The notes below the pieces were generated by a model that worked only from the letters and a program-made list of their open reading frames with translations, was not told the DNA's origin and made no database searches. Positions 1 to 64,000 of a DNA stretch of 64,000 nt are shown one piece after another. Source of the DNA: Sulfuricella sp. T08 (GTDB lineage Bacteria; Pseudomonadota; Gammaproteobacteria; Burkholderiales; Sulfuricellaceae). Made by a program: the position numbers and the translations under genes. Within the stretch, counting starts at the first letter, position 1, and each line of letters starts with the position of its first letter. Location of the stretch: the NCBI RefSeq assembly GCF_000971475.1, contig NZ_DF967522.1, forward strand, positions 147,403 through 211,402, written 5' to 3'.

Positions 1-2054
1 ATGGATCGAGGCTGATCAAAACCGATCCAGGCAATCGCCACCAATCCCGGGTTGAAGCCCGTAAACCAGGCGTCCACCTGATCATTGGTAGTTCCGGTCT
101 TTCCGGCAAGATCCTGACGTTTCAGTTGCATGGCACGCGCACCGGTACCAAAACGTACCACATCGCGCATGATGGAAGTCATGATAAAAGCATTACGCGC
201 ATCAATCGCGCGCTCGGTATCAACACCAGCACGCTTGGGTTTGGCCTGCACCAGCAGGGTGCCGCGCGCATCGACAATCCGGTCGATCAAATAAGGCTGC
301 GTACGGTAGCCCCCGTTGGCAAACACCGAGTAAGCCGCGGCCATTTGCATCGGGGTTACCGACCCCGCACCCAGTGCCATAGTCAGGTAGGGTGGGTGCT
401 TCTCAGGCGAAAAGCCGAAACGGGTGATGTAGTCCTGTGCGTACGATGGGCCGATAGACTGCAGCACACGGATAGAAACCAGGTTCTTCGACTTGGTCAG
501 GGCGGTGCGCAAACGCATCGGGCCATCATAATCATTCTCGTAATTTTTTGGCTCCCAGACCTGACCACCGGTTTGGGCCGCATCCACAACGATGGGGGCA
601 TCATTGATCACAGTTGCGGCGGTCAGGCCTTTTTCCAGCGCCGCCGAGTAAATGAATGGCTTGAAGCTTGACCCCGGCTGGCGCCACGCCTGCGTGACGT
701 GGTTGAATTTGCTGCGGTTGAAATCGAACCCTCCGACCAGAGCGTGAATCGCACCGTCCTGAGGCACCACCGAGATCAGCGCCGATTCGACTTGCGGCAA
801 TTGTAAAATCTGCCACCCTGCCTTGTCACCCTTCTGGACGTGAATCAGCGCGCCTCGGCGCAACCGTGTTTTCGGGCTGGTATTGTCACTCAGGTTTTTA
901 AGCACGAATTTCAGGCCTTCGTTGCTAATCTGGGCAGTTTCACCCCCCTTGATGTAGCACTTTACCTGCTTCGAACTCGCCTCCAGAACAATCGCCGGCA
1001 CCAAGCCATTACTTTCATCCGCATCCGCCAAAGCGTCTTCCAGCAATTCTTCCAGATTTGCCGCTCCAATGGGTAACTCAACAAAACCCTCCGGCCCACG
1101 GTAGCCATGACGACGGTCATAATCCAGCACGCCTTGGCGCAACGCCAGGTTGGCGGCTTCCTGGTCCGCCTTGCGCAGCGTCGTATATACTTTCATGCCG
1201 CTATTGTAAATCGCCTCCTTATAGCGTTCGAACATCGCCTGCCTGACCATTTCCGCTGCATAATCCGCATTGACCTCTGCATTATGCACCTCACGCTTCA
1301 CCACCAAGGGTTGCGCCAGAGCAGTTTGATACTCTGCGTCGGTAATGTATTTGAGATCATGCATGCGGCGCAGGACATAGTGCTGTCGAAGCTTTGCCCG
1401 CTTCGGATTAACCACAGGGTTGTAGCGCGAGGGCGCCTTGGGGAGTCCCGCCAGCATCGCAACCTCTGCCACGGTCAATCGTTCAAGCGGGCGCCCGAAG
1501 TAGGTCTGGGCTGCGGCGGCGAAACCGTAAGCACGCTGTCCCAGGTAAATCTGGTTGACGTACAGTTCGAAAATTTGGTCCTTGGACAAATAGTGTTCAA
1601 TTTTCAGTGCCAGCAGCACTTCGCTGAATTTGCGTGTCAGCGTTTTCTCTCCAGACAGGAAAAAATTCCGCGCAACTTGCATAGTAATCGTGCTCGCGCC
1701 TTCCCGAGCGCCGCCAGCAGTCAGATTTGCCAAGGCAGCGCGCGCCACCCCCATGTAGTCCACCCCACCATGGCTATAGAACCTGTCATCCTCTGCAGCA
1801 AGAATCGCTAGCCGCATAGGCTTGGGTACATCCCCAATCTTGATCAGCGCACGCCGCTCCTCGCCAAACTCAGCAATCAACGCGCCCTCCGCCGTATAAA
1901 CGCGCAGAGGGATTTTGGGCCGGTAATCGGTCAGAACCTCCAGTGAAGGAAGATCAGGGTAGGCCAAAATTCCCGCCAGCATGATTGCAGCAGAAAAAAC
2001 AAAACCTAAGGCCAAAAAGGCCAACAGCGGATATCGCCACCAACGTGAACTCAT
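1..2054 (-). CDS. mrcA: Penicillin-binding protein 1A (class A, bifunctional), C-terminus cut by the window edge
   Basis: This gene makes an inner-membrane peptidoglycan synthase that polymerises lipid II and cross-links the stem peptides. I translated the reverse complement from an ATG at 2054-2052. An N-terminal membrane anchor (about residues 8-31) is followed by the GT51 transglycosylase domain, with the AAEDDRFYSHGGVD motif (catalytic Glu88) and REGASTITMQ near residues 118-125. The transpeptidase has SxxK in PGSSFKPF (Ser462) and KTGTT at Lys652. About 684 residues lie in the window and the true C-terminus is off the left edge. It is divergent from pilM, the usual arrangement in beta- and gammaproteobacteria. 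The family assignment is secure. The choice of the mrcA/ponA name rests on homology of motifs and on this neighbourhood. Confidence 0.95.
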   Translation of the reverse strand, partial: MSSRWWRYPLLAFLALGFVFSAAIMLAGILAYPDLPSLEVLTDYRPKIPLRVYTAEGALIAEFGEERRALIKIGDVPKPMRLAILAAEDDRFYSHGGVDYMGVARAALANLTAGGAREGASTITMQVARNFFLSGEKTLTRKFSEVLLALKIEHYLSKDQIFELYVNQIYLGQRAYGFAAAAQTYFGRPLERLTVAEVAMLAGLPKAPSRYNPVVNPKRAKLRQHYVLRRMHDLKYITDAEYQTALAQPLVVKREVHNAEVNADYAAEMVRQAMFERYKEAIYNSGMKVYTTLRKADQEAANLALRQGVLDYDRRHGYRGPEGFVELPIGAANLEELLEDALADADESNGLVPAIVLEASSKQVKCYIKGGETAQISNEGLKFVLKNLSDNTSPKTRLRRGALIHVQKGDKAGWQILQLPQVESALISVVPQDGAIHALVGGFDFNRSKFNHVTQAWRQPGSSFKPFIYSAALEKGLTAATVINDAPIVVDAAQTGGQVWEPKNYENDYDGPMRLRTALTKSKNLVSIRVLQSIGPSYAQDYITRFGFSPEKHPPYLTMALGAGSVTPMQMAAAYSVFANGGYRTQPYLIDRIVDARGTLLVQAKPKRAGVDTERAIDARNAFIMTSIMRDVVRFGTGARAMQLKRQDLAGKTGTTNDQVDAWFTGFNPGLVAIAWIGFDQPRS

Positions 2055-2091
2055 TAAACTCTTTCTTACCTTAATTTAATATCAGAACCAA

Positions 2092-2121
2092 TTGACATAA
2101 ATTACTTAAGGGGAGGATTAT
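2092..2121 (+). promoter_or_regulatory. Candidate sigma-70 promoter (distal) for pilMNOPQ
   Basis: A perfect TTGACA lies at 2092-2097, followed after 18 bases by GATTAT (4 of 6 to the -10 consensus) at 2116-2121. It sits in the 189-bp divergent gap between the PBP1A gene and pilM. No experimental support; a second candidate lies closer to pilM. Confidence 0.35.
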
Positions 2122-2159
2122 AGGCGTCTGGGCCGACAAAAGAAATTCCAAAAAAATAC

Positions 2160-2188
2160 TTTACACGCTCAGCACTTGTTGCTAGCAT
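2160..2188 (+). promoter_or_regulatory. Candidate sigma-70 promoter (proximal) for pilMNOPQ
   Basis: TTTACA (5 of 6) at 2160-2165 and TAGCAT (4 of 6) at 2183-2188 are separated by 17 bases, and the predicted start would fall about 50 bases upstream of the pilM start codon. This is a pattern match only. Confidence 0.4.
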
Positions 2189-2243
2189 TTAATGTAAATT
2201 ATGCGTAACCCACCTAACCGGGCAATATTAAAAAGGAAATTCG

Positions 2244-3338
2244 TTGCAGCTCGACTTCAATTTGAATCTCGATTTTCTGCAGACTAAGTCTCCACCCCTC
2301 ATCGGCGTTGACATCAGCACTTCGTCCGTCAAGATGGTTGAACTCAGCGACGCCGGTAAGGGCCTGTACCGTATCGAGCGCTACGCTATCGAACCCTTGG
2401 CAAAAGATGCGGTTGCAGACGGCAACATCGCAAATCTCGAAGCTGTTTCGGAAGCTATTAAACATGCTTGGCGCCAAATGGGAACGCGGACCAAAAACGT
2501 TTCTCTAGCTCTACCTGCGGCAGCCGTCATCACGAAAAAAATAATTGTAGCTGCCGGACTGAGTGAAAACGAACTCGAGATGCAGGTGGAAAGCGAGGCT
2601 AACCAGTATATTCCTTTCGCACTGGACGAGGTAAACCTGGATTTTCAAGTGTTGGGCCCTGTCCCAAACAATCCGGAGGAAGCCGAGGTTTTAATCGCCG
2701 CATCGCGCAAGGAAAAAGTTGAGGATCGGGTCGCCGCTATCGAATCGGCAGGACTTAAAGCGCTGGTCATGGACGTGGAGTCTTACGCCACCCAAACCGC
2801 CTACGAGCTGATTGCCCCGCAATTGCCTAATGCCGGGCATGATCAGACTATTGCCATAGTCGACATTGGCTCAGCCATGATGCATGTCAACGTGCTGCTC
2901 AACAACCAGTCAGTTTATATGCGCGAGCAAACATTCGGCGGAAATCAGCTGACCCAGGAAATCCAGCGCCGTTATAGCCTGTCGGCGGAAGAAGCCGAAA
3001 TTGCGAAACGCAACGGCGGCCTGCCGGAAAATTATGAGCCTGAAGTACTTCAACCCTTTTTAGACTCGCTTGCGATGGAAGTTGCGCGAGCATTGCAGTT
3101 TTTTTTCTCTTCCACCCAGTTCAACCGGGTTGACCACATTTTGCTGGCCGGTGGATGCGCCATGATCCCGGGAGCGGATGAAGCCGTATCACAACGCACC
3201 CAGGTCCGCACCTCCGTTGCCAACCCTTTTGCCAACATGGCGATCTCTTCACGCGTCAAACCTCGCCAATTGGCGCAAGAGGCGCCCATATTGCTGATTG
3301 CCTGCGGCCTTGCCATGCGAAGGTTCGATCCATCATGA
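2244..3338 (+). CDS. pilM: Type IV pilus inner-membrane platform protein PilM
   Basis: PilM is a cytoplasmic actin-like ATPase fold that binds the N-terminal tail of PilN and links the pilus assembly ATPases to the alignment complex. The actin/FtsA-type phosphate loops are visible as IGVDISTSSVKMVELS near residues 20-35 and IAIVDIGSAMMHVNV near 205, and an adenosine-loop-like HILLAGGCAMIPG lies near 300. At 364 residues it has the normal length. The start is a TTG at 2244, chosen because AAAAGGAA lies just upstream and no ATG is available before the first conserved motif. It is first of five genes, and its end overlaps pilN by four bases, suggesting translational coupling. Confidence 0.96.
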   Translation: MQLDFNLNLDFLQTKSPPLIGVDISTSSVKMVELSDAGKGLYRIERYAIEPLAKDAVADGNIANLEAVSEAIKHAWRQMGTRTKNVSLALPAAAVITKKIIVAAGLSENELEMQVESEANQYIPFALDEVNLDFQVLGPVPNNPEEAEVLIAASRKEKVEDRVAAIESAGLKALVMDVESYATQTAYELIAPQLPNAGHDQTIAIVDIGSAMMHVNVLLNNQSVYMREQTFGGNQLTQEIQRRYSLSAEEAEIAKRNGGLPENYEPEVLQPFLDSLAMEVARALQFFFSSTQFNRVDHILLAGGCAMIPGADEAVSQRTQVRTSVANPFANMAISSRVKPRQLAQEAPILLIACGLAMRRFDPS

Positions 3339-3937
3339 TCCGCATCAACCTGTTACCCCATCGCGAGCAAAAACGCGCCGCACGCCAGCGTGAACTTGCT
3401 ATTATGGCTGGTGCTGCATTGGCACTGGGCCTGTTGATTGTAATTATGGTTCATACCATTCTGGGCACCCAAATAGAAAATCAGGGGGCGCGTAATAAAT
3501 TTCTGGAAACAGAAATCAAAAAACTCGACGACCAAATTGCAGAAATCAAAGTACTCAAAGAACAAACTCAAGCCATGCTGGCTCGAAAGCAAGTGGTGGA
3601 AACCTTGCAGAGCAACCGCTCAGCAGTCGTCTATCTGCTTGACCAACTAGTACGCCAATTACCTGACGGGGTGTACCTCAAAGCAGTTAAACAAAGTGGC
3701 AATAGCATAAGCCTGCAAGGGTATGCGCAATCCAATGCAAGGGTAGCCACATTGATGCGCAGCCTGGAAGCATCCCCTTGGCTGCAGTCCCCAAATTTGA
3801 TCGAGGTCAAAGCTGCCACAATAAACAACCTGCGTGCCAGCGAATTTTCCTTGAACGTCAAACTTTCACCGCCAGAGGCAGCCGCCGACAAGGACAAGGT
3901 GGGGGGCAGCGCCAAGCCCAAGGATAAAAAAGCATGA
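3335..3937 (+). CDS. pilN: Type IV pilus biogenesis protein PilN
   Basis: PilN is an inner-membrane component of the pilus alignment subcomplex that pairs with PilO. The N-terminus MIRINLLPHRE is the conserved cytoplasmic tail that docks into PilM. One membrane helix follows (about residues 22-44), then a coiled-coil segment (about 48-95) and a small periplasmic ferredoxin-like domain. The last 25 residues are Lys/Ala/Pro rich. Length 200 residues is typical. Both ends overlap neighbours by four bases (ATGA), as expected for a tightly co-translated pilMNOPQ operon. Confidence 0.95.
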   Translation: MIRINLLPHREQKRAARQRELAIMAGAALALGLLIVIMVHTILGTQIENQGARNKFLETEIKKLDDQIAEIKVLKEQTQAMLARKQVVETLQSNRSAVVYLLDQLVRQLPDGVYLKAVKQSGNSISLQGYAQSNARVATLMRSLEASPWLQSPNLIEVKAATINNLRASEFSLNVKLSPPEAAADKDKVGGSAKPKDKKA

Positions 3938-4566
3938 ATCTGGACGATTTTACAAAACTCAACCCTAAGGATATTGGCAATTGGCCAATAATACCGAAAG
4001 CTCTTGTGCTATGCGGGCTTTTCATACTAATCCTTTTCGCCGGATACTGGTTCGACTGGCAAAACCAGCTTGCCGATCTGGATATCGCCAAAGAAAAAGA
4101 ATCCCAACTTCGCGAAACCTTTATCTCGAAGAAAAAACAGGTCGTCAACCTCGATACCTACCGCCGACAGCTCAAAGACCTGGAACAGGCTTTCGGCGCA
4201 CTAATCAAACAACTGCCCAACAAGGCTGAAATGGATGCACTCCTGACAGACATCAACCAAGCCGGCCTAGGGCGCGGACTGGAATTTGAACTGTTTCGAC
4301 CCGCAAACAGTGAAATCTTAAGTGAGTTTTATGCTGAGAGGCCCATTTCCATTCGCGTAACTGGCAATTACCATGACCTCGGAGCCTTTGCCAGCGATAT
4401 CTCGCGGCTACCGCGCATCGTCACCTTAAACGAAATCAATATCACCCCCAGCGGCCAGACATTGACCATGAGCGCCGTTGCAAAAACTTACCGTTACCTT
4501 GATGAGAACGAACTCGCGGCGCAGAAAGCGGCGCAGAGAAAATCTGCCAAGGAGGCCAAGAAGTGA
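3934..4566 (+). CDS. pilO: Type IV pilus biogenesis protein PilO
   Basis: PilO forms the periplasmic heterodimer with PilN and recruits PilP. The protein has one membrane helix near residues 24-44 (ALVLCGLFILILFAGYW), a coiled coil (about 45-95) with the typical LKDLEQAFGALIKQLPNKAEMDALL stretch split here as LEQAFGALIKQLP and NKAEMDALL, and a C-terminal ferredoxin-like domain with RPISIRVTGNYHDLGAF. It ends in a short Lys/Ala-rich tail. Length 210 residues is normal. Overlaps of four bases with pilN and pilP place it in the same operon. Confidence 0.95.
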   Translation: MNLDDFTKLNPKDIGNWPIIPKALVLCGLFILILFAGYWFDWQNQLADLDIAKEKESQLRETFISKKKQVVNLDTYRRQLKDLEQAFGALIKQLPNKAEMDALLTDINQAGLGRGLEFELFRPANSEILSEFYAERPISIRVTGNYHDLGAFASDISRLPRIVTLNEINITPSGQTLTMSAVAKTYRYLDENELAAQKAAQRKSAKEAKK

Positions 4567-5084
4567 GGCCCGCCCATCTTTTTTTATTCATTATGTCCAT
4601 TCTCGCCCTTTCGGGCTGCAGCGGTGATGGATTGGATGATTTGAAGCGATTCGTCAACGAGTCCGGGGAAGGGCTGCGGGGCAAGATTGAGCCCTTGCCG
4701 GAAATCAAGCCTTACGAATCCTTTGCCTACAATGCTTTCGACTTGCCAGACCCTTTCAAGCCACGAAAATTACAACCAGGCCAGGGCGGCGGACTCCAGC
4801 CTGACCTCAAGCGCAACAAGGAAGAACTAGAGAAATATCCACTTGAAAACCTGAAGATGGTCGGCTTTCTGGAACAAAGCAAGGTCAGATATGGCCTGAT
4901 AAGAACCTCAGATGGCTCTCTGCACAGAGTCAAAATTGGTGAGCACATGGGGCAAAATTTCGGCATGATCACTAAAATCACGGATAACGAAATCGTAATG
5001 ACAGAAATTGTTCAGGACAGCACCGGAAATTGGATCGAGCAAAACACCAGCATTAATCTGGCCAGCGCGCCAGGCCAAAAGTAA
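4563..5084 (+). CDS. pilP: Type IV pilus lipoprotein PilP
   Basis: PilP is an inner-membrane-anchored periplasmic lipoprotein that bridges PilN/PilO to the secretin PilQ. The signal sequence ends in the lipobox LSGC with the acylated Cys at residue 19. A disordered proline-rich linker follows, then the beta-sandwich domain that contacts PilQ (from about residue 90; LENLKMVGFLEQ and RVKIGEHMG are characteristic). The start is GTG at 4563, overlapping the pilO stop by four bases; the next in-frame Met would remove much of the signal peptide. Length 173 residues is typical. Confidence 0.94.
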   Translation: MRPAHLFLFIMSILALSGCSGDGLDDLKRFVNESGEGLRGKIEPLPEIKPYESFAYNAFDLPDPFKPRKLQPGQGGGLQPDLKRNKEELEKYPLENLKMVGFLEQSKVRYGLIRTSDGSLHRVKIGEHMGQNFGMITKITDNEIVMTEIVQDSTGNWIEQNTSINLASAPGQK

Positions 5085-5098
5085 AGATAGAGGCCGCC

Positions 5099-7252
5099 AT
5101 GAACATTATTAAATCGACAATTCGCTATTTTCTCCAGGCCGTCTGCCTGATTACCCTGTTTCTTGCCAACAGCCACGCAGCTGTCGAGCCAAGTGGCGCC
5201 AGTCCTGAAGCGGCCCAGATGCCGCAGAACAGCATCGAAAGCGTGGACTATTCCGCCCTTCAGGGTGGCAAATTTTTGATCACCCTGAAGCTGAAGCATG
5301 CCCTGAAAAATCCGCCTGCAGGGTTTGCCGTCAACAATCCACCACGAATTGCGCTGGACCTTCTGGATACAGCCAACGCATTGGGGAAAAACACTATTAA
5401 TGTCAGTGAAGGCGTATTGCGCAACCTGAATATTGTTCAGGCGGGTAGCCGCACCCGGCTGGTCATCAATCTGACCAAGCCCGCCGGCTATGAAACAAAG
5501 ATTGCCGGAAACACCCTTTTGATTACCCTGCAGGGTACCGAAGCCACCGGAGTAACATCTAATGTGAGTGCGAAATTTGCCGAAGCGCTCCCCGGCGCAC
5601 AAAAACATTCTCTGCGAGACGTCGACTTCCGCCGCGGCAAAGGGGGTGAAGGCCGGGTCGTTGTCGACCTTTCCGATGCAAATACCGGCATTGACATCCA
5701 CAGTGAAGGCAAATCTATCGTAGTAGAATTCATCAACACTACTCTCCCACGCAACTTGGAGCGTAAGCTCGATGTTGTGGATTTCGGCACGCCAGTACAA
5801 ACAGTCAGTACGCTTGGTCATGGCAACAATGCACGCTTAGTGATCGAACCCAAGGGACTATGGGAACACTCTGCATATCAAACCGACCAGCAGTTTATTC
5901 TGGACGTCAAACCGATTGTTGAAGATTCTAGCAAACTAGTACAAGGAACAAAAACCGGCTACAGCGGTGAGAAGCTTTCCCTCGACTTCCAAAATATTGA
6001 AACCCGCACCTTGCTTGCGGTACTTGCAGATTTCGCCGAAATGAATGTCGTTATCAGCGATTCTGTCAGAAGCTCCACCACCCTGCGTCTGAAGGACGTT
6101 CCCTGGGATCAGGCCCTGGATATCACCCTTAAGCAATCTGGATTAAGCATGCGAAAATCCGGCAATGTCATCATGATTGCCCCCAGTGAGGAGCTTGCTA
6201 CCAAGGAAAAACTGGAACTGGAAGCAAAGCAACAAATCTCTGAACTGGAGCAGGTGCGGACGGAAACCTTCCAGCTTAAATACACTAAGGCTGAGTCCTT
6301 CCAGAAGATCCTGGCAGACGACAAACAAAAAATCCTTTCCAAACGCGGCAGCGCCGTCTGGGACCCTCGTACCAACATGCTCTTTATCCAGGACACCCCG
6401 GCCAAGCTGGAGGAAGTACGCAAACTGATTAACCAGATCGATATACCAGTCAGGCAAGTGATGATTGAAGCGCGCATTGTTGAGGCAACCGACACTTTCA
6501 GCAGAACCTTGGGGGCTAGGTTAGGCTTTCACGACATGGGGGGACAAGGCTTTCCGATCAATGGAACGGATGCACACGCAGTCATAGGCGGCAATCTGAA
6601 TGACACAGGGTCTCACACCGGTCAAAGCGCGACAACCCCCGCCTGGCCCAATGATTCCATGAATGTGAGCTTGCCCGCAAAAAGCTCCGCCGGGACAGCT
6701 GGGGTCTTGTCCATGATCCTCTTTAAATCGAATGCGACCCGCTTCCTGAATCTTGAGCTGTCAGCACTGCAAGCGGATGGCAAGGGAAAAATCATTTCCA
6801 ACCCGCGCGTACTCACCTCCGACCAGGCAGAGGCCATCATCGAAGATGGCACCGACATCCCCTACCTGCAAGCCTCCAGCAGCGGCGCCACCAGCGTATC
6901 CTTCAAGAAGGCCGTGCTGAGCCTGAAAGTGAAACCGCAAATCACGCCTGATGACAATATAATCATGGACCTGAAGGTCAACAAGGATAGCCGGGGCCAG
7001 GACACTATTGCCGGTCCGGCTATCAATACCAAGCAGATTACCACTCAGGTGCTGGTGGAAAATGGCGGGACAGTGGTTATCGGCGGCATCTTCAACCAAG
7101 AAGAATCCACGACGGTGACCAAGGTGCCACTGCTCGGCGATATTCCGGTTCTCGGTTTTATGTTCAGAAATACCGACAAACGCGATGACAAGAGAGAACT
7201 GCTTGTCTTTGTCACCCCCAAGATTCTCAAGGAAAGTCTCAACCTGAGATAG
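5099..7252 (+). CDS. pilQ: Type IV pilus secretin PilQ
   Basis: PilQ is the outer-membrane multimeric gate through which the pilus fibre exits. A signal peptide (cleavage after NSHA, about residue 27) precedes two AMIN-type beta domains that bind peptidoglycan (about 40-115 and 175-270). An N0/STN-like domain follows (about 290-350, DFQNIETRTLLAVLADF), then an N1/KH-type domain, and the C-terminal secretin core with GTDIPYLQ and the closing VPLLGDIPVLGFMFRN. Length 717 residues is normal. It follows pilP by 14 bases and closes the pil operon. A loop rich in Gly/Thr/His near residues 480-520 is probably a variable insert. Confidence 0.96.
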   Translation: MNIIKSTIRYFLQAVCLITLFLANSHAAVEPSGASPEAAQMPQNSIESVDYSALQGGKFLITLKLKHALKNPPAGFAVNNPPRIALDLLDTANALGKNTINVSEGVLRNLNIVQAGSRTRLVINLTKPAGYETKIAGNTLLITLQGTEATGVTSNVSAKFAEALPGAQKHSLRDVDFRRGKGGEGRVVVDLSDANTGIDIHSEGKSIVVEFINTTLPRNLERKLDVVDFGTPVQTVSTLGHGNNARLVIEPKGLWEHSAYQTDQQFILDVKPIVEDSSKLVQGTKTGYSGEKLSLDFQNIETRTLLAVLADFAEMNVVISDSVRSSTTLRLKDVPWDQALDITLKQSGLSMRKSGNVIMIAPSEELATKEKLELEAKQQISELEQVRTETFQLKYTKAESFQKILADDKQKILSKRGSAVWDPRTNMLFIQDTPAKLEEVRKLINQIDIPVRQVMIEARIVEATDTFSRTLGARLGFHDMGGQGFPINGTDAHAVIGGNLNDTGSHTGQSATTPAWPNDSMNVSLPAKSSAGTAGVLSMILFKSNATRFLNLELSALQADGKGKIISNPRVLTSDQAEAIIEDGTDIPYLQASSSGATSVSFKKAVLSLKVKPQITPDDNIIMDLKVNKDSRGQDTIAGPAINTKQITTQVLVENGGTVVIGGIFNQEESTTVTKVPLLGDIPVLGFMFRNTDKRDDKRELLVFVTPKILKESLNLR

Positions 7253-7343
7253 CGCCTCGAAAGCTTTGTTGGTACGTAGCTGGGCCAGGCTCCATTTTTT
7301 CCGCTAAAATGCCTGTCACGATGACAACCCTTAAAGGGCACGA

Positions 7344-7880
7344 GTGACAGGCAATATTTTTTTAGTCGGGCTGATGGGCGCAGGCAAAACCACGGTTGGC
7401 AAGCTGATCGCCAGGCACCTCAACAGGCCATTCATCGACTCCGATCATGAAATCGAAAGACGCACTGGGGTCAATATTCCCCTGATTTTCGAACTGGAAG
7501 GAGAAGCAGGCTTCCGAACCCGTGAAGCTACGGTTATCGAGGATCTGACCGGACATAGTAATATTGTCCTGGCGACCGGGGGTGGAGCGGTATTAAGCCA
7601 ACAAAACCGGGATAACCTCCGCCGCAACGGCACGGTAATTTACCTGCGCGCAAAAGTGGAAGATCTGTGGCAACGCACCCGTCACGACAAAAACCGTCCC
7701 CTGCTGCAGACTGCCGAACCTCAGGCAAAACTGAAAGAGCTTTTTGCGCAACGCGACCCCTTGTACTGTGAAATCGCCGACATCATTGTGGACTCGGGAG
7801 CACAAAGCGTCCACGCACTGGTTCACCAGATCGAAGAGCAGCTGAAACAGCTCAACACTGGCGCCTCAAAAACTGACTGA
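7344..7880 (+). CDS. aroK: Shikimate kinase
   Basis: This cytosolic enzyme phosphorylates shikimate at the 3-hydroxyl with ATP in the chorismate pathway. The Walker A loop [12 protein letters not shown] spans residues 9-20. The shikimate-binding DSDHEIE (about residue 32), FRTREA (about 57) and the GGG(A) loop at TGGGAV (about 79) are all present, and a lid Arg lies in KNRPLL. The start is GTG at 7344 preceded by AAAGGG. Length 178 residues is typical. It precedes aroB by 21 bases, the normal aroKB pairing next to pilQ. Confidence 0.95.
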
Positions 7881-7901
7881 AATAAAGAATATCCACAGCC
7901 C

Positions 7902-8990
7902 ATGCAAACCCTTACTGTAGATTTGAACGAGCGCACTTACCCGATTCATATCGGCACCGCCCTGCTTGCGCGACCCGAACTGATCCTTCCTCATCTGGCC
8001 CGCAAGCAGGTTGCCATTGTCACCAACACTACGGTAGCGCCGCTGTATCTGGATGCTCTGAGTGAACCGCTGGCGGCGGAAGGCGTGAATGTCGAAACTA
8101 TCATCCTGCCCGATGGGGAGGAATATAAAAACTCGGATACGCTGAACCTGATCTACGATGCCCTCCTGACACACCATTGCGAGCGCAAGACCACCCTGAT
8201 CGCCCTGGGTGGAGGCGTTATCGGCGATATCACTGGCTTTGCAGCCGCCACCTATCTTCGTGGTGTACCTTTCATCCAGATTCCGACCACCTTGCTGGCA
8301 CAAGTGGATTCCTCGGTGGGCGGGAAAACCGGCATCAACCACCCGCTTGGAAAAAACATGATCGGCGCCTTCTACCAGCCCAAGCTGGTGCTGGCCGATA
8401 CTTCCACTCTGAATACCCTGGATGACCGCCAACTCTCCGCCGGCCTGGCTGAAGTTATCAAATACGGCCTGATCCGCGATCTGCCTTTTTTTGAGTGGCT
8501 GGAGCAAAACATGGGCAAGCTGCTGGCGCGTAACCCCGAGGCGCTGGCTTATGCCATCAAACGTTCCTGTGAGAACAAGGCGGAAGTCGTCATTGCCGAT
8601 GAACACGAAGGCGGCGTCCGCGCCCTACTCAATCTGGGACACACGTTCGGCCACGCCATAGAAGCCGGGATGGGTTACGGTAACTGGCTCCACGGCGAAG
8701 CCGTTGCAGCCGGCACAATGCTGGCCGCATCCCTGTCGCAGCGACTGGGCTGGATCAGTGAAGCAGAGGTGAGCCGCACCCGTGTGCTGTTCGAACGAGC
8801 CAGGCTGCCAGTCAGCGCGCCCGATCTCGGGGTGGAGACTTATCTGGAGCACATGGCGGTAGACAAGAAAGTGGAAAACGGCAGAATGCGTTTCGTGCTG
8901 CTTAAATCGATAGGGGCAGCGGTTGTCACCGCCGAAGTCACGGAGCAGGCGCTAAGGGAAACCTTGCAGGAAAACGCCCGCAATGCCTGA
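7902..8990 (+). CDS. aroB: 3-dehydroquinate synthase
   Basis: This cytosolic NAD- and metal-dependent enzyme converts DAHP to 3-dehydroquinate, the second step of the shikimate pathway. The NAD-binding [11 protein letters not shown] lies near residue 104. The substrate loop with [15 protein letters not shown] is near 145, and the metal ligands sit in the LAEVIKYG Glu (about 185) and in the later [11 protein letters not shown] and [11 protein letters not shown] histidines. Length 362 residues is standard. The stop overlaps the dgt start by eight bases, so the three downstream housekeeping genes are probably co-transcribed. Confidence 0.96.
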
Positions 8991-10107
8991 AAACCTCGCC
9001 CCCTACGCGGCCTTGTCGGCCACCTCGCGTGGCCGCCGCTTCCCTGAATCAGTGCCCGGCGGGCGCAGCGAATTTCAGCGCGACCGCGACCGCATCATTC
9101 ACTCCACCGCCTTTCGCCGTCTCGAATACAAGACCCAGGTGTTCGTCAACCACGAGGGCGACCTATTCCGCACGCGACTGACACACAGTCTTGAAGTGGC
9201 ACAAATTGGACGAACTATTGCCCGCAATCTGCGACTCGACGAGGATCTGGTGGAAGCCATCGCGTTGGCCCACGATCTCGGCCATACCCCTTTCGGCCAC
9301 GCCGGACAGGATGAACTCAACGGCTGCATGAAAGACTACGGCGGCTTCGAGCACAACCTCCAGTCCCTGCGCGTAGTGGATATGCTGGAGGAGCGCTATG
9401 CCGAATTCGACGGCCTTAACCTGACCTTCGAAACCCGCGAGGGCATCCTCAAGCACTGCTCCCCACAAAACGCCGCCACGCTAAGTGAAGTGGGCGAACG
9501 CTTCCTGCACGACAAACGCCCATCACTGGAAGCCCAGGTAACCAATCTAGCCGACGAAATCGCCTACAACAATCACGACGTCGATGACGGCCTGCGCTCC
9601 GGCCTGATTACTTTGGATCAGTTGGCCGAAGTCAGCCTTTTCGCACGCCACCTCAAAATAGTGCGTGACCTTTATCCCGACTTGGCCGACCGGCGCTTGA
9701 TCCATGAAACCGTGCGCCGCATGATCAATACCCTGGCACTGGACCTGATCAGCCAAAGCATGGAAAACATCAACGCTACCGCCCCAAGCTCCATCGAGAG
9801 TGTGCGCGAAGCCCCACCCCTGATTGCCTTCAGCCCCGCCATCCGCGAGGAACAGCAGGAACTGAAGCGTTTCCTGCGCACCCAGCTTTACCGCCACTAC
9901 CGCGTCATGCGTATGAGCAGCAAGGCACGGCGTATCATCCGCGAACTGTTCCAGGCTTTTCTCGACGACGCTCGCCTCCTGCCACCGCAATACCAGGAAA
10001 AAGCTCAACAGGACAAACCTCGCGCCATTGCCGACTATATTGCCGGCATGACCGACCGTTACGCCATTCGGGAGTACCGGCGCCTGTTCACCATAGAAGA
10101 AACCTGA
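8983..10107 (+). CDS. dgt: Deoxyguanosinetriphosphate triphosphohydrolase-like protein (HD domain)
   Basis: Members hydrolyse dNTPs to nucleosides and triphosphate in the cytosol and so influence dNTP pools. The HD phosphohydrolase metal site is seen as [13 protein letters not shown] and [18 protein letters not shown] (about residues 63-110). The conserved N-terminal [20 protein letters not shown] and the later [16 protein letters not shown] with another metal Asp are present. Length 374 residues fits the type 2 dNTPase clade of proteobacteria. It starts inside the end of aroB, a frequent betaproteobacterial arrangement. Substrate preference cannot be read from sequence. Confidence 0.93.
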
Positions 10108-10531
10108 GGAGCAATTCCGGAAAGCACCACGAAACCCATCATTGCATGGGGATAAAGCGGCTCTGCAAACTGTACCGTAAACTTGACAATCCTCGTGGCG
10201 TTACCTAGTCTGATATCTCGAATGGGGGTTCTACTCAGGTCTCTGACCTCCCTGCACATATCATTGCATTGGCTACTGGTGAAATTCTGAACCCATGCGA
10301 GACCTGAGACACCGTATATTTTTGTCACTCCCCCTTAATGGAAGTGACCCCATAAATGATTTTTGCATAAGCGTTAGAGAAAAATTGATTGCTATGTGTA
10401 AAATACCTTCATCGCAAGGGGAAAAAACCTTCCGTTGGACCGAGGGGCTTAATCCAACATAATTTACGGAAAATTAAACTTTGTCCTGGCGCTGCCGACG
10501 CACCTTTCACAACATAAAAAAGGTAATCCAA
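10108..10531 (+). other. Non-coding leader of the EPS locus with two inverted repeats
   Basis: No convincing gene lies in this 424-bp stretch; the only longer frame on the minus strand (to about 10328) overlaps the dgt end and resembles no protein I know. Two inverted repeats are visible: CTCAGGTCTC at 10234-10243 with its exact complement at 10299-10308, and GTCACT at 10324-10329 with AGTGAC at 10343-10348. A GG-N10-GC pair at 10487-10501 (TGGCGC...GC) weakly resembles a sigma-54 -24/-12 element. This is the likely control region for the XrtA EPS operon, which begins at 10532. Confidence 0.45.
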
Positions 10532-11170
10532 ATGAATGCTCCACAACACACCAATACTACGAGATGGCTGGCTAGCTTTGCCTTCGCATTTTCCATTCTT
10601 GCCCTTGGCGGTTGCGCGGGCACGGCATATCAACCCATCTCCGCAGCAGATACCCCTCCCCCCGCGCATGACTACCTGGTTGGCCCCGGTGACAACGTAA
10701 ATATCACAGTCTGGCGCAACCCTGAGGTTTCAATGACAGTGCCGGTCCGGCCGGATGGCAAAATCACAACCCCTCTGGTGGAGGATCTGCCGGCCAGCGG
10801 CAAGACCTCAAGTCAACTGGCTCGAGACATCGAGAAGGCTCTGGCCAAATATATCCAGGAGCCGGTTGTAACGGTCATTGTAACCGGCTTTGTCGGACCA
10901 TACGACGAGCAAATCCGGGTCATCGGCCAAGCAGCAAAACCGCAGGCCCTGCCTTACCGCAAGGACATGAGTCTGATGGATGTTCTGATTGCAGTGGGGG
11001 GAATCACTGATTTTGCTGCTGGCAACCGGGCCAGCGTCATACGCAGCATCAGCGGAACACAGCAACAGTTCGCCGTCCGGCTGAACGACCTGATCAAGGA
11101 CGGTGACATGTCAGCCAACGTTCCCATGCGCCCGGGGGATGTTCTGGTTATACCTGAAAGTTTTTTTTAA
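10532..11170 (+). CDS. XrtA-type polysaccharide export lipoprotein (Wza/EpsA-like)
   Basis: This is the outer-membrane/periplasmic export component of the exosortase A-associated EPS system. I start it at the ATG at 10532, which follows AAAAAAGGT; an upstream TTG would add an unlikely extension. A signal sequence ends in lipobox LGGC (Cys28). The Poly_export domain follows (VGPGDNVNITVWRNPE near residue 50 and PVRPDGKITTPL near 70), and one SLBB domain with VIGQAAKPQALPYRKD near 130. At 212 residues it is the short Wza form typical of XrtA loci. It opens the EPS gene set and is followed by the chain-length gene. Confidence 0.92.
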   Translation: MNAPQHTNTTRWLASFAFAFSILALGGCAGTAYQPISAADTPPPAHDYLVGPGDNVNITVWRNPEVSMTVPVRPDGKITTPLVEDLPASGKTSSQLARDIEKALAKYIQEPVVTVIVTGFVGPYDEQIRVIGQAAKPQALPYRKDMSLMDVLIAVGGITDFAAGNRASVIRSISGTQQQFAVRLNDLIKDGDMSANVPMRPGDVLVIPESFF

Positions 11171-11265
11171 TTCCCCAGTCCCCTTTTCTTGGCCATTCTT
11201 TATGGCCTGTCTCGCTCGCCAAAGGCGATTAAGAAACGCACGGATTTGGCTGACATGTATGCAAA

Positions 11266-11298
11266 GCCGTCATCGGGCTTCCAGAGCTCCATGACGGC
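11266..11298 (+). repeat. Inverted repeat (8-bp arms) in the leader of the chain-length gene
   Basis: GCCGTCAT at 11266-11273 and ATGACGGC at 11291-11298 are exact complements with a 17-base loop. No T-run follows, so it is not a classical terminator. A further short palindrome, TGTCACTGACA, lies at 11304-11314. They sit in the 191-bp gap before the start at 11362 and could act as an mRNA stem-loop. Confidence 0.45.
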
Positions 11299-11361
11299 GC
11301 AAATGTCACTGACAGACTTTTTTGCTGAATAGCCAGGGCTAAAACTAAGGAGAGCTTCAAG

Positions 11362-12903
11362 ATGCAAGAACTGATGGCCCAGTTGCTTTCCCATGTGAAG
11401 GGGATCTGGAAATATCGCTGGTATGCGGTTATAGCCGCTTGGGTCGTTGCCTTGGCAGGGTGGATTACGGTGTACAAGCTGCCTGACCGTTACGAGGCCA
11501 CGGCAAGGGTTTACGTGGATACCGAGAGCATATTGAAGCCGTTGTTGTCGGGAATGACAACCTCGCCCAACATGGAACAGCAAGTCTCAATAATGAGCCG
11601 CACCCTGTTCAGCCGTCCGAACGTGGAAAGGGTCCTGCGCATGGTGGATCTGGACATCAAAACCAGCACGGCAAAGGACCGGGAGCAGCAGATCAAGGAG
11701 CTGATGGACGAAATCAAGATTGGAACGACCGGCCGGGATAATCTCTATACCATTTTGTACAGCCACGAAAACCCCAAACTCGCAAAAGACGTGGTCCAGT
11801 CATTTCTGACCATCTTTGTCGAGGGCAGCCTCGGAGACAAGAAGCAGGGCTCGGCGTCGGCAGTTCACTTCATTGAACAGCAGATCAAGGCTTATGAGGA
11901 GAAGCTGGTCCTCGCCGAAAATGCCCTGAAGGAGTTCAAGCGGAAAAACATTGGGCTATTGCCCCGTGAAGGCGGGGATTATTTTGCAAAGCTGACCACA
12001 ACATCGGAGAGTCTCCATCAGGCACAACTGGAATTGAGGGAAGCCGAGAATGCGCGCAATTCCATCAAGAAACAGATGACTGACGAAGAACCCGACCAGA
12101 AGGCAGGTCAACCCCTGGCCGCCGAGGTCTCAAACCCGGAAATAGACGGCCGCATCAATGACCTGAACAAGAATCTGGACGCGCTTCGCTTGAACTTTAC
12201 CGAACGGCACCCGGACATCGTTGCCGCCAAGCGCCTGATTGCTCAGCTTGAAGAACGCAAGAAGGAAGAGGCCAAACTGAGCAAGCGCAGCGCCGACCCC
12301 GGGAAAAACTATAGCCCCATGCTGCAACAGATCAATGTTGCGCTGATGGAAGCCGAAGCCAGGGTGGCTTCCATGAAGGCGCGCGTGGCAGAATATTCCG
12401 CCCGTTATAATCAGCTGAAGGCCCAGATCAATGCAATACCCCAGGTGGAAGCGGAGTTCACCCAGCTCAACCGCGACTATGAGGTAAACAAGGGCAATTA
12501 CGAAAAACTGCTCGAACGCAGGGAAAGCGCAAAAATGTCCGGTGAAATGGCCACCACTACAGAGCTGTTGACATTCAAGATCATTGATCCGCCGATGGTT
12601 CCGCAAATTCCCACCGCTCCGAACCGTTTCAGACTGGTCTCCCTGGTGTTTTTGGGCGCCCTGCTGGCCGGAATCGGGACTGCGCTCCTGATGAGCCTGA
12701 TCCGGCCCACATTCCAGAGCCAAGGCACCCTGCGGGAGATAACCGGCTTCCCGGTATTGGGCACGGTGAGCATGATTTGGACGCACCAGGAAATTATCAA
12801 GCGAAAAAAGGGAGTTTATGCCTTCGGTCTCTCTTTGCTATTTTTGTTGGGCTTATATGGCGCGTTCTTGGCAAAGGCACTCAAAAACATGCCGCCGTTT
12901 TGA
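11362..12903 (+). CDS. XrtA system polysaccharide chain-length determinant (Wzz/GumC family)
   Basis: This inner-membrane co-polymerase sets EPS chain length and works with the tyrosine autokinase encoded next. A first membrane helix lies near residues 20-40 and a long periplasmic coiled-coil region covers about 150-400 (many Glu/Lys/Ala heptads). The Wzz proline-rich motif PPMVPQIPTAPNR near residue 413 leads into a second helix, and a third hydrophobic stretch lies near 490-505. Length 513 residues agrees with the XrtA-associated subfamily. Unlike classical BY-kinases no ATPase domain is fused; that is supplied by the gene at 13030. The start ATG at 11362 follows AAGGAGAG. Confidence 0.92.
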   Translation: MQELMAQLLSHVKGIWKYRWYAVIAAWVVALAGWITVYKLPDRYEATARVYVDTESILKPLLSGMTTSPNMEQQVSIMSRTLFSRPNVERVLRMVDLDIKTSTAKDREQQIKELMDEIKIGTTGRDNLYTILYSHENPKLAKDVVQSFLTIFVEGSLGDKKQGSASAVHFIEQQIKAYEEKLVLAENALKEFKRKNIGLLPREGGDYFAKLTTTSESLHQAQLELREAENARNSIKKQMTDEEPDQKAGQPLAAEVSNPEIDGRINDLNKNLDALRLNFTERHPDIVAAKRLIAQLEERKKEEAKLSKRSADPGKNYSPMLQQINVALMEAEARVASMKARVAEYSARYNQLKAQINAIPQVEAEFTQLNRDYEVNKGNYEKLLERRESAKMSGEMATTTELLTFKIIDPPMVPQIPTAPNRFRLVSLVFLGALLAGIGTALLMSLIRPTFQSQGTLREITGFPVLGTVSMIWTHQEIIKRKKGVYAFGLSLLFLLGLYGAFLAKALKNMPPF

Positions 12904-12914
12904 GTTCAACCATC

Positions 12915-12945
12915 CTAGGAGTCTGTCAGTCGGACACGCTCCTAG
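12915..12945 (+). repeat. Strong stem-loop between chain-length and autokinase genes
   Basis: CTAGGAG (12915-12921) pairs exactly with CTCCTAG (12939-12945), and inside it TGTC (12924-12927) pairs with GACA (12933-12936) around a five-base loop, with a two-base internal mismatch. It lies 12 bases after the chain-length stop and 85 bases before the autokinase start. There is no following T-run, so a processing or stability element is as likely as an attenuator. Confidence 0.5.
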
Positions 12946-13029
12946 CCACAGGACTAGCCGTAGATTCAGCACAAGGTGTCCCGCTCAGCAGGATTGGCGC
13001 CTAAGGAATGAACACCATCGGGAGGCAGC

Positions 13030-14025
13030 GTGAGCATTATTGAAAAGGCAGCAGGCAAGCTCGATCAGATCGAAAAAGGGGAAAAGACACCCCCGCATGA
13101 GGTTACGGCGAAACCCCCATCGGGAGACAGCTCGAGCATTATTGAAAAGGCAGCAGGCAAGCTCGACCGAATCGAAAAGGGGGAAGCATCCTCCTCAGCG
13201 GAAATGGCGCCGGAGATACCAGAACATCCAGACCAAAAGGCTCCCAGCGGGAACGAGGGGGGCGGGGCAGGGATCAACCCGACGCTTTCGGCGGGAGGCC
13301 ATGTGTCAAAACAGGGCATGATCAATCTGGCGAAATTACGCCAGTTGGGCATGATCATTCCTGACGGGGAAAGAACACAGATCGCCGAGGAATTCCGATT
13401 GATCAAGCGCCCATTGATCAAGAATGCCTTCAACCAAGGCGCCGAAGCGGTCCACAGCGGCAATCTGATCATGGTCACCAGCGCCCTTGCCGGAGAAGGA
13501 AAAACCTTCTGCGCCGCCAACCTGGCGATGAGCATCGCGATGGAATTGGATCACACGGTTCTTCTGGTGGATGCCGATGTGGCCCGGCCTTCGCTACCCA
13601 AATACCTCGGCTTGGAGACCGGGCGCGGCTTGCTGGACGTGCTTCTCGACGACAAGCTAGATCTGGCTGACGTCCTGATCAGAACCAATGTCGAAAAGCT
13701 CTCCATCCTTCAAGCCGGAAGCAGGCACAAGCGTGCAACCGAACTGCTGGCGAGCCAGGCCATGAGCGACTTGCTCAAGGAAATTGCGCGTCGTTACCCA
13801 GACCGCGTTGTCATATTTGACTCCCCTCCTTTATTGCTTACCAGCGAGGCGCATGTGCTGGCAAGCCAAATGGGGCAGATTGTCCTGGTGGTGGGGGCTG
13901 AAAGCACGACCCAGCAAGCGGTCAAGGAAGCGCTCCGGCAAATTGAAGCATGCGATATCGTTAATCTGATTTACAACAAGGCCAGGGCATTCCCCGGCGG
14001 GGGGTATTATGGTTACTACGGCTAA
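13030..14025 (+). CDS. XrtA-associated tyrosine autokinase (BY-kinase ATPase)
   Basis: This cytoplasmic P-loop kinase phosphorylates its own C-terminal tyrosines and regulates EPS polymerisation through the chain-length protein. Walker A is SALAGEGKTFCAANLA (about residue 157), Walker A' is VLLVDADVARPS (about 178) and Walker B is VIFDSPPLLLTSEA (about 259). The C-terminus GGGYYGYYG is the tyrosine cluster. Start is GTG at 13030 with GGAGG seven bases upstream. The N-terminal tail carries two near-identical copies of SIIEKAAGKLD-x-IEKGE, where related proteins usually show one. The end overlaps the next gene by 17 bases. Confidence 0.93.
   Translation: MSIIEKAAGKLDQIEKGEKTPPHEVTAKPPSGDSSSIIEKAAGKLDRIEKGEASSSAEMAPEIPEHPDQKAPSGNEGGGAGINPTLSAGGHVSKQGMINLAKLRQLGMIIPDGERTQIAEEFRLIKRPLIKNAFNQGAEAVHSGNLIMVTSALAGEGKTFCAANLAMSIAMELDHTVLLVDADVARPSLPKYLGLETGRGLLDVLLDDKLDLADVLIRTNVEKLSILQAGSRHKRATELLASQAMSDLLKEIARRYPDRVVIFDSPPLLLTSEAHVLASQMGQIVLVVGAESTTQQAVKEALRQIEACDIVNLIYNKARAFPGGGYYGYYG
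13033..13185 (+). repeat. 102-bp-period direct duplication in the autokinase 5' end
   Basis: Positions 13033-13083 and 13135-13185 encode the same 17-residue helix motif (SIIEKAAGKLDQIEKGE and SIIEKAAGKLDRIEKGE) with only four base differences, all in the second half of the unit. The offset is 102 bp, so the frame is kept. It looks like a recent in-frame tandem duplication of the kinase's N-terminal tail. Confidence 0.85.
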
Positions 14026-15610
14026 AGCGCCTGAATGCGGCACCTGCCATAGACTTTCGTTTCCTGCAACCTGCTCCATCGCCACGGCAATGCTGCTTGT
14101 GTACTCTCATACAGGCGCTGCAGAATGGAAAGCCACCCCCAGTCTCAACCTGAAAGAGACCTATACCGACAATGTGAGATTGGCGCCGCCGGGGCATGAG
14201 AAAAGCGAATTCATTACCCAGATCAATCCCGGCATATCCTTGACGGGCACCGGTCCCCACTTGAAGCTCAACGCCAGTTACGGAATGCAGAATCTTGTCT
14301 ATGCGGAGGAGAGCAGCCAAAACACGATGAATCACATGTTGAACGCCAACGCCAACGCCGAGCTGGTTGACAATTTGTTTTTCCTGGACGGGCGGGCCGC
14401 GATCAGCCAGCAAAACATTTCCTTGTTGGGCCCACAGGCGGCTGACAGTGCCAATATCACCGGGAACCGCACCGAGGTACAGACCTATAGCGTCAGCCCC
14501 TATCTGCGCCATAAATTCAGTAACTATGCCTCAACCGAAATTCGATATACTCATGATGAAGTCAGCACTGGCGGTAGCGAGTTGTTGAATAGCCAGGCGG
14601 ACCGCATCCAACTCGGCCTGAACAGCGGATCGGCATTTAAAACACTGGGCTGGGGCTTGAACTACAGCAAGGGGAAAACCAGCTATGCAAATACTGCCAA
14701 CCTCTTCCCCCCGGCCTTAGACACTGAAGTCCTTTCCGGCAATCTTAGCTACCTGGTCACCTCGAAATTTAGACTGACAGCTACCGGAGGCTACGAAAAA
14801 AACAACTATATTTCGATCGGGCCTAAGCCCGATGGTTCTTTCTGGTCTGCCGGCTTTTCCTGGGCGCCCAGCGCAATGACCAGCATCGATGGTAGCGCCG
14901 GCAGAAGGTTCTTTGGTGACACCTATTCTCTTGCAGCCAGCCATCGCACACGCCTGACCGCCTGGAGCCTGGGTTACAGCGAGGATATAACCTCTACACG
15001 ATCCCAGTTCCTGATTCCAATAGACCCCACCCGTGTAATGGACCTGTATTTGGCCGCCCTCTATCCAAATTGGGCTGCCGCCGATCCTGTCCTCCGACAG
15101 AAATTGACTGAAGACTACATAAATACCTTTGGGCTTCCCCCGGAGCTAGCGGCCCTAGCTGGGCCCGTAAACTACCTGACCAACCGCCTCTTTCTGCAAA
15201 AACGCCTGCAGGCGTCTGTTGCGGTGACGGGTGCAAAAAACACCCTCGTTCTCAGCCTGTTCCACGTGACTCGCGACGCGCAGACCTCACAAGCCCAGGA
15301 CAGCTTACTGTTTGGCAGTTCCACCCTGGCGCTGACCGACAATACAAAACAGGTGGGCGGCAACGCATTCTGGAGTTGGCGGATGGGTCCGCGCACCAGC
15401 GCCAACATTAATGCCGGGTTTACCAGAAACAGCTTCCCCTCCCTGGGCAGAACAGACAAAGATAAAACCATCCGGCTTAGCCTGACCAGGCAGTTCCAGC
15501 CCAAGCTCGATGGCTCGCTTGAGTTGCGGCGACTACAGCGGGACTCCAGCCAGGACGGCGGCGATTATAGCGAGAACGCCCTGACTGCCTCCCTGTTCAT
15601 GAGATTCTAG
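14009..15610 (+). CDS. XrtA/PEP-CTERM system outer-membrane beta-barrel protein (TIGR03016-like)
   Basis: This is probably the large outer-membrane barrel that accompanies the EPS exporter in exosortase A loci, perhaps the polysaccharide porin. A signal peptide (about residues 15-37, ending HTGAA) leads to a mature start EWKATPSLNLKETYTDNVRLAP, the family's characteristic opening strand with TYTDNV. Alternating polar/hydrophobic strands fill the rest, and the C-terminus ends in Phe (ASLFMRF), the barrel-assembly signal. Length 533 residues is typical. It starts inside the autokinase gene and is followed by the ATPase gene after 12 bases. The name follows family and locus; transport function is inferred. 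Confidence 0.87.
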   Translation: MVTTAKAPECGTCHRLSFPATCSIATAMLLVYSHTGAAEWKATPSLNLKETYTDNVRLAPPGHEKSEFITQINPGISLTGTGPHLKLNASYGMQNLVYAEESSQNTMNHMLNANANAELVDNLFFLDGRAAISQQNISLLGPQAADSANITGNRTEVQTYSVSPYLRHKFSNYASTEIRYTHDEVSTGGSELLNSQADRIQLGLNSGSAFKTLGWGLNYSKGKTSYANTANLFPPALDTEVLSGNLSYLVTSKFRLTATGGYEKNNYISIGPKPDGSFWSAGFSWAPSAMTSIDGSAGRRFFGDTYSLAASHRTRLTAWSLGYSEDITSTRSQFLIPIDPTRVMDLYLAALYPNWAAADPVLRQKLTEDYINTFGLPPELAALAGPVNYLTNRLFLQKRLQASVAVTGAKNTLVLSLFHVTRDAQTSQAQDSLLFGSSTLALTDNTKQVGGNAFWSWRMGPRTSANINAGFTRNSFPSLGRTDKDKTIRLSLTRQFQPKLDGSLELRRLQRDSSQDGGDYSENALTASLFMRF

Positions 15611-15622
15611 CGGGCTTTAAGC

Positions 15623-16627
15623 ATGTACGAATCCTTCTACGGCTTCAGCGCCAAGCCATTCCAACTGAAGCCCGATCCGAATTTCTTCTTCGGCAGCAAA
15701 GGCCATAAGCGCGCCATGGCCTACCTGGAATACGGGTTGTCCCAAGGGGAGGGCTTCATCGTCATCACCGGCGAAGTCGGGGCGGGCAAGACCACCCTAG
15801 TGCGCAACCTTTTCCGCAAGCTGGAGGCGAAAAACATCCTGGCGGCACAACTGGTAAGCACCCACCTCGGCTCGGAAGACACTCTGCGCATGGCGGCAGC
15901 CGCCTTCGGTCTTCCCTTCAAGGACGCGAGCAAAGCCGACCTTCTGACCGGACTCGAGGAGTTCCTTCGGCTGTGCGACCGCCAGGGGAAACGTGCCCTC
16001 CTGGTGGTGGACGAAGCGCAGAACCTTGCTCCCCGCGCGGTGGAGGAATTAAGGATGCTTTCCAACTTCCAGACCGCCGACAAGTCCTTGCTGCAAACCT
16101 TTCTGCTCGGTCAACCGGAGTTCAGGAAAACCCTGAATGGCAGTGAGATGGAACAATTGCGGCAAAGGGTGATAGCCACCTATCATTTGGGGCCGATGGA
16201 TGCCTCGGAAACCAGGTCATATATCGAGCACCGGCTGAACACTGTTGGCTGGCGCGGCGACCCTTCCTTCGGTGAGGACGCCTTTGCTGCCATTTACGAC
16301 TACACGACCGGCATTCCCAGAAAAATCAATAGCCTGTGTGACCGCCTGCTACTGATGGGCTGTCTGGAAGAACTGCACGATTTTGGCAGTTCAGAGGTCA
16401 ACGAAGTCATTCGCGATATTCAGCACGAGTTTGATCTTCCCGCCTCGGGAGCCGACGCCCAAACCACTTCCACCACCGTACCGGGCAAAGAGGAAACCCG
16501 CGTCAGCCTGGAAAACATGGACGAAAGGCTTGCCAAGATGGAGAGCTCCGTCATCTCGGTGCTGGATCTGCTCAAGCAGATTCTCTCCTTGCCCAGAGTA
16601 AATAAAGAGCTTTCGAAAAGAAGATAG
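15623..16627 (+). CDS. XrtA-associated ExeA-like ATPase (TIGR03015-like)
   Basis: This AAA-type ATPase belongs to the GspA/ExeA family and is universal in exosortase A EPS loci. The family opening MYESFYGFSAKPFQLKPDP is followed by Walker A GEVGAGKTTL (about residue 51) and Walker B ALLVVDEAQNL (about 127). A sensor/arginine region lies at TGIPRKINSLCDRLL (about 230). The last 60 residues form a low-complexity linker and a short helix. Length 334 residues is typical. Its partner in this system is not established; peptidoglycan-linked energisation of export is a guess from ExeA. Confidence 0.9.
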   Translation: MYESFYGFSAKPFQLKPDPNFFFGSKGHKRAMAYLEYGLSQGEGFIVITGEVGAGKTTLVRNLFRKLEAKNILAAQLVSTHLGSEDTLRMAAAAFGLPFKDASKADLLTGLEEFLRLCDRQGKRALLVVDEAQNLAPRAVEELRMLSNFQTADKSLLQTFLLGQPEFRKTLNGSEMEQLRQRVIATYHLGPMDASETRSYIEHRLNTVGWRGDPSFGEDAFAAIYDYTTGIPRKINSLCDRLLLMGCLEELHDFGSSEVNEVIRDIQHEFDLPASGADAQTTSTTVPGKEETRVSLENMDERLAKMESSVISVLDLLKQILSLPRVNKELSKRR

Positions 16628-16630
16628 TCT

Positions 16631-17791
16631 ATGCCTATATCCCCGTCAGGAGTCCAGGCTTTGGGCAGCATCCTTTGCGTCGTGGGTGCGCGCCCGAACT
16701 TCATGAAAATGGCCCCGATCATGGCGGCACTTGGGGATCTCAGGCCACCTCTGGCCTTGAGTCTGGTTCACACCGGCCAGCATTATGATGCAGTCATGAA
16801 CCACCAGTATTTCGAGGCGCTCGGCATCCCGCAGCCGGATATCAATCTGGAGGTGGGTTCCGCAAGTCACGCAATTCAAACCTCAGAGGTCATGCGCCGC
16901 TTCGAGCCAGTGCTGGATGCCAAGCAGCCTTCCGCGGTACTGGTGGTCGGCGACGTGAACTCCACCCTGGCCTGCGCCTTGGTGGCGGCAAAAAAGGGGA
17001 TTCCGGTGATTCACGTCGAGGCTGGCCTGCGCAGCTTCGACCGCGCCATGCCGGAGGAGATCAACCGGATATTGACCGACCAGATATCCGACCTGCTCTT
17101 TATCACCGAAAGCAGCGGCCGCGCAAACCTGCTGCGAGAAGGGATAGCCGAATCGCGCATCCATTTTGTCGGCAACGTCATGATCGACACCCTGCGCCGC
17201 AACCTGGTAAGGGCCGTCCCTGTGTCCCAAATCCTGAAAGATGCTGGGCGTGAGAATTTCCTGGGTGGCAACGCCGGCTATGCCGTCCTCACTCTGCACC
17301 GACCCTCCAACGTGGACGATCCCGCCATCCTGTGCACCCTGCTTGATACCGTCCTGAAAATCAGCCGCAAGTTGCCAGTCATCTTCCCGATGCACCCGCG
17401 CACCCGCGCCATGATCAAAAAATTTGGCCTGGAAGAGATGCTGGAAGTTCCCGAGTTGCTGCTGCTGCCACCCATGGGTTATCTGGAAATGCTGGGATTG
17501 ATGAAGGACGCCCGGGTCATGCTGACCGACTCAGGCGGCATCCAGGAAGAAACCACCGCCCTTGGCGTCCCATGCATCACGCTGAGGAACAATACTGAAA
17601 GGCCGATCACGGTGGAACAAGGAACCAATACCATCGCCGGCCAGGATCCGGCAAAAATTCTGGCGGCCTTCGACGAGATTATGCGCAGCGGCGGCAAAGC
17701 GGGCAGGATCCCTGAATTCTGGGATGGACAAGCCTCGATACGCATTGCATTGGCAATTCACGAATGGCTGGGAAATGGGTTGCGGAGCTAA
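16631..17791 (+). CDS. wecB: UDP-N-acetylglucosamine 2-epimerase (non-hydrolysing)
   Basis: This cytosolic enzyme interconverts UDP-GlcNAc and UDP-ManNAc and so supplies ManNAc-type precursors. GT-B-fold motifs are clear: VVGARPNFMKMAPI near residue 17, HTGQHYDAVMN near 50, VVGDVNSTLA near 97, VEAGLRSFDRAMPEEINR near 124, and LTDSGGIQEET near 297. Length 386 residues is standard. It directly follows the ATPase gene (three bases) in the conserved XrtA order, so the EPS probably contains a ManNAc derivative (inference). Confidence 0.95.
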   Translation: MPISPSGVQALGSILCVVGARPNFMKMAPIMAALGDLRPPLALSLVHTGQHYDAVMNHQYFEALGIPQPDINLEVGSASHAIQTSEVMRRFEPVLDAKQPSAVLVVGDVNSTLACALVAAKKGIPVIHVEAGLRSFDRAMPEEINRILTDQISDLLFITESSGRANLLREGIAESRIHFVGNVMIDTLRRNLVRAVPVSQILKDAGRENFLGGNAGYAVLTLHRPSNVDDPAILCTLLDTVLKISRKLPVIFPMHPRTRAMIKKFGLEEMLEVPELLLLPPMGYLEMLGLMKDARVMLTDSGGIQEETTALGVPCITLRNNTERPITVEQGTNTIAGQDPAKILAAFDEIMRSGGKAGRIPEFWDGQASIRIALAIHEWLGNGLRS

Positions 17792-17822
17792 CATTCATGC
17801 AGCCTCCAGCAGAAAACATTTT

Positions 17823-18674
17823 ATGACAACAGCGCAGATACGGAATGCGATGACCATCGATGTGGAAGATTACTTCCAGGTCTCGGCCTTTGCCCCCCAC
17901 ATCCTGCGCGAGCATTGGGACAGCTTGCCGTGCCGGGTGGAGCGCAACATCGACATCGCACTGGCCTTGCTGAATGAAGGTAACGCGCACGCCACCTTTT
18001 TCACCCTGGGCTGGATCGCCGAGCGCTACCCCGCCGTGGTGAGGCGCATCGTGGACAACGGCCATGAAATCGCCAGCCATGGCTATGGTCATCACCGCGT
18101 CAGTGATCAAAACCGCAACGACTTCGGCAAGGACATTACACACGCCAAGAAACTGCTAGAGGACATCTCAGGCCGCTCGGTAATCGGCTATCGCGCCCCG
18201 AGCTTTTCCATTGGTGCTGACAATCTGTGGGCGCACGACGTGCTGCTGGAGGCGGGTTACCAATACAGCTCCAGCATTTATCCAATCCGGCACGACCATT
18301 ATGGCATGCCCGAGGCGCCGCGCTTTGCCCACTACCCGCGCGGCCAGAGCGGCGTGCTGGAACTTCCTCCCACCACTGTGGCTCTGCTGGGCCACAACCT
18401 GCCGGCGGCAGGCGGCGGTTATTTCAGACTGTTACCCTATCAGGCGTCGCGCTGGCTCATACGCCGTGTCAACCGCCAGGACGGCAAACCCTGCATTTTC
18501 TACTTCCACCCGTGGGAGCTTGATCCAGACCAGCCTCGCCAGCAGGGCATCTCGTCAAAAACGCAGTTCCGCCATTACGTCAATCTGACACGCATGGAAT
18601 CCCGCATTCAGGCGCTGCTACGGGATTTTCACTGGGACCGGATGGATCGCGTGTTCATGAAGGTAGAAACATGA
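17823..18674 (+). CDS. XrtA system polysaccharide deacetylase (NodB/CE4 family)
   Basis: This metal-dependent enzyme removes N-acetyl groups from a polysaccharide or its precursor. I chose the ATG at 17823, giving MTTAQIRNAMTIDVEDYFQVSAF, because family members begin just before NAMTIDVEDY; an upstream in-frame start would overlap wecB. The catalytic Asp pair lies in TIDVEDYFQ (about residue 13), the metal His pair in ASHGYGHHRVS (about 84), and RAPSFS (about 125) is the conserved Arg motif. A C-terminal FYFHPWELDPDQP segment is typical. Length 283 residues. It overlaps the FemAB gene by four bases. Confidence 0.93.
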   Translation: MTTAQIRNAMTIDVEDYFQVSAFAPHILREHWDSLPCRVERNIDIALALLNEGNAHATFFTLGWIAERYPAVVRRIVDNGHEIASHGYGHHRVSDQNRNDFGKDITHAKKLLEDISGRSVIGYRAPSFSIGADNLWAHDVLLEAGYQYSSSIYPIRHDHYGMPEAPRFAHYPRGQSGVLELPPTTVALLGHNLPAAGGGYFRLLPYQASRWLIRRVNRQDGKPCIFYFHPWELDPDQPRQQGISSKTQFRHYVNLTRMESRIQALLRDFHWDRMDRVFMKVET

Positions 18675-19723
18675 GCGGACGCGCGGCGACCCCAACCTCA
18701 CTGCAGGTGCGTGCGATGACGCCGGGCGACACCGCACGCTGGGATCAGTTCGTTTTCGGCTGCCCCGCAGCCACATTTTTCCACCGCGCCGGCTGGAAAG
18801 AAGTGATAGAACGCGCCTTCGGCCACCGCACCCACTTCCTGCTGGCCGAGGAGAACGGCGTCATCCAGGGCGTGCTGCCGCTGGCAGAAATCGACAGCAG
18901 GCTGTTCGGGCATTCATTATCTTCACTGCCGTTTTGTGTATACGGCGGCATCGTCGCCAGCACTGAGCCGGCACGACAGGCGCTGGATGAGGAGGCGCAA
19001 ATACTGGCTGCAAGTCTCAACGTGGACTTCCTGGAATACCGCAACACCGTGCCTTTCCACACTGACTGGCCGGGCAAGGATCTGTATGTCACCTTCCGCA
19101 AGACCATCGATCCGGACGTGGAAGCCAACATGCTCGCCATTCCGCGCAAACAGCGCGCGATGGTGCGCAAGGGTATCAAAGCTGAGCTTGCCAGCGAGAT
19201 CGACAACAATGTGGAGCGATTTTTTTTCGTGTTCGCTGACAATGTCCACCGCCATGGCACTCCCGCGCTGCCCAAGCGCTATTTCGCTCTGCTGCAAGAA
19301 ATATTCGGCAGCGATTGCGAAGTGCTGTCGGTGGTCAAGGACGGGCAGGTCTTGAGCAGCGTGCTGAGCTTTTATTTCCGCGACGAGGTACTGCCCTACT
19401 ACGCGGGTGACACGGTGGCAGCACGCGGTGTTGCCGCCAACGATTTCAAGTACTGGGAGCTGATGCGACGCGCCTGCGAGCGCGGCATCAAGGTGTTCGA
19501 CTATGGCCGCAGCAAGCGCGGCACCGGGCCGTTCGATTTCAAGAAAAACTGGGGCTTCGAACCGCAGTCGCTGCATTACGAATACCAGTTGCACCGAGCA
19601 AAGGCCGTGCCCGACACCAATCCATTGAATCCCAAGTACCGGCTGTTCATCAAGCTTTGGAAGCATTTGCCTCTGTCTGTGGCCAACGCAATCGGCCCGC
19701 ATATCGTCAGGAATCTGGGGTAG
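18671..19723 (+). CDS. FemAB-family XrtA/PEP-CTERM system-associated protein (TIGR03019-like)
   Basis: This is a GNAT-like FemAB fold protein always found in exosortase A loci; FemAB relatives transfer aminoacyl groups, but the substrate here is unknown. The family feature FFHRAGWKEVIERAFGH near residue 35 and the C-terminal FDYGRSKRGTGPFDFKKNWG near 275 are seen; the latter is the acyl-acceptor region in the family. Length 350 residues is typical. It sits between the deacetylase and the first XrtA glycosyltransferase, overlapping the former. Modification of a deacetylated amino sugar is a plausible role (inference). Confidence 0.88.
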   Translation: MSGRAATPTSLQVRAMTPGDTARWDQFVFGCPAATFFHRAGWKEVIERAFGHRTHFLLAEENGVIQGVLPLAEIDSRLFGHSLSSLPFCVYGGIVASTEPARQALDEEAQILAASLNVDFLEYRNTVPFHTDWPGKDLYVTFRKTIDPDVEANMLAIPRKQRAMVRKGIKAELASEIDNNVERFFFVFADNVHRHGTPALPKRYFALLQEIFGSDCEVLSVVKDGQVLSSVLSFYFRDEVLPYYAGDTVAARGVAANDFKYWELMRRACERGIKVFDYGRSKRGTGPFDFKKNWGFEPQSLHYEYQLHRAKAVPDTNPLNPKYRLFIKLWKHLPLSVANAIGPHIVRNLG

Positions 19724-19727
19724 AGCG

Positions 19728-20996
19728 ATGCAAGACATTCTGTATCTCACCCATCGCATCCCCTACCCACCCAACAAGGGCGACAAAATCCGCTCCTGGC
19801 ATATACTGAAGTACCTGGCGCAGCGTTATCGCGTGCATCTAGGCACCTTTGTCGATGACCCAGATGACTGGCAACACGTGGATACAGTAAAGAAATTGTG
19901 CGGAGAGACCTGCTTTGCATTCTTGAATCCGCGCACCGCGCGACTGCGCAGCCTGGGCGCTTTGGCTGGCAGGCGGCCGCTGACGCTGGACTATTATCAC
20001 AATAGCGGTTTGCAACAGTGGGTAGGCACGGTAATGAAGGAACAGGCCATAGAGCGAGTCCTGGTATTCTCTTCCGCCATGGCTCAGTACGTGACGGGTG
20101 CCCGGCAAGCACGGCGCATCATCGACTTCGTAGACATAGACTCGGACAAATGGCGGCAATATGCCGAGAAAAAACCCTGGCCCATGAGCTGGCTGTATCG
20201 ACGCGAAAGCCGCTCGCTGCTTGGCTACGAGCGACAAGTCGCGCGCGAATTCGACGCATCGCTGTTCGTGTCGCAAGCGGAGGCCGATCTGTTCAAGCAA
20301 CTGGCGCCGGAAAGTGCGGCCAAGACCAGCTTCTTCAACAATGGGGTGGATGCCGGATATTTTTCACCCTCCCATGAGTATCCCAACCCTTACCCTTCGA
20401 ATGAAGCAGTCATGGTCTTCACCGGCGCGATGGATTACTGGCCCAATATCGATGCCGTGCAATGGTTTGCGCGGGAAATCCTGCCGGCGGTGCTGGCCAG
20501 CAATCCTGATGCGCGCTTTTACATCGTCGGCTCCCGACCCGCACCCCATGTACAGGTGCTCGCAACACTGGCTGGCGTACGTGTGACCGGCGCGGTGCCT
20601 GACATTCGTCCCTACCTCGCGCATGCCCGCCTTGCCGTGGCCCCGTTGCGCATCGCTCGCGGCATCCAGAACAAGGTGCTGGAGGCGATGGCCATGGCCA
20701 AGCCGGTGGTCGCATCAATTCAGGCGCTGGAAGGTATTGCCGCGAATATCGGAGAAGAAGTTCTGCTGGCACGTGACTGCGAAGAATTTATCGCCACTAT
20801 TTCGACCTTGCTGCAACACCCCCAAAACAACATTGGCCAGGCCGCAAGAGCGCGAATCCTGGCGGACTACACATGGGAACACAACCTGGAGCGTGTGGAT
20901 GAATTACTTTCACCGGCACCGGGAGTGACATTGCACAGCACGGCTTCCGCATCAAAACCCATCACGCTTACAACTGCAGGAGTAATGCATGAGTAA
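19728..20996 (+). CDS. XrtA/PEP-CTERM system glycosyltransferase (GT4-like, TIGR03087 type)
   Basis: This cytosolic glycosyltransferase is predicted to add a sugar to the EPS repeat unit. It opens with LTHRIPYPPNKGDKIRSWH (about residues 7-25), the signature of this XrtA-linked family. The GT-B C-terminal half contains NNGVDAGYFSP (about 205), MDYWPNIDAV (about 233) and the nucleotide-sugar region RIARGIQNKVLEAMAMAKPVV (quoted in parts: RIARGIQNKVLEAMA). Length 422 residues. It is four bases after FemAB and overlaps xrtA by eight bases. The transferred sugar cannot be told. Confidence 0.9.
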   Translation: MQDILYLTHRIPYPPNKGDKIRSWHILKYLAQRYRVHLGTFVDDPDDWQHVDTVKKLCGETCFAFLNPRTARLRSLGALAGRRPLTLDYYHNSGLQQWVGTVMKEQAIERVLVFSSAMAQYVTGARQARRIIDFVDIDSDKWRQYAEKKPWPMSWLYRRESRSLLGYERQVAREFDASLFVSQAEADLFKQLAPESAAKTSFFNNGVDAGYFSPSHEYPNPYPSNEAVMVFTGAMDYWPNIDAVQWFAREILPAVLASNPDARFYIVGSRPAPHVQVLATLAGVRVTGAVPDIRPYLAHARLAVAPLRIARGIQNKVLEAMAMAKPVVASIQALEGIAANIGEEVLLARDCEEFIATISTLLQHPQNNIGQAARARILADYTWEHNLERVDELLSPAPGVTLHSTASASKPITLTTAGVMHE

Positions 20997-22557
20997 ACCT
21001 GCTGCCACCCACTCCGACAGCACGGCTTCTGCGCACCAGGCCAACAATTGGGCCATCGCCACTCTGCTAGCCATCACTGCTGTGACAGCGCTGCTGCTGC
21101 TGTTCTACCAGACTACTTTGTCCACGGTTGCAATTTGGCACCGTTCAGAAACCTTTGCACATGGCTTCCTGATCTTCCCCATCAGCGCTTTATTGATCTG
21201 GAGCCGGCGCAAGGAAATTGCATTGCTCGTCCCCCAGCCAGACCTGCGCGGCTTGCCGGTATTACTCCTGTTTGGGTTCGGCTGGCTGCTGGCCTATCTG
21301 GCGCGGGTGCTGGTGGTGCAGCAATACGCGCTAGTGGCGATGATTCCGGTGCTGGTGTGGATCATCCTCGGCCTGCGCATCACACGCGCCCTCACGTTTC
21401 CACTGGGCTTTCTGTTCTTTGCGGTACCAATGGGCGAGTTTCTCATCCCATACATGATGGATTTCACCGCCGATTTTACCGTTGCCGCACTGCAACTCAC
21501 TGGCATCCCGGTCTACCGCGAGGGTACTTTTTTTACCATCCCCAGCGGTCAATGGTCGGTAGTGGAGGGATGCAGCGGCTTGCGCTACCTGATCGCCTCA
21601 CTCACCCTGGGCTGCCTGTACGCCTACCTCACTTACCGCAGCACCAGGCGGCGCATCATTTTCGCTATCCTGTCACTGATCGTTCCGGTCATCGCCAACG
21701 GCCTGCGCGCCTACATGATCGTAATGATTGCGCACCTCTCCGACATGAAACTGGCGTTAGGGGTCGACCACTACATCTACGGCTGGGTATTCTTTGGTCT
21801 GGTGATGCTGCTGCTGTTCTGGGTTGGCGCCTTCTGGCGCGAAGACTTGCCTCAGGCCAAAGATGACAAGCCTGCCGCAACGCCAACTAACTCGGCACCG
21901 TTACCAGTCCGGCGTATCGCCTTGGCCACCCTTGCTGCCGTAGGCATAGCTGCTGTGTGGCCGGGATATACCGCCTACCTGAAAAGCCATGTTCCGCTAC
22001 CCGTGCCGATCAAGCTCGAAGTTCCTGCCACCAATGGCTGGCGCGCAGACCCGGCGCCTCTGTCCGACTGGCAGCCGGATTATAAAGGCAGCGACGCCAG
22101 CCTGACCCAGACTTACCGCAAAGGGCCCAAGGCAGTCAGCCTCTACATTGGCTACTACCTCCATCAGCACGAGGGCGCCGAACTCGTCACATCGACCAAT
22201 GTCATCGTGCGCCAGAAACACCCCGTCTGGAACAATGTCGGCGAGTCCAAACGCGCCGTCACCGTGGGCAGCCAGCCGCTGCTGATCGTACAGACCAAGC
22301 TGCGCTCGCCGACGCTGCGGTTGCTGGTATGGAATTGGAACCACATCGGCGACACTTACACCGTTAACGCTTATTTCGCCAAGCTGCTGGAAGCCAAGGC
22401 GAGATTACTGGGCCAGCCTGATGATGCGGCGGCGATCATCCTCTCTTCACCCTACGATGGCGACATGGAGTCCGCTGCAGCAGTGCTGCAGGAGTTCATC
22501 GGCGACATGCTGCCTTCCATCGAAACAAACCTGAAACAGGCTGCGGGCGGGTCGTGA
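20989..22557 (+). CDS. xrtA: Exosortase A with fused EpsI domain
   Basis: Exosortase A is a polytopic inner-membrane cysteine transpeptidase that cleaves PEP-CTERM sorting signals. About eight membrane helices fill residues 20-290. The catalytic triad is visible: Cys195 in VVEGCSGLRY, Arg240 in IANGLRAYM and His261 in GVDHYIYGW. Residues from about 310 form a periplasmic EpsI domain (SLYIGYYLHQHEGAELVTS near 385), a fusion common in XrtA. Length 522 residues is normal. It lies between the two XrtA glycosyltransferase genes and overlaps both. No PEP-CTERM substrate gene was found in the window. Confidence 0.95.
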   Translation: MSKPAATHSDSTASAHQANNWAIATLLAITAVTALLLLFYQTTLSTVAIWHRSETFAHGFLIFPISALLIWSRRKEIALLVPQPDLRGLPVLLLFGFGWLLAYLARVLVVQQYALVAMIPVLVWIILGLRITRALTFPLGFLFFAVPMGEFLIPYMMDFTADFTVAALQLTGIPVYREGTFFTIPSGQWSVVEGCSGLRYLIASLTLGCLYAYLTYRSTRRRIIFAILSLIVPVIANGLRAYMIVMIAHLSDMKLALGVDHYIYGWVFFGLVMLLLFWVGAFWREDLPQAKDDKPAATPTNSAPLPVRRIALATLAAVGIAAVWPGYTAYLKSHVPLPVPIKLEVPATNGWRADPAPLSDWQPDYKGSDASLTQTYRKGPKAVSLYIGYYLHQHEGAELVTSTNVIVRQKHPVWNNVGESKRAVTVGSQPLLIVQTKLRSPTLRLLVWNWNHIGDTYTVNAYFAKLLEAKARLLGQPDDAAAIILSSPYDGDMESAAAVLQEFIGDMLPSIETNLKQAAGGS

Positions 22558-23693
22558 GCATGCGACCACCGCTGATCGTTCATGTCATATATAGCCTTGA
22601 CGTTGGCGGCTTGGAGAACGGTCTCGTTAATCTCATTAATAATATGCCGCGAGACCGGTATCGGCATGCAATTGTTTGCCTGCACAGTTTCACTGATTTT
22701 GCGAAGCGCATACAAGGTAGTGATGTACCTATTTATTCTCTGGATAAAAAGCCGGGGAAAGACCTTGGACTGTATGTGCGGCTAGGCCGGTTGTTACGCC
22801 AACTCAAGCCGGATATCGTTCATACACGCAATTTGGCCGCACTTGAGGGGCAGGTAGTTGCTGCGATAGCCGTATCTGCCCGCCGCGTGCATGGCGAGCA
22901 CGGCAGGGAAGTCGATGTTGCAGGGCTCAACATAAAATATAACCTGTTGCGCCGTATGATTCGCCCCTTTGTTCATCGCTACATTGCCGTGAGCCGCGAC
23001 CTTGAGCAATGGCTTATCGATCAGATTGGTGTCGAGCCATCTCGTATCAAGCAGATATATAACGGTGTGGACAGCCAAAAATTTCGGCCCTGGCGCGTGG
23101 AAGATCCCGCGCCGCCTTGGCAGGCACAATTAGCCAATGACCAGCACGTAATTATCGGCTCGGTAGGGCGCATGGCGGTGATTAAAGACCACCTGACACT
23201 GGTGCGAGCTTTCATCATGTTAATCCAACAACATCCACAATTACGGGAAACTACTCGTTTAGTGATCGTGGGTGATGGACCCTGCCGCGAAAACTGCGCG
23301 CAATTATTGGCAGAGGCGGGGCTCTCCGATTGTGCTTATCTGATGGGCGAGCAGAATGATGTGGCGGAATTGATGCGAGCCATGGATATTTTCGTTCTGC
23401 CCTCTCTTGGCGAAGGAGTTTCCAATACCATTCTTGAAGCCATGGCAACCGGCTTGCCGGTCGTAGCAACTCAGGTAGGCGGTAATCCAGAGCTGGTTCA
23501 AGCATCTGTGACAGGGCGTTTAATACCTGCCGATGCGCCGCAAGCAATGGCACAAGCCTTGTTTGATTACGTGAATGATGCCCAATTGAGAGTCAGCCAT
23601 GGCCGCGCGGGGCGTGCCATAATTGAGCATCAATACAGCTTGCCCACAATGGTGAGCGCGTATATGCAGACTTACGATACGGTATTACGATGA
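22554..23693 (+). CDS. XrtA/PEP-CTERM system glycosyltransferase (GT4, TIGR03088 type)
   Basis: This is a second cytosolic GT4 glycosyltransferase of the XrtA locus. The N-terminus VIYSLDVGGLENGLVNLIN is the family signature, with YNGVDSQKFRP near residue 164, SVGRMAVIKDHLTLVRAF near 200, and the donor-binding LPSLGEGVSNTILEAMATG near 280 containing the EX7E-type glutamates. Length 379 residues. Start may be GTG at 22554 or ATG at 22560, two codons later; the former overlaps the xrtA stop by four bases. Confidence 0.9.
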   Translation: MSMRPPLIVHVIYSLDVGGLENGLVNLINNMPRDRYRHAIVCLHSFTDFAKRIQGSDVPIYSLDKKPGKDLGLYVRLGRLLRQLKPDIVHTRNLAALEGQVVAAIAVSARRVHGEHGREVDVAGLNIKYNLLRRMIRPFVHRYIAVSRDLEQWLIDQIGVEPSRIKQIYNGVDSQKFRPWRVEDPAPPWQAQLANDQHVIIGSVGRMAVIKDHLTLVRAFIMLIQQHPQLRETTRLVIVGDGPCRENCAQLLAEAGLSDCAYLMGEQNDVAELMRAMDIFVLPSLGEGVSNTILEAMATGLPVVATQVGGNPELVQASVTGRLIPADAPQAMAQALFDYVNDAQLRVSHGRAGRAIIEHQYSLPTMVSAYMQTYDTVLR

Positions 23694-23750
23694 AAAAGGG
23701 ATTCCTGCTAAGTGCCGGCCGGATTCGGCGGGGCATACGGAAATAAAATT

Positions 23751-25649
23751 ATGTGCGGAATTGCCGGCATCTTCGATATTCAAAGGAAATGCGAGATCGA
23801 TCAGGAAAGCCTGGCGCGCATGAATCAGACCCAGTTTCATCGCGGCCCGGACGAAGGCGGGCTGCACACCGAGCCCGGAGTGGGCTTGGGCCATCGGCGC
23901 TTGTCCATCATCGACCTCTCCTCCGGCCATCAACCCTTGTTCAACGAGGACGGCAGCGTCGTCGTAGTATTCAATGGCGAAATCTACAACTTCGTCGACC
24001 TGATTCCCGAGTTGCAGGTGCTTGGCCACATCTTCCGCACGCGCTGCGACACTGAGGTCATCGTCCACGCTTGGGAGCAATGGGGCGAGGCCTGTGTCGA
24101 TCGTTTTCGCGGCATGTTCGCGTTTGCCTTGTGGGATCGCAACCGGGAGACGCTGTTTCTGGCGCGCGACCGCATGGGCGTGAAGCCGCTGTATTACGGA
24201 TTCGCACAGGACGGCATGCTGATTTTCGGCTCCGAACTCAAAGCCTTGACCGCCTATCCGGCCTGCGGGCGCGAGATTGACCCGTGTGCTATCGAAGAAT
24301 ATTTTGCCTACGGCTATGTCGCCGAGCCGCGCACCATATACAAGAATTCATACAAGCTACCTCCAGGCCACACCCTCGTTATAAAGCGCGGCAAACCCAT
24401 GCAACAGCCTCGCGAATACTGGGATGTGCCGTTTCAGCCTATTACCGCGATCTCGGAACAGGAAGCGCAAGAAGAGCTGCTGCGCCTGCTGCGTGAATCG
24501 ATCAAGATCCGTCTGGTATCCGAAGTGCCGCTGGGCGCCTTTCTGTCCGGCGGTGTGGATTCGAGCGCGGTGGTGGCGATGATGGCGGGCTTGTCGAACG
24601 ATCCGGTGAACACCTGCTCCATTTCCTTCGGCGATCCTGCATTCAATGAATCAGAATACGCCGCGCAAGTCGCCACAAGATATAAAACCAATCACCACGT
24701 GGCGCAAGTCGATCCGGATGATTTCGATCTTATCGACAAGCTGGCGGCGATTTACGATGAACCCTATGCGGATAGCTCGGCGATCCCGACCTACCGCGTG
24801 TGCGAACTGGCGCGCAAGACTGTCATCGTTGCCTTGTCCGGCGATGGCGGCGACGAGAATTTCGCCGGATACCGGCGCTATCGCTGGCACATGAATGAAG
24901 AGCGCATGCGTGGCCTGTTGCCAACTCCCTTGCGCCGACCCTTATTCGGCATGCTGGGCCATTTTTACCCCAAAGCGGATTGGGCACCAAAAATCTTCCG
25001 TGCCAAAGCCACGCTCGAAGGCATGGCACGTGATACGGTGGAAGGTTACTTCCACATTATCGCCCTCATGAACAATGAAATGCGCGAGCGCCTGTTCAGC
25101 GACAAGTTTAAGTGTGCATTGCAAGGCTATCGTGCTGTAGAAGTTTTTCACCGTCATGATACCAAATCAGGCCGAAGAGACCCGCTCTCGCGGGTACAAT
25201 ATCTCGATATCAAGACCTATTTGGTAGGCGATATTCTCACCAAGGTTGATCGGGCCAGCATGGCGCATGGACTCGAAGTGCGTGAACCATTACTCGATCA
25301 CAAGCTGGTAGAATGGGCCTCCGGGCTTCCATCAACCTACAAGCAGAATGCTGGCGAAGGGAAATTTATTTTCAAGAAGGCGATGGAGCCTTACCTGCCC
25401 AACGATATTCTATACCGCAAGAAAATGGGGTTTGCCGTGCCGCTGGCCAGTTGGTTTCGCGGTGGTCCGCTGAAAGAGAAAGTGCGAAGCGCCGTCCTGG
25501 GTCCGGTGCTGGCCCAAACCGGCTACTTTAATGTCGACTATCTGCATGAGTTGGTAGATCAGCATCAATCCGGTTTACGTGATTACAGCACGGCGTTGTG
25601 GACGCTGCTGATGTTTGAATCATTTTTGCGCAATCAACAGGTAAGTTAA
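23751..25649 (+). CDS. XrtA/PEP-CTERM system amidotransferase (asparagine synthase-like, TIGR03108 type)
   Basis: This is predicted to amidate a carboxyl group, likely on a uronic acid of the EPS (substrate inferred). I start at the ATG at 23751 because maturation must expose Cys2 (MCGIAGIFD); an upstream start would bury it. The N-terminal glutaminase domain has HRGPDEGG and the C-terminal synthetase has the PP-loop SGGVDSSAV (Ser266 onward) and LSGDGGDENFAGYRRY (about 362). Length 632 residues is normal. Compare the AsnB-like protein at 49532, which lacks the Cys. Confidence 0.93.
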   Translation: MCGIAGIFDIQRKCEIDQESLARMNQTQFHRGPDEGGLHTEPGVGLGHRRLSIIDLSSGHQPLFNEDGSVVVVFNGEIYNFVDLIPELQVLGHIFRTRCDTEVIVHAWEQWGEACVDRFRGMFAFALWDRNRETLFLARDRMGVKPLYYGFAQDGMLIFGSELKALTAYPACGREIDPCAIEEYFAYGYVAEPRTIYKNSYKLPPGHTLVIKRGKPMQQPREYWDVPFQPITAISEQEAQEELLRLLRESIKIRLVSEVPLGAFLSGGVDSSAVVAMMAGLSNDPVNTCSISFGDPAFNESEYAAQVATRYKTNHHVAQVDPDDFDLIDKLAAIYDEPYADSSAIPTYRVCELARKTVIVALSGDGGDENFAGYRRYRWHMNEERMRGLLPTPLRRPLFGMLGHFYPKADWAPKIFRAKATLEGMARDTVEGYFHIIALMNNEMRERLFSDKFKCALQGYRAVEVFHRHDTKSGRRDPLSRVQYLDIKTYLVGDILTKVDRASMAHGLEVREPLLDHKLVEWASGLPSTYKQNAGEGKFIFKKAMEPYLPNDILYRKKMGFAVPLASWFRGGPLKEKVRSAVLGPVLAQTGYFNVDYLHELVDQHQSGLRDYSTALWTLLMFESFLRNQQVS

Positions 25650-25658
25650 AGCAAAGTA

Positions 25659-26888
25659 ATGAGTTACCGTATCCTTCACATCCTCGACCATTCCATTCCA
25701 CTGCACAGCGGCTACACCTTTCGTAGCGCCGCGATTCTGCGCGAGCAGCGCGCGTTAGGGTGGGAAACATTCCATCTCACCAGCGAAAAGCAGATCAATT
25801 GTGACGTGCTGGAAGAAGACGTGGATGGGCTCCACTTCTACCGCACACCCAAGCATGCCGGTATCCTAAGTCGGATGCCTGGGCTGAATCCAGCTGCGGT
25901 GATGCAAAGTCTGGCACATCGGCTGCGCGAAATGATTGCTATCGTAAAGCCCGATATTCTGCATGCGCATTCTCCGGTGTTGACCGCATTGCCCGCGTTG
26001 CGCGTGGGGCATGCATTGGGCCTCCCGGTGGTGTACGAAGTGCGCGCGTTCTGGGAAGACGCAGCGGCAGATCACGGCACGGCCAAAGAGGGCAGCATGC
26101 GTTATCGCTTAACCCGCGCCATGGAAACCTACGCCTTCAAGCGTGTCGATGCCGTCACCACGATTTGCGAAGGTCTGCGTAGCGATATCGTCGCGCGCGG
26201 CATTCCCTCGGATAAAGTGACGGTGATTCCGAATGCGGTCGATATCGAAAAATTTTCCATCGGCGGCGCGTCGGATGAAGCGCTGAAAGCGCAGCTTGGC
26301 CTGGCTGGGGCGCGAGTATTGGGCTTTATTGGCTCGTTCTATGCTTATGAAGGGCTGGATTTGCTGCTAACCGCATTGACGCGCATTCTCGACCAAGCAC
26401 CTGATGTGCGTGTTTTGTTGGTGGGTGGCGGGCCACAAGATGAGGCGCTGAAACAGCAAGCCCGCCAACTCGGCATTGCGGACAAGGTTGTGTTCACCGG
26501 TCGTGTGCCGCACAGCGAAGTGAACCGCTATTACGATTTGGTAGATGTGCTGGTGTATCCGCGCCACTCGATGCGCCTCACCGAATTGGTCACACCGTTG
26601 AAACCGCTGGAAGCAATGGCGCAGGGCCGTTTGTTTGTCGCATCCGATGTGGGTGGGCACAACGAACTGATTCGAGATGGCGAAACGGGTGTCTTGTTTA
26701 AAGCGGGCGATCCGCAATCACTGGCGGATAAAGTGCTGGGTTTGCTTCAATCAACCGGGCAGTGGCCCGCACTGAAACAAGCGGGCCGCCGATTCGTAGA
26801 GACGGAGCGGAACTGGAAAGCCAGCGTAGCGCGCTATCAGGCTGTCTACGGCGGCTTGATGCGATTCCGCGAAGGTGCTCGCGCATGA
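25659..26888 (+). CDS. XrtA/PEP-CTERM-associated glycosyltransferase (GT4, TIGR04063-like)
   Basis: The opening ILHILDHSIPLHSGYTFRS is the signature of the exosortase A-associated GT4 family. The N-terminal GT-B half contains LHAHSPVLTALPAL (about residue 104). The C-terminal half contains VIPNAVDIEKFS (about 190), FIGSFYAYEGLDLLL (about 227) and VDVLVYPRHSMRLTELVTP with KPLEAMAQG (about 300), the nucleotide-sugar site. Length 409 residues. Nine bases follow the amidotransferase stop, and the next gene starts within its last codons. Confidence 0.88.
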   Translation: MSYRILHILDHSIPLHSGYTFRSAAILREQRALGWETFHLTSEKQINCDVLEEDVDGLHFYRTPKHAGILSRMPGLNPAAVMQSLAHRLREMIAIVKPDILHAHSPVLTALPALRVGHALGLPVVYEVRAFWEDAAADHGTAKEGSMRYRLTRAMETYAFKRVDAVTTICEGLRSDIVARGIPSDKVTVIPNAVDIEKFSIGGASDEALKAQLGLAGARVLGFIGSFYAYEGLDLLLTALTRILDQAPDVRVLLVGGGPQDEALKQQARQLGIADKVVFTGRVPHSEVNRYYDLVDVLVYPRHSMRLTELVTPLKPLEAMAQGRLFVASDVGGHNELIRDGETGVLFKAGDPQSLADKVLGLLQSTGQWPALKQAGRRFVETERNWKASVARYQAVYGGLMRFREGARA

Positions 26889-28006
26889 TGCGCGTCGTGA
26901 TGGCGGGCCCCATGCCTCCCATGATCGGCGGTATGTCCACGGTAATCGACGACATCGCGCGATCCAGCCTGGCGCGTGAAGTGGAATTGGAGTTGTTCGA
27001 TACTGGCAAGCGCACGCCCGAGGGCCGCTCGCTGATGCAGGCAGTGGGAGCACGTTTCGTACTCTGGCGTGCATGGTGGCAGGCACTGAACTCTGCGCAC
27101 CACACCTTGGCTCATATTCATACCTGTAGCGGGCTCACCTATTTTCTGGATGGTTCATACGTGTTGCTTGCGCGGCTGCGTGGTGTACCGGTGGTACTGC
27201 ACGTGCATGGCGCACGCTTCGATGCATTTCTCGATGGACTCTCGCCGCTCGCTCTAGGCATTGCGCGCTTCATTGCGCGGCGCGCGGCACGGGTGGTGGT
27301 GCTGTCGGGCGAATGGGAGCAGAAGCTCGAGGTGCGCTTACCCGGCGCACATCTGGCAGTGATCGAAAACGGCGTAACCGAACCGCCACTCATCGAAGCG
27401 AGCAAAATCACCGGCGAGATCATCGTGCTGTTCCTGGGTAATTTGTGCCAGCGCAAAGGGGTTTGGGATCTGGTAACTTGCTCCAAGACTTTGCCGCCCG
27501 GTGTGCGCCTGGTGCTGGTGGGTGGTGAAGAAGATCCGGGTATTGCCGGGGCGTTGCGTAAACACCTTGCGCACGAGGGCTTGGAAAATCGCGTCGAACT
27601 CGTTGGTCCGGCAGTGGGCGAGGCCAAGTTCCGCTGGCTGCGCAGTGCCGATATTTTTGTACTGCCCTCCTACGCCGAGGGCGTGCCGATCTCAATGCTC
27701 GAAGCGGCGACAGTAGGGCTACCACTAATCGTTACTCCTGTTGGCGGCATTCCATCGGTGTTGTCCGACGGCGAGCATGCGATATTTGTACAGCCAGGCG
27801 ATCGTGATGCGCTGGCAAACGCCATTAACCGCTTAGCCGAGGCACCGGCGCTTCGCGCCAAGCTAGGTTCTGCGGCACGTAAACACGTACTTGAGCGGTA
27901 TGGCATCGAACGTACAGCTCGCAAGTATCTTGATCTCTACCGCGAATTGAGACCGGCATTGTTTTCGTCACAGGAAAGAACAGACAGCGCGGAAGTAAGG
28001 GGCTGA
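26885..28006 (+). CDS. Glycosyltransferase family 4 protein
   Basis: This is a GT-B fold retaining glycosyltransferase of unknown sugar specificity. I use the ATG at 26885, which overlaps the preceding stop as ATGA; a longer frame would run through the upstream gene. The N-terminal MAGPMPPMIGGMSTVIDDI is a typical GT4 Gly-rich loop, HIHTCSGLTY lies near 80, and the C-terminal half has ENGVTEPPL (about 162), LFLGNLCQRKGVWDLV (about 183) and LPSYAEGVPISMLEAATVG (about 260). Length 373 residues. It closes the canonical part of the XrtA locus. Confidence 0.88.
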   Translation: MMRVVMAGPMPPMIGGMSTVIDDIARSSLAREVELELFDTGKRTPEGRSLMQAVGARFVLWRAWWQALNSAHHTLAHIHTCSGLTYFLDGSYVLLARLRGVPVVLHVHGARFDAFLDGLSPLALGIARFIARRAARVVVLSGEWEQKLEVRLPGAHLAVIENGVTEPPLIEASKITGEIIVLFLGNLCQRKGVWDLVTCSKTLPPGVRLVLVGGEEDPGIAGALRKHLAHEGLENRVELVGPAVGEAKFRWLRSADIFVLPSYAEGVPISMLEAATVGLPLIVTPVGGIPSVLSDGEHAIFVQPGDRDALANAINRLAEAPALRAKLGSAARKHVLERYGIERTARKYLDLYRELRPALFSSQERTDSAEVRG

Positions 28007-28008
28007 AA

Positions 28009-28098
28009 ATGGGATTTTATATTTTGCTTTTCGTACAGACGTTGTTTCCGCTACAGCAGCGGCTCATGAAGCACTCCACCGCTGCAGAAATAAAATGA
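28009..28098 (+). CDS. Possible 29-residue hydrophobic small ORF
   Basis: ATG at 28009 begins MGFYILLFVQTLFPLQ and stops at 28096-28098, overlapping the ligase start at 28095 as ATGA. The first 15 residues are hydrophobic. It begins three bases after the previous stop, so its position fits translational coupling between two genes, and it may serve mainly that purpose. No homologue is known to me and no strong ribosome binding site is visible. Confidence 0.3.
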   Translation: MGFYILLFVQTLFPLQQRLMKHSTAAEIK

Positions 28099-29495
28099 GA
28101 AAAACGGCAATAAATTCGCTGATTGGTGGCTCTATCTACCGTTTGCAGGAGCGACTGCTGCGACGCCCGACGTTTACTTATTTGCGTGAACTGGAGCGCT
28201 CACAATGGCTATCGCGTCAAGAAATTGAGCAGCTTCAGTTGCAAAAACTCCAACATCTGCTGAGCGTAGCGGAACAGCATTGTCCTTGGCATGCGGAGCG
28301 CATTCAAGCAGCTGAACTCGACCTTTCGTGTCCATTAACGTTTGCGGATTACCAAAAGCTCCCCACCATGAACAAAGCAGATGCGGCTGCTAACCGGGAT
28401 CAGTTGGTTTGGCGTGGGGCACCGGGTGGTACGTTTCGCTACAACACTGGCGGCTCGAGTGGAAAGCCATTAATTTTTTATTATGGCCGGCAGCGTCAGG
28501 CTTCCGATGCGGCGGGGAGGATGCGCGCCCGCCGCTGGTGGGGCGTAGAGCCTGGCGAGCGCGAAGTGTATTTATGGGGCGCGCCAGTCGAGCTCAACAA
28601 AACGGATCGCATTAAAACGTTTCGCGACCGACTGGTAAATCAGTTGGTGCTGAATGCATTCAATATGTCACCGATGCAGATGGATGCTTACGCCCAGGCA
28701 ATTCAATCCTGGCAGCCTCGGTGTATTTACGGCTACGCCAGCTCGGTGGCCTTGCTTGCTGCACATTCAAAGGAACGTAATGTGCGCTTCAAGTTGCCCA
28801 GGCTGAGTGTGGTGTGCACCACGGGCGAGCCGCTTTTCCCCCACCAACGGTCACTTATTCAGGAAGTGTTTGGCGTGCCGGTGGCCAATGAATTTGGCAG
28901 CCGCGACATCGGCTTCACCGCCCACGAAACGCCGCACGGACAAATGCTGATGATCAGCGAAAGCATTCTATTAGAGGTTCTCGACGCCCAAAACCATCCG
29001 GTCAAGCCGGGAGAGGTGGGCGAGGCAGTCATGAGCGGGCTGTGTTCCGAAGCTCAGCCCTTTATTCGCTATCGCACCGGCGACATGGTGCGGATGAGCG
29101 AAGAGTCATGCCGCGATGGGCGTGGTCTGCATGTCATCGCCGAAGTGGCGGGCCGCAGCACCGATTTTCTGGTGAAAAGTGACGGCACCATTATGCACGC
29201 GCTGGCCGGCATTTATGTGCTGCGTGCCGTGGAAGGCGTGGCCGAATTCAAGCTGATTCAGCACAGGCTGCGCGATTTGGAAGTGTTAGTAGTCCGGAAC
29301 ATGAACTGGCATGAAGAGTCGTTACGCAAAATAGAAATGGGGCTGAAAGAACGAATGGGAGATGACGTGAATATCCGAATTCAACTCGTGGACGACATCG
29401 CACCGGAGGCGTCCGGCAAACATCGCTATGTCGTCAGCCATGTTCAACTTGCCGGTGGGTTGGGTATCGCCACATCGGCCGGCGCCGCAAGCTGA
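28095..29495 (+). CDS. Phenylacetate-CoA ligase-like adenylating enzyme (CapK family)
   Basis: This belongs to the ANL superfamily branch that includes phenylacetate-CoA ligase and CapK-like proteins of capsule loci, which activate a carboxylate as acyl-adenylate. The phosphate-binding loop is FRYNTGGSSGKPLIF (core at residues 117-125), the aromatic/AMP motif is VANEFGSRDIGF (about 265), and IRYRTGDMVRM (about 325) is the hinge-side Asp motif. A C-terminal lid with EASGKHRYV near 445 is present. Length 466 residues. It overlaps the following gene by one base. The acid activated is unknown; it may supply an acyl or aryl decoration for the polysaccharide. Confidence 0.85.
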   Translation: MRKTAINSLIGGSIYRLQERLLRRPTFTYLRELERSQWLSRQEIEQLQLQKLQHLLSVAEQHCPWHAERIQAAELDLSCPLTFADYQKLPTMNKADAAANRDQLVWRGAPGGTFRYNTGGSSGKPLIFYYGRQRQASDAAGRMRARRWWGVEPGEREVYLWGAPVELNKTDRIKTFRDRLVNQLVLNAFNMSPMQMDAYAQAIQSWQPRCIYGYASSVALLAAHSKERNVRFKLPRLSVVCTTGEPLFPHQRSLIQEVFGVPVANEFGSRDIGFTAHETPHGQMLMISESILLEVLDAQNHPVKPGEVGEAVMSGLCSEAQPFIRYRTGDMVRMSEESCRDGRGLHVIAEVAGRSTDFLVKSDGTIMHALAGIYVLRAVEGVAEFKLIQHRLRDLEVLVVRNMNWHEESLRKIEMGLKERMGDDVNIRIQLVDDIAPEASGKHRYVVSHVQLAGGLGIATSAGAAS

Positions 29496-30733
29496 TGGGA
29501 ACCGGTATGAATCTTACAACGCTGTTAAGCCTGCCGTTCCGCTATAAACCATGGCGGCCACGCCATCTTCGTCTCATCATGAATGATCTGGCGAGACCGG
29601 CTGCGGAAGAACAACAATCGCACCAGGCGCATCTTGCCGGGGCAATCGATTGGCTATGCCGCGCACAAGACGTGCGCGAGGGTCTGCCGGATGCAGGAGG
29701 CGTTGCTGCCGGTTGGAGTTTTGAGGATGGCTGGCTGCCGAGTTACCCTGAGACAACCGGATACATCATCGAGACTTTTTTGGCTGCGGCAAAAACTCTT
29801 GGCCGGCCGGAATTGGTGTCGCGAGCCCAGCGCATGATCGATTGGGAGCTTTCAATTCAGCAGCAAGATGGTGCTTTCCCTGGTCATTTCGGTGAGGCCG
29901 GCAGCCAACCCGTCATTTTCAATACCGGGCAAATCATGCACGGCATGCTCGCCGGTTACCTGCAGCTAGGCCGCAAGGAATGTTTGGAAGCGGCCGTCAA
30001 AGCGGGACGGTGGTTACTTCGGCAGCAGGATGTAGACGGTAGCTGGCGAAAATTCGAGCACAATGGCGTACCTCACGTATACAACACCCGGGGCACCTGG
30101 GCGCTGGTCGCCACCGGCCTCATCGCTAACGAACCGGAACTGACGCATGCCGCACGGCGTAACCTCGACTGGGCGCTTACCCAGCAGACCCAATCCGGCT
30201 GGTTTGCCACCAATGCCTTTACCCCCGACAAGGCACCCTTCACCCATACCATCGCCTATGCAATTCGGGGCTTTTTGGAAAGCGGTGTGCTGCTAGGGGA
30301 TGAACGTTACCTGTCGGCTGCGCTTGCCGCCGCACGGGGCATTGCCCGCACCCAGCGCAGCGACGGCTGGCTCTCGGGCACCTATGCTGACAACTGGGAG
30401 CCGCGCGCGACCTATTGTTGCCTTACCGGCGTGGCCCAGATGAGCCTCAACTGGATACGTCTGGCGCAAGATGGCGACGCGCCCGAACTGCGTGAGCATG
30501 CACAGCGCGCAATCGAATACGTAAAGCGCACCCAGCGGCTCGATGATGCGGACGATGCCGTGAAAGGTGGCATTGCCGGATCCTCACCCATTTGGGGAGA
30601 TTATTCCCGCTTCGAATATCCCAACTGGGCGGCGAAGTTTTTCGCCGATGCGCTGATGATGGACATAAAGGATGAGGCGATTCCGCCTGTTGCCACTCAA
30701 CTGGCCAAGCAGGGAGAGCAGAGCCATGGCTGA
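29495..30733 (+). CDS. Alpha/alpha-toroid protein (squalene-cyclase/prenyltransferase-repeat-like), function unknown
   Basis: No enzymatic name can be given. The protein is built of helical repeats with QW-like motifs, for example IQQQDGAFPGHF (about residue 124), LLRQQDVDGSWRKF (about 171) and QRSDGWLSGTYADNW (about 285). The YPETTGYIIETFLAA stretch (about 86) is typical of toroids that act on sugars, such as C5-epimerase-like and glycoside hydrolase-like proteins, so a polysaccharide-modifying or sugar-binding role is possible. No signal peptide is obvious, suggesting a cytosolic place. Start is ATG at 29495, overlapping the ligase stop, or ATG at 29507. Length 412 residues. Confidence 0.7.
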   Translation: MGTGMNLTTLLSLPFRYKPWRPRHLRLIMNDLARPAAEEQQSHQAHLAGAIDWLCRAQDVREGLPDAGGVAAGWSFEDGWLPSYPETTGYIIETFLAAAKTLGRPELVSRAQRMIDWELSIQQQDGAFPGHFGEAGSQPVIFNTGQIMHGMLAGYLQLGRKECLEAAVKAGRWLLRQQDVDGSWRKFEHNGVPHVYNTRGTWALVATGLIANEPELTHAARRNLDWALTQQTQSGWFATNAFTPDKAPFTHTIAYAIRGFLESGVLLGDERYLSAALAAARGIARTQRSDGWLSGTYADNWEPRATYCCLTGVAQMSLNWIRLAQDGDAPELREHAQRAIEYVKRTQRLDDADDAVKGGIAGSSPIWGDYSRFEYPNWAAKFFADALMMDIKDEAIPPVATQLAKQGEQSHG

Positions 30734-31547
30734 TTTATCCGTCATGGTGCTGTGCGGCCGCTCACCGCGGCATCTTTATGTGGCGAATCGGTTATGCGGC
30801 GCGGCGAATGTGGTTGCCATCGTTCAGGAGGCAGGCAGCCACTGGACGGCGAAAAAAGTCCTGAAGTTGCTGCGACCGGATAATCTGTGGCGAAAGGTGT
30901 GGCGCTGGTTGCGTGATCGCAGGCGCTATACCGGTGGAGGTGAGGGAAAATTCTTCTTCGGTGAAACAGCGCCTCGTCTGGAGCGAGCGGAATTGGTCAC
31001 CGAGGTACCACACATCAACCATCCCGACATCGTCGAGCTGGCGCGTCGCTTGCAGCCAGATGTGATTGCGGTATTTGGTACATCGCTGATCCGCGGCCCG
31101 CTGCTTGACATGGGACGAATCGGCATCATAAATTTGCACGGTGGTCTTTCCCCTGAATATCGCGGTGCAGATTGCACGTTCTGGGCCCTATACAACGGCG
31201 AGCCGGAGAAAGTTGGCTGCACGTTGCACTTCATCGACCCGGGCATCGACACCGGCAGGCTCATCGCCCATGTCTGTCCGGAAGTACATGCAGGCGATGG
31301 TGAGTTGAAGCTCTTCTGGCGCAGCGTTCGCGACAGCGCGGATATCTACGCCGAAGCGCTGGCCCGTTTAGCCCAGGGCGAGCCGCTGGGTGCGCCACAG
31401 CCAAGCAAGGGCACGCTCTATCAGGTCAAGGATCGCGGCTGGCATCATGAGCGGAACGTCACCGAGCAGTTACGCAAAGGACTCCTGCGGGACATCCACT
31501 TGCCGAAACGCGTAACGTGGTTCAAGGCAGGAACGGAAACAGCATGA
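30726..31547 (+). CDS. Formyltransferase-family protein (probable sugar N-formyl- or related transferase)
   Basis: The protein has the folate-dependent formyltransferase core of Fmt/ArnA/WlaRD-type enzymes: NLHGGLSPEYRGADCTFWAL with Asn136 and His138, and HFIDPGIDTGRLI with Asp175, the catalytic Asn-His-Asp triad. The N-terminal 80 residues are not the classical start of Fmt, and the C-terminus lacks the tRNA-binding domain, so a sugar-nucleotide substrate is more likely than Met-tRNA. I start at ATG 30726, overlapping the upstream stop by eight bases. Length 273 residues. It overlaps the ligase gene downstream by four bases. Confidence 0.82.
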   Translation: MADLSVMVLCGRSPRHLYVANRLCGAANVVAIVQEAGSHWTAKKVLKLLRPDNLWRKVWRWLRDRRRYTGGGEGKFFFGETAPRLERAELVTEVPHINHPDIVELARRLQPDVIAVFGTSLIRGPLLDMGRIGIINLHGGLSPEYRGADCTFWALYNGEPEKVGCTLHFIDPGIDTGRLIAHVCPEVHAGDGELKLFWRSVRDSADIYAEALARLAQGEPLGAPQPSKGTLYQVKDRGWHHERNVTEQLRKGLLRDIHLPKRVTWFKAGTETA

Positions 31548-32851
31548 GGGACATCTTTGTCACCACGGTAGTGTTTGGCGCCTTGCTGCTGGTATTCAAG
31601 CACCCTCACTATGGAATCTATCTGTGGTCCTGGCTTAGCTACATGAATCCCCACAAGCTGGCATGGGGGTTTGCAACCAGTATTCCATTCGCGCTCATTA
31701 CCGCAGTGGTCACCTTGGTGGCATACCTACTCTCAAAAGAACCCAAGCACTTGCCGTGGACTCCGGAAACCGCCATGTTGGTCATCTTTCTGGGCTGGAT
31801 GACGTTCACCACTTACTTCGCATTTTACCCGCAACTTGCGTGGGAGCAGTGGGACAAAGTCTTGAAGATACAGATCATGACGCTGCTGACCGCGATGCTT
31901 ATAACGGACCGTAAACGCCTGGATGGCTTAGTGTGGGTTATCGCGCTCTCCCTTGCTTTTTACGGCGTCAAGGGCGGAATTTTTACTATTTTGAAAGGCG
32001 GTGTGCACCACGTACAGGGCCCGGCAACTTCTTTCATTGGCGGCAACAACGAGTTAGGATTGGCAATAATCATGACAGTTCCATTGCTTCGCTACCTGCA
32101 CCTGCAGGCACAGAACAAGCTGATTCGTTTGGGGCTAGCGGCCAGCATGATATTGACCGGGCTGGCTGCAATCGGGACACAATCACGCGGCGCCTTGCTT
32201 GCTGCAGTTGCCATGGGCGGTCTGCTCTGGCTAAAAAGCCGCAACAAAGCGACCACAGCATTCTATATCATCGCGGCAGTTGGATTGATCGCGGCGATCA
32301 TGCCACAGGAATATTGGGACCGCATCAACACCATCAAAACCTACGAGCAGGACGCCTCGGCAATGGGCCGCATCAATGCCTGGCATACCGCCTTTAACCT
32401 GGCAAAGGATCGCATCACCGGAGGGGGATTCGAAACCTTCCAAGAGCCAACTTTCAGGATGTACGCCCCGGATCCAGAAAATGTGCACTCCGCACATAGT
32501 ATCTATTTTCAGGTAATGGGCGATCATGGCTTCATTGGCTTGGCCTTGTTCATACTCATTGGCCTGCTAGCATGGCGGACGGGGAGCAAGGTCATCAGGG
32601 AATGTCGAAACGATCCGGACCGAAAATGGGCGGTCGATTTGGCGTCCATGATTCAGGTGAGTATGGTTGGTTTTGCTACGGGCGGAGCATTTCTTGGTCT
32701 CGCGTATTTCGATTACTACTATCATTTGGTAATTATTCTGGTCTTGACATACCAGATTGCTGTCAAGAACACTTGGGGTACCCTGGAACAGGGTAAGCCT
32801 GCCGGCTTCGACGCAGTCCAGACTATCCCCCCAGAGGTATCTCACTCATAA
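31544..32851 (+). CDS. O-antigen ligase/polymerase, exosortase A-associated (TIGR03097-like)
   Basis: This is a polytopic inner-membrane protein with about ten helices, of the Wzy/WaaL superfamily, in the subgroup linked to exosortase A and called a putative O-glycosylation ligase. Opening DIFVTTVVFGALLLVFKHP and GIYLWSWLSYMNPHKLAWG are diagnostic. The periplasmic loop has QSRGALLA (about 215) and ENVHSAHSIYFQVMGDHG (about 307) with the conserved His. The ATG at 31544 overlaps the formyltransferase stop; an upstream start would be inside that gene. Length 435 residues. It may polymerise EPS or attach glycans to surface proteins; the sequence cannot decide. Confidence 0.9.
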   Translation: MRDIFVTTVVFGALLLVFKHPHYGIYLWSWLSYMNPHKLAWGFATSIPFALITAVVTLVAYLLSKEPKHLPWTPETAMLVIFLGWMTFTTYFAFYPQLAWEQWDKVLKIQIMTLLTAMLITDRKRLDGLVWVIALSLAFYGVKGGIFTILKGGVHHVQGPATSFIGGNNELGLAIIMTVPLLRYLHLQAQNKLIRLGLAASMILTGLAAIGTQSRGALLAAVAMGGLLWLKSRNKATTAFYIIAAVGLIAAIMPQEYWDRINTIKTYEQDASAMGRINAWHTAFNLAKDRITGGGFETFQEPTFRMYAPDPENVHSAHSIYFQVMGDHGFIGLALFILIGLLAWRTGSKVIRECRNDPDRKWAVDLASMIQVSMVGFATGGAFLGLAYFDYYYHLVIILVLTYQIAVKNTWGTLEQGKPAGFDAVQTIPPEVSHS

Positions 32852-32910
32852 GCGGCGCATCCGCCTGCCATAATGAATACGGAGGCTAGCGGTGTCAGCT
32901 AACTGAAACT

Positions 32911-33852
32911 GTGAAAAGGATACCGGATTTGAGAAATTTCTGGCTTAAAGTTGATAAAACCCTACGCCATCACGGCCAACAAGCGCTGCGCGGCCTGCGC
33001 GGCCTATGGTGGGATATTGCGCGCCCCGGAACGGACCGACCGATCTTCGTGATTGGCTGCAGTCGTGCCGGCACCACTGTGCTATACAAGACATTGGCTG
33101 CATCCCCTGAATTGGGTTCTCTGAATCGAGAGACCCATGATTTTTGGGTCTCCTTGCATCCGTTGGCGGAAAAAAATTGGGATACACACGCGCTTTCGGC
33201 CCAAGACGCGACACCCAAGGAGCGAGAAGCGGTAGCACGCTATTTTTACACCTGGAGCGGCAACCCGCGCTGGATCGACAAGAACAATCAAAATGGCTTG
33301 TGTGTGCCTTATTTACAGGCGCTTTTCCCTGAAGCTATTTTCGTCTATATCAAGCGCAGCCCGGAAGATAACATCAATTCGCTTATCGAAGGCTGGGGCA
33401 AGGAAGGCAAATTTTCCACCTGGTCGGACGATCTTCCTGAACAAGTTGAAATAGACGGCGGGCATTATACAAAGTGGTGTTTTTTTCTAAGCGACGGTTG
33501 GCGGCAATATCTCAAAGCACCGGTAGAAGAAGTGGCCGCGTTCCAGTATCGCGCCATGAATGAGGCCATCATGGTGGCAAAGGCGGCAGTTCCCTCAGAC
33601 AATTGGGTGGAAGTTTTTTATGAAGACCTGGTGCGTGACCCTGTTGCGGGATTCCGAGCCGTTTTCCATGCCTGCCAACTACAATTCGATGTGCAGATGG
33701 AAGACCTGTGCCGCAATGTACTGGAAACGCCCTACGATGCGTTTGGCGAAATACGGCTCAACAAGTGGAAGGGCAGCCGCAATCGAGAGAAAATCGAGCG
33801 CATGATGACCCAAGTGGAACCTATCGCCCGTGCCATGGGGTATGCGCCTTGA
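32911..33852 (+). CDS. Sulfotransferase family protein
   Basis: This likely transfers sulfate from PAPS to a sugar hydroxyl. The 5'-phosphosulfate-binding loop is PIFVIGCSRAGTTVLYK (residues 44-60), and the 3'-phosphate region is seen as IFVYIKRSPEDNINS near 142. WIDKNNQNGLCVPYL carries the Lys/Asn of the substrate side. The start is GTG at 32911 or TTG at 32929; both leave the PAPS loop intact. Length 313 residues. It is 59 bases after the ligase and overlaps the SGNH gene by four bases. No PAPS-forming genes lie in the window. Confidence 0.85.
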   Translation: MKRIPDLRNFWLKVDKTLRHHGQQALRGLRGLWWDIARPGTDRPIFVIGCSRAGTTVLYKTLAASPELGSLNRETHDFWVSLHPLAEKNWDTHALSAQDATPKEREAVARYFYTWSGNPRWIDKNNQNGLCVPYLQALFPEAIFVYIKRSPEDNINSLIEGWGKEGKFSTWSDDLPEQVEIDGGHYTKWCFFLSDGWRQYLKAPVEEVAAFQYRAMNEAIMVAKAAVPSDNWVEVFYEDLVRDPVAGFRAVFHACQLQFDVQMEDLCRNVLETPYDAFGEIRLNKWKGSRNREKIERMMTQVEPIARAMGYAP

Positions 33853-34871
33853 GTCGTTTCACCAGGGCATTTCGTTTGTTCGGCTGGGGCAGTGTGGTGG
33901 GTCTGTTGCTGCTGGCATTGGCGGAAACGTGGCTGCACACCGACGATTTTCTGTACCGCTACCGCTCGGTATTCGCCACAGGTCGAGCCATGGACAAGCT
34001 GCGTTATGTGGAGTCTCATCCTCCCGCGCTGCTGGTGTTGGGCAACAGCCGGGTTGATAACGGTTTTGACCCGCGCACCTTGCTGGAAGGCGGTGCGGCA
34101 GACATCATCGGCTTCAATATGGGTATGCCGGGTGCCAACGCAGGCATTCTTTATGGTTTGGTGAAACGTCTGGTAGATCAAGGCGGTCTGGGTGCCAAGG
34201 GTGTGCGCGCAGTAATCATCGGCCTGGATGAAAGCCTGCTGCAAGCCGAAGACAGCTTGGGCTATGGCGTATTTTACGGCGATCCTGCATGGCTCTGGCA
34301 GAATCGCGACTGGCGCGGAATGCTGGCGCACGGCATACGTCTGTGGGGGTTTTCCGCCAACCTGAAGCAATTGCGAGAACCGGGCAAGGCGCTGGGATTC
34401 ATCCAAGCCAGCTTTGCCAGCGTGGAGCCCATCGGCGGCGGCGCGGCAGAACACTTGGGTTATCGTGCCGGATTTGGTGGCTTACAGGATGCAAGACAGG
34501 TGCGCCGTCAGCAGGAGAGCTTCGACACGCCCCCGGATTCCGTTCAGGTCAAGGCGCTGTTCACCACGATAGCGCTGTTGCAGAAGCATGGAGTGCAAGT
34601 GGCCGTGGTGTATCCTCCATTGTTGAATCGTGAACTCTTGTACCTCACTCCACAGCTTCCGGTGGCACAACCCTACACCACCGTGGCCAGGTGCCTGACG
34701 GCCCTGGGTATTCCGCTGCTGGCGCTTGAGCCGGGTACGCAACGCGACCCGGTGATGTTCATCAATTCCGGCCACTTGAATGATCGCGGCGCACAACATT
34801 ACAGCCGCTTGCTGGCGAAGCAGTTGCGGGCAATCTGGCCGAGCCTGTACATCAACGAGGGGGGCGCATGA
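33849..34871 (+). CDS. SGNH-hydrolase-like protein (AlgX/DltD-type partner of an MBOAT acyltransferase)
   Basis: A single N-terminal membrane anchor (about residues 9-26) is followed by a periplasmic SGNH-like domain. The nucleophile motif is LLVLGNSRVDNGFDP (Ser67), GFNMGMPGAN (about 97) is the block with the oxyanion Gly/Asn, and NSGHLNDRGAQHYSRLLA near the C-terminus holds the Asp-His pair. Such proteins work with AlgI/DltB-type MBOAT proteins to acylate polysaccharides in the periplasm. The start is TTG at 33849, overlapping the previous stop; a longer frame would run through the sulfotransferase gene. Length 340 residues. The next gene is the MBOAT. Confidence 0.8.
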   Translation: MSRFTRAFRLFGWGSVVGLLLLALAETWLHTDDFLYRYRSVFATGRAMDKLRYVESHPPALLVLGNSRVDNGFDPRTLLEGGAADIIGFNMGMPGANAGILYGLVKRLVDQGGLGAKGVRAVIIGLDESLLQAEDSLGYGVFYGDPAWLWQNRDWRGMLAHGIRLWGFSANLKQLREPGKALGFIQASFASVEPIGGGAAEHLGYRAGFGGLQDARQVRRQQESFDTPPDSVQVKALFTTIALLQKHGVQVAVVYPPLLNRELLYLTPQLPVAQPYTTVARCLTALGIPLLALEPGTQRDPVMFINSGHLNDRGAQHYSRLLAKQLRAIWPSLYINEGGA

Positions 34872-36307
34872 TTTTCAGCAGCATGAGCTTCATGGTGTTC
34901 CTGATAGCGGTGTTATTCCTCTATTCCGCCACCGATAGCTACCGCCAGCGTGCCGCCATCATTCTGTTAGCGAGCCTGGTATTTTATGGGTCATGGAAGC
35001 CCTCCTACCTGCTTTTGCTGACAGCCTCGCTCACCCTCAACTATGGCTTCTACCGTATCCTCCAGCATACCCGCTCCCGCGCCTGGCTCAGCTTGGCTTT
35101 GGTGATCAATCTCGGCGTACTTGTTTTCTTCAAATACTTGGGGCTGTTTTTCCAGACCCTCATCACCCTGGGGGGTTATTTCCAATTCCCCGTACCCGTC
35201 GAAACACCCGGTTGGGCGCAATGGGCACTACCACTGGGAGTGAGCTTCTATACCTTCCACATGCTCTCGGTGATGATAGACGTGTACCGCGGCGATTGGA
35301 TACAACCCATCAGCTTCCGCGCCTGGAGCCTGTACGTCACCTTTTTCCCACACATGATTGCCGGCCCCATCCTGCGTGCCAGCGAACTGGTGGAGCAACT
35401 GGAAAAAATTGAACCGCTGAAGCTGGATGCGGTACGGTTGGGGGCGCTGATTTTTATTGGCGGACTCATCAAGAAGACGCTGCTTGCCGACAATCTGGCA
35501 GGCATGGTGGAGCCGCTATATGCCCACCCGGAGCAATTAAGCTTTTACACCGCCTGGCTCGCCACGCTGGCCTTCGCCTTGCAGATTTATTTCGATTTTT
35601 CCGGTTACAGCGAGATGGCCGTCGGCCTCGCCCGTATGTTTGGTGTAACCCTGCCGCGCAACTTTCTCTACCCTTACATCAGCCACAGCGTGCAAGAATT
35701 CTGGCAGCGCTGGCACATCACTCTGTCGCGCTGGCTCAGAGATTACCTCTATATCTCGCTGGGTGGTTCGCGTTGTTCCTTCTGGCGCAACATGGCCAAT
35801 CTCATGATTACCATGCTGCTGGGCGGCCTGTGGCACGGCGCAGGCTGGAACTTTGTATTCTGGGGTTTTCTGCATGGCAGTTATTTGGTCGGACATCGTT
35901 TGTTACTGCATGCTTACACTTGGGCAGGTGTTACAGCGGGTTCCGCTGCCGATCGCACCTTGTCCTGGCTTGGCTGGCCATTCACCTTCATCCTGGTGTG
36001 CTTTACTTGGGTATTTTTCCGCGCCAACACTTTTCCCGATGCCTGGCACATCAGCTCCACTATGCTGGGCTGGGCTCAGCCCAGCAGCGCAACTCATGCC
36101 ATCCGCCTCTCGGAACAGGCCATGATCGCTGCGGCGCTGTTGTTGGCATTGATTGAGCCCCACATCATGGCATGGCTGCAGCGACAGGGTCCGCTCAACT
36201 GGTGGCGGGTGTCGGCTCCCGTACGCGGGCTTGCATATGCGACGCTGGTGCTGACGCTGATAGCGTTCGGCGGAGATACACAGAAATTTATCTATTTCGA
36301 TTTTTAA
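34868..36307 (+). CDS. MBOAT-family membrane O-acyltransferase (AlgI-like)
   Basis: This polytopic inner-membrane protein passes acyl groups, commonly acetyl, across the membrane to a periplasmic partner. The active site is GLWHGAGWNFVFWG with His323, preceded by FWQRWHITLSRWLRDYLYI (about 280), both hallmarks of AlgI/PatA. YSEMAVGLARMFG and NFLYPYIS are further family features. About 11 membrane helices. Length 479 residues is normal. The four-base overlap with the SGNH gene supports a two-component acylation system acting on the EPS. Confidence 0.92.
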   Translation: MIFSSMSFMVFLIAVLFLYSATDSYRQRAAIILLASLVFYGSWKPSYLLLLTASLTLNYGFYRILQHTRSRAWLSLALVINLGVLVFFKYLGLFFQTLITLGGYFQFPVPVETPGWAQWALPLGVSFYTFHMLSVMIDVYRGDWIQPISFRAWSLYVTFFPHMIAGPILRASELVEQLEKIEPLKLDAVRLGALIFIGGLIKKTLLADNLAGMVEPLYAHPEQLSFYTAWLATLAFALQIYFDFSGYSEMAVGLARMFGVTLPRNFLYPYISHSVQEFWQRWHITLSRWLRDYLYISLGGSRCSFWRNMANLMITMLLGGLWHGAGWNFVFWGFLHGSYLVGHRLLLHAYTWAGVTAGSAADRTLSWLGWPFTFILVCFTWVFFRANTFPDAWHISSTMLGWAQPSSATHAIRLSEQAMIAAALLLALIEPHIMAWLQRQGPLNWWRVSAPVRGLAYATLVLTLIAFGGDTQKFIYFDF

Positions 36308-36308
36308 G

Positions 36309-37526
36309 ATGACGATGCAAACCTGGCTTGGTGGGATAAGCATAGCTTGGCTGCTAGCGCAAACTGTACTGTTATTTGCCTACCGCCACGCGCTGACCGT
36401 CCGTTGGCGTGAGCCAGCATTGCGTTTTCCGGTAGTGATTTTTGAAAGCGATGACTGGGGTGCCGGCCCGCTTGAGCAAGCAAAGGCTTTAGAAAACTTG
36501 CGCGAAATATTGGCGAAGTTTAAAGATAAGAAGGGACGCACACCCGTCGCTACACTCGGCGTTATTCTGGCCACTGCCGATACCCAGCGCATCAAAAATA
36601 CCGACGGCGTTGAGTATTTTTCTAAAAGCTTGTCCGAGCCTGTTTATACCCCGTTGCGTGACGTGATGGAGGAGGGAGTACGACAAGGCGTTTTTGCGCT
36701 GCATCTCCATGGCATGGAGCACTATTGGCCACAAACACTAATGCAAGTGGCGGCGAAAGACATGAACGTTCGCGACTGGCTGCAAAGTGATGGCATTCCC
36801 GGCACGGAATCGCTGCCCTCGCACCTCCAGGCACGCTGGACGGATGCGAGCGCGCTACCCTCGCGCGCACTGACTAATGAGGCAGTACGCGCGGTCATGA
36901 CCGAGGAAGCCAGCCTATTCGGCACGTGTTTCAAAATGCGGCCACGCGTGGCTGTGGCTACGACCTTCGTCTGGACTGAAGAAGTGGAATCGGCATGGGG
37001 CAAGGAAGGCATCGACGTCATCATTACTCCCGGCGCACGCTACACTTGCCGAGATGCAACAGGAAAGCCCGGGGGCGAGGACAAACGAATGATGAACGGC
37101 GAGTTAAATAAGCGCGGGCAAATTTATCTGGTACGCGACGTATACTTCGAGCCCATGCTGGGGCATAAGCCCGAACGGCTGGTGAACGATGCCAAGGAGC
37201 GTGTGCGTCTTGGGCGACCGTGTTTGGTGGAAATGCATCGTTCCAATTTTATTGGCGCGACAGAGAAGTGCGATACAAGTTTGCGCGTCTTGGAGGCTGC
37301 CTTGGAGCAGTTGCAACATACGTTTCCGGAAATACACTTCATGACCAGCCTGGAGCTGGCAGAAGCAATACGAACAAAAATGCCGGCATTGCTGGAATCA
37401 AAACCAATTCCGCAAATTCGAATCTGGCTACGGCGCATCAAACAAATACGCGGCTTTGCCAAGCTGTCCAAGATAAGTGGCCTCGCCGTGCCTTTGTGGA
37501 TAATTGGTAAGGCGGTAGGGGCATAA
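36309..37526 (+). CDS. NodB-like deacetylase-fold protein with N-terminal membrane helix
   Basis: One N-terminal helix (about residues 6-25) anchors a (beta/alpha) barrel that resembles polysaccharide deacetylases. PVVIFESDDWGAG (Asp48, Asp49) matches the first metal motif, and FALHLHGMEHYWPQ near 135 supplies the His pair. VDVIITPGARYTC-like strands follow (here IDVIITPGARYTC). The spacing and length (405 residues) differ from standard NodB, so it belongs to a divergent branch and activity is inferred. It lies one base after the MBOAT gene and directly before a GT2 gene (37527). Confidence 0.65.
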   Translation: MTMQTWLGGISIAWLLAQTVLLFAYRHALTVRWREPALRFPVVIFESDDWGAGPLEQAKALENLREILAKFKDKKGRTPVATLGVILATADTQRIKNTDGVEYFSKSLSEPVYTPLRDVMEEGVRQGVFALHLHGMEHYWPQTLMQVAAKDMNVRDWLQSDGIPGTESLPSHLQARWTDASALPSRALTNEAVRAVMTEEASLFGTCFKMRPRVAVATTFVWTEEVESAWGKEGIDVIITPGARYTCRDATGKPGGEDKRMMNGELNKRGQIYLVRDVYFEPMLGHKPERLVNDAKERVRLGRPCLVEMHRSNFIGATEKCDTSLRVLEAALEQLQHTFPEIHFMTSLELAEAIRTKMPALLESKPIPQIRIWLRRIKQIRGFAKLSKISGLAVPLWIIGKAVGA

Positions 37527-38456
37527 ATGACGCCGCGCTTCTCGGTCATCATCCCAGCCTACAACAGCGAAGCCACCCTGGCACGCGCTGTCGATTCCGT
37601 GCTCGCGCAAAGCTATCCGGCGCAAGAAATTATCGTGGTCGACGACGGCTCGACCGATGAGACGAGCGACGTCGCTGCCCGTTATGGCAAAAAACTGCGC
37701 TATATCCATCAGGATAACGCGGGTGTATCGAGTGCACGCAATCGTGGCGCTCAGGCCGCGTCAGGTGATTGGCTCGCGTTTCTGGATGCCGACGATTGGT
37801 ACTACCCCGATCGACTGCAGCTGCATGCGGAATGGATACAGAAAGATGCCACCCTCGATTTTTTGACTGGGGATTACGAGTATCGAGACGATGCTGGCAA
37901 ATTACTGGGGACTTCCATGTCGCAACATGACTCAGGGCGCATGATACTTGCCAAGGCCGCAGGCAGTGCACGTGTAGTCATGGATCAAGCACATGAAATT
38001 CAGGCCTATGTTGCTGATCATTTTGGCGATACCCACACGCTTTCCGTGCCACGCAGTATATTTCTTGATCTCGGTGGCTACCCGCTCGGCTACAAGGTAT
38101 GTGAGGATGTCCATTTTCTCACCCGTCTGGTATCCAGCAGCCGTCGCATCGGCATAGTATGCGTACCGCTTGGCGTGTATCTTATCCACGGTAGCAGCGC
38201 GACGCGGCGTAACCCCCTTGCTGCGCAGCAAGAAAATGTTCGCACGCTGACCGATCTCAAACAATTGTCACAACATTTCCCTGCGCCGGTACGCTTGGGC
38301 ATCCAACAACGGATGCAAAGCGCGCGTTACAATCTGGCATGCGCCCTGACAAAAAATGCACAGCGCAGTGCAGCGGTGCGTGCTGTTCTGCCTTCGCTAG
38401 TCAGCAATCCCGGTTGGCGCAGCCTGCGGGATGTGTTGTCTATGTTGAAAGGATAA
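37527..38456 (+). CDS. Glycosyltransferase family 2 protein
   Basis: This is a GT-A inverting transferase. SVIIPAYNSEATLARAVDS opens the fold (residues 6-24), IIVVDDGSTDETSD holds the nucleotide Asp (about 37) and WLAFLDADDWYYPDRL (about 85) is the DXD metal motif. The C-terminal part, with VCEDVHFLTRL near 190, carries the catalytic-base-type ED. Length 309 residues. It starts directly at the end of the NodB-like gene. The sugar is unknown. Confidence 0.9.
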   Translation: MTPRFSVIIPAYNSEATLARAVDSVLAQSYPAQEIIVVDDGSTDETSDVAARYGKKLRYIHQDNAGVSSARNRGAQAASGDWLAFLDADDWYYPDRLQLHAEWIQKDATLDFLTGDYEYRDDAGKLLGTSMSQHDSGRMILAKAAGSARVVMDQAHEIQAYVADHFGDTHTLSVPRSIFLDLGGYPLGYKVCEDVHFLTRLVSSSRRIGIVCVPLGVYLIHGSSATRRNPLAAQQENVRTLTDLKQLSQHFPAPVRLGIQQRMQSARYNLACALTKNAQRSAAVRAVLPSLVSNPGWRSLRDVLSMLKG

Positions 38457-38563
38457 GAATGCTTGCAGGCTTGATGTTGAATGAATTAAGCAGGGGGCAA
38501 AACGGAAACCAGGGTATTTCCTCTGTACCCTCCGCTGCCTCTGTGTAAGGAAACAAAAACGCA

Positions 38564-39706
38564 ATGAAACGACTTCTCGTTCTTACCGAACTTTTTCTGC
38601 CCACAAAAGGCGGCACCGCCGTATGGGCGGCGGAGGTGTACAAACGCCTTGGCGGAAAGGATATTCATATTGTCACCGCTGATGTACCAGGCGCTGCCGA
38701 AGTCGATGCCGTTCACCCTAACACCATTCACAGGCTTGATCTCAAGCGCGTGCCCTGGCTCAGACCCGAATCGTTGATAATGTATGCACGGTTCTTCTTC
38801 AAATCTCTGTGGCTGGCGCTGACCCATCGATTCGACGCCATCCATGCATTTCGTTCCTTGCCAGAAGGTCTGGTGGCTTGGCTGGTGGCCCGCCTAACTT
38901 TTCGGCCAGTGGTCATTTATGCCCACGGCGAGGAACTCACCACTTGGGGACGCGGCCATAAGTACCGCGCTATGCAATTTACATTGCAACATGCTGACCT
39001 AATCATCGCCAACAGCGACTATACGCGCGACATCTTAATTGGTATGGGAGTGCGACCTTCACGCATAAACCTGATTTACCCAGGCGTGGATATAGAGCGC
39101 TTTCGCCCAGGACTACCCTGCGACGACCTCAAGGCCAAGATCGGTTTGCTCCCTGACGAGAAACTCATTCTCTCGGTAGGCCGACTACAAAGGCGTAAAG
39201 GTTTTGATATGGTTATTCGCAGCATCCCGGAACTTTGCAAGCGAGGGCTTATAGTGCGCTATGCCTTGATCGGCATAGGTGAAGACCGGGCATATCTGTA
39301 CAATCTGGCACAGGAACTTGAGGTGGTAGACAGGGTGGATCTTCTGGGTCATGTCGATGCTGAAGACCTGCCCCGCTGGTACAACGCATGTAATGTATTT
39401 GTAATGCCAAACCGGGAGATCAACGGCGATACCGAGGGTTTTGGCATGGTGTTCCTCGAGGCGGCGGCTTGTGGGAAACCTGCTATTGCAGGTCAGGACG
39501 GCGGGACTGGTTCTGCTGTGATAAGCGAGGCAACCGGTCTGAGGGTTGACGGTGCATCTGCGAAAGCGGTGTCTCTCGCGCTTGCCCGTTTATTGGGTGA
39601 CGAACCGCTGGCCTGTAGAATGGGCGCTGAAGGCAACCTTCGGGTAGGCAACGAGTTCTCTTGGGAACGCGTCGCTGAGAAGACTTTTGACCTCGTAAAT
39701 GGGTAA
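38564..39706 (+). CDS. Glycosyltransferase family 4 protein
   Basis: This is a GT-B retaining transferase. LTELFLPTKGGTAVWAAEV opens the fold with the Gly-rich loop, YAHGEELTTWGRG near 120 is typical of mannosyl/glucosyl GT4 enzymes, and the donor half has LIYPGVDIERFRP (about 166), LSVGRLQRRKGFD (about 204) and NGDTEGFGMVFLEAAACG (about 287) with EX7E. Length 380 residues. The 107-base gap before it contains only a short inverted repeat (AGGGTA at 38511-38516 and TACCCT at 38526-38531). The start follows TAAGGAAA. Confidence 0.9.
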   Translation: MKRLLVLTELFLPTKGGTAVWAAEVYKRLGGKDIHIVTADVPGAAEVDAVHPNTIHRLDLKRVPWLRPESLIMYARFFFKSLWLALTHRFDAIHAFRSLPEGLVAWLVARLTFRPVVIYAHGEELTTWGRGHKYRAMQFTLQHADLIIANSDYTRDILIGMGVRPSRINLIYPGVDIERFRPGLPCDDLKAKIGLLPDEKLILSVGRLQRRKGFDMVIRSIPELCKRGLIVRYALIGIGEDRAYLYNLAQELEVVDRVDLLGHVDAEDLPRWYNACNVFVMPNREINGDTEGFGMVFLEAAACGKPAIAGQDGGTGSAVISEATGLRVDGASAKAVSLALARLLGDEPLACRMGAEGNLRVGNEFSWERVAEKTFDLVNG

Positions 39707-39722
39707 CAAAGGGGATATCGTG

Positions 39723-40586
39723 ATGCATAAGCGTTCTGTTAATTTGTTCATTTTGGCATTCGCGCTACAACTCCAGTCGTTTACAGCAAATGCTTTAGAA
39801 CGGTTTGCCGTTACTGAAAGTGAATTGGCGCTGATGCCCGCATATTGCCAAGCAAAGCAGGGGAAAGACCGCGGCAATCGAGCCATCAATGATCAATTTC
39901 GGGGAATTTACGGGGACCAGAACTGGTTGAATCAGCATCATTACTGTGATGCGCTCAAATTTATCATCAGGGCTAATAGAAATTTAGGCAACAAAGCTGA
40001 GCTGCGTTACAACCTTGAGCAGGCGCAGAAGGGAATTGAGCATATGCTTGCTTCTGAGCAGACCCCGGATTGGATACTGCGGCCAGAAGCCCACGTCCAT
40101 TTGGGAAAGCTCTATCTCCGGATGATCCATTTGGGCAAGGGATCCGAGGGGAAAGCAATTCAAAACTTCGAACAGGCCATCTTGATTCAACCGAATTATG
40201 AACCTGCATATAGTGCGTTGAGTGACTTTTTCGCTGACAAGGGGCTCAAGCAAAAAGCGTTCGACGTCATCGAAGAAGGGCTCAAACACTCTCCTGACTC
40301 TAAAATGCTCCTTCGGCGCTTCAAGGAACTCGGCGGCAAAACGCCCCCCGCTCCGCTAGTTGTTACCCAGCCAACCGCGCCAGTCGAAGCAATTAATTCA
40401 CCTGTAAAGCAAGAGCCGCCGCAATTGGGACGCGCTACAAACTCTTCGCCATCTGAGGCACCCGCTTCTTCAACGCCAGAAACCTCACAAAAACAAACAA
40501 CTCAGCCAAAAATCGGTAGCCCGTCCAATCCATGGTGTCGTTTTTGCACAGACATTGAGGATAAGCTGCCCGTTGAAAATAAATAA
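39723..40586 (+). CDS. Periplasmic TPR-repeat protein
   Basis: A signal peptide (MHKRSVNLFILAFALQLQSF, cleavage near ANA-LE) directs it to the periplasm. Residues 80-205 form about three TPR-like helical pairs, with ILRPEAHVHLGKLYLRM and IQPNYEPAYSALSDFFADKG. A Pro/Ser/Thr-rich tail (about 215-270) ends in a short segment with CRFC, a Cys pair. I start at ATG 39723 after AAAGGGG rather than at 39699, because the signal peptide then begins properly. Length 287 residues. Its partner is unknown; TPR proteins in EPS loci often bridge exporter parts. Confidence 0.72.
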   Translation: MHKRSVNLFILAFALQLQSFTANALERFAVTESELALMPAYCQAKQGKDRGNRAINDQFRGIYGDQNWLNQHHYCDALKFIIRANRNLGNKAELRYNLEQAQKGIEHMLASEQTPDWILRPEAHVHLGKLYLRMIHLGKGSEGKAIQNFEQAILIQPNYEPAYSALSDFFADKGLKQKAFDVIEEGLKHSPDSKMLLRRFKELGGKTPPAPLVVTQPTAPVEAINSPVKQEPPQLGRATNSSPSEAPASSTPETSQKQTTQPKIGSPSNPWCRFCTDIEDKLPVENK

Positions 40587-40587
40587 C

Positions 40588-40710
40588 ATGGGGTTAAATA
40601 TGAAATCCAACTTGGGTTACCTGATTCAAGATCACCATGAAAGCCGCCTTATTGTGCGAACCGGCTTAGTGATATCGACTTGCCAGTTTGTATCATTTTC
40701 TTGCGAGTAA
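40588..40710 (+). CDS. Doubtful 40-residue ORF between TPR and glycosyltransferase genes
   Basis: An ATG at 40588, two bases after the TPR stop, opens a 40-codon frame (MGLNMKSNLGYLIQDHH...) ending four bases before the next ATG at 40715. The position would fit translational coupling, but there is no good ribosome binding site and no recognised similarity. It is the only content of this 128-bp gap. Confidence 0.2.
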   Translation: MGLNMKSNLGYLIQDHHESRLIVRTGLVISTCQFVSFSCE

Positions 40711-40714
40711 TCAC

Positions 40715-41623
40715 ATGTTTTATCAATTAAAAGACAAGTACCGAAGGCTGCGATTTCTATTCGCATGTAAATTCATCCTGAAATCCAAACCTGCGGTGGC
40801 AGTCTCAGGTAGTAATGTCGTATTATTAACTCAGCTGCAACACAAGGATGTGGTACTTGCCTTGATTGCACTCAAAACCTTTTCTGCTCATGTACCTGTT
40901 GGATCGTTTCATATCCTGAACGATGGATCGCTAACTTCCGAAGATATCGCCTTACTTGGCAATCATTTCCAAAATGTAATATTCCATAGCATGGATGCTG
41001 CCAGAAGCAGTTACTGCCCCACGGGGGGTTGCTGGGAGCGATTACTGACAATTGCTGAACTTGTCAAGGAAAATTATGTTATCCAACTTGACAGCGATAC
41101 CCTGACCTTGGCGAAGCTGCCTGAGATTATCGATTGCATCAACTCGAATAAATCGTTTGTTATCGGAACATGGGATAACCAGGATTTTGAATCTATGTCG
41201 CAACGGCAGAAGCAGGCGTATAAAGTTGCATCGAGTTCTGTTGGCAAACTTCATATACAAATTACTGCTGAGTCTAACTTCGATAAATTAAAACACTTCA
41301 ATGAACTTCGGTACGTACGTGGCTGTGCCGGTTTCACAGGGTTTGGCAAACAAAGTTTTGATCGCAGCTTTATTGATGAAATCTCAGGCCAAATGTTAGA
41401 TACTTTAGGCGACAAATGGCGTGAGTGGGGTAGTGAACAAGTCATGTCTAATATCATTGTGGCTAATACAAAAGATGGTTACGTGTTGCCACATCCAAAA
41501 TATTGCGACTGCACAAAGATTAAAAAAGGAGAAACGGTTTTTATACACTTCATTGGTAGCTGCCGTTTTTCAGTGGGCATTTATGCAAAACTTGCAAGAA
41601 AAGTGACCTTGGAATTGGGGTGA
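40715..41623 (+). CDS. Putative GT-A glycosyltransferase (GT8-like)
   Basis: The protein resembles GT8-type retaining transferases. VVLLTQLQHKDVVLALIALK starts the fold, NYVIQLDSDTLTLAKLPEI (about residue 116) holds a DSD metal motif, and FIHFIGSCRF near the C-terminus supplies the late His. I begin at ATG 40715; the upstream TTG at 40688 overlaps the small ORF. Length 302 residues. The gene is visibly more AT-rich at third positions than the XrtA block, so it may be a later arrival. Sugar and acceptor are unknown. Confidence 0.65.
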   Translation: MFYQLKDKYRRLRFLFACKFILKSKPAVAVSGSNVVLLTQLQHKDVVLALIALKTFSAHVPVGSFHILNDGSLTSEDIALLGNHFQNVIFHSMDAARSSYCPTGGCWERLLTIAELVKENYVIQLDSDTLTLAKLPEIIDCINSNKSFVIGTWDNQDFESMSQRQKQAYKVASSSVGKLHIQITAESNFDKLKHFNELRYVRGCAGFTGFGKQSFDRSFIDEISGQMLDTLGDKWREWGSEQVMSNIIVANTKDGYVLPHPKYCDCTKIKKGETVFIHFIGSCRFSVGIYAKLARKVTLELG

Positions 41624-41683
41624 CTTTGATTTTCTGTGGGGCTTAGACTAACTTAAGATTAGTTCTATATTGGGAGTATCAGA

Positions 41684-42337
41684 GTGACGAAAAAATCCGG
41701 CAGAATCGCGAGAACGGTTGGAGATATTTCAGTTGGCGCCGGGAGGGGGCCGGGACAGCTCCAGTGGTACGAATTTGCATCTAGGTTATTTCAGGGGAAG
41801 AGTATTTTGGACGCAGGATGCGGGCTTGGGAAGGGCTTGACAATCCTTAGTCAGACAAATCCGATCGTGGTAGGGCAGGATCTTGATCCTAGATTGGCTA
41901 GAGATAATGTGGTTATTGGATCGCTGGACACCATCGAATCCAATAGTTTCGACTTTGTTACTTCGATGGACGTAATAGAGCACGTTGAGGACGACCGTAA
42001 TTTTGTGGCGAATTTGTGTCGAATTGCTCGCGAGGGCGTATTTGTTACGACGCCTAATTGGACGATTACACGATGCGTGTGGCCGTACCACCTTCGTGAG
42101 TACACCCCCCGCGAACTACAAGCTTTATTTGAACCGTACGGGAAAGTTCAGTTGTTCAAGGGCGATTCTGCCGGCGCCAACGTTTATCCAGTGCGTTTCC
42201 CCAATCTCTACCACATTGCGAACGATATGCGGTCATTTCCGTTAACGTCGTTATTCACTCGAGCAGTCAATAAGGTGCTGCCAGACAGTCAACGAATATT
42301 GGGCCACAACGCGTTATTCGTTTCTTTCGCATTGTAA
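41684..42337 (+). CDS. Class I SAM-dependent methyltransferase
   Basis: The Rossmann SAM-binding motif is SILDAGCGLGKGL (residues 40-52), followed by the acidic loop VVGQDLDPRLA (about 62) and the post-motif FDFVTSMDVIEHVED (about 87). The start is GTG at 41684, a few bases after GGGAG. Length 217 residues. The last gene of the plus-strand block; 49 bases separate it from the convergent minus-strand block and no hairpin terminator is evident there. Sugar O-methylation is the likely role from context only. Confidence 0.82.
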   Translation: MTKKSGRIARTVGDISVGAGRGPGQLQWYEFASRLFQGKSILDAGCGLGKGLTILSQTNPIVVGQDLDPRLARDNVVIGSLDTIESNSFDFVTSMDVIEHVEDDRNFVANLCRIAREGVFVTTPNWTITRCVWPYHLREYTPRELQALFEPYGKVQLFKGDSAGANVYPVRFPNLYHIANDMRSFPLTSLFTRAVNKVLPDSQRILGHNALFVSFAL

Positions 42338-42386
42338 CCATGTTGGGAGTGCCAATTTCTGCTTCTGTTGGTAATTTGTTGACTGC

Positions 42387-45300
42387 TTACTGTCGGACAC
42401 ATGGCAGGAACTCCACCATAATCTCTTGCATACGTGCCAAAAGATCAGCCCGGATTACGGGATGCTCTGCCGATATGTCATGGCGGCAGGCAGGATCTGC
42501 CTCGATGTCATACAGACTAATCTGGCAGCCCTTCTCCAGCGGCTGATACACCAGTTTCCAGCGGCCATGACGAATCATTCTGTCCTTGGCGAGCAAAATT
42601 GTGTCTTGATACTGGGGCTTGATTGCCAAGGTGCCGCTGGCACGATCCGGCACTTCCATCAGTTCCAGCAAGTCAGGATAACGCAGATGTTTCTCCGGCA
42701 GGCCGGGAATATCGGCAATCCACATGCCGGTTTCATTGAAAGCATCGAGCTGCGGGCATTGCTTATGCGGCTCAAAACAGGCTGCCAAAGATACCCCATC
42801 CATGCTAGCGACGGGGCTGGCGCCTACCAATTCCAGCAGGGTTGGCGCAAGATCAATGCTGCGCACCACCTGATCGACTATTCCGCTGGCGGATTTGCGT
42901 GGGTCACGAATCAAGAGTGGAATGCGCGAACTGAAATCACCGACTGCGGAATTGCCTTGGCCCCAGGTGTCGTGCTCGAAGAAGTCCATGCCGTGATCGG
43001 AATAGACAACGACAATAGTATTTCCCGCCAGCCCACAAACGTCGAGGTGGCGCAGCATTTTGCCTACTTCATCGTCAAATTCGGCCACGCAGCCATCGTA
43101 CAAATCCATGATTTGATCGAGATCGAACTCCTCTTTGGGTGCGCCCTGGCGACGGATAATCTCGAAGGGGTCAGTCAGCTTGTTCATGGCGAACTTGGAC
43201 TCGCCGTCATAGGCTGGGTTGGAAAAGCGCGTGTACCACGGCCATTCCGAGGCAAATGGTGGATGGGTAGTGGAATAAAACACGTTGAGGAAAAAGGGCT
43301 GAGCGCTTTCTGCCAACCGCGAAACCAGTTGCCGGGCGCGTCGACCCATCGGCTGGGTCAGGGGCACGCCGCCGAGGTAATAAATTTCCGGCAGTAACAG
43401 TCGCCCTAGCCGATTATGGGTGAATAGCGACAGAAACAGGCGCAAATCCTTTGGCCCCTGGCGGATCAGGTATGTCAGATTCCACTGGTCTTCCGGTAGA
43501 TCAGTGGAATCGAAACCAAACGAGAACTTGCCCATGTCACCGCCGCACCAGTCCGAGATTGCAGCGGTGCGGTAGCCCTGTGCCTTGAGCAGATGTGGCA
43601 ACGTATCGACTTTGAGGCGAGCTTCCGTGTCCGCCACAAAATTGTCGCGAATACCGTGGGTATGCGGCCAGGTGCCCGTCATCAGCGAAACCAGACTAGG
43701 CGCAGTGCGGGCGCAGGGTACATAACAGTTGGCAAACAGCACGCCCTGCTCGGTAAGTTGATCAATGTTGGGTGTGAGGGCGCGTCGGTAGCCCAGCACG
43801 CTCAACCGATCAGCACGCAGTGTGTCCGACCCGATCATCAGAATATTCGGCGGCGTATCGGCAGGGGGTTCGAATGTACGGCGTGGCGGACGCGCATCGG
43901 GCAACCACGCCGCCCAGATGGCCGTGCCCGCATAGAACAGCATGGCAGCCCACAGCGCAATAATTTCGCTAGTTTGGTTCTGCTTGACCAGTTGCCAAGA
44001 AGCGGCGATCAGCAACAGGGCAGCGGCAGCGGCACACGCAAACTGCATCAGATAAATGCGTCCCGGCGTCATCCAGTGCCACAACCAGTAGAAACGGCTC
44101 ATGCGGTAGTGCATGGAGGCGACCAGTAGTCCCGGATTGAAGCGCAGCTTGCGAATGAATTGTAGCGTGGCCGCAGCCAAAATCCCCAGCGCCGCCGCGA
44201 GCGCTGCAATACCCCTTGACCATTCGCTGCCCAGACTCGCATTCAGCATGTAATACAGCAGCACCCCTGCACCGCCAGTGAACAGCATGATGGCAAATGC
44301 CCAAACAGACAGACGTACGAGTGCAAACAGGGTGTAGCGCCGGTAATGGGTAAGTACTTCTTTTCGGACGAGCGGCCCGGTCCGTGAAAAATCTAGCAGC
44401 GATTTCGCCAGCAGTGCCACAGTGCCCACACCAGCCACGGTTATTGAGGGCAACACACCGGCCCAGTGCGCGCTGCCGCTGATAAACCAGGCGATCAACC
44501 CACTGGCGACCGTCATAACCGCCAGCGCTTCGATGAGAATAATGCCACGATCAGAGGGGAGCGGCAGGCCTTTGCCACGATAACCCGATTCACGACGGCC
44601 CTGCATCTCCCCCAAGGCAGCAGCGGTTCTCATCCAGTAGAAGCGCCGCTTGGCCCACGACAGGCTGAACACGCTGTGAAACCCATATTCCACCAGCTTG
44701 CGCCACATATAAAGCGGTACCCGGCCATTGCCGTAAATGCGCGAAGTGGCACGAAGGCGCTGAAAACTTTTTTTCAACAAATAGCTTAGTTTCAGACGAG
44801 CCATGTCCACATAGTGGCGCTGCACCATGTCCGGCGTGTACTGGCAATGTATACCACGAGATAGTGCACGTAATACGTATTCACTGTCCTCGCCACCGCC
44901 CAGATCGTGACCGTGTGGGCCAAGGTCGGTAGAAAACTGCCCGGTCAGTTTAAATACATGATGGCGCACCACGAGATTGCCACCACCGGGAATGGGGCCT
45001 TCTTTTGCCGTGATGGTTGTGGGTTGATCGCCCTGATCGTAGCGCGGCACCGGCAGCGGATAAATCCGGTACTGGCCCTCTTCATGTACCCAAGCGGGTT
45101 CGGTGCCGTCCCAGTCGGGCAGAATGCGGCCACAATACAGGCCGGCATCGGGCCAAGCCTGCGCAGCCTGCTCAATCGCAATCAGGTAATTTTCACAGAC
45201 CCGATGGTCATCATCGACAAAAGCAGTTAGTTCAGTATCTATTTCGGGAATGGCACGATTCAGCGCATGCGACTTGCCAGGTGCAGGAACTTCAATCAGG

Positions 45301-45497
45301 CGCAGCGGCAGCCAGCCATTACTGGTCTGTTGCGTTTGATACTCCCTCATGCGTGCCAGCGTGTCGTCGGTGCAGGCATTCGCTGCCACCAGAATCCGCA
45401 CCGGCATGGAGGGACGACGCGCTGCATTCAGCGAAGCCAGCACCCGTTCCAGTAAATCGGCTCGGTTATGGGTGCAAATCAGAATCGTGAGTTTCAT
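42387..45497 (-). CDS. GT2 glycosyltransferase - membrane - alkaline-phosphatase-superfamily fusion
   Basis: Three parts are joined in 1036 residues. Residues 1-250 are a GT2 domain (TILICTHNRADLL; AFVDDDHRVCENYL with the metal motif; GGGEDSEYVLRAL). About six membrane helices follow (325-545). Residues 551-1030 are a sulfatase/alkaline-phosphatase-superfamily domain: NILMIGSDTLRADRL with Asp558, TAPSLVSLMTG and YSDHGMDFFEH with Asp834/His835. The canonical CxPSR is replaced by TAPSL, so Thr598 sits at the formylglycine Cys position, as in phosphoethanolamine and phosphoglycerol transferases. It may therefore add or remove a phospho-group rather than sulfate (inference). Last gene of the minus-strand block, 92 bases after its neighbour. 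Confidence 0.85.
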   Translation of the reverse strand: MKLTILICTHNRADLLERVLASLNAARRPSMPVRILVAANACTDDTLARMREYQTQQTSNGWLPLRLIEVPAPGKSHALNRAIPEIDTELTAFVDDDHRVCENYLIAIEQAAQAWPDAGLYCGRILPDWDGTEPAWVHEEGQYRIYPLPVPRYDQGDQPTTITAKEGPIPGGGNLVVRHHVFKLTGQFSTDLGPHGHDLGGGEDSEYVLRALSRGIHCQYTPDMVQRHYVDMARLKLSYLLKKSFQRLRATSRIYGNGRVPLYMWRKLVEYGFHSVFSLSWAKRRFYWMRTAAALGEMQGRRESGYRGKGLPLPSDRGIILIEALAVMTVASGLIAWFISGSAHWAGVLPSITVAGVGTVALLAKSLLDFSRTGPLVRKEVLTHYRRYTLFALVRLSVWAFAIMLFTGGAGVLLYYMLNASLGSEWSRGIAALAAALGILAAATLQFIRKLRFNPGLLVASMHYRMSRFYWLWHWMTPGRIYLMQFACAAAAALLLIAASWQLVKQNQTSEIIALWAAMLFYAGTAIWAAWLPDARPPRRTFEPPADTPPNILMIGSDTLRADRLSVLGYRRALTPNIDQLTEQGVLFANCYVPCARTAPSLVSLMTGTWPHTHGIRDNFVADTEARLKVDTLPHLLKAQGYRTAAISDWCGGDMGKFSFGFDSTDLPEDQWNLTYLIRQGPKDLRLFLSLFTHNRLGRLLLPEIYYLGGVPLTQPMGRRARQLVSRLAESAQPFFLNVFYSTTHPPFASEWPWYTRFSNPAYDGESKFAMNKLTDPFEIIRRQGAPKEEFDLDQIMDLYDGCVAEFDDEVGKMLRHLDVCGLAGNTIVVVYSDHGMDFFEHDTWGQGNSAVGDFSSRIPLLIRDPRKSASGIVDQVVRSIDLAPTLLELVGASPVASMDGVSLAACFEPHKQCPQLDAFNETGMWIADIPGLPEKHLRYPDLLELMEVPDRASGTLAIKPQYQDTILLAKDRMIRHGRWKLVYQPLEKGCQISLYDIEADPACRHDISAEHPVIRADLLARMQEIMVEFLPCVRQ

Positions 45498-45589
45498 CGC
45501 TGATTGATAGGCTGTTTTGATGCCTGGCTAAAACTTGCACCGAGACAATCTGGCTTTAGATGGATCATCCAGACACAGGGCGGTACGAA

Positions 45590-46534
45590 TCATCGAGAGT
45601 TCTCGTGCGCACGTTTCATGTAGCCCCGCATCATGCCTAGAAAGTGACCAACAGTCATTTGTTGGCGGAAAGCCCAATCTGGTCCGCGCATGAAGAGTTG
45701 TCCGAGATAACGGGCGATATTGCGTGCAGTATGCGCGAACAGGAACAAAGGGATACCGAACAACCGGCGTCGGTAAGTTTGTGGATCATGATAAGCTTTT
45801 TGTACACCCGCGTTATAGTGGATGGTACGGAAATAGCGTTTACGCAATTGAAATGGCATTACTTGGTGATACACGATAGCGGCCGGCGCATAAAAAATCC
45901 TGCCATCCGCCGCAGCTAGGCGATGAAAATAATCAGTTTCTGCACCTTTGAAGAGTTCGGCGCGTTTCTGGCCGCTGCCTTTTCGGCCCAATAGTGGATT
46001 GAATAGACCGATCTTGTCGATTACACGACGATGAAACGCCATGTTCCCGCCGAACGGGTATTTACTGATTCCGTCCATCTGGAACGGCGACTCGCCAAAA
46101 TCCTGGTAACCGAGAAACCCATACATCTCGGGTTTGATCCAGCGCGGCAGAATGATCGAGTCGTCCAGATGGATTCGGCCGCCAGCCGCGTCCGCGTCGT
46201 TTGATTTTAACGCTTGAAATAACGCGGCGAGCCATTGTGGTGCAACGCGGATATCGTCATCGACATAACAAAAATAATCGCCGTGTGATTCCTGCGCGCC
46301 ACGGTTGCGCGCGTAATTCAAGCCCTGCTGTGACTCAAATGTATAGCGGATGGTAATTGGCAATTCTTCGGCCAGTCGTGTCACGGTTTCGCGTGTTTTA
46401 TCTGCGGAATTGTTGTCGACGACCAACACCTCCCATTTCATGTCACCTACGCCCAGTTGTCGACTTAACTCGCCCAGGCAGGTGGATAAATTATTCGCGC
46501 GGTTGTAAGTGCAGATAATAACGGTGAAATCCAT
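45590..46534 (-). CDS. Glycosyltransferase family 2 protein
   Basis: A GT-A transferase with FTVIICTYNRANNLSTCL at the start, VLVVDNNSADKTRETV (about 38), NYARNRGAQES (about 75) and FCYVDDDIRVAPQWL (about 92) with the DDD metal motif. GAETDYFHRL near 208 holds the late acidic pair. I use the ATG at 46534 (MDFTVIICTYNR); a longer frame upstream would add a segment unlike the family and cover the neighbouring gene. Length 314 residues. It begins four bases after the deacetylase gene ends. Confidence 0.9.
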   Translation of the reverse strand: MDFTVIICTYNRANNLSTCLGELSRQLGVGDMKWEVLVVDNNSADKTRETVTRLAEELPITIRYTFESQQGLNYARNRGAQESHGDYFCYVDDDIRVAPQWLAALFQALKSNDADAAGGRIHLDDSIILPRWIKPEMYGFLGYQDFGESPFQMDGISKYPFGGNMAFHRRVIDKIGLFNPLLGRKGSGQKRAELFKGAETDYFHRLAAADGRIFYAPAAIVYHQVMPFQLRKRYFRTIHYNAGVQKAYHDPQTYRRRLFGIPLFLFAHTARNIARYLGQLFMRGPDWAFRQQMTVGHFLGMMRGYMKRAHENSR

Positions 46535-46538
46535 ATGA

Positions 46539-47315
46539 TTACTTTCGGCCAAAGCGGGATAGCACCCGCCCGGTATAGTAGCGAAGGGGAAAAGTATAAG
46601 ACATATCGTTCGAGCCGAATTTGAGTTTTTGTTTGAACTGCCAGAGCGTATCGTTGCCGTAAATCTCGATGCGACGTAATAAATATGGATCGATCCCTTC
46701 ACCATTGAAACCCGACCGGGTCGAACAAGCAGTGCGGTAGCCAGCGGCAGCAACTGCCATCAGCGTTTTGTCGTCGTACAAGCCAAATGGATAAGCAAAA
46801 TGGTTTACGTCCGATCCGGTAAGCGTCTGCAATTTTTCGCGGCTCATCCGGATTTCGGCCATGGTGTTTTCAGCATCAAGCTGCGGCAGATTCGGATGAC
46901 TGCACGTATGGCTGCCAATGCAAACGCCCGCAGCTTGCATCTCCAGCATCTCACTTTGAGTCATCAATTCGCGCTCGGGAAAGCCGCGCGGGGTCATCCA
47001 GTTGTTGTTCGCACCGATGCGGTCAGCCAGCATAAACATCGTCGCCGGAATATTGTAACGGGTGAGCACTGGCAAGGCATGGTGGAATGTGTCACGAAAA
47101 CCATCGTCAAACGTGACGGCCACCCCTGTTGTCGGCCATGCGCTCTTTCCTTCAATCGCTGTGGCAATTTGATCGAGACTCAACAGATTTTTCCCGGATT
47201 CGTGCAAAAAACGCATCTGTGCTTCAAAGCGATCGGGGGATAAGCAGAATTTCGCCTCCTGCTTCGCGCGTGCCCGGTCGATTATGTGATACATCAGGAT
47301 AAGGATCCGGCTCAT
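46539..47315 (-). CDS. Polysaccharide deacetylase (NodB/CE4 family)
   Basis: This has the standard CE4 layout: ILILMYHIIDRAR at the start, GVAVTFDDGFRDTF with the catalytic Asp70-Asp71, IGSHTCSHPNLP with metal ligands His136 and His140, and FAYPFGLYDDKT (about 173). Length 258 residues. No signal peptide, so a cytosolic or membrane-side substrate is possible. It overlaps the propeller gene upstream by four bases and precedes the GT2 gene. It is distinct in sequence from the XrtA-type deacetylase at 17823. Confidence 0.9.
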   Translation of the reverse strand: MSRILILMYHIIDRARAKQEAKFCLSPDRFEAQMRFLHESGKNLLSLDQIATAIEGKSAWPTTGVAVTFDDGFRDTFHHALPVLTRYNIPATMFMLADRIGANNNWMTPRGFPERELMTQSEMLEMQAAGVCIGSHTCSHPNLPQLDAENTMAEIRMSREKLQTLTGSDVNHFAYPFGLYDDKTLMAVAAAGYRTACSTRSGFNGEGIDPYLLRRIEIYGNDTLWQFKQKLKFGSNDMSYTFPLRYYTGRVLSRFGRK

Positions 47316-48592
47316 GCGATCAGGTCTTCCACATCAACCACATATATCTGACGCGAGCCGTTGTGTACCGAATCGATACAGACCTGCCGGCCATCGCGCC
47401 GCCAGCGTGGATGCAGATCGCAGCGTATTTCACCCCACCATTTTGCTTTCGGAGAATACAGTCGCGCGATATCTAGACGTTTTCCCTCGGGCCAAGAGAC
47501 CAGCATCAGCGTGCGCATGTCATAGCGGTCGGGGTAGGTATCGTTGAGTACCCAGTGTCGATCGGGTGAGAAGCTGTCGTGGCCATCCTCGGTGAGTATA
47601 CCCTCGCCATAGACCTGGTAAGAGCCATCGCGTACATCCACCAGCAGGAAGTGCTCACTGCCATCGCGACGGCGCGCCCACACCAACAGTCGATCCTCAT
47701 CCAGCCAGTCGTAATGCGAGATGCGCCCGGTGTCGAGCGCACAGGCGAGCTCGCTACCATCTGAGCGCGCCACATATAGCCGCACGCCCCAGTTCTTCTC
47801 ACCCTCGCGCCACAAGTGGAAGAAAGCGATGCGCTTACCGTGCGGGCTGGCTTGTATGTGATTCACCCAATGGAACTGTCCTGCCATGGCGGGGGTGGGG
47901 TCGCGCCTTGCCAACTCATCCAGCGTGGCGATCAGATGGCTTTTGCCGCTGTCCAGATCTAGGGTATATACGCCGTCATCGTTTGGATGAGGAGCCTCGG
48001 CCCATGGGTCCGTCACACCAGCGTAGCCATAGCCTGGACGATGTGTAGCGAGTCGGGCAAAATTCAGGCTCCAGGCAGTCTTTCCATCGGAGGACATGGC
48101 ATAGATTGCACGATCGTAGACCCGTTGCTCTTTTCCAGAAATATCGCGTACAACGCCCACCAGTTTGCCATCACGCCGATCATTGTGAACCAGAAGGTGA
48201 TCCGGCTCAGCAGGATGCCAAGCGAGCATGGCACCCTGCTGCCAATTCCATGACAGGCTTTCAGCGAGCAACTCGAAGCGGTTGTCGGAGAGGTGTACGA
48301 CACCGACGCCCACCCGGTCATCGGAGCCGGGCGGGCGGTCGTTGAAGCCCGACTCGTGCGCGAGCAGCATGGTCTGAGAGGCGTTCCAAGGCGATTTTTC
48401 GTAATACCCAAAGAAGTGGTGTTTCGGTCCAAAGGTCACGGCTCGCACGCGCTCGCGGGTACTGCCGAAATGTAACCAGCGGTATAGCGCGGGCTGCGTC
48501 TTGCGCACCTGGCCTTCCGTCAAGGATTCCAACTTCTGCTGCACGCGCCATGGTAGGCCGGGCACGGACATAATGGTTCGGTATGGATTCAT
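47312..48592 (-). CDS. Beta-propeller-like protein, function unknown
   Basis: I start at the ATG at 48592, overlapping the preceding stop as ATGA, although an in-frame start lies 87 bases further up. The 426 residues contain repeated Trp/Asp-rich blades, for example AHESGFNDRPPGSDDRVGVG, MLAWHPAEPDHLLVHNDRRD, HYDWLDEDRLLVWARRRDG, HPRWRRDGRQVCIDSVHNG. These look like TolB/oligogalacturonate-lyase-type propellers. There is no obvious signal peptide or catalytic motif I can name. In a sugar locus a glycan-binding or lyase-like role is imaginable but not shown. Confidence 0.65.
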   Translation of the reverse strand: MNPYRTIMSVPGLPWRVQQKLESLTEGQVRKTQPALYRWLHFGSTRERVRAVTFGPKHHFFGYYEKSPWNASQTMLLAHESGFNDRPPGSDDRVGVGVVHLSDNRFELLAESLSWNWQQGAMLAWHPAEPDHLLVHNDRRDGKLVGVVRDISGKEQRVYDRAIYAMSSDGKTAWSLNFARLATHRPGYGYAGVTDPWAEAPHPNDDGVYTLDLDSGKSHLIATLDELARRDPTPAMAGQFHWVNHIQASPHGKRIAFFHLWREGEKNWGVRLYVARSDGSELACALDTGRISHYDWLDEDRLLVWARRRDGSEHFLLVDVRDGSYQVYGEGILTEDGHDSFSPDRHWVLNDTYPDRYDMRTLMLVSWPEGKRLDIARLYSPKAKWWGEIRCDLHPRWRRDGRQVCIDSVHNGSRQIYVVDVEDLIA

Positions 48593-49539
48593 CGGCCGCT
48601 CAGGGTTTGCACCAGTTTCACGTACGCACGCTCGGGTAAAAGTGCGGGCAGTAGATATTTTAGATCCGGCAGTTTCCAACCACCGTGGCGGAGTACTTTG
48701 CGGAACACATGCCGCGAAGTGACAAGATCGCGCCGCCAGTAAGCCTGATAGCCCCGCTTTAGAAAGCCACCGTCAATCAATTGACGGAGCTTGCCCGAAC
48801 CCAAATGCGCCACAAGTTCCGGGTAATTGTGTACAAATTTCTGCTTTACCTGCCAGGAATTTTCTGCCTGCACCCATTGTTTGGAAGTGATCTGACCACT
48901 CACCTTGTGCCGGTAAAAGGCCATGACCTCAGGCACAAGCACAATATGATTGGCCACGGCGATGCGCAGCCACAGATCGTAATCCATGCAGGTGGGCCAG
49001 CGGGTGTCAAAGCCACGCAACGCAGTAATAGCCTCGCGGCGTGTGAGCACAGCGTGAATCGGCCAGGGCGCGGCAGCGCGCAAGAACTGCTCGGCTTTAT
49101 CACCTTTTTCGTAGTCGGGGGGGACGTAGGGGTCATTGCTACGATCGACGGCACCGACGTTCTGCCAGCCACAGTAAGCCAGAACTGCATTGGAATTCAC
49201 CAATGCCGAACGCAGCTTTTCCAGGCAATCCAGGCTCCACCAGTCATCGGCGTCGAGAAAGGCCACGAACTCGCCTTGGGCATGTTGCAGTCCAAGATTG
49301 CGTGCCGGATACGGCCCCAAGCGGTCCTGATGCAGTAGATTCAGGCGCGGTGAATATTGCGTGGCAAGCCGCTGCAGGATATCCACACTGCCGTCAGTTG
49401 AGCCGTCATCCACGACGGTTAGTTCGACACTGGGGTAGGTCTGGTTTAACACGCTATCAACGGCCTCACGCAGGTATGGCTCGGCGTTGAAACAGGGCAT
49501 GATGACCGAGATCAATCCCGGTTCGAATGACTTAATCAT
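48589..49539 (-). CDS. Glycosyltransferase family 2 protein
   Basis: GT-A motifs: SVIMPCFNAEPYLREAVDS (about residue 12), LTVVDDGSTDGSVDIL (about 38), PARNLGLQHAQGEFVAFLDA (about 79) and DADDWWSLDCLEKL (about 97). MDYDLWLRIA near 196 carries a late acidic motif. Length 316 residues. It starts inside the last codons of the AsnB-like gene and ends overlapping the propeller gene, so four genes here form one tight unit. Sugar unknown. Confidence 0.9.
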   Translation of the reverse strand: MIKSFEPGLISVIMPCFNAEPYLREAVDSVLNQTYPSVELTVVDDGSTDGSVDILQRLATQYSPRLNLLHQDRLGPYPARNLGLQHAQGEFVAFLDADDWWSLDCLEKLRSALVNSNAVLAYCGWQNVGAVDRSNDPYVPPDYEKGDKAEQFLRAAAPWPIHAVLTRREAITALRGFDTRWPTCMDYDLWLRIAVANHIVLVPEVMAFYRHKVSGQITSKQWVQAENSWQVKQKFVHNYPELVAHLGSGKLRQLIDGGFLKRGYQAYWRRDLVTSRHVFRKVLRHGGWKLPDLKYLLPALLPERAYVKLVQTLSGR

Positions 49540-51343
49540 GTTTTCTCAATACGTGGCGCATAAGGAGGATACGCTCGAGATGACGAGCCCCAAGTTTCAT
49601 GGGGGCTTGGATCGGCGCCCCTGATATCGTGTTGTATAACGAAGATGCGAAAGGAACACGTTTAGCCAGCGACTTGATGAACTGCTTCGCTCTCCCCCAA
49701 CTGACTGCGGGTGGCCTTTTCACCGGAGCACTTTGTTTCACAATGTCGTCGATGAGCTTACGGATAGAATCAACCGGGATTATCGTGTCCAGTGCGCTCG
49801 TATTTTCGAGCAGTGTCTCCAAAGCTTTAGCTTGGCTCGTCACCAACTTGTGGTGGTCAAGAGGATTACCGTTGAAATCCGCCATTGGCAAGCTGAAAAG
49901 GTCAGGAAACATCTCCCGGACACAGTCGCAGTAGAGCTGCCGAGAGTAGCGTGCCGAGTCTGGCAGACGCTTAATAAACTCCAAGATATCCCGATCGAGC
50001 AACAGATTTCGGATGGGCAAACGCCGACCGAAATAGTATTCACGCCAAGGAAGCTGGAGATTGGACAGTCTCTGATCGACGTAAAGGAAGTCCTTGAATT
50101 CCTGCAACGACGCGAAGTTCTGACCGAGACCACGAATTTGTGCCCAATCTGCCTCGACGTCGCTGATGATCGCATTAGCGTCCACGGCATCCGAGAATAT
50201 CCATGTCGGCCAGAGTAGCGGATTACGCACGCCCACTATATTCGCCAGCACAAGCTGCTCCGTCGGAAGGGGTGGGCTTTCGTCCCAGCCGAAGCACTCG
50301 TCCCCTGAAAACATCACGGTGTGAGGTACGCTGAAGCGCGATGCAAGCTCATTCAAAACATCCGCCGAGGGCATGAAATCCACCAAGCCGTGGCCGAGCC
50401 TGGCATTCGCTCTTAGTCCTTCTACCAGGTCGCCATGGAAGTTAAATACACCGTGTTGCAAGCCAAAGCGGCTGGCAATCATCTTGGGGACAGTGACGTC
50501 GTCAGCTGTCTCGGGGCCATATGAGAAGCAGTATATCTTCTCGGCTGGCACGATTTCCCTGAGCAGGCCCAATACTGCACGCGAATCATAGCCTCCGCTC
50601 AACGAGAGGATGACCTGCTCGTCGGGCGACACGCGCCGCACAGCCGCCTTTCTGAGAAGTGAGGCAAGTTCGGTGCGCAGGTCTGCAGGGTCTCTATCTG
50701 TATATTCGTGATTGAATCGGTATTTCCAGTATGGCTCAGAGAGCACGCTGCCTTCGACAAAGCGGTGAATGGATGCGCTTTCTAACTGACGCACTCCGAG
50801 TAATGGCGTGCGGCCCAGGCAAATGAATCCGCTGATGAGGTAGGGGATTAGCGCGACGGGGTCGCATTCGGTTGCGGGGATCCACGGCAGATCCGTGGCG
50901 ATCCAGTGACAACCGTCGCGTTGAGTATGAAAAACTCGCCTTGAATTCACGCGGTCTGTTACCACTGTTACCAGATCACGCCGGGTATCGACAATCAGGA
51001 ACGCGCAGGAGCCGTCAAGTCCCGAAAAGAACGAAGGCCCATGCTCTGCGTAGGCAGTGAGGACCAGCTCTTCAGCTTCTTGTGTGGAAAGCGGATGGTC
51101 ACCGTATAGCTCACCATGAAGCAGTATAGTGAAGTCGCCAGATGAGTCTTTTATAAGCTGTGTGCCATCTGTATGGGCCAGAAGGACACGACGGCTGGGG
51201 GTCCTAATCGTTACTTGCGGCCGTATCCCAAGCTGTGCCTCGAACTCCGCTGCCAATACTTGCTCGTCATTACCCATATGCGCGGGGCAGATCATCGCAG
51301 CGAAATCTGAACGAACGAACATGCCCGAAGCTACAGAACTCAC
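49532..51343 (-). CDS. Asparagine synthase-like protein without the glutaminase nucleophile
   Basis: The 603-residue protein has both AsnB domains. The ATP-pyrophosphatase part is intact (VILSLSGGYDSRAVLG, residues 245-259, and YCFSYGPETADD). The N-terminal glutaminase-like part (GELYGDHPLST, FSGLDGSCAFLIVD, VVTDRVNSRRVF) lacks Cys2; the reading frame starts MSSVASGMFVRSDF, where SGMFV may align with the usual CGIAG, so Ser7 would replace Cys. Ammonia use, or a non-amidating role such as amide/lactam formation, is therefore possible. The start is GTG at 51343, overlapping the stop of a 46-codon ORF by four bases. Compare the intact amidotransferase at 23751. Confidence 0.85.
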   Translation of the reverse strand: MSSVASGMFVRSDFAAMICPAHMGNDEQVLAAEFEAQLGIRPQVTIRTPSRRVLLAHTDGTQLIKDSSGDFTILLHGELYGDHPLSTQEAEELVLTAYAEHGPSFFSGLDGSCAFLIVDTRRDLVTVVTDRVNSRRVFHTQRDGCHWIATDLPWIPATECDPVALIPYLISGFICLGRTPLLGVRQLESASIHRFVEGSVLSEPYWKYRFNHEYTDRDPADLRTELASLLRKAAVRRVSPDEQVILSLSGGYDSRAVLGLLREIVPAEKIYCFSYGPETADDVTVPKMIASRFGLQHGVFNFHGDLVEGLRANARLGHGLVDFMPSADVLNELASRFSVPHTVMFSGDECFGWDESPPLPTEQLVLANIVGVRNPLLWPTWIFSDAVDANAIISDVEADWAQIRGLGQNFASLQEFKDFLYVDQRLSNLQLPWREYYFGRRLPIRNLLLDRDILEFIKRLPDSARYSRQLYCDCVREMFPDLFSLPMADFNGNPLDHHKLVTSQAKALETLLENTSALDTIIPVDSIRKLIDDIVKQSAPVKRPPAVSWGRAKQFIKSLAKRVPFASSLYNTISGAPIQAPMKLGARHLERILLMRHVLRKHD

Positions 51344-51480
51344 TGACAGTCTCCATAAAAATGGCTCACGGCGTATGGCGCCGTATCGCTTGTGATGGGA
51401 ACCCCTTTTTCGTAAAGAAGCACTCCAAATATGTTTGATCCAGTGTGACGATCAACCTGTGCTACAAAAATTCTCATCAT
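51340..51480 (-). CDS. 46-residue ORF translationally coupled to the AsnB-like gene
   Basis: An ATG at 51480 (a second lies one codon on, and a third start 15 bases upstream at 51495) follows GGAAAAG and opens MMRIFVAQVDRHTG..., ending ...HFYGDCQ at a TGA that overlaps the GTG of the AsnB-like gene (GTGA). That is the geometry of a genuine coupled gene pair. I know no homologue. It may be a real small protein, a peptide substrate, or just a leader used for coupling. Confidence 0.4.
   Translation of the reverse strand: MMRIFVAQVDRHTGSNIFGVLLYEKGVPITSDTAPYAVSHFYGDCQ
51368..51384 (-). repeat. Small perfect hairpin upstream of the AsnB-like gene
   Basis: ACGGCG and CGCCGT are exact complements separated by five bases. 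The hairpin lies inside the small coupled ORF, 25 bases before the GTG start, where it could hide or expose the ribosome binding site of the AsnB-like gene. No T-run follows. Confidence 0.4.
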
Positions 51481-51532
51481 GGTTCTTTTCCACATCGTGG
51501 CGCGCGGGGTCAGGTGTTTTGAAAGCGTTGGC

Positions 51533-52288
51533 TTACTGCGACGAAGAAAATAGGTGGCCTTTGTAATGCTTCAGTGCAGAAAACGGCCGCTTAGAATAAA
51601 TCTCCCGGCGTGAAAAGCCAAGTTTTGACAAAAGCCCCATGAATTTCTCGTTCGTTCCATAGTACACAATTCGGATAGGGCGTGGCTTGATCCTGAAACT
51701 CTCTTGGATATTTTCAACCACCCGGTCGATGACCGGGGACAAGAACGGCGTGAAAAAAAATATTACTAGCGGATCGTCGGGCAGTTGGAAATCGCGTGCA
51801 TCCATACATACTGACGCTATGTCCGCACACTTTTGTTTGCGGCTATTCCATCTGGCGATGTTTGCGCGCGCGATCGTGTGCAGGCTATTAGCAAATTCCA
51901 CGCCAATAATCCGTTGATAGGGGTATTCTGAGGCAAGCAACAATACCCGACCTTTTCCCGAGCCATAGTCAATGAAAGTGAATTTCGAGTGATCCACAGG
52001 CAATGAATCTAATATCGCTCGCAGGGCCGGAACCGGGGTAGGTTCATAATGGATGCCTGAATCTTTCTGCTCAGATGTCACGTCAAGACCTTTGACGCCA
52101 ATTAGGCCGCTCGTATCGACCCCATATTTGCGATCAAACCTGCGATCGATGAACACACGAAATTTTTCGTTGAGATTTATCCGCGCGAGAAGTCGGGCGC
52201 GCCATGCCATATATTCGGCGATTCTCCGGGCTGCCCCCATCAGCCCCTCGTCTATCGTGACCCGAATCAGCTTTTGTAATACATTCAC
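51533..52288 (-). CDS. Class I SAM-dependent methyltransferase-like protein
   Basis: The SAM-binding motif is FTFIDYGSGKGRVLLLAS (residues 103-120), followed by IIGVEFANSLHTIARANI (about 126), and the family block DRKYGVDTSGLIG (about 52). DPLVIFFFTPFLSPV (about 166) is the catalytic-strand region. I place the start at the GTG at 52288 because GGGAGGGG lies eight bases upstream; a TTG at 52396 would add 36 residues but has no ribosome binding site. Length 251 residues. The open frame upstream of the start may be the end of a broken, longer version. Confidence 0.75.
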   Translation of the reverse strand: MNVLQKLIRVTIDEGLMGAARRIAEYMAWRARLLARINLNEKFRVFIDRRFDRKYGVDTSGLIGVKGLDVTSEQKDSGIHYEPTPVPALRAILDSLPVDHSKFTFIDYGSGKGRVLLLASEYPYQRIIGVEFANSLHTIARANIARWNSRKQKCADIASVCMDARDFQLPDDPLVIFFFTPFLSPVIDRVVENIQESFRIKPRPIRIVYYGTNEKFMGLLSKLGFSRREIYSKRPFSALKHYKGHLFSSSQ

Positions 52289-52454
52289 GTTTGTTCCCCT
52301 CCCAACAGTGATCCTGATCCATTCCAAACTGGCGAGATCGTTTATTAGGTCTGTATAAGGCCGCCCCTGTTGGATGCTGGAACGTATATTCAACAAGACA
52401 TCCGTGTCTGGTAATTTTTATAAACCCGGATTGTTTCACCAGGAGTTACCTCTT

Positions 52455-53534
52455 TCATGCACTTAATTCCTCGGCAATAACCTCTAGCCACGTCCGGCCC
52501 CATTTTTGATCAGGCTCAATGTGGTTGCCTTCCGCCCATTCGTTCCAAGCCTTGAGGAAAACGATGCGCTCGTCGGCGGGGTGATGCGCGACGCGGGATA
52601 GCGCCTCACGCAGATGACCGCGAAACAGTTCCGGTGTGGCGTTGTGAAATACCAGTCCGCGCATGCCGAGGCGCGGGGTGTTGTCCCAATTCGGCAAAAC
52701 CAAGGGGTAGTCTGTCCATTCCACGGGCTTGCTACGTAGCAGCATGGGTAGAATTTCTTCGTAATCCCAGATGGTCAGTTCATGTTTGTTGCCGGCAAGG
52801 GCCAACTTCAGCTTTGTCCACAGGTAGTGGCGAGGGATACGGCCATCCCGGCTGGGCAAGGATTGCATGGTCGCGGCATCGAAGCCGCGCATACGCGGAT
52901 CCCATTTTTCGTTGGCGTGTGCTACGCCTATCAGATGGAGACCGGGAAGCCCGGCATCCGACGCGCGTTTGCGCCAGAAATCTATAACTTTCTCAACTTC
53001 TGGGATCTCATCTGGTTTGTAAACAACAAAAATAGGTTTGCCATCAATCCTGAGATAGCGGGGGTCGGTGAACGCTTGCAGCAGCCAATCGAAATGGGCC
53101 GCGTGGTCGTCCCAACCGGGATAGACCTGTTCAACGAGCATATTACTGGTGCCTTGCCAGACGGTATTCCAACTATGATTTGCCCAGCATAGACAAAATG
53201 GGAAGTCAGGTTCCTTGGATAGCAATATTTCGTTTACTGGCCGTTCGAGAATACGCCGGCCGCCAAACCAGTAGTGGTAGTAGCAAAAACCTGCGATGCC
53301 GTATTCTTTTGCCAATTCGGCTTGTGCGTGCCGCGCCTCTGGTAGACGCAGGTCATAAAAACCCAAGTCGGCTGGGATGTGGGGCTGGTAATGTCCCGGG
53401 AACAAGGGGGTTGCTTTGGCAGTGTTGGTCCACTCAGTGAATCCCTTTCCCCACCATTCGTCATTCTCCGGTGTTGGGTGGAACTGAGGAAGGTGAAATG
53501 CGATTACGCGTGTATGAGGGGTTTGTGATGGCAT
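52455..53534 (-). CDS. WbsX/GH99-like glycan-processing protein
   Basis: Members of this family occur in O-antigen and capsule loci and carry a glycoside-hydrolase-99-like barrel; some are annotated as glycosyltransferase WbsX. Diagnostic blocks are LPQFHPTPENDEWWGKGF (residues 15-32), GFCYYHYWFGGRRILERP (about 81), FPFCLCWANHSWNTVW (about 110) and FLKAWNEWAEGNHIEPD (about 328). Length 359 residues is typical. Its exact reaction is not settled. A broken copy of the start of such a gene lies at 54896-54940. Confidence 0.85.
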   Translation of the reverse strand: MPSQTPHTRVIAFHLPQFHPTPENDEWWGKGFTEWTNTAKATPLFPGHYQPHIPADLGFYDLRLPEARHAQAELAKEYGIAGFCYYHYWFGGRRILERPVNEILLSKEPDFPFCLCWANHSWNTVWQGTSNMLVEQVYPGWDDHAAHFDWLLQAFTDPRYLRIDGKPIFVVYKPDEIPEVEKVIDFWRKRASDAGLPGLHLIGVAHANEKWDPRMRGFDAATMQSLPSRDGRIPRHYLWTKLKLALAGNKHELTIWDYEEILPMLLRSKPVEWTDYPLVLPNWDNTPRLGMRGLVFHNATPELFRGHLREALSRVAHHPADERIVFLKAWNEWAEGNHIEPDQKWGRTWLEVIAEELSA

Positions 53535-53540
53535 GGTCTT

Positions 53541-53723
53541 TCAATTTTGATTTTTGCGGCTTAGGAATGGGAGCTCAATGTAGAGGTAAGTGACACCCGA
53601 CAATAACACTACAGCGGTAGCGATTCGTCCGCTCCACCCCCAATACTCAACTGATGACATATTTTGCGTTGTGTAGAGTGCATGTTGTCCCATCGCGCCA
53701 TTCAGTATCCTCGGTGACACCAC
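53541..53723 (-). pseudogene. Probable C-terminal remnant of an acyltransferase-3 family gene
   Basis: The 60-codon frame has two ends of different character: a polar first half, then a hydrophobic helix ATAVVLLSGVTYLYIE followed by LPFLSRKNQN. The SGVTYLYIELPFLSRK pattern resembles the closing SY-xx-IE-P-F-L-xx motif of OafA/YrhL-type acyltransferases. A stop codon lies directly upstream in frame, so only the tail is left. It ends seven bases before the WbsX-like start. The identification rests on a short motif. Confidence 0.4.
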
Positions 53724-53771
53724 TTACTAATGTCCAGCACGTGGATAATCCATAGAAGATTGGTTGTTTGA

Positions 53772-54587
53772 TCAGGTGTAACAGACGGCGATTAAAGTGT
53801 CAGCATTTTCAATGTTCAATTTGCTTATCTTGGCCATATCCAAGTTATAGCGGGTATTTAACTTCTTTGCCAGATCGGGCGCAGGCTTACCCAGCATACC
53901 AAGTACTCCTTGGGGTAATATTTTCTTTATTAGGGTGATGGGTAAATGATCCATTTCCCAACGTAGTTCGGAAACAATACGGTTCATCTCCAACATTTTT
54001 AGGGCGAGAGGATCATAATCTTGAGCGTAGAGTTCAACCTTTGGAAAATGCTTTTCAAGTAGATCCCTGAATTCCTGGACGGTTAGTTCCTTTAAGTGAT
54101 ATGGGTTTGCCCCCATCCATCCCTTGTGCCGGTAGAACTCATGAACATCCTTGTTTGGGGTTGAGCAAATGAACAATCCGCCAGCCTTGAGAATTCTACG
54201 AGCATTGGTTAGATATTCATCTTGTTCAAAAAAATGCTCGATGGTCTCAAATGAGACGTAAGCATCAAAATGTCCATCGGGGTATTCGGGCCGAATACAG
54301 TTCACTTTAGTGTAAGTCAGATTTTCATGAGTGAAGCGCTTGTTTGCGTAACTGACCGCTTCCTGGCTAATGTCTCCGCCGATAACGTTACAGCCATACT
54401 TGGCAAGGAGATGGGAACCATAACCCGAACCGCACGCCGCATCTAAAATATTCATACCCTTCTTCAAGAATCCCCTTGCGAAATCGTAGCGGGCGAGATG
54501 TTCGATGAAATTACGGTTATCTCCTTCCGTTTCTGGTGGCATGACACGCTCATCAGAGGGGGGGGCAAAAAATTTTTCGTTCTGCAT
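53772..54587 (-). CDS. Class I SAM-dependent methyltransferase
   Basis: The SAM motif NILDAACGSGYGSHLLAK begins near residue 46, NVIGGDISQEAVSYAN (about 67) gives the acidic loop, and FDAYVSFETIEHFFE (about 103) plus AGGLFICSTPNKDVHEFY (about 131) complete a methyltransferase-11-type domain. The C-terminal 90 residues are a helical extension. Length 271 residues. AT-rich relative to the flanking genes. Sugar or lipid-linked intermediate methylation is inferred from context. Confidence 0.83.
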   Translation of the reverse strand: MQNEKFFAPPSDERVMPPETEGDNRNFIEHLARYDFARGFLKKGMNILDAACGSGYGSHLLAKYGCNVIGGDISQEAVSYANKRFTHENLTYTKVNCIRPEYPDGHFDAYVSFETIEHFFEQDEYLTNARRILKAGGLFICSTPNKDVHEFYRHKGWMGANPYHLKELTVQEFRDLLEKHFPKVELYAQDYDPLALKMLEMNRIVSELRWEMDHLPITLIKKILPQGVLGMLGKPAPDLAKKLNTRYNLDMAKISKLNIENADTLIAVCYT

Positions 54588-54695
54588 CTATGTTCCTCCA
54601 TGAAATCTAATTCGTTCGTTCTTAATCTCGTAAAGAACGAGCGAGAATATTTAAGAATATGCTTCCAGATAATACGAAAATCGATGCTGTTGCTT

Positions 54696-54895
54696 TCATT
54701 CATTTGGTGGTCGGTCTTGGGCGCTTGAGACCAACCACCAAACACACCACCCGAGTTGAGGTTCCACATCAAACCCACTGGGCAATTCATGCAGCTTAAG
54801 AGCTAATGCCTCACGCGCTGTATTGATGACCAGAAATTCACCGCCTCTTGGCTCAAGTTGAAAACCCGGATCCGTGGAACTATGGTAGATGTGGT
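54696..54895 (-). pseudogene. 3' fragment of an unidentified gene (recombination scar)
   Basis: Read on the minus strand, a frame entering from about 54895 gives HIYHSSTDPGFQLEPRGGEF, then LVINTAREALALKL, HELPSGFDVEPQLGWCVWWL and VSSAQDRPPNE before a TGA at 54696. The composition and absence of stops look like the end of a real protein, but it has no start of its own. I do not recognise the family. Confidence 0.35.
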
Positions 54896-54940
54896 GGGGT
54901 AAAACTGCGGCAAGTGGAAGGCTATGATCCCGGCTTTCAT
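54896..54940 (-). pseudogene. Truncated 5' end of a WbsX/GH99-like gene
   Basis: The ATG at 54940 encodes MKAGIIAFHLPQFYP, which matches the WbsX-like start at 53534 (VIAFHLPQFHP) at 9 of 10 core residues, while the codons differ mainly at third positions, as expected of a true homologue. The similarity ends at base 54896, where another partial gene continues in a different frame. The rest of the 54588-54980 gap holds nothing else I can name. Confidence 0.45.
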
Positions 54941-54980
54941 GTCGTCCTTATCGCATCCTGTGTTTGATATTTATACATAT

Positions 54981-56906
54981 TCATTCTTGGCGCACAGGCA
55001 TTGAGCCCATTACCCATTGAAGGGGGGCGAGCATTCCAGCGTTGTGTTGGTGAGTACCGGAATTTTCCTGCCATATTACATTTTTTCCAACGTTATTATT
55101 AAATTGCAGCGGCACCTCGTCACGACTGATATTCACAGCCAGCCACTCATAATTGCTACCCTGGCTTAAATTGGCAATCCAAATTCGTGCATCGCGAGGT
55201 GATGGCGTGGGGTGCTGTTCGTTCGGCGGCACGGCTTCAGGGCATGCGCCTAACAAGCTTGGTGGTAAGCCGAGCCCAGATTCATGAATGTCGCGCATAG
55301 CTTCCGCTAACAGTTTGCGGAATCGTGGTGCGGGGTCGTCAAGACAGAGCAGGTATAAGCCCTCCGCCCAAAAGGGCAGCGAGTCACGGCTGGAAAGGTT
55401 TTCACGCCAGAATTTGGTGATGTGACTATTGACGACGAAAGCCACGGCTTGTTTTAACGCGTCATCAAGTTCATCGGTGTTAAAACTGTGCCGATAACGC
55501 GCGATATCCATGACATGCACAGCCTGATACCGGTGCGAATAGCCATGCTGACCAATGCTGCGGGCCACGAACCCATCTGGCATGATAAAGCGGGGAGCGA
55601 TATTCATTAGCCAATGGAATCGAGGCATCAGGTATTTCCATGTGATTCGTTTCAAGGCACGCGCTGGTAGTGACAGTGCTTCCTGTTTGGTTTTGGGCAG
55701 CACAGTTAACGCCATGAGCTTCATTAATGGCCGATATAGCCACTCAGCTGGACGATAGGCCAATACGGTTTTCATCATATCGCGCGCGGAGGCTACGACA
55801 TTGGAATGGCTGTCATCGTGCGAAACTTCGCGATAACGGTCAAGCGCCAGAATACCGTCCATATGCGTGTTAAGGATCATCAGGTTCGTGCGCGATTTGC
55901 CGAGCCAGGTACTCGGCGACCAGGGGGATGGGTACAGGCGCATCCCTTCCTCGGATGTTTCAAGAGAGTCATGCAGTAACCAGGCTCCGATCTCGGTTTG
56001 ATCCATTTGCCGGGCGATGTAGCTGGTGGCTGACGCCAGCGCCTGCTGTAGTGTGGGATCGGGTGCGCGCTCGAGTTCTGCCGCGAGCAGTTGGATTGCA
56101 CCATTGATGAGGCGATTGTGGCTCTCGAATAAATCCGTCCATTCACCGTGACGGAATCCGCCATCCGGCTCCTGTCGCGCGATTACGCTTGCTACAATCT
56201 GGCGCCGTAGCAGGCCATAGAGTTTCTTTTCTGTAGCGCGTTCTAGACCGTTCGCAATGAGGTAGAGCGCGTAAGCATCAAGTTCATCGCAGATCTTGAG
56301 TTTGTTTGGCCAAGCCCAGTGATTGCCGTAGACATGACCATGCACGAGGTGAAGGTAAAAATCCGCCAGGCTACTGCATACCGTGTGTGAAGCGTAGACG
56401 AAATAAGGCTGTTTTTCAATGACCATTGTTCGGCCAAGCTCATCCAGCCATCGTGCTGTACCCGCGTTGAAGCGCCAGATGGTCAAATCAAGGATTTGGC
56501 CACGCGGCACGGAAAATGTGGCTGAGATCCCACTGGGCTCTAGATCCATATTGATCAGAGACGCAGTCTGTTCGGAAACGATGCGAGCAAGTTTATCGAG
56601 CGTGCGCGTCATCGGTGCACGAGGAATCCAATAGGTTGGACCGTTGCCATGGGAATGAAGTAACCAGCCACCGGCGGGGCTGGCTATCATGCGATAGCTG
56701 CCCTCTACAGTAACGCGTACTTGATTGTTCGCGTCATTAGCATCGGCGCGGAGAAAGATGCATTGGGCGCCCGCATCAGCAAAGTCGTCGCGGAAAATTT
56801 CGAAATGCGTATTTGTCTTGTGGAATCGCGACATGTCGCGAAGGCGCAAGACTTCATTGCTACCATTAGGGGAAAACACATCGACGAGTTGGATTTCCAG
56901 TGTCAT
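54981..56906 (-). CDS. Large helical-repeat protein of unknown function
   Basis: I start at the ATG at 56906 (MTLEIQLVDVFS), nine bases after the flippase stop; an ATG at 56942 would overlap the flippase by 28 bases. The first 170 residues look like a beta-rich domain. From about 190 to 560 the pattern is helical with toroid-like features (DELDAYALYLIANGLERA, VIARQEPDGGFRHGEWTDL, AFVVNSHITKFWRENL), and a small beta domain closes the protein. Length 641 residues. No signal peptide. A glycan-acting alpha/alpha toroid is conceivable; no catalytic residues can be assigned. Confidence 0.65.
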   Translation of the reverse strand: MTLEIQLVDVFSPNGSNEVLRLRDMSRFHKTNTHFEIFRDDFADAGAQCIFLRADANDANNQVRVTVEGSYRMIASPAGGWLLHSHGNGPTYWIPRAPMTRTLDKLARIVSEQTASLINMDLEPSGISATFSVPRGQILDLTIWRFNAGTARWLDELGRTMVIEKQPYFVYASHTVCSSLADFYLHLVHGHVYGNHWAWPNKLKICDELDAYALYLIANGLERATEKKLYGLLRRQIVASVIARQEPDGGFRHGEWTDLFESHNRLINGAIQLLAAELERAPDPTLQQALASATSYIARQMDQTEIGAWLLHDSLETSEEGMRLYPSPWSPSTWLGKSRTNLMILNTHMDGILALDRYREVSHDDSHSNVVASARDMMKTVLAYRPAEWLYRPLMKLMALTVLPKTKQEALSLPARALKRITWKYLMPRFHWLMNIAPRFIMPDGFVARSIGQHGYSHRYQAVHVMDIARYRHSFNTDELDDALKQAVAFVVNSHITKFWRENLSSRDSLPFWAEGLYLLCLDDPAPRFRKLLAEAMRDIHESGLGLPPSLLGACPEAVPPNEQHPTPSPRDARIWIANLSQGSNYEWLAVNISRDEVPLQFNNNVGKNVIWQENSGTHQHNAGMLAPLQWVMGSMPVRQE

Positions 56907-56914
56907 AGAATCTA

Positions 56915-58375
56915 TCAGGCTAAACACAGTGTCTTGCGCCATCGGAGCGCTTCCGCCTCAAGCGACGGAATAGGGAGGAAAAGGAAACTGGCGCCATATA
57001 TAAGGCCGCCCACCGTAGCAGAAAGCAGCAGATAAGCGGCCTGCTGCTGTTCCGGAAATCCTGAGGGCAAAAGTAAATCAAGCCCCCACAATACTGCAAG
57101 CATGAGTGCATTGAACAACAAACCCGGGGCGATCGCGTTGATTAACTCCCGCAACGAGCCTTGCACAGATTTTGAGGCCAAGTGATACATAAGTGAGGCA
57201 GAAAATAAGTGGCTTGCCGCCACCCCCCATGCTATTCCGGTAAGCCCGCCCCAACGTAGACCAATCAAGGTGGCTACTGCCACGAAAGCCCAAGTGGCTG
57301 CTTGGATGAGAACCTCGCGCCCCAGCAGATTACGTGCAGCCAATACGGCACCGCATGGATGTCCGATACAGAAAAGGAATCCGCAAAGGGAAATGACCGT
57401 CAAAGGTCCAGCAACTGGCAGCCAGTTTTCCCCGTAGACCACACCGATGAAAGGCTCTGCCAGCCACGCTAGGCCGACATAGAAAGGTAAGGTATAAACA
57501 ACCAGCAGCGAAATCATACGGTAAAACAAGTAACGAACCTGCGCTGCATCGTCTTGCACCTTGGACATAGCCCGAAACACGGGGGTATATACCGCGTCGC
57601 TGATGGTAGCCAAGGGCAGCATGGCTAGGCTCTCCGCCTTATTGTAGAGCCCCACCGAGGCGGGGCCTGCAACGTGGCTTATGATCAGGTTGCTGGTTTG
57701 CTTGCGTAAATAACTCACTAACTCATTAGCAGATGATTTCAGACCATAACCGCTGTGGATGCGTGCCGTGCCGATGTCAAACGACATTTGGAGGCGTTGG
57801 AGAGTAATTCGGTCGAGCAGGATGAGATTCAGTAAGCTGCCTGCCAAGCCGGAGAGGATCAAGCTCCACACCCCCATCCCCGCCCAAGCCATGATAATGC
57901 TTAATGCCCCACTAAAAATAGCACAGGACAATCCGGCAAGAGAGCGCTCTTTGAAAAGCATTTCCCGTTGTAGCCAAATGTTGCGGGCATTAAGCATCGG
58001 CCGGAACAAGAAGCTCAAGGCGGAGATGCGGATAAGATCGGTATAAAGAGGCTCGTTGAAGGCAAGAGCGATTGTTGGAGAAAGTGTGAAGAATGCAATG
58101 AAAATCAACACGCTTAAAGCGAGCTGCGCGGTAAAAACCACATTGAAATCGTGCTCATCCACTTTCTTTGCGCGCACTAAAGCATCCCCCATGCCACCGC
58201 TAGCAATCATGCCGGCAACACCGGTAAAGACTTGGATAGTAACAAGAAGGCCGAAATCGGCCGGTAATAAAAGGCGAGCAAGAACGACGCCGAAGGCGAA
58301 TTGCAGTACTTGGCCGGCCAGGCTGCCGGCGACTAGCCATTTAGTTCCCTTGCGTATGGATTCACCGAGAGACAT
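56915..58375 (-). CDS. Polysaccharide flippase (Wzx/PST type, MOP superfamily)
   Basis: This polytopic inner-membrane protein moves undecaprenyl-linked repeat units to the periplasmic side. The start MSLGESIRKGTKWLVAGSL and following QVLQFAFGVVLARLLLPADFG are typical of PST/WzxC-like transporters, with about 13-14 membrane helices, and FNEPLYTDLIRI and YGLKSSANELVSYLRKQTSN are further family stretches. Length 486 residues is normal. It is the first gene of the minus-strand block and is the only flippase seen in the window, so it probably serves the whole EPS. Confidence 0.9.
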   Translation of the reverse strand: MSLGESIRKGTKWLVAGSLAGQVLQFAFGVVLARLLLPADFGLLVTIQVFTGVAGMIASGGMGDALVRAKKVDEHDFNVVFTAQLALSVLIFIAFFTLSPTIALAFNEPLYTDLIRISALSFLFRPMLNARNIWLQREMLFKERSLAGLSCAIFSGALSIIMAWAGMGVWSLILSGLAGSLLNLILLDRITLQRLQMSFDIGTARIHSGYGLKSSANELVSYLRKQTSNLIISHVAGPASVGLYNKAESLAMLPLATISDAVYTPVFRAMSKVQDDAAQVRYLFYRMISLLVVYTLPFYVGLAWLAEPFIGVVYGENWLPVAGPLTVISLCGFLFCIGHPCGAVLAARNLLGREVLIQAATWAFVAVATLIGLRWGGLTGIAWGVAASHLFSASLMYHLASKSVQGSLRELINAIAPGLLFNALMLAVLWGLDLLLPSGFPEQQQAAYLLLSATVGGLIYGASFLFLPIPSLEAEALRWRKTLCLA

Positions 58376-58719
58376 GTTTTTTCTGTTTATGGTGCGTTAT
58401 ACATCTAAATATACATCGAACAACGATGGTGCGTAAAAAAATCCCCCAATGCGCTGCGTTCTGCACATAGTTTGTAGGCAGAGGATTGATGGAAGGCAGG
58501 CCTCGTGCTGAAGGCTGGCATTTGGTTTGGTGATGTCTTTATATTGTAATTCGGGCTAGCATATTCTGACATGAAAATCGTGTCGCGTGAGATTGAACCT
58601 GTTTGACGCTATTCGCGAGATCATGGCGCGCAGTTTGGACATAGCGCGATTGACGTATTGTGTTGCCATGGGAATTACTTGATACACCGGCCTGCGGGTC
58701 GATTTGCTATCCGGGCAGA
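58376..58719. other. Divergent intergenic region between the flippase block and the beta-helix gene
   Basis: No gene is visible in these 344 bp on either strand. It must hold the promoter of the minus-strand sugar block and that of the beta-helix gene. On the plus strand, AGGCAGGCCTCGTGC at 58494-58508 has the GG-N10-GC spacing of a sigma-54 element and fits 8 of 11 consensus positions; no -35/-10 pair stands out. The match is weak evidence only. Confidence 0.4.
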
Positions 58720-60042
58720 ATGTCGATGATCAAACCACTGGTTGCTTTAATGGGTACAATACTACTGGCTAACACGGCGGTAGGCGGCACGGCATACACT
58801 GCAACGCCAGATACCTATGTGGCCTTGCTTCGCGAGCTCACGCCAGGTGATCGGCTGACTCTGTCCCCGGGCATTTATGAACGCGGCCTTCCAATTCACA
58901 ATCTGAACGGGACCGCGCAAGCTCCCATCGTGATCACCGCTCCTAGCGACGCGCTGCCAGCCATCCTCCTGGCACATGCCGGGCGCAACACCGTCAGCAT
59001 TGTGAACTCCAGTCATGTAACGGTACGGAACCTGACACTCGATGGTGCGGGCCTGCCTGTGGACGGCGTGAAATGCGAAGGCCATGCACAGTGGGCGCAT
59101 CATATAACTCTTGCGAATCTGGATATCCGTGGCCATGGCAATAACCAGCAGACAGTGGGCATCTCCACCAAATGTCCGGCATGGGGCTGGGTGATTCGGG
59201 AAAACCGGATTGTGGGCGCCGGCACGGGCATCTATTTGGGCAACTCTGATGGCAACGCCCCTTTTGTGGGTGGCCTGATCGAGCACAACGTGATTTTGGA
59301 TACGATCGGTTACAACCTGCAGATCAAACACCAGAACCAGCGCCCGGAACTGCTGGGGATGCCGCAGGAACGCAGCGTAACCACCATTCGCGATAATGTG
59401 TTCAGCAAGGAACAGGGTGCATCGAATGGCTCTATGGCCAGGCCAAACGTGCTGGTAGGACACTTTCCGCTGGTGGGCCCCGGTGCCAATGACATCTATC
59501 TCGTCCATGGTAATTTCTTCTACCAGAACCCTGGCGAATCACTCTTCCAGGGCGAGGGGAATATCGCCTTGTACAACAACCTGTTCGTTAATCATGCGGG
59601 CGACGCGATCCGGATCCAACCTCACAACGACACGCCACGAACCATCAGCGTGTTCTACAATACAGTTGTTGCGTCTAAAAATGGTATTGTTCTTCTGAGA
59701 CGCGAAGGAGACCCTGAGTATAGCCAGTTCGTGGCGGGCAATGCGGTGTTTGGTGGGCCGCCGCTATCGCTTCCCTTAGGGACATCATCGGCAAACGTGA
59801 CCAAGCACTACGAAGTAGCGGGAAGATACCTCAATGCGCCTTTTGATCCCCTGGAAAAGCTGGACCTGTATCCGCGTCCGGGCAAGCTGAAGAAAATACA
59901 AATGGAGACCCGCTCTTTGCATGGCTATGAAAGTTGGAATCGTGATTTCAACGGCAACCGTCGGAAAGACTCGTTCACCGGTGCCTACGCAGGCGAAGGC
60001 CGCAACCCTGGCTGGCCGCTCAGCAGAAGCCGGAAACCGTGA
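58720..60042 (+). CDS. Secreted right-handed beta-helix protein (polysaccharide lyase-like)
   Basis: I start at ATG 58720 (MSMIKPLVALMGTILLANTA), which gives a signal peptide cleaved near VGG-TAY; an earlier in-frame start spoils it. The mature part is a parallel beta-helix: LTPGDRLTLSPGIYERG, IVITAPSDALPAILLA, SHVTVRNLTLDGAG, WVIRENRIVGAGTGIYLGNS, NIALYNNLFVNHAGDAIRIQ. This pattern occurs in PL6/pectate-lyase-like and NosD-like proteins. Length 440 residues. Candidates are a periplasmic EPS lyase or epimerase; the catalytic residues cannot be assigned here. The 127 bases to the next gene hold no feature I can support. Confidence 0.75.
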   Translation: MSMIKPLVALMGTILLANTAVGGTAYTATPDTYVALLRELTPGDRLTLSPGIYERGLPIHNLNGTAQAPIVITAPSDALPAILLAHAGRNTVSIVNSSHVTVRNLTLDGAGLPVDGVKCEGHAQWAHHITLANLDIRGHGNNQQTVGISTKCPAWGWVIRENRIVGAGTGIYLGNSDGNAPFVGGLIEHNVILDTIGYNLQIKHQNQRPELLGMPQERSVTTIRDNVFSKEQGASNGSMARPNVLVGHFPLVGPGANDIYLVHGNFFYQNPGESLFQGEGNIALYNNLFVNHAGDAIRIQPHNDTPRTISVFYNTVVASKNGIVLLRREGDPEYSQFVAGNAVFGGPPLSLPLGTSSANVTKHYEVAGRYLNAPFDPLEKLDLYPRPGKLKKIQMETRSLHGYESWNRDFNGNRRKDSFTGAYAGEGRNPGWPLSRSRKP

Positions 60043-60169
60043 AGATGTGCCCCCTCCCTTACCCGGATGACCGTCGTGCCTGAAATGCAAATTGCCAGAA
60101 AGCCGCATTCGGTCCGGTCTACTCAGCCCCATCGCTTTGACTTGAGCTAATTGGCAGCCATGAAAAACC

Positions 60170-63100
60170 ATGACCTACGATCATTCTTCGCGCCGCAGGC
60201 CTGATACCCGGATCATCCCATCCAAGGTCGCAGTCCTCCCGTGGTGGCTGCTCTACGTTTGCTTTGTGGTTTACGGGAGCCTGGTGCCTCTGGATTTTCA
60301 TCCACTACCCTGGGATCAGGCATGGGAGATGTTCCAGCACATCAGGCTACTCAACGTCGGCGCCCAAGGGCGTGCCGACTGGGTCGCAAATGGCGTGCTC
60401 TACGTGCCCGTCGGCTTCCTCACCTTCACGCTATTTACGCATTTCAAGACGCATCGCGCCCTTGCCTTGGCGTTTATCGGTTCGCTTCTGTTTTCGTTCA
60501 CCTTGGCCGTGACAGTTGAATTTGCACAACTATTTTTCCCGCCCCGAACGGTATCCATCAACGATGTCATTGCCGAATTTCTAGGCAGCATCCTGGGCGC
60601 GGTTTTTGCATCGCGTTGGTCAAATCGGTTCAGGTCCTTCCTCTCCACGCTGACGGGAAACTCGGGTCGTTTGCTTGCCCACCTGCTGAAAGCATACGCT
60701 CTTGGCTACGTCGCGTTCAGCCTATTTCCCTACGATTTCCTGGTATCAGTATCTGAACTCGAATGGAAGCTTCACTCGAATGGCTGGGGATGGCTGGTAG
60801 CGACGGAGTCCATGCACGGAGGCATCGCGCTTACTCTGGCCAAGCTGGGCGCAGAAGCCTTGGCCGTCGTGCCCCTGGGTTTGATGCTCTGTCAACAGAG
60901 AACCGGGCGGCCACTGTGCTCTCCCACACGTGCATTCCTCTCAGGCGCGGTCCTTGGGCTGATTATTGAGATTGCCCAATTTTTCATCGTTTCCGGCATT
61001 AGCCAAGGTCTTTCCGTGCTTACCCGCGCGACGGGAATGTATCTGGGCGCACGGCTTTGGCGCCACCGTACACGTTTGCAACCACCGCAACTGGCGTCCG
61101 GATTCAGGCGATTCGGTCTACCCGTGGGCATCCTTTATCTGATTGCCTTGGCTGCGGTCAATGGCTGGTTCGAGCATCGCTGGATAGGCATCGACTCCGC
61201 CATGAGCGCCTTCAATGGCATTCGTTTTCTCCCCTTCTATTACCATTACTACACTACGGAACAGGCTGCGCTGTTAAGTTTGGCATCCGTATGCCTGATG
61301 TACGCACCCATTGGGGTTCTGACCTGGGCATACTGGAACCCTCCCAAGCTGGCGATGTTAATGGCAACGCTGATAGCCGGATTCATGGAAACGAGCAAGC
61401 TGTTCCTTGAGAGCCTCCACCCCGACCCCACCAACCTCCTTATCGCCGGGTTTGCTGCCTGGGCAACAGCGAAACTGGCCAAACGGCTTGCCTCGGCCCC
61501 TGCAATGTCCGCCGAGGCCCCGAAGCGCAATGACACGCCGATGGCTGCGACGTCAACCAGCCACATGCACCGCAGCCTCTGCGGCAGTGAAACTGAGGCT
61601 TCCGGGGCTTGGGCGCCAGCAATAAATGACCAAATGCTGGACGCGACAGCATCGGCGATGCCGCTTGCCATGCTCAAAAGGCCGTTGTGGATAGGTTACG
61701 CCGTCTTGATTGTGGGCTTGGTGGGTGTCGGCTGGGGTGTGGCGACCTTTCCCTACCAACCAGCCCTCCTCGGCCCGCTTTTCGCTGGGTATGCAGCTCT
61801 GATCTGGTACCGGCCACAGTTTCTGCTCATCGTTATTCCAGCCGCTCTGGCGCTTTTCGACCTCGCCCCCTGGAGTGGATGCTTCTATTTCGACGAGTTT
61901 GATTTTCTTCTCTTGACCAGCGTCGCCGTCGGTTATGTCCGATTACCCCCCGCGCCGCGCCATTCGAAACGCGACCTGCTGCTCCTCTCCCTCGCTGTCT
62001 TGCTGGGTCTTTCCTATGCAATCGGCACCATCCGCGGCTTGCTGCCTTGGCAGATGCCAGATTCAAACGCATTCACCAACTACTACAGCCCCTATAACGC
62101 GCTACGCATTGCCAAGGGTGCATTGTGGGCATTCCTGTTATATGGCCTGCTCGGACGCCTGGCGTTCACCGGGCAGGACGTTCGCCGCCATTTCGCTTGG
62201 GGCATGGTTGTCGGGCTGGCTGGCACGGTGGCTGTGATCGTCTGGGAACGCTTTGTCTTCCCGGGATTGTTCAATTTCACCGACGTTTACCGGGTAACCG
62301 GGCCCTTCTCCCAGATGCATACTGGCGGGGCGGATATCGAGTCTTACCTGACGCTATCGACGCCATTCCTGGTGGTGCTGCTGTTTGAAAGGCAGAGCTG
62401 GGTAACAAGGCTGATCGGTACAGCGTTGCTGGTTGGCGCCACCTATGGGGTGATGGTCACCTTCTCGCGCATTGGCTACGCTGCCTACGGTGTCGCTCTG
62501 GCGCTCGCCCTGCTGGCGGCAACTGCAAAATCAGGTAATCGGGTGCGAACCTGGCCTTTCAAGCGCAGCATGGCGGCTTTCGCACTTGCGGCGCTGACTC
62601 TCGCGGTGGCGGTGCCGATCCTCAAAGGCCCGTTCACACAGGCTCGCATGTCCCGGACGGGAACCGATCTGGGAATACGTTTGGCCCATTGGTCCAACGC
62701 CTTGCAGATGCGCGATCCGGGCTGGGGCACGGCACTATTCGGGATGGGGGTTGGCCGTTACCCGGAAACCCATTATTGGCGTAGCGAAGAAAGCCGAGCC
62801 GCCACTTACCGCCTAGGCTCCGAAACTGGCAACACCTTTCTGCGGCTAGGATCGGGCAGTCCGCTCTACATGGAGCAGTTCGTCACGATAAAACAGCAGC
62901 ACAACTATACACTCAGCATGAACGCCCGCAGCGATCAGCCTAACACCCAAGTCACCGTATCGATCTGCGAAAAATGGCTGCTCACCTCAGCCCGCTGCGC
63001 CTTCAAGACCATTGATGTCACAGGAAACGGACGGTGGCAGCCAGTCCAGACCCACATGCTATCGGGTGACTTGGGAAGCGGCCCCTGGTATGCAGCCCGC

Positions 63101-63541
63101 CCCGTCAAGCTGTCGATCTACAATTCCAATGCCCATGCCGTGGTAGATGTGGACAAAGTGCGTTTGCAGGCAACGGACGAGGACAACCTGCTGGTCAACG
63201 GGGGCTTTTCGCGGGGGTTGGACCGGTGGTTCTTCACCGTCGACAACGACAAGCCATGGCATATCTGGAGCCTGCCAATCCAAGTTCTGTTCGACCAGGG
63301 TTGGCTGGGGGGGGTCGCCCTGACCCTTTTCGTCGCGGTTGGCTTATGGCGCGCCGGTCGCGATGTTTGGCGAGGCGACGTGATGGCCGGTGCGATGCTG
63401 GCGTCCAGCATCGGCTTCCTCGTGATCGGAACCCTCGACAGCCTGGTGGACAGTCCGCGCCTGCTCATGCTGTTCCTGCTGCTAGCCTGGTTCTGCGGGC
63501 GAGCCGGCGGAGGGGAGCGGACCGCCCTGAACTCGCCCTAG
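60170..63541 (+). CDS. Triple VanZ-like / O-antigen-ligase fusion membrane protein
   Basis: The 1123-residue protein joins three VanZ-like membrane units (about 25-150, 170-300, 315-440; each shows the P-x-G-F/L/V and Glu-Q/K pattern, as in LYVPVGFLTF with TVEFAQLFFPPRTVSINDVI, VVPLGLML with IIEIAQFF, APIGVL with METSKLF), a linker, and a Wzy/WaaL-type ligase (about 505-870 plus 1030-1110). Between ligase halves, residues 880-1025 look like an extracytoplasmic beta-sandwich (NTFLRLGSGSPLYMEQF, YTLSMNARSDQP, NLLVNGGFSRGLDRW). The conserved ligase His is in KPWHIWSLPIQVLFDQGWLG (His1031). It probably polymerises or attaches a glycan at the periplasmic face. Confidence 0.85.
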   Translation: MTYDHSSRRRPDTRIIPSKVAVLPWWLLYVCFVVYGSLVPLDFHPLPWDQAWEMFQHIRLLNVGAQGRADWVANGVLYVPVGFLTFTLFTHFKTHRALALAFIGSLLFSFTLAVTVEFAQLFFPPRTVSINDVIAEFLGSILGAVFASRWSNRFRSFLSTLTGNSGRLLAHLLKAYALGYVAFSLFPYDFLVSVSELEWKLHSNGWGWLVATESMHGGIALTLAKLGAEALAVVPLGLMLCQQRTGRPLCSPTRAFLSGAVLGLIIEIAQFFIVSGISQGLSVLTRATGMYLGARLWRHRTRLQPPQLASGFRRFGLPVGILYLIALAAVNGWFEHRWIGIDSAMSAFNGIRFLPFYYHYYTTEQAALLSLASVCLMYAPIGVLTWAYWNPPKLAMLMATLIAGFMETSKLFLESLHPDPTNLLIAGFAAWATAKLAKRLASAPAMSAEAPKRNDTPMAATSTSHMHRSLCGSETEASGAWAPAINDQMLDATASAMPLAMLKRPLWIGYAVLIVGLVGVGWGVATFPYQPALLGPLFAGYAALIWYRPQFLLIVIPAALALFDLAPWSGCFYFDEFDFLLLTSVAVGYVRLPPAPRHSKRDLLLLSLAVLLGLSYAIGTIRGLLPWQMPDSNAFTNYYSPYNALRIAKGALWAFLLYGLLGRLAFTGQDVRRHFAWGMVVGLAGTVAVIVWERFVFPGLFNFTDVYRVTGPFSQMHTGGADIESYLTLSTPFLVVLLFERQSWVTRLIGTALLVGATYGVMVTFSRIGYAAYGVALALALLAATAKSGNRVRTWPFKRSMAAFALAALTLAVAVPILKGPFTQARMSRTGTDLGIRLAHWSNALQMRDPGWGTALFGMGVGRYPETHYWRSEESRAATYRLGSETGNTFLRLGSGSPLYMEQFVTIKQQHNYTLSMNARSDQPNTQVTVSICEKWLLTSARCAFKTIDVTGNGRWQPVQTHMLSGDLGSGPWYAARPVKLSIYNSNAHAVVDVDKVRLQATDEDNLLVNGGFSRGLDRWFFTVDNDKPWHIWSLPIQVLFDQGWLGGVALTLFVAVGLWRAGRDVWRGDVMAGAMLASSIGFLVIGTLDSLVDSPRLLMLFLLLAWFCGRAGGGERTALNSP

Positions 63542-63661
63542 GAATCCCTGACAAGATAAACGCCATGCGAGAGATTGCATGTAGATTCGTGAGTTGGCGA
63601 CAATCGCACTGAAAAACCGCCACCGCCGCCACCTAAACCAAAAATCCCGCCTCCTGCTTCA

Positions 63662-64000
63662 TTAACAACCGCCGATGGTTCCTGTGAAGGTAGCGCCACT
63701 TACCACCTCGGCACCATTAGTGCAGAAGCTATACGGGCCTCCTGCCAAGCCATGAACGCTGTATGTATAGCTAGGGCCGCCCGTATAGAAGTACGTAACA
63801 GTGTTGTCCACATTATTGATACTCCAGGTTCCGACCTGCTTCGATGGATCGACTTTATCGCTGGAACCCTTCTTGTAATCCCAAAGTTGAGCGCCGGCCC
63901 GATGCTGCTCCTGCCACTTTTCGGCACCCCGCGTAGCACAGACCGTGCTACCTGCAATCAATGATGTAAGGGCGCTGCCTGTAACTTGCTGGTCTGAACA
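63662..64000 (-). CDS. Small cysteine-containing secreted-type protein, N-terminus beyond the window
   Basis: The minus-strand frame stays open to base 64000, so the listed end is artificial. The visible 113 residues include QVTGSALTSLIAGSTVCATR, EKWQEQHRAGAQLWDYKKG, KQVGTWSINNVDNTVTYFY and end YSFCTNGAEVVSGATFTGTI-GGC. This looks like a family of small betaproteobacterial exported or pilin-like proteins; I cannot name it. Its two or more Cys residues fit an oxidised extracytoplasmic domain. The 120 bases between it and the VanZ-ligase stop hold nothing I can identify. Confidence 0.6.
   Translation of the reverse strand, partial: CSDQQVTGSALTSLIAGSTVCATRGAEKWQEQHRAGAQLWDYKKGSSDKVDPSKQVGTWSINNVDNTVTYFYTGGPSYTYSVHGLAGGPYSFCTNGAEVVSGATFTGTIGGC

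Follow-up and report, generated by a model that had tools for sequence, protein, structure and literature searches.

What does a protein do that joins a GT2 domain to a sulfatase-like domain carrying Thr at the sulfatase Cys position, and on which side of the membrane does its second domain work? The question is raised by a gene beside an EPS locus of Sulfuricella sp. T08, within a 64,000-nucleotide stretch of DNA analyzed here as a whole (the window). A single ATG-initiated open reading frame on the minus strand, at window positions 42387–45497, encodes 1036 aa in three parts: a GT2 domain (residues ~1–300; 44598–45497), a membrane domain (residues 317–530; 43908–44549) and a sulfatase-like domain of the alkaline phosphatase superfamily (residues 548–1036; 42387–43856). 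The GT2 assignment comes from Pfam (PF00535/PF13641) and conservation; Glycos_transf_2 (PF00535) matches residues 4–144 at 47.2 bits (cut-off 23.3), and among the 81 ungapped alignment rows, with ten gapped rows left out, the acidic motifs D95-D96-D97 and E203-D204 are retained in 80, 75 and 75 rows and, for the latter pair, in all 81. Sulfatase PF00884 matches residues 550–892 at 157.8 bits (cut-off 25) and is found nowhere else in the 3.42-Mb genome. The AlphaFold2 model (mean pLDDT 89.5, pTM 0.82) places membrane helices at residues 317–339, 343–368, 379–422, 428–453, 478–505 and 509–530; two predictions agree on six, as do hydropathy and helix counts, and a structure search of the PDB returned no clear fold match for the membrane domain. 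The three-part polypeptide described in the initial annotation is thus borne out by reading frame, Pfam and model alike.

The active site is conserved across the family. At the formylglycine motif the protein reads T598-A-P-S-L602 (43692–43706, minus strand; codons ACT GCG CCT AGT CTG, 43706–43692), and alignments to PDB sequences pair T598 with the Cys of sulfatases and L602 with their Arg, so that both substitutions noted in the initial annotation hold. The predicted metal ligands it named are also kept: Asp558 (43824–43826, minus strand) and the Asp834-His835 pair (42993–42998, minus strand; codons GAT CAC, 42998–42993). Conservation was counted over 106 non-identical family sequences, the Sulfuricella sp. 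T08 protein included, that match the profile at E<=1e-60 among the collected loci. D558 is present in 105 of them, with one gap, and T598, D649, W650, D654, K657, Q680, H745, D834, H835, E841, W845, Q847 and N849 are invariant. Position 602 is Leu, Met or Ile throughout, with Arg at +4 in 0/106, and the (C/S)-x-P-x-R motif of sulfatases is absent from the family. The Lys, His and Lys residues of the sulfate site are likewise missing from the fusion, being replaced by D649 (7p24, 6hhm), C651 (7p24) and Q847 (6hhm), respectively, while D558, D834, H835 and H745 are shared with sulfatases. With Thr as the residue at the nucleophile site, no formylglycine is possible; passages of PMC5066984 state that an oxidized Thr would yield a ketone instead. 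On sequence, D558, T598, D834 and H835 correspond to the Thr nucleophile and the acidic, Asp and His metal ligands of EptA/MCR-type enzymes. A more distant Thr-type sulfatase-like protein is encoded by a Leptospira plasmid (L191, 5074–7527, plus strand), and the C-terminal motifs ETGIW and YPD, compared by eye, are common to both. The Q847 position falls, also by eye, in a His-rich stretch of this relative, and the predicted active site of the fusion therefore likely binds at most one metal.

Kinship with EptA and LtaS, which the initial annotation drew from the Thr, proves uneven. The Thr site is indeed alike, and two Thr-type OpgB/LtaS-like proteins of ~650 aa score 50.0 and 57.3 bits against the domain profile, overlapping the lower end of the Cys/Ser-type sulfatases (30.8 to 107.5 bits). 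EptA, however, is clearly more distant at <=20.6 bits, and all 50 structural neighbors among the matches listed are sulfatases or phosphonate monoester hydrolases. The domain has the S1 alkaline-phosphatase-like fold and is nearest to S1 sulfatases by fold and sequence, far from EptA. No EptA_B_N domain (PF08019) was found among the Pfam matches of the fusion or anywhere in the Sulfuricella sp. T08 genome, and the LtaS model NF053595, which has a cut-off of 970 bits, scores the fusion at 21.7. Because Thr occupies the nucleophile site in 30/59 PF00884 seed sequences, according to passages of PMC5066984, the residue on its own is in any case a weak pointer.

The reading we place first, at about an even chance, is that of a metal-dependent alkaline phosphatase superfamily member, facing inward and using Thr as its nucleophile, which tailors a lipid-linked EPS intermediate; both catalytic domains would lie in the cytosol. 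The GT2 domain would add a sugar to the undecaprenyl-linked EPS repeat, and the membrane helices would keep the S1-sulfatase-fold domain beside it at the cytosolic face of the inner membrane. Thr598 would act as the nucleophile, with a divalent metal held by Asp558, Thr598, Asp834 and His835; through a covalent Thr-phosphoryl intermediate, the domain would most likely add a phospho-linked head group to the lipid-linked repeat on which the GT2 acts, or take one off it, ahead of flipping and polymerization. The architecture, the invariance of the site, the missing sulfatase hallmarks, the predicted helix parity and the cluster membership were computed directly; from here we infer activity, substrate, metal, transfer versus hydrolysis, and the order of the two steps. 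Transfer of a phospho-linked group is favored over hydrolysis or sulfate handling because of the chemistry of known Thr members, and the conserved sulfotransferase of the cluster, which points toward sulfate, speaks against this choice. The strongest competitor, itself unlikely, is a cytosolic hydrolase that cleaves a phosphate or phosphodiester off a lipid-linked sugar or a nucleotide by-product without group transfer. The strongly conserved stretch at residues 667–712, seen in a comparison within the family, and the membrane anchor suggest instead a specific lipid or glycan substrate, evidence that does not tell transfer and hydrolysis apart.

Cytosolic placement of the sulfatase-like domain is itself a prediction from helix parity and charge. 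The GT2 domain must be cytosolic, as its substrates are nucleotide sugars. Hydropathy counts give six helices between the two catalytic domains in 75 of the 79 GT2 fusions and five in the other four, and eight in 5/5 fusions with a different GT2, so that the number is even in 80/84 fused homologues overall. Lys and Arg are commoner on the GT2-side loops in 59/59 rows; these loops are also longer (78 versus 29 residues), the K/R density calculated from the means being 0.18 versus 0.07. Applied blind, the positive-inside rule assigns the sulfatase-like domain to the inside in 58/59 family rows, the sole exception (L027) having only four detected helices, and on controls it returns outside for EptA in 6/7 and for the OpgB/LtaS-like proteins in 1/2. 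Even helix parity and the positive-inside rule thus predict that the domain lies on the same side as the GT2, and the EptA-type arrangement, with a periplasmic catalytic domain, is not what topology prediction returns for the fusion. In one Nitrotoga locus (L075, 10928–15277, plus strand) the protein continues in frame and ends in a further domain, PF04464 (45.3 bits against a cut-off of 22.1), at its C-terminus. PF04464, the CDP-glycerol glycerophosphotransferase family, is a cytosolic family, and this extension, a single case among the 106 family sequences, was counted toward the same placement.

The opposite orientation, in which the GT2 lies inside and the sulfatase-like domain outside, adding a phospho-substituent after flipping, is what the initial annotation had proposed in letting the two activities work on opposite sides of the membrane. 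It has some arguments in its favor. EptA/MCR-1, LtaS and YejM, Thr-type relatives that are likewise attached to the membrane, are all described as facing outward. Frames without a GT2 (n=22) mostly have five helices (16 frames; the rest have none in two, four in three and six in one, some being incomplete), like YejM and MCR-1, and a five-helix protein with its N-terminus inside would likewise face outward, which counts against the cytosolic reading. Conserved cysteines in the domain (C591, C595, C651, C803) could also form disulfides. However, among six Cys compared, no pair is consistently retained or lost together, and the first helix of the fused forms is the extra one relative to the stand-alone homologues, which fits a cytosolic GT2 partner provided that the N-terminus of the stand-alone form is located outside. 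Helix parity and the positive-inside rule oppose the periplasmic arrangement, and we consider it improbable.

The partners of the membrane-sulfatase module vary. Among 22 Sulfuricellaceae genomes, own included, fused homologues occur in five others as six copies of 48–89% identity (G003, G005, G019, G020, where a contig end cuts the gene off, and G016, with two copies), and the active site is retained in all seven alignment rows. This recurrence shows that the frame is no product of two genes joined by a sequencing error, and the architecture, which the initial annotation suggested seeking in other genomes, is found in many named ones as well. At order level, with two candidates scored per genome, 14/300 genomes match; 13 include the sulfatase part and G147 only the GT2 part. 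At class level 21/369 genomes, own included, match the membrane and sulfatase profile, and among 299 genomes at phylum level the own genome alone does so. In a collection of named genomes 211 relatives turned up, and 79 loci were retained for analysis, with Thiobacillus, Nitrotoga, Sulfuriferula, Aromatoleum, Thauera and Sulfurimicrobium among the genera. Fused homologues are thus present in numerous beta- and gammaproteobacteria. The same module is joined to another GT2 in five loci (L077, L079, L083, L085, L088), where DAG replaces DDD and two additional helices are present. In G107 and G217 the GT2 and the module are separate genes within one cluster, ordered GT2, deacetylase, GT2, GT2, sulfotransferase, GT2, module, each gene being named after the window gene that it matches best, and GT2-less frames of 696–761 aa occur in at least 7 of 20 other class genomes. 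The module therefore moves between partners, either as its own gene or joined to different GT2s.

The gene lies beside an XrtA/PEP-CTERM EPS locus, in agreement with the EPS context assumed in the initial annotation. TIGR03109, TIGR03007, TIGR03015 and TIGR03108, the models for exosortase A, the XrtA chain-length determinant, the ATPase and the amidotransferase, all exceed their cut-offs in the window, and so does the ligase; exosortase A itself (XrtA; 20989–22557, plus strand), which marks the locus type, scores 353.7 bits against a cut-off of 208. A flippase, an MBOAT and a deacetylase lie nearby. On the same strand as the fusion follow an HpsE-like GT2 (45590–46753, minus strand) and a polysaccharide deacetylase (PF01522; 46539–47315, minus strand), and the cluster also holds a PF13469 sulfotransferase (32911–33852, plus strand; 85.9 bits, cut-off 27). 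A GT4 (38564–39706, plus strand) mostly accompanies the module: orthologues at E<=1e-95 occur in 14/300 order genomes and in 12 of the 13 module carriers, G018 and G147 having the GT4 without a module match and G005 the module without the GT4.

Several further genes of the window were recorded. Besides the XrtA amidotransferase (23712–25649) there is a second asparagine-synthase-like gene (49532–51343, minus strand). A 405-aa protein (36309–37526, plus strand) matches nothing in Pfam or NCBIfam at E 0.001 and has a relative at >=35% identity in 55/79 fusion loci, and a 455-aa protein adjoining the deacetylase (47312–48679, minus strand), also without a Pfam or NCBIfam match, is present in 2/79. 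A 387-aa protein (33708–34871, plus strand) without a Pfam match adjoins the MBOAT acyltransferase (34868–36307) and recurs in 9/79 loci at a median identity of 78%; it is a possible acylation partner.

The recurring sulfotransferase points to sulfate as one candidate for the chemistry of the domain, which might move or trim a sulfuryl group set by the neighboring enzyme, with Thr replacing formylglycine. In the locus DNA examined, a relative of the PF13469 sulfotransferase (E<=1e-5) occurs in 66/79 named loci, and a PF13469 match over cut-off lies <=10 kb from the module in 25 of 33 module-bearing genomes, against 1.03 expected from random placement. Of the exceptions, two have zero PF13469 matches and a module that reaches the contig end (G065, G382), one has a single sub-cut-off piece at a contig start (G280), three have their matches on other contigs than the module (G606, G620, G624), and in two the distance is 49 kb (G403) and 421 kb (G587). 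In some loci a second sulfotransferase gene stops where the GT2-sulfatase gene begins (L050, 8889–9992, plus strand; L043, 9012–10010, plus strand). The S1 sulfatase fold fits sulfate handling too. However, the 33 genomes are related to each other and the association concerns the whole cluster, and the sulfotransferase is thus pathway context rather than an indication of the domain's reaction. Both the Cys and the Arg of the formylglycine motif are gone, as are the sulfate-site Lys, His and Lys, and a ketone is the product stated for Thr oxidation in the passages cited above; we hold sulfate handling to be improbable. A pseudoenzyme serving as a non-catalytic glycan binder or scaffold, suggested by the several missing catalytic hallmarks, is very improbable, as neither the nucleophile nor the metal ligands change in any of the 106 sequences (one gap at D558), beyond what a dead site would lead one to expect.

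Phospho-linked tailoring at the cytosolic face remains our first choice. We suggest, more tentatively, that these membrane-anchored proteins make up a new family within the alkaline phosphatase superfamily, facing inward and using a Thr nucleophile, whose members modify EPS on lipid carriers in the cytosolic leaflet, are physically coupled to interchangeable glycosyltransferases, and work in a pathway by which proteobacteria make sulfated or other anionic exopolysaccharides. We know of no activity for any member of the GT2-sulfatase-like family, and no published description of such a fusion was found among the literature matches listed, judged on titles and abstract openings. The gene is also a marker for an EPS cluster of proteobacteria in which a sulfotransferase recurs, in genera that include Thiobacillus, Nitrotoga, Thauera and Aromatoleum.

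The fusion was compared with the closest known systems. The synechan cluster xss of Synechocystis is likewise, in passages of PMC8205485, a Wzx/Wzy-type cluster with sulfotransferases, whereas the present locus is of the XrtA/PEP-CTERM type, belongs to beta- and gammaproteobacteria and carries the GT2-sulfatase-like fusion, which those passages do not mention for xss. The same passages claim that among bacteria only cyanobacteria make sulfated polysaccharides, a statement already qualified by reports of a sulfated Vibrio capsule cluster (PMC11641403) and of sulfated material in granular sludge (PMC10483923). Residues 1–242 resemble HpsE-type GT2s (NF038302) at 95.7 bits, under the equivalog cut-off of 300 bits, and here the GT2 is fused to a membrane and sulfatase-like module. 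The S1 sulfatases and phosphonate monoester hydrolases (6hr5, 4upl, 2w8s) are among the closest known systems; unlike S1 sulfatases, the fusion has Thr for formylglycine, lacks the Arg, Lys, His and Lys hallmarks, and is membrane-bound, joined to a GT2 and set in a biosynthetic locus. With EptA/MCR and LtaS/OpgB/YejM it shares the Thr nucleophile position, the Asp-His ligands and a catalytic domain that follows membrane helices, but its kinship to EptA is very weak, PF08019 is absent, and it is fused to a GT2 and predicted to face inward. If that orientation is correct, Thr-type chemistry would be usable on lipid-linked glycans before export, unlike that of EptA/MCR, LtaS and YejM, which are described as working outside the cytoplasm.
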